DNA of 64,000 nucleotides from Trichopria drosophilae (Eukaryota; Arthropoda; Insecta; Hymenoptera; Diapriidae): assembly GCA_030407085.1 (NCBI GenBank), contig CM059582.1, positions 138,983,501 to 139,047,500 on the forward strand, read 5' to 3'. Below are positions 1 to 64,000 of the stretch, one piece after another; positions within the stretch are counted from its first letter, which is position 1; every line of letters starts with the position of its first letter. The notes below the pieces were generated by a model. It was not told where the DNA came from. It ran no database searches and saw only the letters and a program-made list of their open reading frames with translations. The translations under genes were made by a program, and so were the position numbers.

Positions 1-230
1 AGGTTTTATCTTTAACTGTAATCAAGAAATTGTGTACATTTCTTAATGTAGAGAAAATCTTGTTTTTTTGATATTTTTCCGACAGGATTTTCGGTTTGTA
101 ATAAATTTATCGTTTTTGGTACAGCAGAGCAACTGACGTAAGTGTTTTAATGTGGTTCTTGGTACGTTAAGGGGGGTTCTCATAAATAATGTTTTTTAAT
201 GGGAGTTTCACCGTTACGAGGGACGTAACA
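1..230 (-). repeat. 3' LTR of element 1 (inner 230 bp only)
   Basis: This is a direct repeat of 18510-18739 with three substitutions. On the minus strand the LTR begins TGTTACG at position 230, directly after a purine-rich tract, and the partner LTR ends CGTAACA, so the termini are inverted repeats as expected. About 2.57 kb of this LTR should lie left of the window. Confidence 0.93.
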
Positions 231-871
231 CCGCCCCTCCTGGTTAAAAGTTGGTCCTCTAACTTTTGGAAGCTCGGTTGTAAATGTTATAAATTGATCG
301 CTTAATTGTCGTAGTACATTCTTTTGAAGATATTACAATATTTTACATGGTGGTTCTTCTCGAAGTTTATACATGAGTTGTTATTATATCTATGTTTTCT
401 ATGATATATTTATGTTATTGATCTATAAATATTTCCGATAATTGACATATTGGTATTTACATAGTCAGCAAACAAGTTTTGGTGGTGAGATGACAAATTT
501 GTGTTATTGAAGTAGTCGGGCGATATAAATACGTTATCAACTTTTCGCAATGGTTTTAATGATGTAGGATGGAACAATTTTAATATCGCAGAGATTTCAT
601 GAGTTTAGGAAATTTGGTACAAATATGTTGTTAATTAATGAAAGTGAAAGTATCGCTTTTCATTTTGTAGGTTGTAAGCTTAATTTTTGAAAACGGTTTA
701 GTTTGAAGAATGCATGCAAGTTTTCTTAATGTTCGTTAGTAAGTCTGTGTTTTAAGGTAGTTCATAGGAGTGCGGGTTGTATTTTAATTTAAGCAGCTGT
801 GTTAGTATGAATTTTATTCTACTGTATTTTTCTGAAATAACTAGTAATATAAATTGATTGAAGGGTTGATT
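231..871 (-). other. Polypurine tract and 3' untranslated region of element 1
   Basis: On the minus strand the LTR is preceded by AGGAGGGGCGG (231-241), a good polypurine tract for plus-strand priming. The remaining ~630 bp up to the first small ORF is AT-rich and I see no coding sequence in it. Confidence 0.7.
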
Positions 872-1327
872 TTATTCTGTGTATCCTTCATCACCACTGT
901 CAGGGTCTGAGATGAAATTTTCATGTAATATATCCTTTGTTCGGAATTCATAAATTGTTTTTCCCGGAAGTGTGGGTGGGTTTATTATATTTGCTTGTAT
1001 TAAGTTGTTTATTCGTTGGATGTGTGTATTATGGCAAATAACACATTGCGTTGCTGGTTTAGTTTGTAGTACTTGGCTGTTGCAAAATTCACAATTCATT
1101 GTTCTTCCTCGTTCCGTAGTAATGTGCACGTGAGTTACTTTTGAAAATTGTTTCTTTTCTTCTGGTGGTATCAAGTCGTAGCAGTTTGTACAAGACAAAA
1201 ATTCATCTTTCGTCGTCAACATTTCCTCGGCCGTGTGGCAGATTTCCTTATATTGAATGAGATGTGCCCAAAAGTCTTTTGCTCTTATTGACATTTGGCT
1301 CGAGAGTATATTTATTGGATAGTCCAT
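872..1327 (-). CDS. Small CxxC protein A of element 1, acidic tail
   Basis: The first ATG-initiated product is about 151 aa; the frame is open about 11 codons further upstream without an ATG. Three CxxC pairs lie roughly at residues 46-49, 79-82 and 95-98 of the ATG-started protein (SCTNC, NCEFC, QCVIC), which suggests a zinc-ribbon-like fold. The last ~15 residues are strongly acidic (DPDSGDEGYTE). The CxxC spacing resembles the ORF at 1869-2288, so the two could be paralogues. I do not recognise a named family. It is the gene closest to the 3' LTR, a place where complex retroviruses carry accessory genes. A regulatory role (metal-binding domain plus acidic activation-like tail) is only inference. 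The frame is intact although the large genes of the element are broken. Confidence 0.5.
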   Translation of the reverse strand: MDYPINILSSQMSIRAKDFWAHLIQYKEICHTAEEMLTTKDEFLSCTNCYDLIPPEEKKQFSKVTHVHITTERGRTMNCEFCNSQVLQTKPATQCVICHNTHIQRINNLIQANIINPPTLPGKTIYEFRTKDILHENFISDPDSGDEGYTE

Positions 1328-1868
1328 CTTTCCTATGAGTTGCCAACAAACAGAAAACAAACACTTATTTGACCTATTTTTCCTCTTTTTTTTTGTTGGT
1401 TGATTTTCATTTGCCAGACCTTTTACAATATTTTATGAGATATCTGTAGTGATAATTGCTTATTCTTAAATGCGTCTTAGTTCGACGAGGGTTAGGTTAA
1501 TACCGTGCGAGGGTTTCTTCTTTTGATTTGCAATCTTGTGAACTTGGGTAGTTTGGAAATATAAAAAAAAATTGTTGTGGAGTTTTTAGATTTAACCATT
1601 TCAAGAAAATTTTATCATTGTTATTTGTACATGTCCATCTCTTTTTTTTTATATTATTTTTTTGTTATTTACTTATGAATTTCTAAAATTTTCTTTTTTT
1701 TGGTAAATCTACGCACTGCCATCTACAACGAATGTAGGGCAAATTTTAACCTGCCTGTATGGATAATGGCTAGGCTCAGGCGCAACGCTTACTGACTGAA
1801 GATAAATATAAAAGTGTAAAGAAAATTTATTTAGATTTGAGTCTACAGCCGTTGGTTTTGTTGTTATT
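1328..1868 (-). other. Spacer between the two CxxC ORFs
   Basis: This is AT-rich sequence with poly-T runs. The only points of note are a pyrimidine-rich stretch with a possible acceptor (ATAG, about 1333-1336) just upstream of the ATG at 1327. I see no gene here. Confidence 0.4.
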
Positions 1869-2288
1869 TTAATCCCATGATTCTTCTTGAGTGTCTTCTG
1901 TTTTTCTTAATTCTTTTGTGGGTATGTTGATGCTTGATATGTTTCTTAGTTTTGATTCTAAGTTTTGGTCTTCCTGACACTTCTTGCAGTCTTCTATATT
2001 TTTTATTATCGCTATTTTATTATTGCATAATTTACAGAATTGTGGGAAATGCGATATTTCTTGGCATAATGGACAAGTGTTGATGTATTTATTTATTTCA
2101 ATACGTCTGTGTCGAGGTTTCTTTTGGCCGAATCCTGTTTTTATTTTTAAGTTTTTATGACACATTTTGCATATAGCATAGTTTTCTTTAATGTAATGTA
2201 GTGGTGTCCTTACGCATTTGAGGTCTACTAGGTTTTGGTGGTCTAAGTGATAATGGTTTAATATATTTCTTGATTGTGTGTATTCCAC
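1869..2288 (-). CDS. Small CxxC protein B of element 1, entered through a splice acceptor
   Basis: The 139-codon frame has CxxC pairs at about residues 40-43, 72-75, 85-88 and 101-104 (ICKMC, TCPLC, FCKLC, DCKKC) and an acidic C-terminus (EDTQEESWD). Pairs one to three match the spacing of the ORF at 872-1327 (28 versus 29 residues between the first two pairs). The frame has no ATG near its start. It opens at GTG inside TCCACAG/TGGA, a 3' splice-site consensus with the AG at 2288-2289. If the upstream exon ended in A, the splice would create an ATG across the junction. The same motif and phase occur at 14580. Function is unknown; two-zinc-ribbon nucleic-acid binding is a guess. Confidence 0.5.
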   Translation of the reverse strand: MEYTQSRNILNHYHLDHQNLVDLKCVRTPLHYIKENYAICKMCHKNLKIKTGFGQKKPRHRRIEINKYINTCPLCQEISHFPQFCKLCNNKIAIIKNIEDCKKCQEDQNLESKLRNISSINIPTKELRKTEDTQEESWD

Positions 2289-2498
2289 TGTGGATAATAT
2301 ATTTTTTTTTATTTCAAATTCCGGAAAAATTTGTTTAAGATTGCAAATTTTCAGAAATGGAGTTAGTATTTGTTAATTGGATACATGCAAACAAAAAAAA
2401 AATTGTTTTTCTGTAAGTTGCTGGTTTTCGAATGTCTGTTGTCAAGAGAGAAAAAGGGTATAGTTTTATGGATTAGGCTAGAAAGGCAACTTAAAGGA

Positions 2499-3435
2499 TC
2501 AGAAAGAGGAAAGAATTGGATAATTTTCAATTGTCATTTTTTTTCTTTTGTTTGGTTTAGGTACGTCATAAATTGGTTCGTATTTGATTGTTGTTTGTCG
2601 GTCGTTGAGTTGTTTATTAGTTCCTTGTTTGATCGTCGTTTCTGTCTTTGGTGTTATTATTGGTTGTAATTCTTGGGATAATTCGTCTATCCCATCTTTT
2701 TCCTTGAAGCTAACATGTGTGTTTTCCACTCGTTGTCTTGCAGTTGCACATGTTTTTCTTTCGATTACTATTAGTGTAGCTGTTGCTATTATGATGTAGG
2801 TACCAATTATTAAACCTCCAATTACATAAGTTTCGTAAGGGATTTCTTTTGTTGTTTTTTGGCATTTTTGTAGTTGAATATATACTGGAGAATGTTGATG
2901 GTAGTATATTTCGATTATTTGGTAGATTTTCAGTTGGAGTTGGTGGAGTTGTTGTTGTTTGTATGTATTTTTCTGTGGGGATTTGTGGTGGTGACCAAAT
3001 CGATACTCTACAGTCCTTATGTTGGTATTCTCCTATGTTGACATCTATTATGATTTCTGGCATGTTTCCATGTCGTTGTAATTTTATTTTTCCTGATATA
3101 ATTGGTGTCTTGTATTTGTTAAATCCCACTTCTCCGTCTATCATTTCGAATTTGCTATATTTGCAAGAGTTTTGTGTTTTATAGTTTGCTAATTTTCTGT
3201 AAATTTGTTCGAATCTTTGTCTTGTTGATTTTAATTGTCTACATATTTCTGGAGTCAGTGTGCATGTCGGTTTTTCTTCGACTAACCATTTAATCTTGTT
3301 TTCTTCGCAGTAAGTTCGATTTATTTTGTACGTTTCCTCATATTCGTTTATCAGTATTGGTTCGATGTGTTTACCGACGGTTATTGAACTTAAGTATATG
3401 GGTAGTAAATATTGTATAAGTGCGTTGTTCATCAT
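2499..3435 (-). pseudogene. Second membrane-protein gene of element 1 (frameshifted)
   Basis: The frame starts at a double ATG (3430-3435) followed by a hydrophobic stretch (LIQYLLPIYLSS) that looks like a signal peptide. About 150 ectodomain-like residues follow, with several cysteines, an NRT glycosylation sequon and a Thr/Pro-rich stalk. Around 2850-2875 this frame loses sense, while another frame of the same strand encodes a clear hydrophobic span (IGGLIIGTYIIIATATLIVI) and then an ~80-residue polar tail ending at 2499. The simplest reading is a type I membrane protein broken by a small indel. It lies directly downstream of the envelope gene and is not obviously part of it. I do not recognise the family; a co-envelope or receptor-like role is speculation. 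Confidence 0.5.
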
Positions 3436-3899
3436 GAAATATTTGTGTTTTGACTTGATTTCTTGTTTCTTTTCTGTTATGCCTGTTGAAAGAAAAAATC
3501 ATTTTTGTATTGTTTATGTAGATTTATTTATTTTTTTTTATTTGTTTATCATATAATTAAACTTGTTGTTTGTTATTTCTTTAATGAGAACGCTCTATTT
3601 TCTTTATCTGTGTGGTCTTTAGTTATTTTTTCTTGTTGGGGTTTCTTTACTTCTATCTGATGTTCTAAATTGTTAACTTCTAGTCTAGGATATAACTTTT
3701 CTGTATATTATGGAAGAATATCTTGTTTTATGGGTGCTGTAGGCTTTTTATTTTCGTTATCTTTGATAATTTGTATTTCTTGTAGTTCTATCTGAGGAAG
3801 TGATTGGTAATTTGTGTTGTTATCATTTTTGTTGTCATTTTTATCATTATTTTTGTGATTCCTTTTTGCTAGGTGGAGTAGGAGGTTAGTTACTGAATC

Positions 3900-5783
3900 C
3901 TAAATTGCGCCTATTAGAATGAGAGACCAACCGTAAACGGTGTGTAGTGCGTATCCGTGAATTGCTGTATCGATAACTCCTTTAATTAATTTTATTATCA
4001 ACATTATACCCATGATTCCTTCTGTTGTAGTTCTGAATACCATAAAGTTGTTCCATAGTTTCTCGGTGGCTGATTTGAACATTTTTGCTATTGTGTTTTC
4101 ACTGATCATATTTGCTATTGAGGCTCCCTGGTAATTTGTTATCTGTCCAGTGATACCTCTGGCGATTGTATTTAGTACTGCTGGTTTTTTGGCTGGAAAC
4201 ATTATATGTTCTTTCAGTTTTTTGAGGTCTTCTTGACTGTATATTCCGTTTGTGGCTAAGTTTTCTAAATTTATGTATTGCCAAGTTTGTTTGGTTTGAG
4301 GTTTCAGTTCGTTGGGCTTTTTTGATTCTACTGAGTTTGGAAGTAGTTTATACCAGGCGCTGTTTACCGAATACATAGGGGGAACTAAGCTATTGCAAGT
4401 GATTTGCACGCCTTTATTTATTAATATTCTTGTTTTAGGAGTCATAAACATGCTTTGTTCTTGATATTTAACTGGTAAGTGAGAATAACATTCTTCTGTT
4501 TTCCTGATGCTGACTTCTACTGGTATGCATTTCATTATATAAGCAACTTCACCAGCTGCTATTGCCATATATCCTGGTCCTTTCATTACGTTGTAAGCAA
4601 ATTCGTCAGGGGAGTGACTGATTAATGAAAGAGAATTGTGTAAGACTTGTTTTTCTAGCGCGCATCGTTGTGATACTACATCGTAGTATAGTTGCTTTAT
4701 TTGATTTTTTAAGTGTTTTTCAACGTAGACAAATTTCGAGTTTACATATGTGAAGATGTCGAGGTTTAAGGTATTAATAGGTCGTTTTTTCAAAACTTCG
4801 CCTTTGTTATTTTCTAGTATCATTAATTTTGGGTGTTCTGTAAGAGCTATTTCGTACCCACAGATATGTTTCTTTCCTCTGACAGCTAAAGCAAATGTTA
4901 TTTCTTCGGTTGTTAGGGAATAAATTATTGTTTTGTCTTCGTTGTGTATTTTATCTATTGTACCGTTGTATAGTATGTCATATTTATTAGATCCACAGAA
5001 ATCTTGCGGGATCGGATTCCAGTATGTGCTACCTCCTTCTAAATCTAAACAGCTATGGTCTGTTATTGGGTAAGAAACTCCTGATCTTAAGTGAATTCTA
5101 TTTTCATTTAAGTTTACTCTAGCTTTATACTTTTGTATTAAAATTCTTGCTGTTCCTTATACTATTACATTACTCCATGATCCATATGTATCTGCATATT
5201 CTACACCTTTACAAGTACCATCTACTTGAATAGATCCTGCTATAGTTAAACTAAATGTTTGTATGTAGTTGGTTTTTATTCCGCTTAATATATTCATATT
5301 GATTGTTGTGGTTCCTGTACGGTGCATCTGTTCGCATTCTTCTCTGGAAATTTCTAGAACGTAATTTGCTATACCACCGGAAACGGATGATGTGTGTGAG
5401 TGCATGCCACAATGACTGATTTGTCTGAATATATCTATCTTGCATTGTGTTACTTCTATTTCTTCGTATTCTTTAATTTGTAGTAGTTGAGCTCTGATTT
5501 TATCTATATGTATGTGTTTTCTTTCGATGTCGCATTCTTGTATATTTATTAGAAATATTGTAGATATATTTGAGTTTTTTGATCCACAATCGAAGGCTAT
5601 GAATGCTGTTGCTTTTAATATTGTTGATGCTATTAGCAGAAGTACTTGTATAGGCGCGATTTTTGTTCTACTGGGTATTTCTGAAATATGTATCTTATTT
5701 TTCCATCTTTTATTCTTTGTACAGCGTAATCGTGTGTGTGTGTGTCTGTGTAAGTGTGTGTGATTCTTAAATACTAAAGTCAT
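3900..5783 (-). pseudogene. env: Envelope glycoprotein, chuvirus glycoprotein-like, with in-frame stops
   Basis: The coding frame begins at the ATG near 5783, after a pyrimidine-rich AG (about 5800-5815) that could be the env splice acceptor. A hydrophobic signal-like stretch (VLLLIASTIL) is followed by a cysteine-rich ectodomain with the motif HCGMHSH and, in the C-terminal half, CALEKQVL, GPGYMAIAAGEVAYI and ECYSHLPV. A hydrophobic span (GIMGIMLIIKLIKGVI) and a membrane-proximal end follow. I judge these motifs closest to the chuvirus (Jingchuvirales) glycoproteins captured by insect LTR elements, not to the baculovirus-F-like Env of classical errantiviruses. TAA at 5157-5159 splits the gene without a frame change. 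The frame stops again with TAG at 3900, and the sequence beyond (to about 3720) still looks like a charged tail. As it stands no full-length product can be made. Confidence 0.75.
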
Positions 5784-5824
5784 GCATTTTATAAACTATT
5801 GGAATAAGATAGAATGGTCACCAT

Positions 5825-7337
5825 TTATGTTGGTAATTTTGAGTATTTCAATCTATTAGAATGAACTATTTTTTCTTCATTTTTGATCCTAATTTTTATA
5901 TTTCCATTTTCAAATATTTGTAGGACTTCAAAAGGACCTTGGTATTCATCATCGAATTTATTTATTTTGTGGTTTTTTTGTAAAAATACTGCGTCTCCGA
6001 TTTTCAGTGTTAATGGATTAATTTTTTTATCATAATAGTATTTAGATTTTAGTTTGGCAGTTCTTAGATTTTATTGAGCATATTCTTGGATATCGTAAAG
6101 TTTTGAGGCTAGATCGTGTACGTAATCAGTGTAAATTAGTCGAGTGTCGTCGTCCGTTGGTTTGGCTGATGGTAATTTTTCTGTTCTTCCGAACATTAAT
6201 TCAAATGGGGTGTATTTTGTACCTTCGTGAACGCTGGTATTGTATGAAAATGTAGCTAACTCTAACCATTTATCCCAGTCCGCGTGTTTTTCTGAGAAGT
6301 GTTTTATGTACTCTTTTATTACGTGATGCGATCTTTCTAGAGATCCATTTGATTGGGGATGGAATGCTGTTGTTTTCATTTGTTTAATGTTGAATAATTT
6401 TGCCATTTTTTTCATTATTTTGCTTAAAAAGTTTTTACCCTGGTCTGTTAGTATTGTTTTCGGAGTTCCAAATACACATATAATTCTTTTTACTAGAGCT
6501 TCTGCGATATCTAAAGCGGTTGCTTTTTTTAGAGGAATTGCTATTAAATATTTCGTTAGGTTATCTTGTATTGTGAGTATATTTTCGTAGCCTTCTTCTG
6601 TTTTATTATTTGGAATTACAATATCCATTGCTATTTTTTCTGGCGCTTGTTTGGGTGTGTCTGATATAATCATTGGTTGTTTGGTTTTAATCCTAGTTAG
6701 TTTTTTTAATTGACAGGATTTGCAAGTTTGTATGAATTTTTCGATGTCTGATTTCATATTTTCCCAGTAATAAGTTTGTTTAATTCTTTTTAAAGTTTTG
6801 TTTATTCCTTTATGTCCGCCTATTGGTGTTGAGTGTAATTCTCTCATTATCTCATATCTATCTATTTTATTTACATATTTTATTTTCCCATTGCAGATTA
6901 TTATTTTTGTATTTGAGTTTTTAAACTGTTGTTGTATAATTCCTAATACGCTAAACCATTCTACACCTGCTATATTGTCTGATTTTGAGATACTAAGGGT
7001 TTGCAATTCAAGTTTGTTTGCTTCTTTTTTTAGTGCCTTGATAAGGGTTTTTATATTATTTTGTACCGTTAATTGACTTTCTCCTGCAGTTGCAATTACT
7101 GGAAGTGCTATGTGATATTTGTTGTTTTTCTTGGTGATTGCAACTTTGTTTAGTTTTATGTTATCAAATTTTGGTAACTCGTTTTTTGTTTTCAATTCTA
7201 TTGAACCTTTATCGCAAGGTAATCCTGTTAAGGTTATAAAGTATGCTATATTGTCTTTTTGCTTGTATAAGTGATTTTTTATTTCTATTATATTTTTGTG
7301 ATATTTACTTTTTCCGGTTTGGTTTTCTTCATCATCA
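5825..7337 (-). pseudogene. pol: pol of element 1: integrase part
   Basis: The frame runs from the nested solo LTR (7337) to TAA at 5825, with one in-frame TAA at 6071. Visible are the HHCC zinc-binding module (ELHSTPIGGH ... CKSCQ), a DDE catalytic core (MDIVIP, LTDQGKNF, and the E in NGSLERSH) and, after the internal stop, a C-terminal module with YQGPFEV, the GPY/F type. An N-terminal ~100-residue segment before the zinc module resembles the corresponding segment of element 2. It catalyses insertion of the cDNA into host DNA. The insertion at 7337 separates it from RNase H. Confidence 0.88.
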
Positions 7338-8308
7338 TGTAACCTACACGTTTTCTCCCGTGTGGTTAATAATTATAATTCTCGGAATTATCAAATCTGC
7401 AGGCTCTGATCAATTGTAGATCTATAATACACACACACAGACGGCACAAGGAAAGGGTCTTGTAAATAAAAATATAAGTCGTTTATATAGAAACAAAATA
7501 TTTATTAAATACGACCTTGACCTTAACCTTACACTATTAATATTTATGATGACTTAAATCTACGCGTACGAGAGTTTGAATACTCGGAATCTAGAAAAGA
7601 AAATGATTAGTAAATAAATGGAATTAATTTGCAAGTCCGGATTAGCAGCTTGTAACTAAGTGTGGAGCAGAAATTTAGCGGACGACGGGATCGCCTCGGC
7701 GATCGCGCTACCGAGATTTATTTTCCCGATTAGTCCAGCCGTCGCCCTCAGCGGGGTCCGGAACAAGACTAATTCCTTCAAAATAAAATAAAAATAATTA
7801 ATTTCCTTATGCGATTTACACGCCGAGATCGCCCAAGTTCCTCTCAGCGAGGATACCTAGTGCGAGGATCTAGGAGAGCCGTGCCGGGATCCCTCAGCGG
7901 GAGTCCTGGGCGAGACTTGGAAACGGAGATCGCCAAAGTCCCTCTCAGCGAGGAGACCGAGTGCGAGGAGTGAAGGAAGTCGTGCCAAGATCCCTCAGCG
8001 GGAGTCCTGGGCGAGACTGGGATCGGGAGGAGGCTTCAAGCCAGGCACTTCTCAGCGAAGAGCTGGACGAGAAATGCTCGTCTTGAGAGTTTCCTGGAAC
8101 AGGTCGACTCCTATCCCCTCTCTTGATGCCGTGACGTCATGTCCTCTCTCTGAAATCGAGCATGCGCACCACAAGACAGGACGAATAAGACCACCGCTCG
8201 GTCCCACCCGAAAGCCTCAGGGACGCAACTTAAAATAAAAGTGCCCTGGCCCTTAAATTAAAGACAAAAACACAAAAGGAGCTACGGCCCTGCGTTGTGG
8301 AGGTTACA
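7338..8308. repeat. Nested solo LTR (971 bp) inside pol of element 1
   Basis: The sequence begins TGTAACCT and ends AGGTTACA (perfect 8-bp terminal inverted repeats, TG..CA). It is flanked on both sides by ATCATCA (7331-7337 and 8309-8315); because the flank is repetitive the TSD is 4 or 7 bp. It interrupts the pol reading frame, which resumes on the other side. Inside are a ~102-bp tandem duplication (about 7824-7924 and 7925-8025) and many copies of the heptamer CTCAGCG. It matches none of the other LTRs in the window, so it belongs to a fifth LTR family whose internal part was lost by LTR-LTR recombination. Its orientation is not settled. Confidence 0.88.
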
Positions 8309-9035
8309 ATCATCAGAGTCTCCATCGGTATCTTCAAAAGTTTGTTTTGTGTAATTCATTGTTACTTCGTCCTCGTCTGGTACAGAATATGCTTTATTTT
8401 CGTAATTTTTGTCTTTATTTGTCTTATTGTTGGTTTGTGAGTTTTGTGGAGTTTTAGTAGGTTGGTATTTCATTTGTTTTTCTAATTCCTTCCTTTTTCT
8501 TTGGTTTTTATTGTTTACTTGTAATCTTTCTGGTTGCCGCGTATTGCGTGTACTCCTCCGTAATGCTAATATTTCGTTTTGGTAAGTTTGTTTTGTGTTT
8601 TCTGGTAGTGCAGAATCATAGTTAATAGTTGTTTCATTTTTATTTTCGTAGTTTTGATTTTGGCATTCGTCGTATGTGTGGTTAAGTTTATTGCAATTGC
8701 TTCAAAATGAAATGTTAGCGGGTAAGGTATATCGATGGCCATTATAGTTAACTTTAATAGTTGAGTCTTTAGGTGGTTTGATATTGTATATTGGGTTGTT
8801 TAAAACAACTTGTTTGCAAATATTTCGTTCGTTTAGTATTTGTTTACTTTTTACAAATTTTATAGGGCTTAGTTGTTGTGTTTCTTGGTAAAAATAATGC
8901 CATTTGTCGCCATTACCTATGTATCCTAAACCTTTTCTATCTGTTTGTGTTTTTAATTTGATTGGGTTTTTAATTCCTTGATTGTATTTTCAATTCCTGC
9001 TCCTTTCCATCCCATCTTATTCATCATTCTTGATA
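8309..9035 (-). pseudogene. pol: pol of element 1: G-patch and basic linker between RNase H and integrase
   Basis: After RNase H the product shows KMGWKGAG and then, in a neighbouring frame, NPIKLK and DRKGLGY. Together these have the spacing and key glycines of a G-patch RNA-binding motif (about 8921-9035). The frame change is a one-base shift in an A-run near 8975. The linker then continues for about 210 codons, rich in Asn/Lys and containing a basic RRSTRNTRQPERL stretch and an acidic end, to the nested solo LTR. TGA at 8702-8704 is in frame. G-patch motifs are known at the C-terminus of betaretroviral proteases, so finding one at the RNase H/integrase boundary is notable. Confidence 0.6.
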
Positions 9036-12000
9036 TGATATTACTCGTATACTGTTTTCGTTTCTGGTCTTCAATTTTTAATATTTCTACTGGATTTCTG
9101 GATAGTGCGTCTGCATTGACATTTGATTTTCCTGCTTTATATATTACATTAAATTCGTATTCCAATAAATTGTACATCCATTTGGCAACTCTAGAATTTG
9201 GATCCTTTTTTGTTCTAAATGATGTAAGGGGTTTGTGATCTGTAACTACAGTAAAGTGTTTTCCATATACGTAAGGTCTAAAGTGTAATATAGCGTAATA
9301 TATTGCAAGAGCTTCTTTATCATAAGTTTCGTATTTCTTTTCGCGATCGTTTAGTACGCGAGAGGTATAATAGGCAACAGGTCTATCTTTACCTATTTCT
9401 CCTTGAGATAGTATTGCGCCTATCGCATATCCTGATGCATCTGTAGTGATTATAAAAGGTTCATTGAAGTTAGGGTTCTGTAGGACAGGTGCGTTGCATA
9501 ATTTTTCACGCAGTGTGTTAAATGCATCGTTTTCTTCTTGTTCCCATTTGAACGATATATCGTTTTTTAGTAAATTTGATAATGGTTTGGCTATAGATGA
9601 AAAATTTTCAATAAATCTACGGTAGTATCCCGCGAGTCCGAGAAATTGTCTGATATTCTTTTGATTTTTAGGTATTGGAAATATCTGTACGCAATTGATT
9701 TTGTTCGGGTCTGGTTTTAGACCTTCATCGCTAATTATATGTCCTATATAACAAACTTCTTTTCTTAAAAATTCACATTTGTCTGGTTGTAATTTAAGGT
9801 TTGCGTTTCTTAGTCGTTTCATGAATTTCTCGCATTTGATCTCATGTTCTTCTAAAGATGATGCGTATATCAGAATATCGTCAAGATATACAAAAAGTTC
9901 GTTACCTTGCAGGCCTGATAAGATTATGTCCATTAGTCTTTGGAAGGTTGCTGGTGCATTTTTTAATCCGAATGGCATTCTATCGAATTCGTAATGTCCA
10001 TGTAGGGTAGAAAAGGCTGTTTTGTGAGAGTCGTTTTCATGCATTTTTATTTGCAGGAATCCGGATGCAAGATCGAATGTTGAGAAGTATTTAGCGCTTC
10101 CTAGTTGGTCCAATATATCAACAATATTTGGTATGGGATAAGAATCGCCTATTGATTTTTCGTTCAATTTCCTGAAATCTAATACCATTCTCCATCTCTT
10201 GTTACCATGAGTATTTGCTTTTTTGGGGACTATCCATATAGGCGTGTTGTATGGTGATTTGGATGGTTTTATGAAACCGTTTTTTAATTGTTCGGATATT
10301 TGCTTATTTATCTCTTCTTTATGTATAGGGGGGAATCTATACTGTTTGGTATTTATGGGTATTTCGTCGGTTGTTATTATTTTATGTTTTATGAGTGGCG
10401 TGAATCCCAAAGTTTCATCTGGTAAGTGAAATGTATCTGCATTTTTGTTTATTATTCTGTCTACACTTTCTTTTTCTATGGCGTTTAAGTGACTCATTCG
10501 AAGCAATTCTTTTACTTGTTTTGCACGTTTTGTTTCCTTCACAATATGGTACATTTTGGTTGGTATTAATCTTGAAAATGGTTTGTCTCTTTCCCGTAAG
10601 AATTCTGTATACGTATAGAAGTTTTTATGTCTACCGGGATGTTTATTACTTAGTTCTTCTAAATCATGTATTTCTCTCAAATTCTTATTCGTTGTTTTTT
10701 TCTCGCGTATTTCATTCTTCAATGTTTTATTCATTATCATATCTTGATCCGGTTTTTCTCTTTTGCGTAAGAGTAATAATTTTATATTTTGGTTATAAAA
10801 GTCTTGATCTTCTTGTACTGAAGAATTGAGAGACTTGGGTAAGTGTTGTTTTATTATGTTTTTCATTTCTTTTTCGTTTTCATTGTATTTGTCCCTTTTG
10901 TAAGGTTCGTTTTCGTTTTCACATTCATTTTCATTCATTATTTCGTGTTCGATTTCGTTTTTATTTTCTTTTATTACTTTAATTTCATATTCATTTTTGT
11001 TTATTATTTCGTTTTTATATTCATTTCCATATTCGTTTTCATTTATAATTTCATTTTCATATTCATTTTTGTTTATTATTTCATTTTCATTTGTGTTTAT
11101 TATTTCGTTTTCATATTCATTTTTGTTTATTATTTCGTTTTTATATTCATTTTTGTTTATTGTTTCATTTTTATATTCATTTTTGTTTATTATTTCGTTT
11201 TCATATTCATTTTTGTTTCTTATTTCGTTTTTATATTCATTTCCATATTCGTTTTCATTTATAATTTCATTTTCATGTTTGTTTATTATCTCATTTTCAC
11301 ATTTGTTTTTGTTTATTATTTCATTTTCATTTTTGTTTATTATCTCATTTTCATATTCGTTTTTGTTTATTATTTCATTTTCATCGATTGTTTTGCTTTT
11401 CTTCGTGGTGTCGTTTCCATTTTCGTTAGTGTTTTTATTTTTTTGGTTAGTACAATTTTGTGTTTCGATTGGTTTAGTTATTTGTGTGTTGTTTTCAATT
11501 CTTTCATAATTTTCGTCTATTTCTTCAATTTCTATTGTTGGTATGTCTATTTCTATTTGGTCGTTGGTTGTGTTAAAAACTTGTAGATAGGCTCGCCCGT
11601 CGTTGTTTTTTACTAATGCTTCTCCTAGGTATACTCCTTCTTGAATGTTAATGCGTTGTATGTATCCATATTTTATTTCTTCGTTTTTGACTTTAATGAA
11701 GAGAGTTGATATTGTTCTAGCAGGGATCGTGGTAGTTTCTGGTGTGTTAAAATATTTTTTGTTATTTTTCCATTGGATAGAGTTGTTTTTATAATCTATT
11801 GTTGCTTCGTTATCTTTTAGGAATTCTGATCCCAAAATACCTTCACAATCTATTGGGAAATTGTTTCTGACTACGTGGAATGTCGTGTCGTGCCCTAGTA
11901 TTTCAATTATTACAACTCCCATTGTTGTAACTGGTTGTTCAGTGATGCCTTCAAGATCGATTACATCTGATTCGTCTATTAGCGTTTCTCCTTTTATATT

Positions 12001-12045
12001 TTCTAGTTTTATAATATTTACGCTAACTCCGGTGTCAACCATCAA
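8953..12045 (-). pseudogene. pol: pol of element 1: protease, reverse transcriptase, RNase H
   Basis: The 1030-codon frame begins just before the aspartic protease motif MVDTGVS. The second conserved protease motif (EGILGSEFL) lies at about residue 90, then a long low-complexity insert (about residues 215-382), then RT with the primer-grip region, GLKNAPATFQRLMD and the catalytic YLDD near residue 718. RNase H follows (TDASGYA; TYDKEALAIYYAI; TDHKPL), ending ADALSRNP. The real start lies upstream by -1 frameshift from gag near 12130, where an extra in-frame TGA just upstream of the protease adds to the damage. The order PR-RT-RH-(G-patch)-IN is that of a Gypsy-type element. Confidence 0.92.
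10900..11400 (-). repeat. In-frame 30-bp minisatellite inside pol (Asn/Glu/Lys/Tyr repeats)
   Basis: A 30-bp unit encoding NKNEYENEII and shortened variants (KNENEII, ENEYGNEYKNEI) is repeated about 15 times between the protease and RT domains. The reading frame survives throughout. The plus-strand mirror ORF of Phe/Ile/Tyr over this region is an artefact of the same repeat. Confidence 0.9.
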
Positions 12046-12119
12046 GTTTATTTCTGAACATAGATCTTTTCAATTTATTTTAATTAGTGGGGCTTCGTGT
12101 TTATTTAAATTAACTGTTT

Positions 12120-14013
12120 TTACTTGTCTTGAGTCGTTACGAGATTTATTTGGCGCTTCTGTGAGGTCTCCCTCTGTGCGCCTATTTTGGTGAGACCATT
12201 TTCGTTTCCCGATTGTTTATCATTCATTTCTCTAAGAACTTCTGCTCGCATAAGTTTTCTGCAGTCTTTCCAGAAGTGGCCTATGGATTTACAGAAGGTG
12301 CATTGTATTGTCTGTTCGTTTGGTCTATTTCGTTGGTCATAATTTGGGTGTTTGAAATTTTGATTTTGCGGGTTTTGGAACCTCTTTTGCTGGTTATAGA
12401 GTTGTGTTTGGTAATGATTAGGGGCGGTGCTATTCATATAGCGTTGCGATTCGTTATTTATATAATCTTGTCTGTTGAAATGGTTCCTCTGGAAATTAGG
12501 TGCTGCATTTCTTTGATAATTTTGATAATTATTTGTTCTAGGATTTTGATAGTTATATTGAGGATAATTTGGTTTGAAATTATTGGATTGAAAGTTATTC
12601 TGTTGGTTTCTAAAGATACAAGTATTTGCTTCGTGTCCTGTTCTCTTGCAGATTTGACATTTTGTGTCTGTAGTTACTATTTTTATTTTGTTTCTCTTCC
12701 TGTCTATTCTCTTCTTCAGTTGTACCTCTAACGCTATTTGATACTTTTATTCGCCTTTCTATTTGAATGGCTTTCTGTATTGCTGTTGGTAAATTTGCTA
12801 CTTCTGTTTTGATTAATCGTATTTTTATTTCTGGTTTTAGGCCGGTTAAAAAGGTTTCTAAGGTTTCTTTTTCGGTTCTGTCTTTTTCTACGTCTGTTAT
12901 TTCATCGTTATCGCTTAGAGCTTTGTAAGTTTCCGTTATTCTATCTCCTGCATCTCTAACACGGTTAGCATATTCGACAACACTTTCGAAATTGAATTGG
13001 TGCATGCCTATTAATTCCTGCCTAATTTCTGTTATTGAGTTCGCGGGGGCATATATTTCTCTTAAGCTTTTTAAAAGTTCCGATACTGATCTGAAGATAT
13101 TGTTTTTTATTGCACGTCGTGCTTCTCCTCTAAGTCTACTTTTTATTAGTTTCACGAGGTCTTGTTCGGATTCTTCGGGCAACATATCCCTTGCTTCTTC
13201 GCATCCGTCAACGAAGGCATAGAACGTTTTGGGATTCCCGTCGTACCTTGGTACGCTTTCGATCGCATGATTAAGAGTTAATTTGTCCCTATTGTTTGCC
13301 ATGTTTTTTAGTACTACTGGATGGTTAGTGTTATCTAAAGTTTTGAATATTTCTTCCTCACTATCTGTGCTTTCTCCTTTATTTTCGTCTAGGTTTGAGG
13401 TGTTTTCATTAATTTTTGCTGGTGTACTAGATTTGAATACAGGTAAGTATCTTGAAAACCAATTTCCGAATTTCTCTTTCTGTTGAAGTTCTTTTTCTGG
13501 AGTTCTGTTTATTGGTTCAAAATCGTATACGATATCGCTAAATTCTAAGATTAATTCGTTTAGTTTTTCTGTTACTTTTTCGAACTGTACGTTTTGTGCA
13601 AATTTTTTTTCTTCGATTGGTTTTAAGTATTTATTAATTTGGTTCGTAGTGTCCTTTAAATCTTCTTTTTGTTTGTTTAAATCTGTTTGTTGATGTAATT
13701 TTTGTTTATTGCTCAAACTATATTCCAGGTCTTGTTTTAGGTTATGTTCTATTTTATCTTCTAGGTTATGTTCTAAGTTACGTTCTAAGTTACGTTCTAA
13801 ATTATGTTTTAAATTATGTTCTAAATTATGTTCTAAATTATGTTCTAAATTATGTTCTAAATTATGTTCTAAATTTTAAAAATGTTCTTCCTCTATATTT
13901 TCGTATCTATTTTTTTGTCTCCGGCGATCGCTTAATCCGTCTCCTAATAATTTATTTTTGTCTGCTTCGCTCAAATGTTTCGTTGAACTTCGGGTTGTTC
14001 TTTCTTCTGACAT
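12120..14013 (-). pseudogene. gag: gag of element 1
   Basis: The likely ATG is at 14011-14013. An in-frame TAA (13876-13878) comes before a run of NLEH repeats; the frame then stays open to 12610. The middle part has a retrotransposon-gag (capsid-like) region with the stretch YAPANSITEIRQELIG. The nucleocapsid part carries two CCHC zinc knuckles, CQICKRTGHEANTC (about 12660) and CTFCKSIGHFWKDC (about 12290). They lie in different frames, so a frameshift of one base lies near 12680-12700. The gene ends at 12120 and overlaps the -1 frame that leads into protease. Gag packages the RNA and builds the particle. Confidence 0.85.
13741..13875 (-). repeat. 12-bp tandem repeat in gag (NLEH units)
   Basis: About ten units of the 12-mer TTAGAACATAAT and close variants encode a run of NLEH/NLER/NLKH tetrapeptides in the gag frame. 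It is probably a coiled or polar spacer grown by replication slippage. The array ends at the in-frame stop at 13876. Confidence 0.85.
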
Positions 14014-14310
14014 TTAAAATAATTAAAAAAAATAGAGGAATACTTATTATTTCCATGCGATAATAGTAAAAAATAATAAATAATATTAATAATTTGAGAG
14101 GATTGTATATTTTCTAAGTGATACCGAAAAAGTATAGAACTTAGTCTGTGATCACATAAAAGAAAGTTATTTTTTTTGTCACAACTTAGCAATAGTTTTT
14201 TTTTTAGCTTAGCTTTCATAAAAGGCCAGTAAAAAGAAGAAGAGGGAAAAAAATGGTTATTGAAAAAAATGTACAATATGTTTTATAGTATATACATATA
14301 TATTTTTTTT

Positions 14311-14580
14311 TTATTCTACAAAATTATGTATTTTTTTTTTCTTATTAAATTCCTTGTTTGTTTTTTTATGTGATCTATATCGTCTTCGTCTGTCGGCTTT
14401 TCCCTTTTTGTTTAGGGCATCCTGGTTGACAGCGGGTGGTTTTTCATTAAACTTTTTTGGTAACGGATTTTCGACGTATTCCGGAAAATCTTTCGTATTT
14501 AGATCCGCGTCCGCCCATATATATCGAAGATGATATAATTCATCTTCAGAGGTACCGACATAATTGCCTGAGCTGTCCAC
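14311..14580 (-). CDS. Arginine-rich small ORF in the leader, behind a splice acceptor
   Basis: The 89-codon frame opens at GTG within TCCACAG/TGGA (AG at 14580-14581), preceded by a T-rich tract, which is a good 3' splice site. The N-terminal half is acidic and aromatic; the C-terminal half is highly basic (RRRRYRSHKK, NKKKKIHN), as in a nuclear-localisation or RNA-binding arginine-rich motif. The acceptor motif and reading phase equal those of the ORF at 2288. It lies upstream of gag, an unusual place for a coding exon. I do not recognise the family. A Rev-like role is an analogy only. Confidence 0.4.
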   Translation of the reverse strand: MDSSGNYVGTSEDELYHLRYIWADADLNTKDFPEYVENPLPKKFNEKPPAVNQDALNKKGKADRRRRYRSHKKTNKEFNKKKKIHNFVE

Positions 14581-15917
14581 TGTGGATTAGAAGATTAAAA
14601 AAAAATTCATTTATAATGACTGTTGTTAATCTATTTGGATGCAGATTATGTTTTTCTTTCGCGGTTTTATTTTTATTTTTATTTTTTTTTTTTTTTTGGA
14701 GTTTTTCTAATTTTTCCTTTATAAGGTTTGTATTTTTTTTACTCTATTTTTTGCTTTCCGCAATATCTCTTCTGCGAAACGTTTTATGTTCCCTTGCTCT
14801 ATTAGGCGAATATAACACAATTGAATGCGCCGTCGTTCAATTAAATATGTTATTAACTGATATTTTAATGGCGTGTGTTTTTCCACTGCGAAATAAAAAA
14901 AAATAGGTTTATTTTTTTAAGACGCAATTTTTTTATTTTTTTAGAAGTTTTTGTGCATTTTTATTATTATTATTATATATATATATTTTTGTTTTATTTA
15001 TTATTATTTTATGGAAATATAAAAATGTTGCCGTTGCCGTTTTTAGAGGGTAAAGGAGTGATTGGATGTATAGGAATTTTATGATATTTAGAGAGTACTG
15101 ATGATGTAAATAAATTTATTTAAGTGAAAATTTTCTTTGGAAAATTTACTTCTCTTTTTTGTTTTGCTTTAAGAGCGCAAGTTCCAATTTGGTATTGTTG
15201 CCAATATTTTGTTAGTGAGTACTAAAGAAAAATTTTTAATTGTTTTGAAAAATTAAATAAAAAGGTACAGATTTTTTGTATTATAAATTTTGAAAAAAAA
15301 AATTTCTAAAAAACTTTTAAAATTTTTAATATTAAATAAAAAGGGTATATAATATAAAGTGATTTTTTTGTATTATAAATTTTGAATGAAAAATTTTAAT
15401 AAAAAGTTAGATAATTTGAACAGATTTTTTTGTATTATAAAGAATGAAAAATTTTTATATTTTTGAAAAAATAAAAAGTTATGTATAATTCGAACAGATT
15501 TTTTTGTATTATAAATTTGAATGAAAAATTTGAAAAAATTAAATAAAAAGGTATATAATTTGAACAGATTTTTTTGAATGAAAAAAATTTTATTATTTTT
15601 TTGAAAAAATTAAATAAAAAGGTATATAATTTGAATAAATTTGTTTGTGTTATAAATTTTGAAAAGAGATTTAAACAAAAATTGTATAAGATATTGTTAA
15701 TTTAAAATTGATTTTAGGGAGAATTTATTTGTTAGTGAATACTAACGGTGACTAAAAAGGAAAATTTTTAAGATTTTGTTTGAAAAATTTAAATAATAAT
15801 AAAAAATATATATATAATTTAAACAGATTTTTCTGTATTATCAGTTTTAAAAATTATTTTTAGGGAAAATTTATTTGTTCCTCCCTCCCAGACAACTTTA
15901 ATTGCGCAGGGTTCCGT
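14581..15917 (-). other. 5' leader of element 1 (AT-rich, no gene seen)
   Basis: This is about 1.3 kb between the primer site and the arginine-rich exon. It is very AT-rich. Half of it (about 15241-15660) is a degenerate tandem repeat built on CAGATTTTTTTGTATTATAA with a period of about 60-95 bp, at least six copies. Short open frames here are low-complexity and I do not believe them. Confidence 0.6.
15241..15660. repeat. Degenerate AT-rich tandem repeat in the leader of element 1
   Basis: At least six imperfect copies of a unit containing ATTTTTTTGTATTATAAATT followed by AAATAAAAAGGTATATAA occur at irregular spacing of roughly 60-95 bp. Confidence 0.7.
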
Positions 15918-15935
15918 TCGATATCGCTGTCACCA
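15918..15935 (-). promoter_or_regulatory. Primer binding site of element 1
   Basis: On the minus strand the 5' LTR ends CGTAACA, followed by three A and then TGGTGACAGCGATATCGA. The TGG start and the position three bases from the LTR are those of a tRNA primer site. The complement continues into a T-loop-like GTTCGAT. I cannot name the tRNA. This site differs from those of the other elements here. Confidence 0.7.
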
Positions 15936-15938
15936 TTT

Positions 15939-18739
15939 TGTTACGCTCGAACCCGGGGTACTTACATGAGTACTCCGGATACTTACGCGAAAGGGCGGTC
16001 GACCTTAAGGGTCATCTCTGGGTTCTGATGAACGGAGGTGGCTGCGCTAATGAAAGAAAGTCTGGGAAGTAAAACAAACAACTTTTAATATTTTGTCATA
16101 ATAATTCTATTTTTTTGAGGAAATAAGGAAATACATGATGGAATTGAATGGAGGAAAATCAGAGGGGGCGGCAACGGCGGCTGGTTGTGATCCCTGGTCA
16201 GGAGTCGACACCGGAAAACTGTGTGACTGAAAACGAGAACACCAAATAAAAATAGTGACCCTAAATGATATCGTTAGCAGGGGGTAAGGATGAGGAAAAG
16301 ATAAGGATAAAAAAAAACTATATTTATATTAATGAATACCGACCTAATTAAAAAGTGAATATTTTATATAAAAAAAACAAATAATAATTAAGGGTTGATT
16401 TTAATTCCTAACAGCCCTACTGATGCTCGTGGCTTGATCGAGTTTTCATTCAAAGAATGATCTCGATTCAAGTCGCTAGTATCCCTAAAAAAAAATGTAC
16501 CCCTAAGGTGTTAATCTCTTGTTTGGTGTAAAAAAAAATGTTAAAGAGATTAACACGTTCGTCTCATTAAAAAGATAAAAAATATATATAAAAAAAATAT
16601 TAGTTCCTTACATCTGTTGCCGTAGCAACTCGTCTCTTTTCGGGCAATAAAAAGAGGGTTAATAAGGATTTAATAAAATTAACTCACTTTTTGTTGTTGG
16701 GTTGTGATCCTCAGTCCTTGGAATGGGACGTCCTTAGCTGTAGATTGTGGCAGCTGGGGGGAACTCCTCCAAGGTAGGCCGTGGAAATAGTTGACTCCTC
16801 GTGAGGGATATTTGATTGTTTCCTTGAATCGGCAGCGTGATCCCAACGAGAATAGTGTACGCGGCGACCCGACGTTAGAATTAGGGTTAAGAGTTTACGC
16901 GACGACCCGACGTAAAACTCAGGGTTCCCAACACGAATTGGGAACCGAAAACTGCTCGCCGCTACCTTTGATTTGGTTTTTTTGGTTGAGGAAGACTTCG
17001 GACGTTCAGACCGAAGAGGAGAAGAGATCAGGAGGAAGATATTCTGACGTTCAGACGGAAATATCAAAAAAAAAGGAATCGTGCGGAGCTGAACAAGTCG
17101 CTCTCGTCACGAAGTGTGGGAATTTTGGAAAAAGAAAAGATATTCGGACGTTCAGACCCAATAGCTTGTTTAGGAGAAGAGATGGTTTGGTATAAGCGAG
17201 AAGCTGGACGAACCGCTTGCAATAGCTAAGGAGGTTTTTTTTAGGAAGGTTGGTTTCAGAGGTTTCAGGCAAAGTGGTGGCGGTGCTGGAAGTAGCTCTT
17301 TTTATAATCGATGCCTTGGCCATGAAAGTGTAGTCGAATCGGAAAAGTGGGGTGACATTTTTTTTTTGGCGTGAAAATTGTACAATTTTTGTAAGAAACT
17401 TATAAACTATTGTTACGACATGTATAGTTTTTATGTTGATGCAAAATGTGTTATAATAAGATGACAATAATTAGTACAAACTTGAACGGAAGTTGTAGCA
17501 TGAGTTTAACAAAAGTTATTAATAAAAAAAGGAATTTTGTATCAATTATTTATATTAATTTTTCTTAAATGTTTTATTCAAGTGAAAAATACTAGGTATA
17601 GATAATAGAAATATATTTTAAGTTATTAAAATATATTTTTAATTTATGTGAACATTTTTTTATTGTTCTTTTTAATGTTAATTATTCGTTTTAATTATTT
17701 GTTTTTATAAATATTCATTCAAGTGTTGTACTAATTTTACAGGAAGACAGTTGAGTGTATTTTAATTTTATTGAAATGTCATTCTTTTAAATAATTTAAT
17801 AATTTATAAAAATAGCATTGTGCTTTGTTATACCAATATTTGACAGTTTTTCTTAGTAGCTGTAAAGGAAAAGGTGAAGGATAAATTTATTGTTTGTAAC
17901 TTATAAAAAAAGGAATTCTTATTAGTTATTCATTAAATTTTGATGTAGAAAATATGAAACATAGTTAATTTTTTAAATTCGGACTTTCATTTTAACATAT
18001 GTATTTATTTTTTAAAGATAGAAATGATAATTTATTTAATACTGTGCTGCTACAACTACTCTTTGATATTTGTACCAACCTTATAGAAGAACATTGTTTG
18101 TGTCGAATTTTATACTAAAGGATTTTTGTGTAATTGTTAAAAAAAAAAGGTTTATTATATTATGAAATAATGTTTTTGCTGTACAAATATAATAATTTTA
18201 TTATCAATTACATATTAATATCATTTTTCATAAATTTTACTATTTCTTTATATCAATTTTTATAAATAACAAGTTTTGTTATTTATAAAGTTTTTATACA
18301 AAAATAATGTCAATGCTTCGTCGTTTGGATTTCGGCCGCGTTAGATGTACATTTCGACACTTTTCTCGCATTCCATTTGTTTCTGTTTTATGGCGCGTGA
18401 CGAGGTATCTAAAGTTACGAAAAGGTTATTTTTTTAGTTGTAATGGGAAAGTTTTCTAGTCGAAGAGTTTGTTCGTAAATTATATATTGGAATTTGGAAT
18501 TTTTACGGTAGGTTTTATCTTTAACTGTAATAAAGAAATTGTGTACATTTCTTAATGTAGAGGAAATCTTGTTTTTTTGATATTTTTGCGACAGGATTTT
18601 CGGTTTGTAATAAATTTATCGTTTTTGGTACAGCAGAGCAACTGACGTAAGTGTTTTAATGTGGTTCTTGGTACGTTAAGGGGGGTTCTCATAAATAATG
18701 TTTTTTAATGGGAGTTTCACCGTTACGAGGGACGTAACA
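15939..18739 (-). repeat. 5' LTR of element 1 (2,801 bp)
   Basis: The boundaries are TGTTACG at 15939 and CGTAACA at 18739, which are inverted repeats of each other. The left one abuts the primer site; the right one abuts satellite DNA and matches the 3' LTR end at 230. It is very long for a Gypsy-type LTR. Its element-3'-side part contains two near-copies of a CCCGACGT block (about 16866-16925) and three copies of GACGTTCAGAC (about 17000-17160). The rest is AT-rich. ORFs within it (16711-17467) are not convincing. Confidence 0.85.
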
Positions 18740-19498
18740 CAATCTTTGAGAAATACGCGTTTAAAAATTTCAATGGCGCTTTTTAATCCTACGGTATTGA
18801 GTGCAGTCGTTCCCAACATACTAAGAATTCATCAAATTGGTAGAAAATAATTTTCAAATTAAGAAACGCGACTATTTTTTATGCGATCATTGAGAAATAC
18901 GCGATTTGCTGGATACAGTGCGGTCTTTCGGAAGCTACTTAAAATTTATCAAATTGATAAAGAAACATTATGAAATTAAAAATCGCTAATATATTTTATG
19001 CGATCTTTGTGAAATACGCATTTTGAAATGTCATAGGCGTGTTTTAATCCTACTGGATTGAGTAGGGTCGTTATAAATATTCTTAAAATTTATGAAATTG
19101 ATAATGAGTCATTTTCAAATTAAAAAACGCGAATATTTTTTTTGCGATTCATGTGAAATACGCGTTTTGACATTTCAAAAGCGCGTTTTAATCCTACGGG
19201 ATGGAGTCCGGTCGTTTCCATTAAACTATGAATTCACCAAATTGGTAAAGAATCATTTTCAAATTAAAATCGCGAATATTTTTTTTGCGATCATTGAGAA
19301 ATACCAGATTTAAAATTTCAAAAGCGTTTTTTATTCCTACTGGATTGAGTAGGGTCGTTATAAATATTCTTAAAATTCATGCAATTTATAATCAGTAATT
19401 TTCAAATTAAAAAAGGCGTATATTTTTTATGCGATCTTTAAGAAATACGCGTTTAAGAATTTCAAAGGCGCGTTTTAATCCTACAGTATTGAATGCGG
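18740..19498. repeat. ~144-bp satellite, block 1
   Basis: Tandem monomers of 143-144 bp share the core TTTTAATCCTAC followed by GATTGAGT.CGGTCGTT, and the block GCGATC.TTGAGAAATACGCG. One monomer near 18900 is a short (~117-bp) variant. The block is cut at the left by element 1 and at the right by element 2. Confidence 0.92.
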
Positions 19499-19971
19499 TG
19501 TTGCGCGAGGCGACTTCAATTAATTAAAAAGTGAATTTATAAAATAATATGTAAATTTTTACCTTTACCTTATACACAGTCGTTGGAGGCTTGAATAAAT
19601 AACCACCGTCTTAAAGATTGAAAATAAAATACTTTATTTAGATTACACTAGCTAATATAAAATACTACTATTCGCAGCGGCGAGCTCCTGCTCAGGTCGC
19701 TTCCAGAACTAGAGTGTTGAGTTGAAAAAAAGAAAGATCGTTAAGTTCTGAATTTTGAAGACTCGCGAACGCGACCGAATTTGACGTTCCGCGAAAATGA
19801 CAACTTAAACGTCAACGGTGACAGCGCGTTTAAGTTTGAGTTCGACTGTACATAATAAACATACACAATGAAACACTCTTACTCACTACCATCCAATACA
19901 TACATAAACATCGCATAGATAATTAAACGGATCGTCTATATACTACATTGACATTAAAGCGGTTCGTAACA
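19499..19971 (-). repeat. 3' LTR of element 2
   Basis: 473 bp, TGTTGCGCGAGG to GGTTCGTAACA. It matches 42587-43043 apart from about 15 substitutions and a 16-bp segment between two TGAC repeats that is absent from the partner. Confidence 0.93.
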
Positions 19972-20293
19972 ATCCTCCCTTCTTAAAAACTCGACGTCCT
20001 CGTCGAACACATAATATGAGGAAAATTTTATATATATATATTTTTTTTTGTTTTTTTTTTGTTTTCTACATTTGTTTTTGCCCCCAAAAAAAAATTATCG
20101 AAAATATAAATACAGTACTTATAAAATACCTTATTTTAATACAAATATATAAATACAAATAAAATTAGCGGGGTGTAAGCCAGAACAAAAATGTGTGCTA
20201 ATATTATAATAATTTTTCCTTTCGCTTTTTATTGCAGAAGTTTCCGGATCTGAAAATAAAATAGAAATTAAAAAAAAATTTTAAAAAAGTATA
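19972..20293 (-). other. Polypurine tract and 3' UTR of element 2
   Basis: On the minus strand AAGAAGGGAGGAT immediately precedes the LTR start TGTTACG, a typical polypurine tract. The rest is AT-rich with poly-T runs and no gene. The 3' UTR continues beyond the nested transposon at 23259-23433. Confidence 0.75.
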
Positions 20294-20295
20294 TA

Positions 20296-20795
20296 CAGGG
20301 TGGCCGATTTATCTGAAGACAACGAAATATCTCGAGAACTATGCACAGAATCAAAAAAGTTGTCGGATGAAAGTTGTTCGACACGAAGGGGAGCATCCAG
20401 TGATAATTAAATTTACTCCCTCCCCCATCCCCTGGAGGTGGAGTGGGGGCAAAAACAATAAAACTTAAATAGGAACCCCCATTTTTTATTGCAGATTTGG
20501 ATTCTCCGGAAAAAAGTACACGAATTTGACCTAGGAGCTATTGCATTTTGGTTCACAGGTGGCGCTGTAATCGATAAAAATCCAAATTTATCCGAAGACG
20601 TTGAAATACCTCGAGAACTATGCACAGAATCAAAAAAGTTGTCGGATGAAAGTTGTTCGACACGAAGGGGGGGCATCCAGTAATAATGAAATTTACCCCC
20701 TCCCCCATCCCCTGGGGGTGGAGTGGGGGCAAAAACAATAAAACTTAAATAGGAACCCCCAGTTTTTATTGCAGATTTGGATTCTCCAATATTGA
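20296..20795. repeat. Left terminal and duplicated subterminal repeat of the Tc1/mariner-type element
   Basis: A ~200-bp block (TTGTCGGATGAAAGTTGTTC, a G-rich/C-rich run, AAAACTTAAATAGGAACCCC) occurs twice with a period of about 279 bp. The same block is found in inverse orientation at 22870-23258. Confidence 0.88.
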
Positions 20796-20862
20796 CAATT
20801 TTCGCCCCCGTAGCGGATATGGAATACGGTCATTCTAACAAAGCCGGAAAAAAATACATTTA

Positions 20863-20950
20863 GCGTTACCCAGGAACAACGACGTGGACGTAGTATTTTT
20901 CTGTTCCCTTTGGGGTGCTTGTTTTACGTGAGTCCCCTTGCCGCTCACTG
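20863..20950 (-). other. 88-nt transposase 3'-UTR segment shared with the piggyBac element
   Basis: On the minus strand this starts about 13 nt after the transposase stop. It aligns end to end with 41074-41162, which starts a similar distance after the piggyBac transposase stop. Shared blocks include GGCAAGGGGACTCAC, AAGCACCCCAAAGGGA, ACGTCCACGT and CCTGGGT, about 80-85 % identical by eye. A hairpin GTGAG[C/T]-N9-ACTCAC lies at its 5' end. Function is unknown. Confidence 0.85.
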
Positions 20951-20963
20951 TCTCACTGTTCAC

Positions 20964-22028
20964 TTACTTTAGTAAGTGTTCGAAATGTTGACCTTCCACT
21001 TCAATGCATTTATTTATTCTTTCTTCAAATGACTTTATACATGATAGAATCATATCTGCAGAAATTTCTGCGCAAGCAGTTCTTATGCGTTCCACCATGT
21101 TTTCACGAGTCGTTGGTACTTGTTCATAAACCTTACCTTTTAGGTAACCCCATAGGAAGAAATCCAGAGATGTTAGATCAGGTGACCTCGCAGGCCAATT
21201 AATGGGGCCACTTCTACCAATCCACCTACCATTGTAATCACGGTCTAGTATTTCCCTTGCTACTCTTGAAAAATGTGCTGGGCAACCATCATGCTGCAAC
21301 CACATTGTCCGTCGGACGTCCATAGCAACATCCTCAAGTAGTAATGGTACTTCTTGTTCTAGGAAATCTCGATATTTTGTTCCATTAAAATTACCTTCAA
21401 TGAAATAAGGACCAATGAGTTTATTTCCTATGATTCCACACCAAACGTTCACCGACCAAGGACGTTGATGATTAACTTGTCGTAACCAATGGGGATTTTC
21501 TACGCTCCAATAATGCATATTATGCCTATTGACGCCACCATGGTTCGTGAATGTAGATTCATCTGAAAATAATACATTAGCAAAGAAATTGTGGTTCGTT
21601 TGCATTTTTTGAAATGCCCATGCACAAAACACCACGTGGTTATGAAAATCATCGCCATCTAGTTCCTGGTGCAGTGAAATGTGATATGGGTGAAACTTAT
21701 GACGATGCAATATTCTTTGAATACTGTCTCTGGAAATGCCGGAATCGCGATGTAATTGTCGTGTGCTGACATGTGGATTTTGGTGAATAGCTGCTAGTAC
21801 AGCTACTTCGTTAGCTTCTCCTGTAACTGTTAATCTTCGCTTCCTTTTTTTCATTTGTACGCTGCCATCAGAGTGAAAGGCATTCACAACTTTGTAAAAA
21901 AAAGAACGCGAGCGAGCATTATATGGAAAACGCTCAGCATACAACGCAACAGCATCGTCAATATTCCTCTTACATTCACCATAAATAAGAATCATTTCGA
22001 TTTTTTCGGGAACTGTAGCAGGATTCAT
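20964..22028 (-). CDS. Tc1/mariner-superfamily transposase (intact, about 354 aa)
   Basis: The ATG at 22026-22028 is the first in the open frame; an upstream in-frame TTG extension is unlikely to be used. The N-terminal third has helix-turn-helix-like segments for end binding (STRQLHRDSGISRDSIQRIL). The catalytic DDE/D domain shows the first acid in LFSDESTF, the second in QHDGCPAH and the third in SPDLTSLDFFLWG. I count 41 residues between the second Asp and the Asp of LDFF, so a D,D41D type, which would fit rosa-like insect elements. No stops or frameshifts are seen. It performs cut-and-paste transposition into TA sites. Confidence 0.93.
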   Translation of the reverse strand: MNPATVPEKIEMILIYGECKRNIDDAVALYAERFPYNARSRSFFYKVVNAFHSDGSVQMKKRKRRLTVTGEANEVAVLAAIHQNPHVSTRQLHRDSGISRDSIQRILHRHKFHPYHISLHQELDGDDFHNHVVFCAWAFQKMQTNHNFFANVLFSDESTFTNHGGVNRHNMHYWSVENPHWLRQVNHQRPWSVNVWCGIIGNKLIGPYFIEGNFNGTKYRDFLEQEVPLLLEDVAMDVRRTMWLQHDGCPAHFSRVAREILDRDYNGRWIGRSGPINWPARSPDLTSLDFFLWGYLKGKVYEQVPTTRENMVERIRTACAEISADMILSCIKSFEERINKCIEVEGQHFEHLLK

Positions 22029-22850
22029 TTTTAACTTGCAATTCGATTTAAGCAATGAAGGGTAGACAAAAAATAGTCACGTAAACGGAAAGTTGTTATT
22101 CTAAAAGCAAAGTGACCTTCGACCGAATTACTACCAATACAATGGACTTCAAAAACAGTCTTACACTGAGAGACCGTGAATACTAAATTTTAATATGGGG
22201 ATTAGAAAGTCGCGATATCCATTTACTTCCCTTCAGGAAAGTAGAGAAAAATGTAGGTGAACTGGTTACGTGTGACTCAACTTATGTATAAAATGATATG
22301 CTACTTTATTTTCGAGTTATGTCGCACTCTAGCGTTATGTAACAGAACCGGCGCCGGTGATGGCCGAAATGCAAGCGATGTACATGTATGAAACCACGTG
22401 AGTTCTCTCGGGGTCCGGTAGATGGCGACGAAATCCCTAAATGACGTAAGAGTTTCGTTTTGTTTAATAGAAGCTGGTTTGACCGTCAATGCTCAGCTTA
22501 TTTATTCTCATTTCGGAAAAAACATACAGAGAGAGAATGAATGAGCTGAGTGAAGGGACATGACGCGTTTTTTAATGGATTGCGTGATGTCCTCTTTTTG
22601 TTTATTAAATAATAAATTTAAAACCTAAAATGTAATTTTATTGAAGGTAGAAAACTTATTTATAAAATTGCTTCCATATTGTATGCACAATTTTTATGTA
22701 ATCAGTTTTGATTTTTAATATGAAGAATATCAATTATTCATAATCTTAATTTTTCGAATGGACATTATTAAAATTTCATATTCAGAATAACAATTTTCGC
22801 AATTGATATTACTAAATTCTAATATTAAAAATTCTAATATTTTCATAAAG
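22029..22850. other. Non-coding interior of the Tc1/mariner-type transposon
   Basis: About 820 bp separate the transposase start from the right subterminal repeats. The promoter should lie near 22030-22250. I see only short ORFs with no family features. Confidence 0.5.
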
Positions 22851-22869
22851 GGATCAAATTGTCCCTATT

Positions 22870-23258
22870 TGCCCCCTGGATGCCCCCTTCGTGTCGAACA
22901 ACTTTCATCCGACAACTTTTTTGATTCTGTGCATAGTTCTCGAGGTATTTCAATGTCTTCAGATAAATTTGGATTTTTATCGATTACAGCGCTACCTGTG
23001 AACCAAAATGCAATAGCTCCTAGGTCAAATTGGTGTACTTTTTTCCGGAGAATCCAAATCTGCAATAAAAACTGGGGGTTCCTATTTAAGTTTTATTGTT
23101 TTTGCCCCCACTCAACCCCCAGGGGATGGGGGAGGGTGTAAATTTAATTATCACTGGATGCCCCCCTTCGTGTCGAACAACTTTCATCCGACAACTTTTT
23201 TGATTCTGTGCATAGTTCTCGAGATATTTCGATGTCTTCAGATAAATCGGCCACCCTG
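22870..23258. repeat. Right terminal and duplicated subterminal repeat of the Tc1/mariner-type element
   Basis: This is the inverse-orientation counterpart of 20296-20795 with two copies about 275 bp apart. It ends CGGCCACCCTG at 23258, next to the TA duplication. Confidence 0.88.
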
Positions 23259-23433
23259 TATACTAAGACGGGGACATTTCACAGAACAGAAGTATGTCTA
23301 GTATATTCACTTTAGTGTCAGAAAATCCTTGCAGGCAATAATTATTCTCTTCTAGGAAAGATAAACCTAAATATATACATACATTAGGACGGGAATAACT
23401 CACAAAATCGAAATATGTCCAAATGTATTCACC

Positions 23434-25077
23434 TTATATACGTGGAGACTTTCGAACATAATATATATTGAGTAGGAAATTTTTCCTGTCCTTCTTATGT
23501 GATTGAGCATTAGTTCCTCCTAAGTACATGGATAAAGGGGTGTTTCTGCCAATCGTACGCAACAATTCGTAGGCACGAGTTACAACCTCTCTACCAATGC
23601 CAATACAACCCTCCAGATCTAAGTTCCAAGTACGGAGAACCGGACATTAACCCACATATTTCTTCTCCACTAATTCCATAACAATCACGGGCCTCGAGAG
23701 TGCGCAATGTTAAGGGAGAATATAAGAAAGTGGCGACGATATTTGGACGAAGCATTGGCATCCTCAAAGACTCCAAATTTTCTAACTGTGCGAGCGGTTC
23801 CAAAGCAAAATCACTACGTATATTTGTACATCCTGTGAAGTCTAAGATCTGAAGCCGGTGCAGATTCTGGCCAATCTCGTCAATGAAAACATCGTCCACA
23901 AAAGGGCTGAACCTGAGCTCCAAAATCTGCAGATTTCTGCAAGCAGAAGTCATGCTCAGTCCTTCTGCCCCTAAATGGACATCAGGAAGTTCAAAAAACG
24001 GGGCAACATCGGCGAAATCCGCCTCCTCGCCAACCTCCTCCTCACTTTTCATTCCTTCTCCATATAATTTTAGAGAAATTAGAGCTTCGGGATTGGGGCA
24101 CATTGATAAGGCGCTTAAGATACAGGGAGCATCTATTTCTTTTCCTTTAATGATCTTAAGTTCTTTTAGGATTTGTTGGGTCTCGAGAAAATATGCCAAC
24201 TTCGAGGAAAGCAATGGATCACATCTATTGACCTGCAAACATGTTAATTGGGTTGTTAATCCTTTTAGACATTTTCCGGTTATTTGCGTCTCCGAGAAAG
24301 TAGTATTCTTTAGCAGCTTGTTCTCGCAGAATATTCGGTGCAGATCATAATCAATATGACCGACAACTTCTCCCAAAGTAAGGCTTCGTAATTTTCGCGC
24401 TCTATCACCCAAAATAAGAAAAGTAGTTGGTCTAAGGACTATTCCTAAAAGATCCAAATGCTCTATATTTAAACAATGTGTGGCAATAATGGAACCTATT
24501 TGAGGAGGAAGGTTATTACAAAGTTGCAAAGTCCGCAAACACCGCCCAGTCCTCCGAACCACCCAATATACCGCATCAATTGACAATGGAGAATCGTCCC
24601 AAGATCTGCCCCATAGCATCGAAGAGTCTGATAACCGCGTTAATAATTTATAAGACGCGATTACTCCATCTCGCCAAATCCTACATACTCTCCCCATACA
24701 GGCTCGTTCCGGGAATGAGAGAAAGGACGCAATCATCGCTATGCATTCTATAGGTAGAATAACGGTACTCTTATCCCTCATCTCACTCTCGATGCGGGCC
24801 GGGGCAATTCCCGAAGAACCACGATGATTCCAAGAATCTGCAGGTCGGATAACCAATTCGCGCTTATGAAGGATGTATTTGCACAGGTCACCACCTTTCA
24901 ACACGCGAATAGCCTGTTCGGAAGTAGCGAAGGTTACAAAACCTATATTTCCGCTCAATTGTTTATGTACGTAGGCACTTACGGCCCCAAATCCTTAAAT
25001 CGAGAGACAAGATGTTTGCTGGTGGTATATGGTGCCAAGCGTGCCACAAATAATCTATTTAATTTTGCCGTATCCAT
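23434..25077 (-). pseudogene. RRM + F-box + leucine-rich-repeat gene in the env position of element 2
   Basis: The ATG at 25075-25077 lies 72 nt after the integrase stop. Residues 8-30 carry an RNP2-like RLFVARLAPYT, and further on lies an RNP1-like NIGFVTFAT, giving an RNA-recognition motif at the N-terminus. An F-box follows (LPIECIAMIASFLSFPERACMGRVCRIWRDGV split around the two conserved helices), then about 280 residues of leucine-rich repeats (LRTLQLCNNL, LEHLDLLGI, LQILDFTGCTNI). Two one-base shifts break it: one in a G-run near 24985 inside the RRM and one near 23640; after the second the frame runs to TAA at 23434. F-box proteins recruit substrates to SCF ubiquitin ligases through the LRRs. 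It has no introns, is colinear with pol, and no poly-A or TSD of its own is seen, so I infer an element-borne captured gene. A processed host copy inserted in the element is the alternative. Confidence 0.75.
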
Positions 25078-25103
25078 CTATTAAAGAGAGAGAAAAAAAA
25101 GGT
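25078..25103 (-). promoter_or_regulatory. Splice-acceptor-like signal before the RRM-F-box-LRR gene
   Basis: On the minus strand CCTTTTTTTTCTCTCTCTTT AATAG runs directly into the ATG. The long pyrimidine tract followed by AG is a strong 3' splice-site consensus. It is placed as in retroviral and errantiviral env genes, which are expressed from a spliced subgenomic RNA. Confidence 0.65.
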
Positions 25104-25149
25104 AATAAATAAATAAATAAAATATTAAGTTATTCTTCAGCACATTAAT

Positions 25150-25603
25150 TTAGTCATTACTGGCTAATTCAACCTTATCGACATGTTTAGTAAATCTTTT
25201 TCCATTTTCGTCTTGTAAGATTAAATTATTTTTCTCTAAAATATCAACAATCTTATAATTTCCTTTATATTTAGGCTGAAATTTCTTTGGTTTGGGCTCT
25301 ATTAAAATTCGAACATTATCTCCAATTTTTCCTTTAAAACTATTACATTTTAGATCATACCTTATTTTAGATTTATTTTTTGCAAACATTAAATTTTTTC
25401 CAGCTAAAACTTGCATTTCAGTTAGTCTTGAAATTAGATCAGATAAATATGTATTATAGGTTATAAATCCATCATTATCTGGAAAAGAGCTAGGACATCT
25501 CGCAATCCTTCCAAATACCAGTTCGAATGGAGTGAAGTTGGTGGCTTCATGAATGGATGTATTGTAGGAAAACATAGCGAAAGGTACCAGCCTCAATCAG
25601 TGT
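25150..25603 (-). pseudogene. pol: pol of element 2: C-terminal integrase fragment
   Basis: The fragment reads FSYNTSIHEATNFTPFELVFGR, the end of the integrase core (two parts of this motif also occur in element 1), then a GPY/F-like C-terminal module (YKGNYKIVDIL) and the stop at 25150. It is the downstream half of the integrase cut by the LINE at 25610-30612. Near the junction a TGA and a small deletion add damage. Confidence 0.85.
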
Positions 25604-25802
25604 AATTATAGATAGATAGATATTTATTTCCATACAAGAATATACATAAATTCCACGAGTAAACGAGTGTTCCTTTCCGAGTGATCGGTAAGACTTAGAA
25701 ATTAAATAGCTGATATAATACAGAAAAAATAAAAAACCGGGTATGACGCAAAAAATGAAAATAGACCTAGGCGGCGCATAAAAACAAAGAAAAAAACTGA
25801 AA

Positions 25803-28800
25803 TTAGAGACCGAGCAGAAAACCTCTCCTGCGATAGCAGCTTTTGACAAAAAAATACAAAGTCTTGGCTGTTTCCGAGTCGTTTGACGCCAAAAGGTATA
25901 GCAAGGGGTTTGATGCCCGGCACTCTAGCATTCCTGTGCTTCTGCGCAACTGATCGCGACATGGTTTCGTGTGCTGGCACTCGTCTAAAAAGTGAAGCAA
26001 AGTGTCATAAGACGATACATTACAGAGTGGGCAGTTGGTAGTAGGATCAAACTTATAAAACTCGCGCGCCAGGAACAATGAACGCGTAAAGATCGTAGCG
26101 GTTCGTAACTGCATTTTGACACGTGCATATTCAATAAGACAGCGGGTTGGATACGAATTTTCGTAGCCATCGGTGTAAACACGGTAGATGGGAAATTGAA
26201 TCGAGGCGGAGTTATAGTACCGCTGCAAATCATTCGCTCGCTGGTGTTGCGCGTAGGTTTCACAGATCAGATTAAGGTTCGCTTCCCAATAGTCGGCAGA
26301 CAAATTGGTCCACAAACCCGCATATTGTGGAGAGCACAGGACGAGCTTAAGCTGTGCTACCCAGTTGTACGCCAAGGCATCGTTGCCTCGTTGGCACAGA
26401 TTAGAAAGGCGGATAAACCCCATGCGAGGGAGACTCGCAGGAGACTGTCTCAGTAGACGAATAACGAAAAGGAGCGCACGTGTTGTGATCTCCACAGATA
26501 TGGGGAATAAGCCGAGTTCCAGACGAACAAGGTATGCCGGTGTCGACCTAGGTAAGCAATACAGGCGCTTAAAAAATTTTATTTAAATAGCTTCAAGATG
26601 GTCAAAATACTGAAGAGCCCAGCAGGGGGCTGCATAGAGCAGGACAGAAATTATCATCGCCTGATAAAGTTTTAATGATCCGGCCCACGCATCCACTTTA
26701 GCCGAGGCCATTATGGCTAGGACAGAGGCCGTTGCTTGCCGCGTCCTTACCACAGCGTCCTCGGTTGCCTTGAGGCCCTTGATCGACGACGAGACCACTA
26801 TAACCAGATACCTGAGAGTCGATACTATATCCAGAGGCAACTCTGCATAAAAGAAGCTTTTAGAGGAGGCATCAAGACGACCACCTTTTCTGAAAGCAAT
26901 TATTTTTGTTTTGGAGATGTTTACCGTTAGTTCGTTCATTCGACAGTAGTCCTCCAAAATGCAGAGCATAGCCTCAAGATCGACAGGGGAATAAGCAAAG
27001 ATCGTCAAGTCGTCGGCGAAGAGCAACATCAGGAGATCATAGGTAAGCGTGTAGTCGATTCCGCGAACACCTCTAGCTCGAAAAAAGGAAACAATGTCGG
27101 CTATAAAAAGAATAAATAGAAGTGGACTGACAATTTCGCCCTGCAGTACGCCCGTTGAAATTTTAAAAAGGTCGGAGACAGCACCGGCGCTGGATGTCGA
27201 AACAGTTGCAGTCACATACATGCTTCTCAGGAAACGGATTAATTTAACGCTTAAACCGGGAGTGTATAACTTCTGCCACAGAAGATCATGGGGGACAGAG
27301 TCGAAGGCGCGGCGGTAATCTACGAATAAGGCATAACACTTCGCGGCCTTACGCCTTAACTGAATCTGGGCGGCAGCCAGAAGGGTGAAGATGTTTTCTT
27401 CGGTGGAACGACCCCTTCTGAATCCGGACTGCTCATCGGGCAGCACGTTGGCTCGAGTAGCCCATGCATCCATCCTCTCCACGACTATGTGGGACAGAAG
27501 TTTCGCAAACGCATTGGTAATAGCTATCGCGCGATAATTTTCCGGGTTGTGCCGGTCGCCTTTCTTGAAGAGCATGAACAAATTGGCACTCATCCAGCTG
27601 TCCGGAATTTTTTATATAAAAAGATGTAATTTAAAAGGTCAAGAACAGATTCCCGCCAAGTTCCCCTTAAAAGTTTAATAAGTTCCGCTGGAATGCCATC
27701 GGGGCCAATGGCCTTGCCGGATTTCAATTTGCTCAAGCTCCTCAGGAGCTCGCACTCTGTGAAAGGGACATCCAAAACATTATCGTAGGTACCAAAAAAG
27801 GTCATCATAGCAGGAGTCTTGGGCGGATATAAAGTTGCCAAATGCAAGTTCCATGATTCGATGGAGACTGCCGGAGCTCGCGGGAAAGAACGTCTGAGTG
27901 TGCGAACCGTAGCCCAGAATGTACGAGACTCCCTGACATTGGCAAATTTGGCCGTAATCGCCATTGCGTGGCTTCTTCTTGACTTCTGGATGGTCTGAAC
28001 GTAAGTTTTTCTGATATCAAGATAGGTTTTTTCCGAAAAATCAGAAAAGTTCCTACGCAAGTCAGCCAAAGCTCGACCTACTGATCTCCGAGCTTTCCGG
28101 CAGTCGGCATCAAACCAGGGCTTGCAGGAGCGCGTTACCTCAGGGCGGACGTGAGTCTCACGCAATAGACCAGCCGAATTAGCGACATTTAGTAGAAAGG
28201 AGGAGAAGAGAGGGCAGGTCGCATCACTGACTTGGGTACTGTTTAATATAGCAGGAGGGCAAGATTTGTCTAGCACCTCGACAAATTTGCTAAGACCTTC
28301 AGCAGAAAGATGGAACCTCCGTCTTCTTCCTACCGCGGCTGCAACTCTCGAAGCTTCCTGAGTAGAAAAAGACAGCGCCAATTTAAGCACGACGGAAAGA
28401 TGGTCTGAGCCTCCAGAAATCGTACCAATTTCAAGGTCATTAACATATATTAGGTGATCACCAGAGATCCAGACCAAATCAACGGTGCTGCGGTCTCGCT
28501 CGCTGAAAAAGGTAAAATTGGCCGGACTGTCGGGTTTCATGCGACCGTTAAGGAGAACAAAACTGGTTTTGAACATAAAGTCATATAAACGAGCACCTCT
28601 TGAGGAGAGTGTGCGGTCACGCGTGAGCCTATCGGATACAAGAAGGGTGCCATCAAAAGTCTCCGAGAGACCACGTTCTAAATCAAGGGAGCCCACCCGA
28701 GAATTAAAATCACCTCCAAGTATCATTATAGCTGTAGGATAACAAATAGAAAATTTATCAATGGTTAGTTGCAGGCTGTCTAGTAAAAAAGTAAGGTCGG

Positions 28801-29226
28801 ATTCTGAGGGAAAATAAAAAGAACCAAATATTGCATAGAGCGGCGACGATTTAACAATTGAAAAAATCCAGTTATCGGTGATTTCAAGAGTCTCGGGGGA
28901 GCCCTGTGACGGAATAATGGTTAAAAGGCAACCGCTGGGTCGACCAAAGACATATTTAAAGGACCATGGATGTTCCAGAAGAGGATTGTTAGCTCAGTGA
29001 CAGCCGGATCCTTCGGAACACTCGCAGGATGGTGGTTGAAGGTCGGCAGAGTGGCCGAAGTAGATCGAGGTAGAAGCCTGTGCGCAAGAACCGCCGAGTA
29101 ACAACGACCGCCCCCGTCCTTGCTTACAGGGACGGTTTCAAGGCGTTTTTTGTATGTAGCAAAGCTGAAGAACTGGATGGAATCCGCACTGGCGAAATCG
29201 GGATGGGAGCTGTCTTGCTCACGCAT
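25803..29226 (-). pseudogene. LINE 1 ORF2: endonuclease, reverse transcriptase, CCHC
   Basis: The start ATG is at 29224-29226. Endonuclease begins with LTILFWNIHG, then loses roughly 90 residues (an internal deletion near 28950 that also shifts frame) and resumes at FGRPSG, GGDFNSRVG and SGGSDHLSV. RT shows GPDGIPAELIK, AIAITNAFAKLLS, DEQSGFRRGRST, FVDYRRAFDSVPH and the catalytic FADD. A frameshift lies near 27590-27620 and TAA at 26583 is in frame. The C-terminal part has CPLCNVSSYDTLLHFLDEC, a CCHC motif. The protein nicks DNA and copies the RNA at the target; this copy cannot. Confidence 0.88.
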
Positions 29227-30096
29227 CGAAAATTGTCGTGTTCATCGGACCAAGCATACCAATCATCATCAATCTGCAGGCGAAGAATTCACGAGCGCGA
29301 AAGGTAATCTTCGACTCACGTTCAGTCAAGTCCCCAGAGATGAAAACAGTCTTGCCAGCAAGGAATCTCCGCTTGTTCGCCAAAATGGATGCCTTTGCAC
29401 AGGATGAAACCAACTCCACCAAAATAGTGAGAGGCGATTTTTTGATGACGTACGCTACATCGACTAGGTTGTCGAGTTTGAAGGTTGCCGAGAGAAACTG
29501 CTCGACAGAGGAAGTGACGTCATCGGCAGTTCTGAGCCCTTTAATTATGATATTTTTCTTCCTCGCAGCTCGGTCGAGCACTTCATACTTGGTCGTCAGT
29601 CGTTTGATTTCTTCGTCCTTAGCGGCAATGGTTTTCTTGAGGCCGCCAATTTCAGCCGTGACTTCAGTCTTAAAAGAAATGAAGGCATCGAGACTCAGTT
29701 CGCCTTTCCAGAGTAGCCTCGTCAATCTTGCTGTTTACTGCGTCAATTTTGGTTGTCAAGGCGCCGATTATCGAATCTTTCAGTTGCTGGAAAGCGTCGG
29801 CGTCCATTGCGGAAAAAGCAGCGACTGGAGCGGATTTGTTGGGAGAAGATGGACATAGGCGAATTTTCGCCGGTTGCGAAGCTTCTTCCTCAGCAATCAG
29901 CGGTTTATCCGGCGAACGTTGACGCTTGACCGTCTCGTAGAAGTTGGTGATAGAGGCTTGGGGCTGTTAACGAGGGTCGGCCCACCGCAGAAGCAGTTAT
30001 TAGCGGAGAAGAGAAAGGCACGCCCCTAGCACCGGTAGTCGTAGATACGGGCGTCGGCTCTGAGCGAAGCGTTGGGGGAATCCCCTCCTTCGACAT
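29219..30096 (-). pseudogene. LINE 1 ORF1: coiled coil and L1-ORF1-like RNA-binding domain
   Basis: ORF1 likely starts at the ATG at 30094-30096. Its N-terminal part is Ser/Pro/Thr-rich and changes frame once or twice between about 29725 and 29960. From 29725 the frame is clean: a heptad-like stretch (GGLKKTIAAKDEEIKRLTTK), then ARKKNIIIKGL, typical of the RRM-like domain of L1-type ORF1 proteins, ending at TGA 29219. It would bind the LINE RNA. Confidence 0.65.
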
Positions 30097-30612
30097 AAGA
30101 GGCTCCCGGTAGCTGCTGCCTCTGGCGAAGGCTCTTAGAAGCAGGGAGACGAGCGGAGAGCTAAGCAGCAGACAGAGTGTCGGAAACTACGTCACAGATG
30201 CGCACTGAAAAGTGCGCATCACAATAGCAAAAATTACTCCGACCACGTGGCACAGAAAAATAAAGAATCAATAATGCAATGCACTACCAACTTGCTTCTA
30301 CAAACGGAGAGAAGTAGAAACAGGCACTCCCGCACTAGAACAGAGCGTGACAGGTGATACCACGGTTTGACAGAAGGTGTCAATGACAGCCAGATGTAGG
30401 TTATGTCACACTGCCGAAATTTAAGAGACGGCGAAAAAAAAAAACTTCGCGTCAATATAACAGAAAAAACTACAGAGCACAGGGAGATCGATCGCGAAAA
30501 TCGATATGCAGCGTGTAATTCTGCAAACACCGGAGAAAGCTAAAAAAAGCAGAGAAATGACGGGAGCAGATAAAAGCAGGTGCTAACGGTTGCGCAACCG
30601 GAAACGAAACTC
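30097..30612 (-). other. 5' untranslated region of LINE 1
   Basis: About 0.5 kb with no convincing ORF. The 5' end begins GAGTTTCGTTTCC next to the TSD. An internal promoter is expected for this type of element but I see no clear motif. Confidence 0.55.
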
Positions 30613-30618
30613 AATTAT

Positions 30619-31492
30619 CAAGATAATGACTAATATACTCTATTAACACTATATGACTTCTTTCTAAACTTCCATTTGTTTGTGGCCGATATGCCGAAGT
30701 CCTCAAAGGAGACATTTTAAAAATTCGTGATATACTTGTCATCAATTTAGCAATAAAATTCGGACCTCTATCTGTTAATGTGGCCCTTGGAGCTCCATAT
30801 ACAAGTATTAATCGCGTTACCAAAGCATGTGCAATGGTTTCGGCTGTAATATCAGGTACCGGAACAGCAACACAATATTTAGTCAAATTATCTTGCATTG
30901 TCAAAATGTATTTATTTCCACTGGGTGTTATTGGCAAAGGACCAACAGCATCCAATGAAATTTTCTCAAAAGCGTTTATAGGAGTATCAGTTATGATCAT
31001 AGGCTCCCTCGTTTTTGATCGGACTAATTTTCTCTCTTGACAGCTTTTACAAGTTCGAATATAATTTTGTACGTCATTTCTAAGTCCTGGCCAGTAGAAT
31101 CTTTCCCTAATTCGTCTATAGGTTTTAGTAACCTCTTTATGTCCCCCAATTAAACTATCATGCAATTCAGTAATTATGTTTGTACGCATATTTTCAGGAG
31201 GTACTTGTACATTTCCTCGACAAATCTTGATTTTAATTTTAGATTTTAAGAAATATTCATTTAATAATTGTTTTAATTCTCCTTGATTATTTACTTTTAC
31301 AAAATCTCCAATTTCTGAAATTCTAAATGATTCTACTCTTAAATTAATTAGTATTTTCTTTAAATTTAAAAGAGCAATTCTTAAATTTTCTTTCGATACC
31401 GAATCAAAATGGTTTTCTTTAATTATTAAACTAAAGACTTTGTACTGACTAAAAGGAGTAACTAAAATTTGGCCTATTTTAGGTTTCAGTGA
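30619..31492 (-). pseudogene. pol: pol of element 2: N-terminal integrase fragment
   Basis: The frame contains a ~100-residue pre-integrase segment (about 31190-31490), the HHCC zinc module (ELHDSLIGGH ... CKSCQ) and most of the DDE core (SLDAVGPL, LTDRGPNF, the E in NGSLERSH). It is cut by the LINE 1 insertion at 30612. The other half is at 25150-25603. Confidence 0.88.
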
Positions 31493-32716
31493 TTAAAATT
31501 CATCTGCATTCAAAATGCCTAAATCCGTCAAAAGTTTCGATATTGAAGTTACAAATTCCCCATTAGCTGACATAAAATGTATATAATTGTCTTTACTATA
31601 CGTCAAATTTTCTCTTATATAAACTATATCACCGTCGTTACTCATTTGTCCGTTTAATAAATTAAAATCAGTGTCTATAAATTCATGTACTGAGATTTTA
31701 TCCAAATCAGTAGTTACATTTGATGGTATTAATTTTCTGGGACGCATTACATCTTTAGATTCACCCTTTCCTCCCTTCTTAGAATCCTGTTTAGATTTCG
31801 GAGAATTAAAATGATCTTCCTTTTCCATTGGTGTGGAGAAGGCAATAGGATTGGGTATATTTAAAGGTGTCATCAACGTATTATATGACATAGGATTCTT
31901 TAACACACTGTCCTCTATTATACTAGGTTTTGACCTAACCGTAGAAAATTTGGATTCTATATTTTCATTAATGACTTTTAATCCTAATTTATGATTTGTC
32001 CTGCATTCTTGAACTGGTCTAGTATTTTCCTTATCCTCTGAACTCATTTTCCTATTATAACTGTCAATTAACGTCTGTTCATTCCCATTTGTTGATTTCG
32101 TTATGGGATTAGTACACATTCCTCTAGATTTCTATATATTACTTTCAATCTCTGGTACCGGAATATATCCTCGACTACGTATTGAACTGTCCAAAAGATC
32201 AAAAGATTTTCGCATTCCTTCAAGGTTTAATGTGATTGAATCTGAATTTTGGGAAATCGTTTGATCCACTTCAGACTCATTATCATCACTATTATTTTCT
32301 TTCTCTGATAAATTAATCGCGATCGGGTAAGAGGTTTCTTTCTCCTCTGAATCTTCCTTTGATCCTCCAAAAACCAAAGCCCTTCCCTCTTCTGAAATCG
32401 GGGTTTTACACATAGACTCCTGAATAGTACTAGATTCCAAATTAGGGAATATACTTCTTTGTTTTTGAAAGATCGGTGGAGTATCTTCTTTATCTATTGA
32501 TTCTAAAGATATTTCTTAGTCTGAAGTAGTTTCAACAGGATCTACTATTTCTTTAGATGATAGACTATTCGTACAAGTTTGCGGATGAGATCGAGTTCTG
32601 CGAGCAATAGCACTAAGATCCATTGGTTTAGGTACTTTATTTGTTTTCGATCCTAACGGTCTACCGGGTCTTTTTTTTTGGTATTTCTTGTTTTGTATTA
32701 AGTTGTTTATCTTCAT
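31493..32716 (-). pseudogene. pol: pol of element 2: RNase H-integrase linker with AT-hook
   Basis: A long polar linker is in the same frame as integrase but interrupted by in-frame stops at about 32516, 32132 and 31493. Its start has KKRPGRPLGSKTNK, a good AT-hook (minor-groove DNA binding), followed by RRTRSHPQ. The remainder is Ser/Asn/Glu-rich with no recognised fold. It occupies the slot that holds the G-patch in element 1. Confidence 0.6.
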
Positions 32717-35074
32717 TATTTAATGTTTCTAAAGATGATTGATTTCCTTTAATTAATGGCAGTAATATTTTTCCGTCTTCTATACTACGATGTCCTAACT
32801 CAGAATTAATTAGAATATTATCATCTTCTCGTATCGGATTTCTCGATAAAGCATCAGCATTTGTATTTAGGGACCCGGGTTTATATTTAAATTTATAATC
32901 GTAATTTTGTAACTTTAACCTCCATCTAACCAGACGTTGACCCGGATCCTTAACCGAATCAATCCACTGTAAAGGATTATGTTCCGAAACTAAAGAAAAT
33001 CTATTCCCATATAAATAAGGCCGATAATGTAAAACTGCCAAGCATTCCTTTTCGGTGGTAGAATAATTAGTCTCTGGGTTGCTTAAGCTTTTTGAAAAAT
33101 AGGATACAGGTAGATCCATTCCATCAACCTTTTGACTTAACACTGCTCCTACCGCATAATTTGATGCATCCGTAGATAATTTAAAACGTTTACTAAAATC
33201 TGAATATTGCAATTTAGGTGGAGTGCATAATTTTTCTTGAAAAACTTAAAACTTTTACTTTCTTCCTCGCCCCAATGGAATTTAGAGTTTTTCTTCAATA
33301 AATCTGAAAGTGGCTTCGCTATCTTGGCATAATCTTCTATAAATCTACGATAAAAACCTGTTAACCCTAAAAATTCTCGTATATTTCTTTGAGTGTTAGG
33401 CCTAGGAAACCGTTGTATAGCCTCTATTTTTTCTGGATTAGGCTTTAATCCCTCGCTACTAAGAATATGACCAAGAAACTTAACCTCTTTTCTTAAAAAC
33501 TCGCATTTATCCAAATGTAATGTTAATTTGGCATCTTTTAATCTCTTAAATAATTTTTGTATCATCTTTGTATGTTCTTCTAAATCTTTAGCGAAAATAA
33601 CTATATCGTCCATATATACAAAAAGTTCGGTTCCCGTTAAACCCCTTAATACATTGTCCATTAATCGTTGGAACGTAGCAGGCGCATTTTTGAGACCCTC
33701 CGGCATACGAACATATTCATAATAACCATTTGGAGTAGTAAAAGTAGTTTTATATTTATCTTCATCCGTCATCTCAATTTGTTGAAACCCAGAATTTAAG
33801 TCAAATACACTGAAATACATTGCATTGCCTAATTTATCCATAATGTCGGTAATATTTGGTAAGGGATATGCATCTTTAACAGTCTTATCGCTTAATTTTC
33901 TGAAATCTATGAATAATCTCCATCTAAGGCTACCGCTACTATCTGGTTTTTTTGGAACTATCCAAATAGGAGAATTATACGGGGACATAGAGGGAGTAAT
34001 AATTCCTTTTGCTAATTTATCTGCAATTTGATTTTCAATTTCTCGTTTCTGAATAGGGGGAAACCTATATTGTTTAGTATTTATAGGAATATTATCCTCT
34101 AAAGGTATTGAATGACGAATATACGAAGTAGATTTTAACTCATCACCTGGTATATAAAATAAATCTTGAAATTCTCTAATTAAATCCTCAATATAACTAC
34201 GTTCCTCTGAATTTAAATGATTCAATTTTGACTTATGTAATAAATACGATAATCTGTCCTGCGGTGAAGTAATCCGTATATTATCTATATTATCATCATA
34301 TTCATCACTATAATATTCTTGTTCCCCAGCTAAATCATAACAATCAAAAGGAATTAATTCTTGTGCGGGTATTTCCATTTCTATGTCCTTATCTAATGTA
34401 TTTATGGCTAATATTTTACAGGTTCCGTTATTTACTGTCACTATCGATTCGCCAAGATATAGTCCCTCTATAGTGTCGATTTTAGGTAAATATCCCTCTA
34501 GCAAATCATCATTTACTATATCTAAAGTAATTACGGTTTTAGCTCTTTTTTTAAACAAATAAATTCGGGAATTGAAATCCGTTGCCTCTCTATTAAAACT
34601 ATACCCGATTGGTTTTTTTAAGAATTTAATTGGAGTTATTGGATTAGAAGCCAATAACAAAGTATTATAGTGTAATGATATAATTGCTAATTCTTTATCC
34701 AAATATTCTTTTCCTAATATTCCATCGCAATCTAACGGGAATGTTGACGGAACCACATAAAACTTTATAATACTATTTTCAAAAATATTCGTTTCGATGG
34801 AACCTAATGTTTCAGTTTTATCATCATTAATTCCTTTTAAAAATATCTTATCATCAGTATCCATTCTCGATTCTGGATTTAATGCCTTTAACTTTACGAT
34901 GGATACTTCTGCTCCGGAATCAACTAAAAAGATTTTTGGATTTTTTATAAAATCTACACTTTCAACCACCACTTTAAGTGCATTAGTATTCATGTTGACT
35001 GTTTTGATGCTTCTAGTTCTTTGACGAATTTGACTTACGGATGACGCTGAATGTTGTCGGTCTGGCTTATCCAT
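32661..35074 (-). pseudogene. pol: pol of element 2: protease, reverse transcriptase, RNase H
   Basis: The frame opens in the 40-nt overlap with gag (a -1 shift). It has protease LVDSGAEVSIVK and CDGILGKEYLD, a linker similar to that of element 1 (GYLPKIDTIEGLYLGES), and RT with GLKNAPATFQRLMD and YMDD. A one-base shift near 33200 moves RNase H into the next frame (LSTDASNYAVG; SEHNPLQW, with His-Asn where His follows Asp in active relatives; NADALSRNP). About five or six residues are missing after ECLAVLH. A further shift near 32690 leads into the linker. Confidence 0.92.
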
Positions 35075-36149
35075 GCGTCTGTTGAACGAGTCAGGGTCGA
35101 GTTTAAAGAACTAGAAGGAGTACTTTGTTCACGCGAGATTGGCGATTGCTGAAATTGAATGCGCGGCCCATTATAACCCGGGTAATTATTATAATAATCC
35201 GTTCTGTATGGTCGTCTAGGAGAATTACCCCCATTATATGCTGGTACATTCTGATAATATGGAGATATATTTGGCATATAATTTGGTGGTGGAAAAGGTG
35301 GAGCATAACCAAAATAAGGTGGTGGGTACATACGCATTGGAGGATATGGCGGATAATGCGGCCACATCGGCTGTTCCACCATATTATTATATCGCACAGG
35401 AAATTTTTCCAAATTTGGTGGCTTTAAAATTCCCGAGCTTGCTTCATTTTTAGCACTCGATTTAATAGGGGACATTTGACCATTAGAATCTCTTCTTATC
35501 GGATAATTATGACTAGTCAAATATTCTACATCTTCACTACCATGTTTCATTGTTGATAATGACTGAAATCCTAAACTTTTTGGTTTTATTCTTAATTCAA
35601 GTCTCTCAGCATAACGTAATGCTTCATCTAAATTTTTAGGGTCCCTAGCGTCAACTAAACCTGAGATCTCGTCTGGTAAACCCCTCAAAAATGACTCTAA
35701 CGCGCAATCATTTAAAGGTTTTACCATTTCTGAAGCCGCGTTGCCATATGTAGAAGTCGCTCCCTCTACCAACATATTTAATCGATCATAAAAGTCATTT
35801 ACAGTTTCTCCTCTTTTCATTTGTACTTGTTGTATTTCATGAATGAAAAACGGATAATTTTTCCCGGAAGCAAATCTAGTTTTCAAATGTTTAATTAAAT
35901 CATTTATTTTTTCAAATGTTTTACCGAAAACACTATCGCGAGTAGTACCCTGCAACTTCCCAACTATATTTAGTTTACTAAAGATTTTTCAAAATCGTCT
36001 GCTACGTTTACAGCTGCACTCTGAACGTCTAGGAGAAAATTTTTTAAAGGCATATTTTTACCGTCAAAATATGAAATGTTTGACATCGCATTTTGCAAAA
36101 TCATGCACTCTGACATAGTAGTAATTAATTTAGTCGTTGTTTCGTCCAT
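35035..36149 (-). pseudogene. gag: gag of element 2, proline-rich, no zinc knuckle
   Basis: The ATG is at 36147-36149. The first ~57 codons are in one frame; a one-base shift near 35975 moves the capsid-like part (TVNDFYDRLN, ALESFLRGLPDEI, LDEALRYAERLE) into the frame ending at 35035. The C-terminal third is rich in Pro, Tyr and Asn and contains PPPY (in MYPPPYFGY), a late-domain motif for budding through ESCRT. There is no CCHC; basic residues near the end may bind RNA. It overlaps pol by 40 nt. Confidence 0.82.
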
Positions 36150-38493
36150 ATTTGCAATTTTAAATTGTAATAAAAATAAAAAACAAATAAAATAAATTAA
36201 TCAACTAGACAGAATTAAAATAAGTAACATACAAAATCACGAATAAAATAAATTAAAATGTATTTGTCAAATAAATAAAATTAAATTAATATGTAAATAA
36301 AACTAAAACAAAAAAAAAATTACTGTAGTCAAAATTATAAAAATGTGATTAATTATTATTAATAATTCTATGATCAATTATTTGAAAACAGAAATGTTAA
36401 ATAAATAAAATAAAAGGTAAAATAATTTAATAAGTTATAAGTTACACTATTTTAATTCATTTCTACGTAATCGCATACGGTTCAAAAGCCTTACTGAGAA
36501 TCAAAACAAACAATTAGAAAATGCCTTTAAATAATTGGACTATACTCAAGTACGATGCAAAAATAATAATTAAAATCGATTTTATAAGAATTCGTTGGAG
36601 TTTAAAACTCGAAAATTAATTTATTATATAATAATATTATCAATCACTAAGTACATGTATTAATTAAAATAGTAACACTGCGGGGAAAATAATCACGGTA
36701 TGATACACAGCAGGTCACTATTTAAAAACAAAAATAACTTTCATGAATTTCAACTAAATGCAAGAAAATAAAAAAAAAACACAACAAAATTTAATATTAA
36801 ATTAATGTAAAATCAAATATTCTAACTTAAACAGAAATAATCTCCTATTAAAAATTATAAAATAAATTACTTTAATAAATCAAATTCCTTATTATTAAAT
36901 TTAAATACCAACTGTATTATTTTATTCTACGAAAATGCATAACGTTCAAAGACCTTTCCAAGAATCAAAACAAATAATTTGGTAAACCTTTGAATGTTTG
37001 AAGGTAATATAAAAATAATGTTATGAAATTACGAAATTATTACTCTATTTGTGTTTTTTTTTCTTGTAAGCAATGTAATGTTTTAATAATATTTTAGCAC
37101 TGTAATTTAAAACAAATATCTAATACAATAACGCTACAAATTATGATTCAGAACGAAAATTAATTTTATTCACTCAAATAAAGTAATACCGAAATAATAA
37201 ATTATTTGTCCCTTTAAACGTTTCATTCAATTCCCAAAATTTTAAATGATATAATATTAATTTATAGTAGACTTTCTTAATTAAAAATCAATTTTGCATT
37301 TTGTCACTTTTAACTACGTTTAATTATAACTAATAAAATCAATTAAAAGAAATTTCACAAAAAAAATAAAATAAAATAAATTATATTTAAAATTAATTAG
37401 AAATAACAATTCGATACTCTAACATTTTGTTATTAAATTATCAAAATTTTAATTGGTATAAGTTTTATTAATTTACACAAACCTTAACACTATAATTAAT
37501 TTTTATTTTTTTTTAATTTTATACCAATAAGATTTATATGACTTGATCAATTTAAAATATCTTTGTTTGATTATAAAACAACGTGATTCAGCAATGGGGC
37601 ATAGCCAGATAACAGAATATTGCTGAATAACGTGTTCGAGAAAAATTACAATATAATAATTTATAAATTTTGAATTAAATAATTATTTTAAATAAACACT
37701 TCACTTATTTTCTTTTCTTAAAAATTCATAAAATAAGTATAATTTACAGTTCAACTGCCACGTGGTTTAACAATAGGGCAAAGCCATATAATTAAATATT
37801 ATTTAACCACGTTTCTTTTTTCAATTTTAAAATTTTAATAAATTTAGTCACTAATTTTATGAATTTTTAGCACAAAACCTAAAATAAAATTTAATTAGTA
37901 CACATAAAAATAAAATATATTCTTAATCTAAAATTATTCTAATAATCATACGTGTATTTAAAACTGAAATAAATTTTGAATTTCTAATTTTCCGTTTAAG
38001 TTTAACAAAAGTTTAATCAAACTAAAAAATTATCTATTTTTTTTAATACACAATTAATATAAAATAAAACATAAAATGTGTAACGTTGAATTTTTCCTTT
38101 ATTTAATTTCTTAAAAAAAGTTTACAGGTATATACAACTAAACTGCACAAAAAAATTTTTTTTTTATAGGACGCGACCTAAAAATGCGATTTCCGCCGGA
38201 CTGGTCTGATTACTCTCCTCCGCCCACGTTGCCGGAAGTAGAAATTCCCTGTCTAGCCTCTCTCACTACCTTCCCAAACTTCCTCGCTATCTTCTTCGCG
38301 ACCCACGTCAGCCCCTTACTCCCACTTCCGGTTTCTCGCTACTTCCGGTCTGACTCGATATTCTAATAATAAAACACAACAAAAAAACGATCCTTCTATT
38401 TTTCCTCACCACCCTCGATCCACTCACGAATTAAAAAACGATTTTACTACTTCGACTCGCTATTCGCCACTTCCGGTACACTACCTCGTCACC
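36150..38493 (-). other. Leader of element 2, inner part
   Basis: About 2.3 kb of AT-rich sequence without a believable gene. Two ~70-bp segments resemble each other (about 36465-36535 and 36930-37000, sharing AGAATCAAAACAAA.AATT), and two others share AT.GGGCA.AGCCA.ATAA (about 37594 and 37772). The GC-richer end (38170-38490) has four copies of the octamer ACTTCCGG or its complement. Confidence 0.55.
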
Positions 38494-38750
38494 TTAACCT
38501 TTTAACGCCGGGAAAAAGTGTAAAATCAATTTTTGATAAAACACATAGATTTGCAGAAAAAAAACATTATTTATCTTCAGTCAACTACCCATATATGTGG
38601 CACATGTAACGTAGCCGATATATCGGCCATCCCCGGCAGCAACTTCAATTTGAAGAAAAAACCTTTTCAAAAAAAAATTAGGGTGTATCCTTATGTTTTT
38701 CGATGTGCTGAATTCGATAAAAATACTCAAAAAAGTCTTGGAATTGTTTT

Positions 38751-39040
38751 TGACCTTGAAAACAGCTATTTCAAGGTCAAATTTTTTTTTCTATTTCGGA
38801 TTGTTCCTTGATATTTCTACGTTTTTTTGACTTTCTGAATACGGGAAAAATAATATAAAAAAATCTTAAAATTATTTTGACCTTGAAAATAGACATTTCA
38901 AGGACAAATTTTTTTTTTTGCTATTTTGACTTGCTACTTCGTAACGTGAAGTTTTTTGTCATACTGAATACAGAAAAATAGAATAAAAATTTTTATAGGT
39001 ATTTTTGACTTTGAAACTAACTATTCAAAAGTCAAATAGA
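38751..39040. repeat. Left subterminal palindromic repeats of piggyBac (three units, ~127 bp apart)
   Basis: Palindromes of the form TGACCTTGAAA-N-TTTCAAGGTCA start at about 38751, 38878 and 39005 (the third degenerate), embedded in units with GAATACGGGAAAAATA. The matching inverted set is at 41360-41650. Confidence 0.85.
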
Positions 39041-39403
39041 TCCATATAAATTTTTCAGCTAATTTATTTTCTACTTTGCGCATTTACCTTTTGACACGCT
39101 ATAAACAGGAAAAATAGTAAGAAAAATCCTAAAGTTATCCATACTTTAGAAATTTTCGGTTCAAAATAATACAAAATTCGTTGAGTTACTTTTGCTACTG
39201 TCGTTTCACAGTTTCTTTACAAACATTTTTCTGAAGGCAGAAAAAAAAAATAAAATACTGAGTGGAGAGGTTGCTACACGCCTTGACCCCCTCATTCTTT
39301 TTTTCTTTACATATATTTCGTTTTCCTTTTTGTTTATTGAAGTTTATTGAAGTCTCAATTTGTTTTATTATTTGTTGTGAATTTGTTAGCCTATCTCGAT
39401 AAA

Positions 39404-40984
39404 ATGGCTGCAAACAAAGCTTGGAGTAGTGGCGAGTCCGAACCGGACAAACACCAATCAGAGGATGAAGAAGTGGATGATGATTCATCAGAAGAAGAAA
39501 TTTATGACGGAAGTCAAATTCATTATGATGCGCATTTTTATCCATCCGTAAAGGATTTCGAAGGTACTGCAGAAATAAATCCTGATATTGTTTTTTCAGG
39601 CGATCGTGAAGTGGATTATTTCAAATATTTCTTTGATGCTGATTTGGTTCAAATGATCATAAACGAAACAAATCAGTATGAAGCACAAAATCACAAAGAA
39701 GCAAATCCAACTTCTCATATGAAAGCTTGGTATCCTCTTTCTGAAGACGAATTTGAAAAGTTTATTGGTCTTTCGATTCTAATGGGCCATATACAGAAAG
39801 GTGATTTGAGAAGTTATTGGTCTACAGATCCAATGCTGCTCACTCCAATTTTTGGCCAAACGATGACTCGCGATAGGTACGATCAAATTTTGCGTTATTT
39901 ACATTTTTATGATAACGAAAATGATGACGCAGAAATGGCAAATCATCCATTACGAAAAATCCAGCCAGTAATAAACTACCTACAAGCTAAGTTTGCAGAA
40001 GCTCTTTTTCCAGGCAAAAATCTATGCATAGATGAGAGTCTGTTGTTGTGGAAAGGAAGGCTTCGTTTCAAGCAGTTCATCCCATTGAAAAGAAGTCGTT
40101 TTGGTATAAAGATTTTTGAAATAGTCGACTGCGAAACTGGCTTTATTTTAGGTTTCGTTATTTACTGTGGTGCAGCCACTGACTATGACAAGTTTGGTTT
40201 AGGTGTAACTGGCGATATCGTCGCTCACTTCTTGCAACCCTACTTTTTCAAAGGTCACGTAATGTACGTAGACAATTGGTATACATCTCCCACTCTGGCA
40301 GAATTTTTACACGAACGTGAAACAGGATTGTGTGGTACAGTAAAAGCGAACAGAAAGGGAATGCCAAAGCTTGAAGATAAATTGTCTCGAGGTGAAGTGC
40401 AAGTTGCTCACAATGATGTTTGGGTAGCAATGAAATGGGAGGATAAGCGCAGCGTTCGTATGCTTAGTTCTGTGCACGAAGTTCAATTCAGTTCTACTGG
40501 GAAAAAGAATTATCAAACAAACGAAGACATCATAAAGCCTACTTGTGTTCTTGAATACAACCAAAACATGGGCGGCGTAGATAACGTCGATAGACAGTTG
40601 TCTATATCTCAAACGATTCGTAAAACTATGAAGTGGTACCGCAAACTTTTCTATCACCTACTAGATTTATGTCTGTCAAATGCTCATGCTTTGTTCAAAA
40701 TGAAAAATAAAGGACATATTCCATTCCCATCATTTCGTATGGAGGTTGCCAGAGCACTGCTCAAACTCGATCCCGCTGAAACTATCCCTCAAGGACTCAA
40801 CATCTCCCATCCAAATCGATTGACTGGTCGTCATTTCCCGGGTCAGACTAAAAGTCAAAGATGCCACGTGTGTTACTTACGAAACGTTAGACGTCGAACA
40901 AGTTATAAATGCAAAACTTGTGATATCTCTCTCTGCATAGTACCGTGCTTCGAAGAGTACCACACACAAGCTACACTGTCGTAA
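39404..40984 (+). CDS. piggyBac transposase (intact, 526 aa)
   Basis: The ATG at 39404 starts MAANKAWSSG; the frame is open 19 codons further without an ATG. Order: acidic Ser/Asp/Glu-rich N-terminus, a DDE_Tnp_1_7-type domain (WYPLSEDEFEKFIGLSILMG), and catalytic aspartates in CIDESLLLWKGR, YVDNWYTSP and MGGVDNVDR. The C-terminal cysteine-rich domain binds DNA (CHVCYLRNVRRRTSYKCKTC, then CIVPC and a final Cys/His pair). Length and domain order fit the family (about 550-600 aa). It excises the element seamlessly and inserts at TTAA. There are no stops or shifts. Confidence 0.96.
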   Translation: MAANKAWSSGESEPDKHQSEDEEVDDDSSEEEIYDGSQIHYDAHFYPSVKDFEGTAEINPDIVFSGDREVDYFKYFFDADLVQMIINETNQYEAQNHKEANPTSHMKAWYPLSEDEFEKFIGLSILMGHIQKGDLRSYWSTDPMLLTPIFGQTMTRDRYDQILRYLHFYDNENDDAEMANHPLRKIQPVINYLQAKFAEALFPGKNLCIDESLLLWKGRLRFKQFIPLKRSRFGIKIFEIVDCETGFILGFVIYCGAATDYDKFGLGVTGDIVAHFLQPYFFKGHVMYVDNWYTSPTLAEFLHERETGLCGTVKANRKGMPKLEDKLSRGEVQVAHNDVWVAMKWEDKRSVRMLSSVHEVQFSSTGKKNYQTNEDIIKPTCVLEYNQNMGGVDNVDRQLSISQTIRKTMKWYRKLFYHLLDLCLSNAHALFKMKNKGHIPFPSFRMEVARALLKLDPAETIPQGLNISHPNRLTGRHFPGQTKSQRCHVCYLRNVRRRTSYKCKTCDISLCIVPCFEEYHTQATLS

Positions 40985-40998
40985 TGTAATCTATTTCA

Positions 40999-41112
40999 AG
41001 TGAGTGGCAAGGGGACTCACAGTAAAAAAGCACCCCAGTGAGTGGCAAGGGGACTCACAGTAAAAAAGCACCCCAGTGAGTGGCAAGGGGACTCACAGTA
41101 AAAAAGCACCCC
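40999..41112 (+). repeat. 38-bp direct repeat, three copies, behind the piggyBac transposase
   Basis: Three exact copies start at 40999, 41037 and 41075, each containing GTGAGTGGCAAGGGGACTCAC, which can fold into a 6-bp hairpin. The homologous 3' UTR of the Tc1/mariner-type element has only one copy. Confidence 0.95.
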
Positions 41113-41162
41113 AAAGGGATCATATTTTCGCCACGTCCACGTTCGTTGATCCTGGGTGACGC
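41074..41162 (+). other. 89-nt 3'-UTR segment shared with the Tc1/mariner-type element
   Basis: It aligns with the reverse complement of 20863-20950. See that entry for the shared blocks. The first 38 nt are the last copy of the triplicated unit. Confidence 0.85.
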
Positions 41163-41359
41163 AAAGAGCGAAAGCCAAAAAACAAATCAGAAATTTTTTC
41201 AATTATTTGACAATCATATTGTGACGTAGTTAGGTCCAAATGATTACTTTTAGAATCAAAGATTGACCTAAACGTTTTCTAAATCAAGTATGAAGTAAAA
41301 GTCGAAGACGAAAAACTTCGGGATACCAAGTAACAAGCCGGTATAAGAAAAAAAAATTT

Positions 41360-41650
41360 TGACCTTGAAATGGCTATTTTCAAGGTCAAAAATAATTCCA
41401 AGAATTTTTTGATTATTTTTCCTGTATTCAGCACGTTGAAAACCCCAGGGAAACCAAGTAAAACGTAAAAATAGCAAAAATAGTTGCTTTGACCTTGAAA
41501 TGGCTATTTTCAAGGTCAAAAACAACTCCAAGATTTTTTTTATTATTTTTCCCGTGTTCAGAAGGCCAAAAAACATAAGGACACCAAGTAGAAAGCCAAA
41601 ATAAAAAAAAAAAATTTTTTGACCTTCAACTGACTATTTTCAAGGTCAAA
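41360..41650. repeat. Right subterminal palindromic repeats of piggyBac (three units, 130 bp apart)
   Basis: TGACCTTGAAA-N-TTTTCAAGGTCA palindromes lie at 41360, 41490 and 41620, inverted relative to the left set. Close to the right end lies the 16-bp palindrome GGCCGATATATCGGCC (41749-41764), of which a 14-bp copy occurs at 38614-38627. Confidence 0.85.
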
Positions 41651-41786
41651 GATGATGCTAATTTTTTTTTAGTATATTTTTTATCTCCTGCATGGCTAAA
41701 AACATTAGTGTACGAACTTTCTAGCCAAAGTACTAAAAAATCTTAACTGGCCGATATATCGGCCACCCCCGGCGTAAAAAGGTTAA

Positions 41787-41985
41787 TAATCCAACAGACA
41801 ACCAAAAGAAATCTCACGTGTCTCCCGTCTCTCTCTCGCCACTTCCGGTCCGAATTGTTAATCTGAGATTTCATTAACAAAAAAAAATCATAGTACTTTT
41901 CGGCTATGCCGACTTACCTTAGTTTCCATCCCTCTTTATCACCACTCCTTTTACCCACTGCTCCTATTCTCTCTATCTCTCTATA

Positions 41986-42030
<45 letters not shown>

Positions 42031-42565
42031 CGACCACTCTCTTTATCTCTCGCAATCACTATCCGTAACACCAAAAAACTTTACTTCTCCCTATTCCTCA
42101 CCAACTATGTCGCGGTCACGAACGTACTGAATTTGAAAATCGTCATCGGTACTGACCGATGACGATTTTCCACCTCTCTTGCCAATTTCCTTTAAATTTT
42201 GAATAGTGCATTGGTGCGTAATATACCGCGCTAGTGTGTGTAGCGCCTGTATACGTACACACACGCGTGGTCAGCTCGCCGATCGTCGCCTCTCCGTCGC
42301 ACGATGGGAGACGCCGTCGCCGACACAACAAACCGGCGATCGACGGGAGAGATCAAGCGTCCTTCTCTTACTACTACTCGGGCCGGCGCAACTCGCATGC
42401 CTCTCGCTCCCACTGCCGAGAGAGAACGTGCCGTTCTTACGACGCGTATTATTATTGCCCAATTATAATTATTATTCTAGCAATTTTATATCGTTAGATA
42501 ATATCGTGACTTTGTCACAAATGGAATAATTAATTTAAATTAACTTCCAATTAATCGAAATCAGT
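41787..42565 (-). other. Leader of element 2, outer part
   Basis: No gene seen. It contains a fifth ACTTCCGG (41841-41848), a (CT)19 microsatellite (41989-42026) and a perfect hairpin (42135-42170). ORFs across 42143-42529 appear on both strands in a GC-rich stretch and show no family features. Confidence 0.55.
42135..42170. repeat. Perfect 16-bp inverted repeat with 4-nt loop
   Basis: GAAAATCGTCATCGGT, loop ACTG, then its exact reverse complement. On the element strand it lies about 400 nt after the primer site, within the leader. It could be an RNA packaging or dimerisation structure; that is inference. Confidence 0.9.
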
Positions 42566-42583
42566 ATCCCACTTCTGACACCA
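42566..42583 (-). promoter_or_regulatory. Primer binding site of element 2
   Basis: On the minus strand TGGTGTCAGAAGTGGGAT begins three bases after the 5' LTR. The same 18-mer occurs at 58764 in element 4. The complement ends CCACTTCTGACACCA, which looks like the 3' end of a tRNA-Leu; the identity is from memory of such sites and not verified. Confidence 0.8.
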
Positions 42584-42586
42584 ATT

Positions 42587-43043
42587 TGTTACGCGAGGCG
42601 ACTTCGATTAATTAAAAAGTGAATATATAAAATAATATGTAAATTTTAACCTTTACCTTATACACAGTCGTTGGAGGCTTGAATAAATAACCACCGTCTT
42701 AAAGAAAAAAAATAAAATACTTTATTTAGATTACTCTAGCTAATATAAAATACTACTATTCGTAGCGGCGAGCTCCTGCTCAAGTCGCTTCCAGAACTAG
42801 GGTGTTGATTTGAAAAAAAGAAAGATCGTTAAGTTCTGAATTTTGAAGACTCGCGAACGCGACCGAATTTGACAACTTAAACGTCAACGGTGACAGCGCG
42901 TTTAAGTTTGAGTTCGACTGTACATAATAAACATACACAATGAAACACTCTTACTCACTACCATCCAATACATACATAAACATCGCATGGACAATTAAAC
43001 GGACCGTTTATATACTACATTGACATTAAAGCGGTTCGTAACA
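42587..43043 (-). repeat. 5' LTR of element 2
   Basis: 457 bp, TGTTACGCGAGG to GGTTCGTAACA, partner of 19499-19971. The TSD GCGG follows at 43044. Confidence 0.93.
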
Positions 43044-43998
43044 GCGGTCTTTACCAACATACTGGTTCACTTTTCCAATTCATCAAATTGGTAGAAAATA
43101 ATTTTCAAATTAAGAAACGCGACTATTTTTTATGCGATCATTGAGAAATACGCGATTTACTGGATACAGTGTGGTCGTTCTGAAGCTACTTAAAATTCAT
43201 CAAATTAATAAAGAAACATTCTGAAATTAAAAATCGCTAATATATTTAATACGATCTTTGTTAAATACGCGTTTTAAAATTTCAAAGGCGCGTTTTAATC
43301 CTACGGGATTGAGTGCGGTCGTTTCCAATAAACTATGAATTCACCAAATTGGTAAAGAATCATTTTCAAATTAAAATCGCGAATATTGTTTATGCGATCA
43401 TTGAGAAATACCAGATTTAAAATGTCAAAAGCGTTTTTTATTCCTACTGGATTAAGTAGGGTCGTTATAAATATTCTTAAAATTCATGCAATTGTATGAG
43501 TCATTTTCAAATTAAAAAACGCGAATCTTTTTTTGGCGATTCATGTGAAATACGCGTTTTGACATTTCAACAGCGCGTTTTAATCCTACGGGATTGAGTG
43601 CGGTCATTTCCAATAAACTATGAATTCACCAAATTTGTAATGAATCATTTTCAAATTAAAACCGCGAATATTTTTTTTGCGATCATGGAGAAATACGCGT
43701 TTAAAAATTTCAAAGGCGCGTTTTAATCCTATGGTATTGAATGGGGTCTTTCCCAACATACTAAGAATTCATCAAATTGGTAGAAAATCATTTTCAAATT
43801 AAGTAACGCGACTATTTTTTATGCGATCATTGAGAAATACGCGATTTACTGGATACAGTGCGGTCGTTCTGAAGCTACTTAAAATTCATCAAATTGATAA
43901 AAAAACATTCTGAAATTAAAAATCGCTAATATATTTAATGCGATCTTTGTGAAATACGCATTTTAAAATTTCAATGGCGCGTTTTAATCCTACGGGAT
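43044..43998. repeat. ~144-bp satellite, block 2
   Basis: About seven monomers, two of them the short 117-bp variant (near 43150 and 43850). It continues block 1 once element 2 is removed and is cut at 43998 by element 3. Confidence 0.92.
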
Positions 43999-44311
43999 TG
44001 TAGGGTTGAAGGATATTCTAATAATAATAACTCTCTTCTTTAATAATATAAAAGTGAATTTTATTTAATCACAAAATTGGACAGAGTTAATCCCTCAACC
44101 GCGCGTCGTACAGAAGTGTTCGGCTTGACTTCTCGATCGAGACTCCCGGTGTGGCGCCGACGCACCGGCGGTCTGGCCACTGCCTCCGTCGCAAGGTCGC
44201 TCACTATGCGCATGTGCGCGCGCTGCATGTCTGGGCCGCTGCCCCGTTCTAGTTTGATTACATCTTATTCTAATTATTAAATAATACAAAAATTATAAAC
44301 TTAATCCTACA
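43999..44311 (-). repeat. 3' LTR of element 3
   Basis: 313 bp, TGTAGGGTTGAAGG to TTAATCCTACA. It matches 48362-48682 apart from short indels and a few substitutions. Confidence 0.92.
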
Positions 44312-44345
44312 CTCGGCCATCCGACGACATCTGTCCTCAGATGTC

Positions 44346-47300
44346 TTAATCGTTGTCGCTTTCGTCTTGTGATTCTTCGTAGAAGTTAGCCCATCTTTTC
44401 ATGTGGTCGGCTGCTGTGGATGTTTTCCGAGGACCTTCGCCTTCTCCAATTTTCTCTACAAGATAACGGTCATTTCGGAGCACTTTCGTGATTTTATACG
44501 GTCCTAAGAACTTTGAGCAAAATTTGAGGCCTGGTCCACCTTGTGTGCGTTGTATCGCTACCATCTCGTCTTCTTTATATTGGTGCGGTAACTTCCTTTT
44601 CTTGTCGTACCCTTGCTTATTCTCAGCTTGTATCTTAGCTATAGCGTCTCGAGCGTCGTCTCTGATTTTAGCTCGTTGTTCTTGAAAATCTAAGGCTATT
44701 TCTTTATCGAGAATTTCCCTGATCTGGGGGTGTACAATAGAATACCGAAAGTCTTCCAAGAAAAAGGCCCATCTCGCTATCTGAGCACAAATGTCTTTTT
44801 TCTTCATCGTCTGCGTAAAGGCTTTACAATCCGTAACGATCGTGAAAGGAATACCTATTAAATAAATACGGAGTTTCTTCAAAGCCTTTACAATAGCCAG
44901 AACTTCCATTTTATAACTGTCATATTTTTCTTCTGACTTCGTCGTCTTCCCACTGGCGTAGTATACAGGGTGCAGTATACCGTCTTCGTCATCTTTCTGC
45001 ATTAGTATAGCTCCGAAACCTTTAGCTGAGGCGTCAGTGTGGAGTTCAGTCTTCGCCGTTGGTCGATACAATCGGAGAATTGGTGCTTCACTCAGCAGCT
45101 TTTTGAGTTGCTCATACGCACGCTCCTGCGCTTCTCCGAAATGGAACTCCATTCCGTCCTTGAGTAGGTCTGATAAAGGTCGTGCTATTAACGAGTACTG
45201 CGGCACAAATTTTCTAAAATAACCTGATAGGCCTAAAAACGCTTGTACTCCTCGTACGTTCGTCGGTCTTGGGAAGTTCTTCACCGCATTAGTCTTTTCT
45301 TCCCCTGGTGAAATTTTTCCGTCTTCTACAATGTGGCCTAAATAGGTTACCCTCGTCATTAAAAACTGACACTTTTGCCAATTAAACTGTAGGCCGTGTT
45401 CACTTGCCACTTTTAACACTAATCGAAGACGCTCTATTCCGTCTTGATAACCTCTCGCGGGTATAATAATATCGTCCATATCAATTGTTATTATTTCTTT
45501 CTTTAATAAATCGCGAAAAACGGCGTGAATGTATTTAACAAAGTACGCTGGCGAATTACAAAATCCGAATGGCATTTTCATAAACTCATAATGTCCCCCA
45601 GGAACACTAAATGCCGTGTACTTTCAACTTTGTTCGTCTACCGCTAAATGAAAAAATCCGTTTTGTAAGTCCAGCGTCGTATATAATTTCGCGTCTTGCA
45701 ATTGATCAAATTGATCCTCTATTACCGGCTGAGGAAAACGCATCTTTACAACTTTTTCGTTCAATTTTCTATAGTCTACGCATATTCTCGTCTTACCGTT
45801 CTTTTTTCTCACTAATACCACGGGACTAGAGAAATCTGACGTCGAGGGTCGAATTATACTGTTTCTAAGCCATTCCTGAATTTGCGTATCAACTATTTTT
45901 CTTTTCGATGCTGCTAATCGTCGTGCGGGTTGATACACGGGAGTATCGTCGGTCAAAACTATTCGCATTTCAACGCCTACGTCTTTTGTTGCCGTCGGTT
46001 CGTAACTGCTGATAAGATGATTCAATTCTTGTTTAAGTCGTTCGTCTTTAACATATGATAAATCGATCACATTTTCATCAACCGTATCGATTTTATACAC
46101 GTCCGGTACGTCATCTTTCAAAAGTTTGTAAATTTTTACTTCACCCGCTTTTATGTGAACTTCTACGTCATTTAAAAAATCTGTTCCAATAAGTAATCCG
46201 CGTGGAATCATCATATCAGGTACGACGTGAACAACAATATCGTACAATTCTAAATCAATCAGTACATTTACTTGCGCGTTACCTAACGTCGTGTGTTTTT
46301 CCGAACCGGCTCCCTGAAATTGAATTCTACGATTTCCAAGAATTGGTGACCCTATCTCTTTATACTCTTTCTCGCGAATCAATGAAATATCGCTACCGGA
46401 ATCTATTAACGAAACAAAACTCTTACCGTTGATAATAACTTCTTTTTCGCATTTGTTCGATCTCGATTGCACGATATTACAATTTGCTTTCTTATGTACT
46501 TTCTTAGAGTCTTCTAAACAATTCGCTGCGGCGTGGCCAAACTTGTTGCAACGGAAACACTTTATACCTTGATTTTTATCTGGACACTCACTTGATTTGT
46601 GGCCGATCACACCACAATTATAACACCGCACTTGTTTTGTGTCACTATTCTTCGTGAAACCACCTCTGAACGTCTTCTTCGCTGGATCTTCTCGTCTTGC
46701 CTTCTGGTGATCGTCTTTCCTTTTCCAGTCTCTCCCGTCTTTAGTTGACCTCTTGATTTGTTCATAAATTTTTAATCGTTTTTTAAAGTCTTCGAGATCA
46801 GTTGCGCCATACAACAATGTTTTATTGTTGATATCGTCGGTAATTCCATCGATCACATATTTGATCAATGCGTCATTTTCAACCGTACCTCGGGAAGCAA
46901 GTTCTCGCATGACCAAGTAGTATTCTTGGACTCCCTCGTCTTTTTTCATCCTTCGTTCAATCAGAAGTTGGTGTAAATCCGCACTGTTAATTTTCGACGA
47001 AAATTCTTTTAACAGACATTCCTTAAGTTGCTCCCAACTTCTCATTACACCTTCGGACTGGATAAGTGTTCTTGCTAATCCTGCTAGTGATTTTTTCGCG
47101 AATATCACTTTCCTTAAATCGTCCCAATCAAAAAGAATCGCTGCTTCTTCAAAATCGTTTATCCATCTTTCTACAGGATAATCATCGTTCCCTTTAAATG
47201 GACGTATTGAATCCTCGACGTCTTTAAAATTTAACGCGAAATAATGACTGTTACGAGTCGCATTTCTTCTCGCATTCGCGTTCTCTAAATCCTCATTAAT

Positions 47301-48020
47301 TATTCGTCTACCGTCGCGGTGACCTTCATATACAAGGTCGTGCACATTGTTGCGCTCGTCATTCAGTTCGTCATCATGCCCGATTTCATGAACACCACTT
47401 CGCTCATCTTTACGCCTGTCGTCGTTGCGCTGTCCGTCGTCGCATCCGTCATTGAAATCTTCCTCTTGACCATCATCGTCGTCCTGCTTGGGAATCAAGC
47501 TCTGGATATCCATTAGCGCCGTCATAATATTTCCTCTCATGGTTTCTTTCGATCCTTCATGATCGGTGCCCAACAGATTTCAAACTGACACTAAATCACC
47601 GAAAGAAAATGAAGCCATAAAATCCATCTTAGCCCGATATTCTTCTGACTCTTTGTCAAAATCAAATCCGGTACTTTGCCGAAGTCTTTGGCGATTGCCT
47701 CTATCACCTTCTTTCTCAAAAAGAATCTTATGAAGGGCCACTATTGTTGTGCGCGAAGCTAATTTTATTCTGTCTCTGATCACGGAGATTTCCCCAAGTT
47801 GCGTCATATTGGATAGCGCGCGTGAACTCCGCGTCGATCCGTGCGTGGCAAGCGCGGCGCGGACAAATGCCTCCCAGCGACGCTCGGATTCTTCGGTAAA
47901 TTCCGTTACTTTCTGCGACCGAGTCGATCCTGCGCGTGACGAACGCGGCGCGGCGTTGCCTCTCGGCGATGATCGGCAAATTCCGTCGTTTTCCGCGACC
48001 AAATCAAAATGGCCGCTCAC
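44346..48020 (-). pseudogene. gag-pol: Single-frame gag-pol of element 3, integrase core deleted
   Basis: One frame runs from about 48020 (no clear ATG) to 44346 with two TGA stops, at 47580 and 45624. Order: basic N-terminus; gag capsid-like region (PFKGNDDYPVERWINDFEE); two zinc knuckles (CYNCGVIGHKSSEC, CFRCNKFGHAAANC); protease (LIDSGSDISLI); RT (GKTRICVDYRKLN; catalytic MDD in IDMDDIII); RNase H (TDASAKGFGAI, TDCKAF). At about 44729 the sequence jumps in frame from FRYSIVH to an integrase C-terminus with GPYKI, so the end of RNase H, the zinc module and the DDE core are missing. The TGA at 45624 sits where relatives have Arg, consistent with CGA to TGA decay. The copy cannot integrate on its own. 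Confidence 0.9.
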
Positions 48021-48341
48021 GAAGAGACGCCTTTGGAACGTTCTGGAAAGTTCCGTGCACGTGGAGTTTTTTCTAAGCGCGAAATCTCAACTATGCTTTT
48101 TTTTCTCAGAATCACTTTTGCAATCGCTATCACTTTTGCACAAGTACACTTGACACTGGTGTTGTTTCGTCACAATGATACTCACGTGTCTTTTTCTTTT
48201 CAGCTTGCCGTCTTTATCGCTTTGTTTCACGTCGTCGTCTTTCTTCTTTGGGTTTCGTCGTACGTCTTCCTTCTTTCTTCTTCGAACCACGTCTTTCGTC
48301 TTTCGTCTTTGGCTCACGTCGTTCGTCTTTTTCCGGCCGTT
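48021..48341 (-). other. Leader of element 3
   Basis: About 320 bp between the primer site and the gag frame. The gag frame is open upstream to about 48095 without an ATG. No other gene is seen. Confidence 0.55.
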
Positions 48342-48359
48342 ATCCCGGACGAGCCCCCA
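48342..48359 (-). promoter_or_regulatory. tRNA-Pro-type primer binding site of element 3
   Basis: On the minus strand TGGGGGCTCGTCCGGGAT lies two bases after the LTR. This 18-mer is the well-known tRNA-Pro primer site sequence of many gammaretroviruses. Confidence 0.88.
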
Positions 48360-48361
48360 AT

Positions 48362-48682
48362 TGTAGGGTTGAAGGATATTCTAATAATAATAATTCTCTT
48401 CTTTAATAATATAAAAGTGAAATAACGTTTTATTTAATCACAAAATTGGACAGGGTTAATCCCTCAACCGCGCGTCGTACAGAAGTGTTCGGCTTGACTT
48501 CTCGATCGAGACTCCCGGTGTGGCGCCGACGCACCGGCGGTCTAGCCACTGCCTCCGTCGCAAGGTCGCTCACTATGCGCATGTGCGCGCGTGCCGCATG
48601 TCTGGGCCGCTGCCCCGTTCTAGTTTGATTACATCTTATTCTAATTATTAAATAATACAAAAATTATAAACTTAATCCTACA
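48362..48682 (-). repeat. Middle LTR of element 3 (5' LTR of the complete unit)
   Basis: 321 bp, same ends as 43999-44311. It is followed to the right by a second copy of the element's 3'-terminal internal sequence, so it serves also as the 3' LTR position of a truncated neighbour. Confidence 0.9.
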
Positions 48683-48988
48683 CTCGGCCATCCGACGACA
48701 TCTGTCCTCAGATGTCTTAATCGTTGTCGCTTTCGTCTTGTGATTCTTCGTAGAAGTTAGCCCATCTTTTCATGTGGTCGGCTGCTGTGGATGTTTTCCG
48801 AGGACCTTCGCCTTCTCCAATTTTCTCTACAAGATAACGGTCATTTCGGAGCACTTTCGTGATTTTATACGGTCCTAAGAACTTTGAGCAAAATTTGAGG
48901 CCTGGTCCACCTTGTGTGCGTTGTATCGCTACCATCTCATCTTATTCTAATTATTAAATAATAGAAAAATTATAAACTTAATCCTACA
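48683..48988 (-). pseudogene. Truncated second unit of element 3
   Basis: 48683-48936 repeats 44312-44565 almost exactly (the last 72 codons of gag-pol and the 3' UTR). It then switches within a short ATCT homology to the last ~50 bp of an LTR ending TTAATCCTACA at 48988. Confidence 0.9.
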
Positions 48989-51900
48989 GGATTGAGTGCG
49001 GTCGTTCCAAATGTACTCAAAAATCATGAAATTGGTAATTAATCATTTTCAACTTAAAAAACGCGACTATTTTTTATGCGATCATTGAGAAATACCAGAT
49101 TTAAAATTTCAACAGCGTGTTTTAATCCTACTCGATTGAGTAGGGTCGTTATAAATATTCTTAAAATTCATGAAATTGATAATGAGTCATTTTCAAATTA
49201 AAAAACGCGAATAATTTTTATGCGATCTTTGAGAAATACGCGTTTAAAAATTTCATAGGCGCGTTTTAATCCTACAGGAATAAGTGTGGTCGTTCTAAAT
49301 ATACTTAAAATTATACAAATTAATATAGAAACGATCCCAAATTAAAAAACCTGAATATTTTGTATGCTATTTTTGAGAAGTGCGCGTTTATAACTTTCAA
49401 AGGCGCCTTTTAATCCTACGGTTTTGAGTGCGGCCTTTCCCAATAAACTAAGAATTCATCGAATTGGAAGAGAATCATTTTAAATTAAAAAAGGCGAATA
49501 TTTTTTATGCGATCTTTGTGAAATACGCATTTTAAAATTTCAAAGGCGCATTTTAGTCCTACGGAATTGAGTGCGGTCGTTTCCAATAAACTATGAATTC
49601 ACCAAATTGGTAAAGAATCATTTTCAAATTAAAATCGCGAATATTCTTTATGCGTTCATTAAGAAATACCAGATTTAAAATTTCAAAAGCTTGTTTTAAT
49701 CCTACTGGATTTAGTAGGGTTGTTACAAATATTTTTAAAATTCATGAAATCGATAATGAGTCATTTTCAAATTAAAAATGCTAATATTTTTTATCCGATC
49801 TTTGAGAAATTGTCCATTTAAAATTGCAAAGGCGCATTTTAATCCTACAGGAGTAAGTGCGGTCGTTCTCTAATATACTTAAAATTAATCAAATTAATAT
49901 AGAAACTATCCCAAATAAAAAACGGGCGAATATTTTTTATGCGATCTTTGAGAAATACTCGTTTAAAAATTTCAAAGACGCGTTTTAATCCTACGGTATT
50001 GAATGCGGTCGTTCCCAACAAACTAAGAATTCATCAAATTGGTAGAAAATCATTTTCAAATTAAGAAACGCGACTATTTTTTATGCGATCTTTGTGAAAT
50101 ACGCATTTTAAAATTTCAAAGGCGCATTTTAGTCCTACGGAATTGAGTGCGGTCGTTTCCAATAAACTATGAATTCACCAAATTGGTAAAGAATCATTTT
50201 CAAATTAAAATCGCGAATATTCTTTATGCGATCATTGAGAAATATCAGATTTAAAATTTCAACAGCTTGTTTTAATCCTACTGGATTTAGTAGGGTTGTT
50301 ATAAATATTATTAAAATTCATGAAATTGATAATGAGTCATTTTCAAATTAAAAACGCTAATATTTTTTATACGATCTTTGAGAAATACTCCATTTAAAAT
50401 TGCAAAGGCGAGTTTTAATCCTACGGGAGTAAGTGCGGTCGTTCTAAATATACTTAAAATTAATCAAATTAATATAGAAACGATCCCAAATAAAAGAACG
50501 TGAATATATTTTATGCGATCTTTGTGAAATACGCATTTAAAAATTTCAAAGACGCGTTTTAATCCTACGGTATTGAATGCGGTCGTTCCCAACAAACTAA
50601 GAATTCATCAAATTGGTAGAAAATCATTTTCAAATTATGAAACGCGACTATTTTTTATGCAATCTTTGTGAAATACGCATTATAAAATTTCAAAGGCGCG
50701 TTTTAATCCTACGGGATTGAGTGCGGTCGTTCCAAATGTACTTAAAAATCATGAAATTGGTAATGAGTCATTTTAGAATTTAAAAACCCTAATATTTTTA
50801 ATACGATCTTCGAGAAATACTACATTTAAAATTGCAAAGGCGGGTTTTAATCCTACAGGAGTAAGTGCGGTCGTTCTAAATATATTTAAAATAAATCAAA
50901 TTAATATAGAAACGATCGCAAATAAATAAACGCGAATATTTTTTATGCGATCTTTGAGAAATTCTCCATTTAAAATTGCATAGGCGCATTTCAATCCTAC
51001 AGGAGTAAGTGCGGTCGTTCTCTAATATACTTAAAATTAATCAAATTAATATAGAAACTATCCCAAATAAAAAACAGGCAAACATTTTTTATGCGATCTT
51101 TGAGAAATACGCGTTTGAAAATTTCAAAGGCGCGTTTTAATTCTACGGTATTGAGTGCGGTCGTTCCCAACATACTAAGAATCAAATTGGTAGAAAATCA
51201 TTTTCAAATTAAGAAATGCGACTATTTTTCATGCGATCATTGAGAAATCCCAGATTTAAAAATTTCAAATGCGTGTTTTAATCCTACTGGATTGAGTAGG
51301 GTCTTTATAAATATTCTTAAAATTCATGAAATTGATAATGAGTCATTTTCAAATTAAAAAACGCGAAAATTGTTTATGCGATCTTTGTGGAATACGCGTT
51401 TTAAAATTTCAATGGCGCGTTTTAATCCGACGGGATTGAGTGCAGTCGTTCCAAATATACTTAAAAATCATCAAATTGGTAAAGTATCATGTTCGAATTC
51501 AAAAACGCAAATATGTTTTAGGCCATCTTTGAGAAATACGCGATTAAAAATTTCAAAAACGTGTATTAATCCTACTGGATTTAGTAGGGTCGTTCTAAAT
51601 ACTCTTAAAATTCATGAAATTGATAATGAGTCATTTTCAAATTAAAAAACGCGAATATTTTTTATGCGATCTTTGTGAAATATGCGTTTTTACATTTCAC
51701 AGGCGCGTTTTATTCCCACGGGATTGAGTGCGGTCGTTCCAAATGTACTTAAAAATCATCAAATTGGTAAATCATTATTTTCAAATTAAAAAACGCGAAA
51801 ACTGTTTATGCGATCTTTGTAAAATACGCGTTTCAAAATTTCAAAGGCGCGTTCTAATCCGTCGGGATTGAGTGCGGTCGTTCCAAATGCACTTAAAAAC

Positions 51901-52053
51901 CATCGTATTTATAAAGAATCATATTCAAATTAATATAGAACCATTGCTAAATAAAAAAACGCGACTATTTTTTTTGCGATCTTTGAGAAATACCAGATTT
52001 AAAATTTCAAAAGTGTGTTTTAATCCTACTGGATTAAGTAGGGTCAGTATAAA
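48989..52053. repeat. ~144-bp satellite, block 3, with 576-bp higher-order repeat
   Basis: About 21 monomers. Variants can be told apart by the sequence after GGTCGTT. Between about 49420 and 50580 they follow the order D-A-B-C-D-A-B-C-D, so a four-monomer unit repeats at 576 bp: ACGGAATTGAGTGCGG at 49561 and 50137, and CCTACTGGATTTAGTAGGGT at 49701 and 50277. Confidence 0.92.
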
Positions 52054-52140
52054 GTCGGCGTGATGGTCGTGCGAGCTAAGGCGTCAGTGTTAGTCCGCCC
52101 GAACTGAACATCGCGAAGGTCCCGAGTTCGAATCCCCGTC
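52054..52140 (+). promoter_or_regulatory. tRNA-like head of LINE 2 with Pol III A and B box-like motifs
   Basis: TGGTCGTGCGAGCTAAGGCG (52064-52083) matches about 16 of 20 positions of the A-box region of Leu/Ser-type tRNAs. GAGTTCGAATCC (52124-52135) is a near-perfect B box. Their spacing (~60 nt) suits a tRNA with a long variable arm. It is not a tRNA gene: the acceptor stem is not closed by a matching 3' side. Confidence 0.6.
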
Positions 52141-53133
52141 CTGCAATTTTCTCTGCTTATGTCCAGTGTGGAATAACCGGGGAACCTTACTGGTCGAAGG
52201 TACGAATTTGGGACCGCTGCCGACCCCCGTCGGTAGTTATCGGTACCCTCAGCGTCTTATCCGCGGTCGGTACGTCGTGGCTCTTATCTCGGATAAAGAG
52301 GGGATAAGCCCCGCGTCGTACTCGCTAAGGCACAGACCGCCGAATCTGCTGTGGTACCAACATTGGGGTAGGGGGGACTGGCTCTGGGTGGGTGTCGTGT
52401 ATGTATCTGCCTATAGTTTTGTCATGTACTGTCTGTTTCTGTCCTGTACCTTTCCACCCGAGAGCCGAGGAAAAAGACTTCCTGTTTCGGCGAGTAACTA
52501 CAAAGACGTATTATTTTTCATCCACTCTATAAAGTGCAATTACTGCGGATATTGCCTACGGGCACCACTCAATTTTGCAGATCTTTGGCATGCGATTTTT
52601 TGCCGAATCTTTCGTCGCATAACCTGACCGGATTTTCGGAATGTTTCCTCGCAATTCACCACTTAAGTTGACAGAAATTCTAACCAACAATTTTTCCACG
52701 CGTGGTTACAAGGGAAACATCTGCCTGTCGAGACCAGTGCTGCCTTCTATTGCTGGCTCGTTAACCAAGGGTTTATACACACACTTGATCGAACTCGAAG
52801 TGATATATCGATGATATTCAACATTAACACGTAGGTGCTGTCATCTGTAAGTTATTAACAATATCTTATTTAAGGGAATGAGACCCTGTTAATCTCTGCT
52901 ATACCGACAATCGGTATATTACCTACAGGGTATATTCACCATTAGCCTCAATCAAGATCGTTTAGTTGCAGCGCTGAAAAGGCAAGTGGTGCCATCTCTG
53001 AGCACTAACGATTACTAGATATTGAGTCTATTTTGTATTAAATACTGGCCATTTGTACGAAATTACTCTTGAAAATTACCTCACATAATATTTTTATGTG
53101 AATTGATACGTCATTAGAAATTTCAATTCACGT
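52141..53133 (+). other. 5' untranslated region of LINE 2
   Basis: About 1 kb. A 153-codon ORF (52166-52627) is Trp-rich with no domain features, and I consider it chance. The region 52730-53050 is non-coding. Confidence 0.5.
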
Positions 53134-54150
53134 ATGATGGCTAACACCTATCCAACTTGCCAAAACGCAACGTTTGGTAAAGAAATTACATCTACAGTAG
53201 TAACATGCGATAAGTGTAAATTGACTTACCATCCAAAATGCACTGAACTTACAAAGGTCACGGACAAGGAAGAATTAATCGTGGTGTGCAGCGCTTGTCT
53301 GCTAGCAGCGAACTCACTAACAGTAGTTTCTCGCTCTCGTGCTTCATCAACCTCGTCAACTTCATTGCAAACTCAAAATTCAGCACAATCTACGAGAGAT
53401 CCATCACAGGTAGATCTTCGAATGCTTCTGGCTGAAATGCATGCTATCAACACCAACGTTGCAATCTCTACCAAGCAAAATGAAGCACATAATAATAGTC
53501 TGATGGAAAAATTCTCCCAACTATCTTCAGATGTCCATAGTAGCATCCAAGAACTAAAGACTGGTCACAACGAATTAATTACACGATGCACTACTCTGGA
53601 AAATGAAAATGCTACTCTGAAAAAGAATATCGAGGATCTCAATGCCAGACTTAGCAAGGTTGAATTCTACCAGGAACAGAAAACCTTGCTCCTCTCAGGT
53701 CTCCCTGAATCTGAGGAAACATCACTGCGGGAGGATGTACAAAAAATTGCATCTCATGTAAATGTTAACATCTCATCGACAGATATTGTGGAGGTCTTTC
53801 GTATGCGCCCTACGGGACAAAACTTATTTCATAAGCCCAGGACCGTTAGAATTGTGTTTGAGCAACTACCACAACGGAATGCTTTCATAAAAAACTTTAA
53901 TCAAAAGGGAAGGGTTCTGTCTGCAACTATATTCGCAGGCAGAGAAGAACATATTCTCCACCTTAACGAATGGCTCCCACCGGAAACCTATATTCCACTA
54001 AGAAACGTTCGTATAAAAGCGAAGGAGATGGGAATCAAATATGTCTGGCAAAAAAATGGAAACATTCTTGCTAACCTGGATGACAGTCTGACCTCAAGAG
54101 CTACCCGTATCTCAAAAATTGATGATCTCCTGTGTTTAACCGCGTCCTGA
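53134..54150 (+). CDS. LINE 2 ORF1: PHD finger, coiled coil, RRM-like domain (338 aa, intact)
   Basis: It starts ATGATG at 53134. Residues 9-50 carry a C4HC3-like pattern (TCDKCKLTYHPKCTEL ... VCSACL) of a PHD-type zinc finger. A Ser/Thr-rich linker and a heptad-rich coiled coil follow (about residues 115-180), then LLLSGLPESEE and RTVRIVFEQL, the RRM-like fold of CR1-type ORF1 proteins, and a basic C-terminal domain. It should coat the LINE RNA and may contact chromatin through the PHD finger. The frame is unbroken although ORF2 is broken. Confidence 0.82.
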   Translation: MMANTYPTCQNATFGKEITSTVVTCDKCKLTYHPKCTELTKVTDKEELIVVCSACLLAANSLTVVSRSRASSTSSTSLQTQNSAQSTRDPSQVDLRMLLAEMHAINTNVAISTKQNEAHNNSLMEKFSQLSSDVHSSIQELKTGHNELITRCTTLENENATLKKNIEDLNARLSKVEFYQEQKTLLLSGLPESEETSLREDVQKIASHVNVNISSTDIVEVFRMRPTGQNLFHKPRTVRIVFEQLPQRNAFIKNFNQKGRVLSATIFAGREEHILHLNEWLPPETYIPLRNVRIKAKEMGIKYVWQKNGNILANLDDSLTSRATRISKIDDLLCLTAS

Positions 54151-54363
54151 CTATCTAAGAGTCAACAACGGCAACTTCTGGAAATTTCCAATCAACCAGG
54201 ACACATGACTCCTTATATCACCACTGCATCTTCAGCTGCCACCACTATCTCTTCTTCAAGCCAATCGCGATTAGAAATAAGCAATACCTTAGATATGTCC
54301 GGTATCGAAACTGCGCGTGTAAATGTTAATGTTGAAAAGGATAAAGTTGAATTTTTACCTTAA

Positions 54364-57244
54364 GCGATTTCTACATCTCCTTCGGAATATCTCCGTTTAT
54401 GCCACCTAAATGCTCAATCCTTATTTACTCAGGGCCGCATGGCAAATCTCAATATCTTTTTTTCATCAACATTCTATCACGTCATCTGTGTCTCTGAATC
54501 TTGGCTAAACGAAGCTACCCCGAATGATATGGTGGAACTTAATAATTACATCGTGCATAGAGCGGATAGACATCATAAGAAAGGAGGAGGAGCAGCTGTC
54601 TATGTTCACAATTCCACCTCATCGCGCTGCATCTCATCCTCATCAGAAGTTCCATCTCCAGCCTATCAGACAAAAGCGGAGTACCTTGCTATAGAGCTTT
54701 CATTTCAAACTTTGTCACCTTTATTGCTTATATCTGTCTATCGCCCACCTAATGCATCTATGTTCAAAGAATTAGAAATTGAGCTCTCGAAACTAACACA
54801 TTTATACTCCAACATTGTCATTATGGGGGATTTTAACATTAACCTCTGTAAAGAGGATTATGCCTCAAACTATTTTCGCAATTTCGCATCTACATTCAAC
54901 CTTCATATTGTTCCGTATTCTCCCACACATTTCACTGCTACATCTTCATCTTGGATCGATCATGTCTGGTAGACGACAAGGACAAACTTCTTTCATTTAC
55001 CCAATCCAATGGACCATCGACATCCAATCATGACCTCATTGAGATCTCATACAACCTACAAGTGATCCCTCCCCTCATAAGCCCATTTACTTATCGAAAA
55101 TTAAAAAATTTTTCCACTGATAAATTTATTGCGGATCTTGAGACGATTGACTGGTCTTCATACCTATCACTGGATGCTGCAGACGACAAATCCATTTTAC
55201 TCACACGCACTCTGATGGGACTCTACAACATTCATGCTCCACTCACAAGCGTCACACCCCGTAAACCTCGCAATCTTGGGATAACTACAGAGATTCCCGC
55301 ACTCATCAAGCGCAGAAACCAGCTATATTCAACATATAAACGCAAGAAAAATGTTTTGGAGTATGTAGACTACAAACGAATGAGAAATAGGGTACGCTGG
55401 CGGATTACAAAAGCACATTCGAATTATTGAGTCGTCTAGCTCCCCTAACTGACTCCAAAACTATCTGGCAGGAACTTAGGAAGCTGCGCTTGGTTAAACC
55501 AAAACCTCCCCCTGCCGTACAAACTTGCACGTTGCATGAGCTTAATAGTTATTTCTCCTCTATTGCAAATACAAAAGTTACCCGAAGTCCCATTAATATT
55601 CCGCCCCAAATCTTTGATTATGCTGATATGCCCGACATGTTTTATCTACTTGTAATTTCTTTGCGTACGCTGAAGCAGGCCTTTAACTCTATCAAGTCCA
55701 AATCTGCGAGACATGATGGTTTGGGATTTCATTGTTTGGAAGCTGCGTGACCTGCCGTATCTAACTTCATACTCGACTTACTAAACTGCAGTCTACGTTC
55801 TGGAAATTTCCCAAAAGCATGGAAGAAAGCTATAATCAGACCTATCAGCAAAATTATCACCCTGCTACTTCCGTCCGACTACAGACCAATATCTATTCTC
55901 TGCTTTCTTGGGAAGATACTGGAGCGTCTAGTAAGCGATGCACTCTTGGCCCATCTTAAACATTCTGCGCTTCTGGACCCTCGACAGTCGGGTTTTCGCA
56001 GAGGATGCAGTACACAAACTGTTTTAATTAAAATATCGGATTACGTCCGTCAAGGTATTGAGAAGGGCTGGGTGACTGTGCTCATCCTTTTCGATTTTTC
56101 AAAGGCGTTTGACACCGTCAACATTGCCATACTCCTTCAAAAACTCAAGGATCTTAGAGTGTCATCATCAGCATTAAAATGGTTTGCATCCTACTTGACC
56201 GGACGAGAACAGGCAGTAGTTGGTGCAGATGGAGAGATGTCTGATTGGGCTGAAGTTCTAGCAGGGGTCCCTCAGGGTTCAATCATCGGTCCACTTTTAT
56301 TCTCCATATTAATTAACGACATCTCATCGATTCTCAAACATACGACTCACATGCTTTACGCGGATGACCTACAGATCATGACGCAAGTCAAACCAGCTGA
56401 CTTGCACATAACCATCCATCGCATTAATTCGGATATATCGGCAGTTCTGAAATATGCGGAAAATACTGGTCTCTCCTTGAACTTCTCCAAAACCCAAGCA
56501 ATTTATTTAGGATCCAATACCAACATCCGAAATATTGATATACCTTCGCTTCCCAACATTGAATTGGGTGGACTCCCAGTTAATATTAAAAATATAATCA
56601 TAAACTTGGGGCTCCGTATCGACTCGTCATTGACTTGGAATGGCCATATGAATCATATTTCAAAATGCGTAAACTTCACTCTTCACCGTCTTAAATACAA
56701 TAAGAACGCTTTGTCTACTAGCTTTCGTAAACACCTAGTAGTTTCCCTAATCTTTCCACATCTGGACTATTGCTGTGTAGCCTACAGTGACATCTCAGCA
56801 ACACGCAGAGACAAATGCCAGCGGCTACTGAATCAGTGCGTACGGCTTATATTTAATCTAAAAAGAGATTGCCACGTTACACCATACCGCAAAAAACTTG
56901 GATGGCCTCCAATAAAGTACAGACACTTGTACTTTATAGGAAGTGTCACGTACAATATACTGACCAATCATGAGCCTCTATATCTGCACGCACTGTTCAC
57001 TTTTCGGAATACGTCAACATGCCGCGTAACTAGAGTGACTGAGCGTGATCTTTTAGTTCCTTTTTCAAGTTCCAGAGCGTACGCAAGATCTTTTACGATA
57101 ACAGCCTCTGGGCTCTGGAACTCACTCCCATCTAACATTCGTTCTGCTAACTCACCATCTCAGTTCAAATCGCTTCTTTATTCATTTCTTCAGACCTACG
57201 ACAGACCATCAACCGACACATCCCTCCTCCACACATACACTTAA
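54364..57244 (+). pseudogene. LINE 2 ORF2: endonuclease and reverse transcriptase
   Basis: Endonuclease shows CHLNAQSL, CVSESWLN, GGGAAVYVHN, ISVYRPPNA, IMGDFNINL and SSSWIDHVW. The frame changes near 54960 and again near 55425, and TGA at 55748 is in frame. RT then runs to 57244 with DPRQSGFRRGCST, FDFSKAFDTVN, AGVPQGSIIGPLLF and the catalytic YADD, then a thumb region and a C-terminal domain (SGLWNSLPSNIR) typical of CR1-like ORF2. Three disruptions make it non-functional. Confidence 0.9.
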
Positions 57245-57545
57245 TACTCAATAGCTCTGTTGTCTCAATTGTCACTCACTCATTCATTTATATCACTCAT
57301 TCATCTCATTCGCAACATTTTTCTATTCGTGTTCATTCTAATTTCACTCTGATTTTTACCATCCTGTGCTTAACCCTACATTATTAACTAATCTCGTGTA
57401 AGAATACCTTACAATTCAATGTACATAATATTAATAATTTTGTAATACTTTTTATAATTTTCTATTACTTTAGTTATAAGTTTTAGCCATAAGATAACGC
57501 GTTGTATCGCCATCAAGGCTTAATATCAAATAAATACAAATACAA
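57245..57545 (+). other. 3' UTR and tail of LINE 2
   Basis: 300 bp of AT-rich 3' UTR ending in AAATAAATACAAATACAA-like short repeats, the usual CR1-type microsatellite tail. Confidence 0.7.
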
Positions 57546-57550
57546 ATAAA

Positions 57551-58107
57551 TATTCTTAAAATTCATGAAATTGATAATGAGTCATTTTCAAATTAAAAAA
57601 CGCGAAAATTGTTTATGTGATCTTTGTGGAATACGCGTTTTAAAATTTCAAAGGCGCGTTTTAATCCGACGGGATTGAGTGCGGTCGTTTCCAATAAACT
57701 ATGAATTCACCAAATTGGTAAAGAATCATTTTCAAATTAAAATCACGAATATTCTTTACGCGATCATTGAGAAATACCAGATTTAAAATGTCAAAAGCGT
57801 GTTTTAATCCTACTCGATTGAGTAGGGTCATTATAAATATTCGGCGAACATTTTTTATGCGATCTTTGAGAAATACGCGTTTAAAAAATTCAAACGCGCG
57901 TTTTAATCCTACAGTATTGAGTGTGGTCTTTCCCAATAAACTAAGAATTCATCAAATTAAAAGAGAATCGTTTTCAAAGTAAGAAACGCGAATATTTTTT
58001 ATGCGATCTTTGAGAAACGCGCGATTTACTGGATACAGTGCGGTCGTTCTGAATCTACTTAAAATTCATCAAATTGATAAAGAAACATTCTGAAATTAAA
58101 AATCGCT
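57551..58107. repeat. ~144-bp satellite, block 4
   Basis: Four monomers, one with a deletion near 57841 and the last a short 117-bp variant. It is cut at 58107 by element 4. Confidence 0.92.
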
Positions 58108-58752
58108 TGTTACGATCCGTCGATCGTAGATCATCTACATCCTACTAATAATTATACGTATATCTTATAGCTACTAATAATTTCTACGTATCACATTCAA
58201 GTAAGGTAACGCCGCGCATCCGGTCTCATGTGACGACATGGGACCCTTCCCGAACGATTCGGTTAACTGCATTTCAGGAACAGATCAGCATTTGTCGGCT
58301 AGGAACCTGCAGAGATCGGCAATTCGCAGGACTCGACGACGATTGCCTGCTCGCGAAAACTGCAAGCTCAGCAGGTTCCCAGGCTGACGGTGTGTGAGAA
58401 CGACGTCGATCCGCAAACGGACACGTTGACGGATCTCGAGGAAGTGAATTCTCAAGACAGACAGTTTTTAGCTGCGGAACGAGTAACTTCGTCGGCTCGT
58501 GTCCGCAAAGCTCGTAGTAACCAACTTCGAGTGGAACGCCGGAAATTGTAAGTGCGCGCTCCGGTATTCGACTTCGCGCGCCATTAGAATAACAACAAGT
58601 TCGCGTTTGTAATCGAGTTAACGCGAGATCGCGAAGGGACGCGGGTGCTGGACCGCCTAATAAAACATATACTATTTGGACATCTTTTGTGTCATTCACA
58701 CCCCCCTTCTTCCCCTTCGCGCCTGTTACATACGACCGCTCCGTACGTAACA
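58108..58752 (+). repeat. 5' LTR of element 4
   Basis: 645 bp, from TGTTACGATCC directly after satellite to TACGTAACA. The partner LTR lies beyond the window, so the boundary rests on the TG..CA ends, satellite edge and primer site. Confidence 0.75.
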
Positions 58753-58763
58753 TAAAAATATTT

Positions 58764-58781
58764 TGGTGTCAGAAGTGGGAT
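58764..58781 (+). promoter_or_regulatory. Primer binding site of element 4
   Basis: TGGTGTCAGAAGTGGGAT, identical to the site of element 2, lies 11 nt after the LTR end. Confidence 0.78.
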
Positions 58782-60158
58782 CACGCGCGTGTTCGGGCAA
58801 AAGAAATCTTTTCAGACTTTGAACTTTTAAGCCCGCCCCGTGATCTTCGGATCCATACGTCCTGACGTGGATCACCTTCGCGCAAGTGAAAACAAAAAAG
58901 TGCGAAAATAAAAACTCAAAAGACAAAGTGGAAACACTATACAAGTGACCTTTAGGACCATTCAACCGTAGCAGCTTACCACCAGTATCTCAGAGAAGGA
59001 CAGGGAGACTACCTGACCAATCTGGTGGGCAGCAGTCTTCGGCATAGCTGTCTTCGAGGCCAACGACCCACATCCACGAGGGTAAGTCGCTACATTCTCC
59101 ACTCAGTGCATACTTATCGTTCGCTCTACATATATACAGGGTGATCGGCCAACCATTACCCAGCGGCTAACTCTAGATTCTACAGATAATTCTGAACAAC
59201 TTTTTCCTCTAAAAAAATGTTCGGGAAGGTAGAGTTTTTAAGTTATTCAACACTAAAATTTAGGTAAAAAAATCACATTTGTTGAAATATCTCGACTCGG
59301 TTTGAAGGTACCTTAACGAACCGGAGCTCATTTTAAAGGTATTTTAAAGCTTTATAAATTGTCTCTATTAGTTTTTGATCTACAATGAATATCTCTCTTG
59401 TTATAGCCATAAATACGGGATAAATGCCGATTTTTCAGGATTTTCGCGTTTAACTCGTTTCGACACATAGTAACCGAAATATCACACAGAAAAAAGTTGT
59501 AGGCCTTGAAAAAACAAAAATTCTTTGTCCTCTAATACGATGCGATTAAATTAAAACTGAACCCTACAAGAGCCTCGTATAGTTGACAAAATACAGTTCG
59601 ACAAATAAATCAATATTAATAACAAAATGTTATGAAAACGAGTACAAATAGGGTTCAGTTTTAATTTAATCGCATCGTATTAGAGGACAAAAAATGTTTG
59701 TGTTTTCAAGGCCTACAACTTCTTCCAATGTGATATTTCGATAGCTATGTGTCCAAACGAGTTAGACGCGAAAAACCTGAAAAATCGGTATTTATCCCGT
59801 TTTTATGGCTATAACAAGAGAAATATTCAGTGCAGGTCAAAAATCAACAGATACAACTTATATAGCTTGAAAATATCTTTAAAATGAGCTTTGGTTCGTT
59901 AAGATACCTTCATACAGAGCCGAGATATTTCAAAAAATTGATTTTTTCCCCCTAAATTTTAGTGTTGAATAACTTAAAAACTCTACCTTCCCGGACATTT
60001 TTTCAAAGGAAAAAGTTGCTCAGAATTATCTGTACAATCTACAGTTAGCCGCTGGGTAATGGTTGGCCGATCATCCTGTATATATTATTGCATTTATGCG
60101 CTATAACTTTGTCCGCGTACACTGCATCTTCGCTAGTCGAGAAATCTTACACGATTGA
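58782..60158 (+). other. Leader of element 4
   Basis: Non-coding apart from the nested MITE at 59137-60078. A pyrimidine-rich stretch precedes the gag ATG. Confidence 0.55.
59137..60078. mobile_element. Foldback MITE (942 bp), TA target site
   Basis: The two halves (about 59137-59570 and 59645-60078) are inverted copies of each other around a ~75-bp centre. The ends are CAGGGTGATCGG and its inverse with one mismatch, flanked by TA inside TATA. No ORF. The CAGGGTG start resembles the Tc1/mariner-type element at 20296, so a related transposase may have moved it. Confidence 0.9.
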
Positions 60159-61448
60159 ATGAGCAAGGCTCGCAACATACTCGGGTCAACCGTAGTTAAT
60201 AAAATCAGGAATCGCAACCGTGTCGCGTACGAAAACGAATCAAACACGTCCGACTTATCGAACGCTAACCGATCGGGTTCTCCCGAAGATTGGACTGAGG
60301 ACCCAGATCGAAAATTCGTCATGGCAGAAGCGGGCGCGAACGCGGGGCTGGAGCCGACGCCGACGTCGATACTAACACTATGTTCCTCGGCAAAGGACGT
60401 AATTTATACAATTCCCGATTTCTACGGAAATCGTGAAACATACGCGAAATTTTCAAGCGCGTGCAAAGGGGCGCTGGCTTTGTTAACCGACGCTAGCAAG
60501 CCGCTTTTCAATTTCCTTCGAAGAGGATAGTTAAAGGGCCGCGCGGAACGATATGTTCCAATACTCGACGAGCTTGGAAGCGTCGAGGAGCTTTTGGTCC
60601 AATTGAACAAAACCTACGGGGGACACGAAAGCCCCCACATTTTCCTCGGCAGAATCCCCGGTTTGATCCAGAAACCCGCGGAATCTGTCGAAGATTTCGG
60701 AAATCGCGTAACGGATCTGTGTGCGGCCGTAGTCGCGGCCGCGAAAGCCGCGACTAACTTTTCCGCGGAATGTCGTGATTCCCTCGTGAAGGAGATCGAG
60801 GACGGGTGCCTTAAGCAGTTCGTCATCGGGTTGCGCGGACTGATGGAGTTTAGAGTCCAAAATGCGCGACCGAAAACGCTAGGAGAGGCCACGGAGATCG
60901 CGATTAGCTTTGATCGCCAGTTCTCCACAAAAGATGCCACGACAACCGAAACCCAGCCAAACCACCGTACCGAACCGCCAAGACGCGCATTCGCATGCGT
61001 CGTTACTGTGTGCGACGAGACTCGCTATCTAGACGAGTGCAGTTTTTCCGATTCTAATACGGACTCGCGTCCGTACTTCGAAAAGTCGGGCCACTGCGAA
61101 AACGACTACCCGACGCGATTATACAATGAGACACAGTGCACTCATTGTAAGCGAATCGGTCACACGCGCGAGCGCTGTATCACGTTACGGCAAGATGATC
61201 AAAAGACTCAGCCGTGCACCGAAGTTCCTCCGAGGCGTAATGAAAATTACTCGCACAGTAGGAATCGGGAAAAACCCGGGAAAAGGGCGCCAGCGAATCG
61301 AAACACACCCCGATTCGAAAAAACAGTGCCCGACCATAATACTCGTCAGCCCGAGAATACTGCGCGTCAAGGGAAAAAACGAAATCGAATCGGCAGCTCT
61401 AGAGGACATTTAAACTCGAAAAGCGCTCGGGCCACGACTGGAGGATAA
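60159..61448 (+). pseudogene. gag: gag of element 4
   Basis: The ATG at 60159 starts MSKARNILGS. A capsid-like region begins YTIPDFYGNRETYAKF. TAG at 60528-60530 is in frame, after which the same frame continues to 61448 (FLGRIPGLIQKPAESVEDFGNR) with one zinc knuckle, CTHCKRIGHTRERC, and a basic Arg/Asn-rich tail. A single nonsense change is the only break seen. Confidence 0.83.
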
Positions 61449-62826
61449 CGCGCACTATCGGATGCGCAAAAATAAGTCAATGATTTAATCATCGAAACTC
61501 AAATCGTTACAGACGATTTTTCCATCTCCGAGGACGGGATTCTAGGCGATCCGTTTTTGCGACAAAACGCCATGAAAATCGATTACGCGGACGCACAACA
61601 ATTTGTTTGTTGAGTTGCCCACGCGTACAAGTAAAGTAATCCGCGTGAAAATCGGTAACGACGTAAAGACGGGAGTGCTGCCAAAAATCGACACGATCGA
61701 TGGAGTTTATTTAGGCAGACCCTCGTCAACAATTATAACGGATACGCGATTGCAGTAGCGGTAAATACCCACGGGTACGCGTAAAAACCCCCGTAGTAAA
61801 TCTCGAGCCGTGCGAAGTCGAGAGCGAGCAGAGTTCCGAAATCGAGCAGGAACGATCGAAGCCGAGACGCGCGAAAGTCCACGCAACGAAGCAGCATCGA
61901 GAGGCCGACAACACCCGAGCTGAGTAGGTGTTGGCGCTCATGGATTTGAGTGACTTATCGCGGGAAGATCAAGAGCACGTGCGCGCTCTTGTTACAAAGC
62001 ACGCGGGACGTTTCCATTTACCGGGTGAACCGCTAAAGGCGACGGCAATGTTTTCGCACAGAATACACACCGTCGACGATATTCCGGTGCGTGCGAAACG
62101 ATTTCAGAGCAGCTGAACGCTGGAATCATACGACACTCGAATTCGCCGTATGACTCCCCCGCCTGGGTTGTGCCGAAGAAGGCAGGCTCGAATGGCGAGA
62201 AAAAGTGGAGGCTCATGATAGACTTTCGTGATTTAAACGAAAAGACGATCGGCGATGCCTACCCAATCCCGAATATCGCTGATGTTTTCGATCAACTGAG
62301 CCAAGCGAAATACTTTACAACGCTTGATATGAAGTCGGGATTTCATCAAATAATAATGGACGAGAGAGATGCCCACAAAACGGCATTCTCTACGATAAAC
62401 GGGTATTTCGAATAGATTCGAATGCCCATGGGCATTCAAAATGGCCCTGGATCATTTCAGAGGCTTATGGATTTGAGTTTAACTGGTCTGCAAGGCACTG
62501 AAATGCTAGTTTATCTAGACGATCTTGTCATCGATGCAAAGAATTTACTTGAACATCTCAAGAAATTCGATAGACTAATGAAATGGCTAGTTGCAGCTAA
62601 TCTTTCGCTAGAGCCTCAAAAGTGCAAATTCTTACAGAAAGAGGCCAGCTATCTCGGAAACATAATCTCCGAGAACACCGTAAAACCTGATCCAAAAAAG
62701 ATCGTTGCCATTAAAAACTTTTCACAGCCCAAAAATCCAAAACAAATCAAACAGTTTTTGGGCCTCGCGGGATACTACAGACGATTCGTGGAAGATTTCT
62801 CGAAGATCGCGAGTCCGTTAGTTTTG
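61449..62826 (+). pseudogene. pol: pol of element 4: protease remnant and reverse transcriptase
   Basis: 61460-61620 encodes the end of protease (DGILGDPFLRQN); the DTG/DSG active site is not found. The linker PKIDTIDGVYLG (about 61680) is followed by stops. RT appears in three pieces: PVRAKRF, WRLMIDFRDLNEKTIGD (62170 on), then after TAG at about 62413 PMGIQNGPGSFQRLMD with catalytic YLDD (about 62513). RT sense ends at FVEDFSKIASPL (about 62820), where Copia sequence takes over in the same frame. Confidence 0.88.
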
Positions 62827-63555
62827 AAATTAGGCAATAGTCCAGTGATTTGGGGTTCGCGAAAACAAAAAGTGGTTGCACTTTCCACCACAGAATCCGA
62901 GTACATAGCGGTTTACTGTACAGTAAAAGAACTGATATGGGCGAGTAGGTTATGTTTGATGTGGTTGGGAAAACTTTTAATAAACCAGTACTATTAGTTG
63001 ACAATCAGAGTGCTATTCGGTTAATTAAAAACCCTGAGTTTCACAACCGCACCAAACATATAGATATTAAGTTTCACTTCATTCGAGAAAATTTTAGAAA
63101 TAATGTGTTTGCGATACAATATGTAAGTACGGAGAAACAAATAGCTGACATTTGTACCAAGCCGTTGAGTAGATTTAGGTTCGAACAAGTGTGTCGAGAA
63201 ATAGGGATGCTTTGGAAACAGTGACTTTTAATTCTAAGTGGGAGTGTGAAGTAAATACAATTTCGGGTACAATAGAGTTACAAAATATTGTATATGTATG
63301 CAGCAAAACAAACATGTGTATGGGCTACATATGTATGTAGGTGTGGCGCATGCGCGAATTGCGATTGTCGCATACGGAATGTGACTACGCGATACGGGTT
63401 GCTTTTCCTGTATCTTTGACTCCGGTTGTATGTACATGCTTACTTGTTCCGAAAACGGTTATTCGTTCACGCTCCGATTTGCTATTAAGGAATCCAATTT
63501 AATAAACCTTTTTCTTTATAAATCTAAAGACTTAAGCTCCGATGTTAAACTATCA
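62827..63555 (+). pseudogene. 3' end of a Copia-type element: RNase H, polypurine tract, LTR
   Basis: The product switches from Gypsy RT to Copia RNase H motifs: SPVIWGSRKQKVVALSTTES and EYIAVYCTVKELIWA, then after a frame change near 62980 LLVDNQSAIRL, RTKHIDIKFHFIRE and ADICTKPLSRFRFE, ending at 63224. AAGTGGGAG (63236-63244) is a standard Copia polypurine tract. An LTR-like sequence starts TGTGAAGTAAAT at 63245, has AATAAA near 63500 and ends about 63555 (right edge uncertain). The 5' part of the Copia element is missing. Confidence 0.85.
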
Positions 63556-63699
63556 GCAGTCGGAACACTGTGCTGAACCATATGAAATTCTGATGAAAGA
63601 CGAAGGAGTCGTAACTGACAGCAACTGCCTATTCGACTCACTCATCAAGGTTCAGCAGCTGACAATGTTACCGGACGATCTGAGAAGGCTTCTCCTGCT

Positions 63700-64000
63700 G
63701 CGAGGCAATTTTGACATTATTGCAACCCGGTCGAGTGCGCAACGTCTTACTCGCGCAGTATGAATACGGCGATGACAACCATATGGCAATGCTGGCTAAA
63801 GAACCAAGACATGGAAAGTGGGACGACACGTTCGTAGGTCCCTATGAGATACTCGAGGTTCTAGAACCGCGTAACGTACGCCTAGAAATAGACGAGTCTC
63901 ATATAAAAGTAGCACATGTCGATAAACTTAAAAGGGATACGACCCCCTTATATTCGTCGGCGAAGAGAACTCGTACGATAAACGAAGTTCGTCGTTCGAA
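63700..64000 (+). pseudogene. pol: pol of element 4: integrase C-terminal fragment (runs off window)
   Basis: An open frame to the window end encodes RVRNVLLAQYEYGDD, HGKWDDTFVGPYEILEVL and HIKVAHVDKLKRD, the GPY/F module of a Gypsy integrase. The integrase zinc module and DDE core are absent between the RT and this point, presumably lost with the 5' part of the Copia insert. The 63556-63700 stretch has an ORF I do not recognise. Confidence 0.75.

Follow-up and report, generated by a model that had tools for sequence, protein, structure and literature searches.

The capture of a cellular gene by a retrovirus is exemplified by v-src, a cellular-type gene that Rous sarcoma virus carries downstream of pol, behind an acceptor-like signal. 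In the env-bearing Gypsy elements of insects, which are errantivirus-like and have an envelope gene of the Baculo_F type, gag and pol (protease, reverse transcriptase, RNase H and integrase) are followed on the same strand by an extra open reading frame. F-box proteins feed substrates to SCF ubiquitin ligases, and the F-box/leucine-rich repeat (FBXL) proteins are not known to have an RNA recognition motif (RRM).

Among env-less insect Gypsy elements, an accessory gene has been described in the MDG1 group, where, according to one study, sORF2 encodes a transmembrane, fusogen-like protein of 63-107 residues and lies downstream of pol in some Lepidoptera (PMC11952523). F-box or F-box-like proteins tied to Skp1/SCF and acting on AGO1 are documented in plants: FBW2 is reported to assemble an SCF that targets AGO1 (PMC9035678), and polerovirus P0, which bears an F-box-like motif, is reported to target AGO1, with autophagy, not SCF, named as contributing to AGO1 degradation (PMC6593998). 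The literature searched, outside whose scope lay most subscription journals and Repbase, yielded no description of an animal LTR element with an F-box gene, and the main-text portions obtained of PMC12992720, PMC13172572 and PMC6338049 do not contain the term 'F-box'. An earlier description or database entry of such an element may exist.

The window, by which we mean the whole 64,000-nucleotide stretch of Trichopria drosophilae DNA analysed here, contains a complete LTR insertion on the minus strand, spanning 43043 to 19499 and referred to below as element 2, with an RRM-F-box-LRR gene behind its integrase. Its features, read along the minus strand, are as follows.

43044..43047, minus strand: target-site duplication CCGC, 5' side, from the flanking sequence, in a 144-bp satellite
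42587..43043, minus strand: 5' LTR of element 2, 457 nt, TGTTACG...TAACA
42566..42583, minus strand: primer binding site TGGTGTCAGAAGTGGGAT, from the sequence
38110..42450, no strand assigned: nested, GC-rich leader material, a probable solo LTR of another element of ~9 kb; edges approximate
about 38490-41785: piggyBac-like insertion with TTAA ends, splitting the probable solo LTR (ORF 39341-40984)
35035..36149, minus strand: gag-like region, interrupted, from position and by eye; start codon from the sequence
33149..35110, minus strand: protease/reverse transcriptase ORF, Pfam RVT_1 1.6e-37
32661..33245, minus strand: RNase H ORF, Pfam RT_RNaseH 5.7e-31
30611..31492, minus strand: integrase, N-terminal and core part, Pfam Integrase_H2C2 4.8e-24 and rve 2.3e-8
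25600..30610, minus strand: LINE-like element in the integrase gene, from ORFs; edges approximate
25150..25596, minus strand: integrase C-terminal part and stop, from continuity with related integrases
25078..25102, minus strand: pyrimidine tract and AG at the ATG, splice-acceptor-like, from the sequence; counterparts in families B, C, E and F, doubtful in D
23434..25077, minus strand: RRM-F-box-LRR gene with two frameshifts, from ORFs and Pfam; uninterrupted relatives exist
20292..23262, minus strand: mariner-type element (by eye) in the 3' region, with TA ends and an open transposase frame
19973..19984, minus strand: polypurine tract AAGAAGGGAGGA, from the sequence
19499..19971, minus strand: 3' LTR of element 2, 473 nt, from a direct-repeat match
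19495..19498, minus strand: target-site duplication CCGC, 3' side, from the flanking sequence

With its LTRs, target-site duplication, primer binding site (which we take to be that for tRNA-Leu) and polypurine tract, and with the order protease, reverse transcriptase, RNase H, integrase, element 2 belongs to the Ty3/Gypsy elements (Metaviridae). Its two LTRs differ by 16 substitutions over 457 aligned positions (K2P 0.036), and the 144-bp satellite, followed by eye, reads on across the insertion gap. The TG...CA ends of the LTRs and the 4-bp CCGC duplication, both seen in the window copy, set element 2 apart from the env-bearing insect Gypsy elements. Parts of the coding framework fall short of profile recognition: the protease (RVP) scores 15.6 bits, under the cut-off of 20.7, no Pfam gag family matches the gag-like region, and the C-terminal part of the integrase has no Pfam match. 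The best-scoring named relatives of the reverse transcriptase are hymenopteran (Trichogramma kaykai, wasps, ants and bees), first among them T. kaykai at 45% identity over 87%.

Element 2 holds nested LINE-like, mariner-type and piggyBac-like elements and probably a foreign LTR, all named by eye, with Pfam backing only the LINE reverse transcriptase (RVT_1 1e-31, 26583-27611) and the piggyBac-like transposase (DDE_Tnp_1_7 6.7e-87). The sole Pfam match of the mariner-type element is the helix-turn-helix DUF4817 (9.4e-12); its inverted ends are long and partly duplicated, its 370-codon frame is open and it looks recent. The GC-rich stretch of the leader (about 38110-38490 and 41790-42450), with its repeated 18-mer, is probably the LTR of another element, and six occurrences of this 18-mer form one row at a spacing of ~2.8 kb at C2:92754644-92768591. 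Satellite monomers of 144 bp lie at 18750-19498, 43050-44050, 48900-51930 and 57440-58100; this satellite is the insertion site of element 2 and, seemingly, of the neighboring element 1, and the similarity of its copies varies along the array. An inverted repeat at 59130-60085 has 437-nt arms that are 89% complementary and 82 nt apart.

As the original prediction had it, the RRM-F-box-LRR gene adjoins the integrase on the same strand, with the integrase stop at 25150, the ATG at 25077 and a gap of 72 nt, and the ATG is abutted by a pyrimidine tract and AG, CCTTTTTTTTCTCTCTCTTTAATAG (20/20 pyrimidines), which is the most pyrimidine-rich acceptor-like site on the sense strand of element 2. The gene had also been called intron-less, which holds for the coding region, but the window copy is not intact, with frameshifts near 25000 and near 23620. 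Of the domains read from this copy, the F-box stands (22.5 bits against a Pfam cut-off of 20.5), and the RRM is only suggested: the part that follows the frameshift scores 14.1 bits, short of the 20.7 required. The 467-codon frame greatly exceeds what chance gives, the maximum in 1000 Markov shuffles being 191, and it contains 11 strict LxxLxL motifs against 3.1 expected, a count reached in 1 of 2000 shuffles; a looser leucine-rich repeat pattern shows a weak excess (18 against 12.2 expected; 105 of 2000 shuffles). AlphaFold2, given the window ORF alone without relatives, returned an unusable model (pLDDT 31). The same ORF has no homologue at E <= 10 in a large protein collection, a search that by estimate is sensitive to about half identity at best, covers the family A ORF of the window and does not show absence from other insects; viral and prokaryotic contigs likewise gave none, with the window ORF or with the family alignment.

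The association of gene and element extends well beyond the window. The same genome (936 Mb, 509 contigs) contains at least 99 matches to the gene's protein, from 91 of 336 candidates scored; 48 of them span query residues from 8 or lower to 450 or higher, and 35 of these lack an internal stop, the frameshifted window copy and a locus termed L043 being included. Uninterrupted frames of about 550 codons are common among the copies. Fifty loci were examined, the top 30 matches plus 20 of the others. At 47 of them a Gypsy integrase precedes the gene, in the same orientation and no more than 1.5 kb away; the remaining three are L012, with a truncated gene, L032, where the contig ends 167 nt upstream, and L043, with no integrase in 3 kb. 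Grouped by similarity and protein start, the 50 loci comprise families A (14), B (8), C (8), D (15) and E (4) and the single L043, and a sixth family, F, is represented by L051, fetched separately behind another integrase. Protein identity is 66-69% among A, B and C, 70% between E and F, 42-45% between A-C and D, and 32.5-36% otherwise. Whether copies sit between an integrase and a matching 3' LTR had been posed as a check: within the 1.5 kb of flank examined, 7 of 13 further family-A loci have 468 or more of the 473 nt of element 2's LTR behind the gene. A purine tract and LTR start come 567, 529 and 193 nt beyond the gene in B, D and E, the families compared for this feature. In B and E, the point at which the copies' flanks diverge coincides with the AACA that closes the LTR.

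The view from the integrase is concordant. It covers the first 90 of 150 scored rows (2651 candidates) and counts the gene as a scored F-box match no more than 1.5 kb downstream. The concern that other copies of element 2 might lack the gene is not borne out, for at least 30 of 32 integrases that are 86% or more identical to that of element 2 have it; at lower identity it is found behind at least 9 of 13 (74-85%), 21 of 31 (64-73%) and 5 of 14 (57-63%). Five of the nine rows without a match in the last class share one score and frame length and resemble family F, and the gene is present in the single one of these that was fetched. Two family-D copies have LTRs that match at 99.4-100%, and several D, B and F integrase rows lie within open frames of 1573-1657 codons, so the families that carry the gene have probably been active recently. 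The observation is thus confirmed and reaches beyond one copy, and the interpretation of the gene as element-borne is supported.

The gene had been said to stand in an 'env slot', and the term can be taken literally because all three of the more distant relatives fetched (integrase identity 54% for L052, 57% for L053 and 52% for L054) carry a Baculo_F-type env there, with Pfam values of 2.3e-7 and 2.7e-19 in two frames of L052, 1.6e-38 in L053 and 2.2e-30 in L054, and with furin-like sites in the env of L053 and L054. Element 1, which occupies 1-18740 of the window on the minus strand, is a Gypsy element whose reverse transcriptase is 55% identical to that of element 2 over 347 residues; its env encodes a Monjiviricetes-type fusion glycoprotein (PF24664, 1.4e-161 and 7.7e-54 in two frames). 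The pairing is not new in kind, since a passage on mosquito gypsy and BEL/pao elements reports type III glycoproteins of the Monjiviricetes kind (PMC13172572). From these env-bearing relatives it follows that the F-box gene occupies the slot of env in a lineage with env-bearing kin. Element 2 shares with the env-bearing insect Gypsy elements the order of gag and pol and an extra same-strand ORF behind them, but differs in what fills the slot: no env glycoprotein gene was seen after its integrase, and the RRM-F-box-LRR gene stands there instead. By position, families and the env-bearing relatives fetched, element 2 is a member of a Ty3/Gypsy clade with this gene where its kin have env. MDG1-group elements with sORF2 are similar in being env-less insect Gypsy elements with an accessory gene, but the gene described here encodes ~550 residues of RRM, F-box and leucine-rich repeats.

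Comparison of dN/dS between uninterrupted copies, which the original prediction had called for, gives about 0.15-0.22 over the longer distances, indicative of purifying selection. In pairwise Nei-Gojobori counts (NG86) on copies with open frames, the ratio is 0.162 for A-B, 0.191 for A-C, 0.216 for B-C, 0.155 for E-F and 0.154-0.182 among three D copies; dS for these pairs is 0.67-1.28, and Yang-Nielsen ratios are 0.155-0.215. Recent copies of the same family, with few changes between them, give 0.30-1.50, as expected because such copies already sit in the genome. Uninterrupted frames and ratios of 0.15-0.22 across six families indicate that selection maintains the gene and that the elements have handed it down, under purifying selection, in at least six families. 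It therefore serves, we infer, the element's own multiplication. Whereas v-src is one recent capture, the element gene, of putative cellular origin, is common to at least six diverged families and is under purifying selection.

Expression from a spliced message, as for env, had been proposed as well, and this proposal is partly supported, by acceptor-like sites. In a survey of 32 copies with a readable start, with family F judged by eye, an acceptor-like signal abuts the ATG in A (7/7; 17-20 of 20 pyrimidines), B (7/7; 12) and C (4/4; 18) and lies 3 nt from it in E (4/4; 20 pyrimidines) and 5 nt away in F. The site in D (10/10; 10-11 nt from the ATG, 11-12 of 20 pyrimidines) is doubtful, being no better than the sequence before L043 (11 of 20, 10 nt). 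Near the env start of element 1, taken as a control, there is no acceptor with 16 or more pyrimidines. On the donor side, the native leader of A (window copy) offers two 7/9 sites at best, and neither it nor the pieces fetched of the B and D leaders gave a site of at least 8/9; the 5' LTR of B was not found in those pieces. By position and by analogy with env, the gene is likely spliced.

A perfect donor, AAG/GTAAGT, at 41918, which an in-frame ATG precedes by 12 nt, had been thought joined to 25077 and was rejected as part of a foreign repeat. Its 18-mer occurs exactly 36 times in the genome and 29 times with one mismatch (control 1), and among 62 of the 99 matches to the gene, a comparison that left out most fragments, split pieces and small-contig copies, the window copy alone has a same-strand occurrence no more than 40 kb away. 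Four pairs of the 18-mer are ~9.1 kb apart in the manner of LTRs, and the donor is therefore probably part of a foreign repeat nested in the leader. At the other end of the gene, a donor-like site (8/9) coincides with the stop codon (23433), and an acceptor-like TTTTATTTTCAG was noted by eye at 20250, beyond the mariner-type element; the two are a possible intron in the 3' untranslated part.

Seven uninterrupted proteins were scanned against Pfam at cut-offs of 20.7 bits for RRM_1 and 20.5 bits for F-box. RRM_1 exceeds its cut-off in four of them (L002 26.8, L015 25.9, L044 26.0 and L051 23.2, from families A, B, E and F), as does F-box (L002 24.6, L015 25.2, L021 25.6 and L043 22.1, from A, B, C and L043 itself). 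The F-box is under the cut-off in D and E and none is reported in F; D (L032) passes neither cut-off, C and L043 fall short for the RRM, and the Pfam leucine-rich repeat families stay below their own cut-offs. A profile built from eight proteins matches structures in the PDB over all three parts: the RRM of hnRNP A1 at the N-terminus (4.6e-5) and also that of U1A, the F-box of FBXL3 (0.005), and the repeats of FBXL2 (1.1e-12), FBXL17 (1.7e-6) and SKP2 (2.6e-5). The F-box residues L108, P109, I116, L120, R125 and W135 (L002 numbering) are identical in all eight aligned proteins, and an RNP1-like xxFxTF stretch is present in seven and altered in L043. With a predicted F-box domain and leucine-rich repeat array, the protein resembles the F-box/LRR (FBXL) proteins, and its N-terminal RRM distinguishes it from FBXL2, FBXL17 and SKP2.

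These features suggest a mechanism. A spliced subgenomic RNA would give rise to the protein, in the manner of env, and the protein's F-box would dock on the host's Skp1, so that the host SCF ubiquitin ligase could be directed at a host protein bound by the leucine-rich repeats. Through its RRM the protein would reach RNA that belongs to the element itself or to the small-RNA machinery targeting the element, and the most plausible target would be a germ-line silencing or restriction factor. P0 and FBW2 offer precedents from plant systems, likened here to the element gene by their described action on AGO1. The whole explanation, a clade-borne gene in the env slot that is under selection and works as an SCF adaptor on a host factor, we put at a probability of about one half.

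The best-surviving alternative is that the gene encodes an RNA-binding regulator of the element, acting in export, packaging or translation of its own RNA, with the F-box and repeats setting its stability or partners. The RRM, which passes its cut-off in A, B, E and F and whose profile matches hnRNP A1 and U1A, speaks for such a role, as does the F-box, which fails to pass in D, E and F; because of the latter, the gene may act independently of the F-box in these three families. The identity of the F-box core residues in 8/8 proteins and the retention of a long leucine-rich repeat array, beyond what an RNA binder would need, speak against it, and we regard it as rather unlikely.

Other alternatives turn on L043 (G000:C2:206829271-206830653), an uninterrupted 581-codon homologue of the same architecture that is equidistant from the element families compared (33.5-37.4% identity). 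In its 7.4 kb the integrase, reverse transcriptase and gag of element 2 find no match with an E value under 0.2, and the LTRs of the fetched copies were not found there either. An open frame at this distance without an integrase argues that L043 is a cellular gene that selection maintains in its own right. Its surroundings are not free of repeats: upstream of it, 33 nt are similar (88%) to the 3' region of family A, and 149 nt (91%) to the flank of L006. L043 may represent the host gene that was captured or else a domesticated descendant of an element gene, and the element gene probably derives from a cellular gene of the L043 type. Cellular RRM-F-box-LRR genes are annotated after C. elegans EEED8.10; the literature passage found on EEED8.10 gives nothing on its domains. 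The higher GC of the gene than of the reverse transcriptase in element 2 (43.6% vs 31.5%) fits a foreign origin without proving it.

Were L043 the cellular counterpart, perhaps itself acting on retroelements, the element gene might mimic or outcompete it as a decoy or redirected version. The intact frame, shared architecture and pol-free surroundings of L043 favor this, while its possible status as a domesticated element gene, with the two repeat-like stretches nearby, counts against it; we consider it improbable. To a similarly low degree we credit multiple captures from cellular genes, by which the six families would not form one gene lineage. An unrooted protein tree places L043 with E and F against A-D with a support of 100, and the distances among the groups ABC, D and EF are similar to their distances from L043, with the exception of ABC and D (42-45% identity). 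The same tree is equally produced by a single capture with L043 as outgroup, and the slot is shared and the integrases are related throughout. A tree of the integrases is poorly supported and is given no weight here.

That a processed host pseudogene landed by chance behind the integrase of element 2, for which its GC content and an A-rich tract between the gene and the 3' LTR might be cited, is refuted by the other copies, with integrase linkage at 47 of 50 loci, six families and purifying selection between them, and the window copy lacks the pseudogene's hallmarks of its own target duplication, with none beyond an AT-rich 10-mer, and poly-A.

We return to the proposed element-borne SCF adaptor. 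A conserved adaptor-like gene with an RNA-binding end in the place of env suggests that infection was swapped for the handling of the host inside the cell. More specifically, and tentatively, the clade may have given up env, taken on an RNA-binding SCF adaptor and used it to remove a silencing or restriction component; the gene would then be a retroelement-encoded F-box protein that selection has long preserved and that families active in recent times still carry.

If this is true, a lineage of insect retroelements trades cell-to-cell infection by env for control from inside through ubiquitin-dependent degradation. Its gene would offer a natural system for a direct target search, with predicted sites for docking (F-box), substrate (leucine-rich repeats) and RNA (RRM), and through L043 one could test where the gene came from or whether it was domesticated. 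The identity of the target may in turn name a factor that restricts retroelements in these insects.
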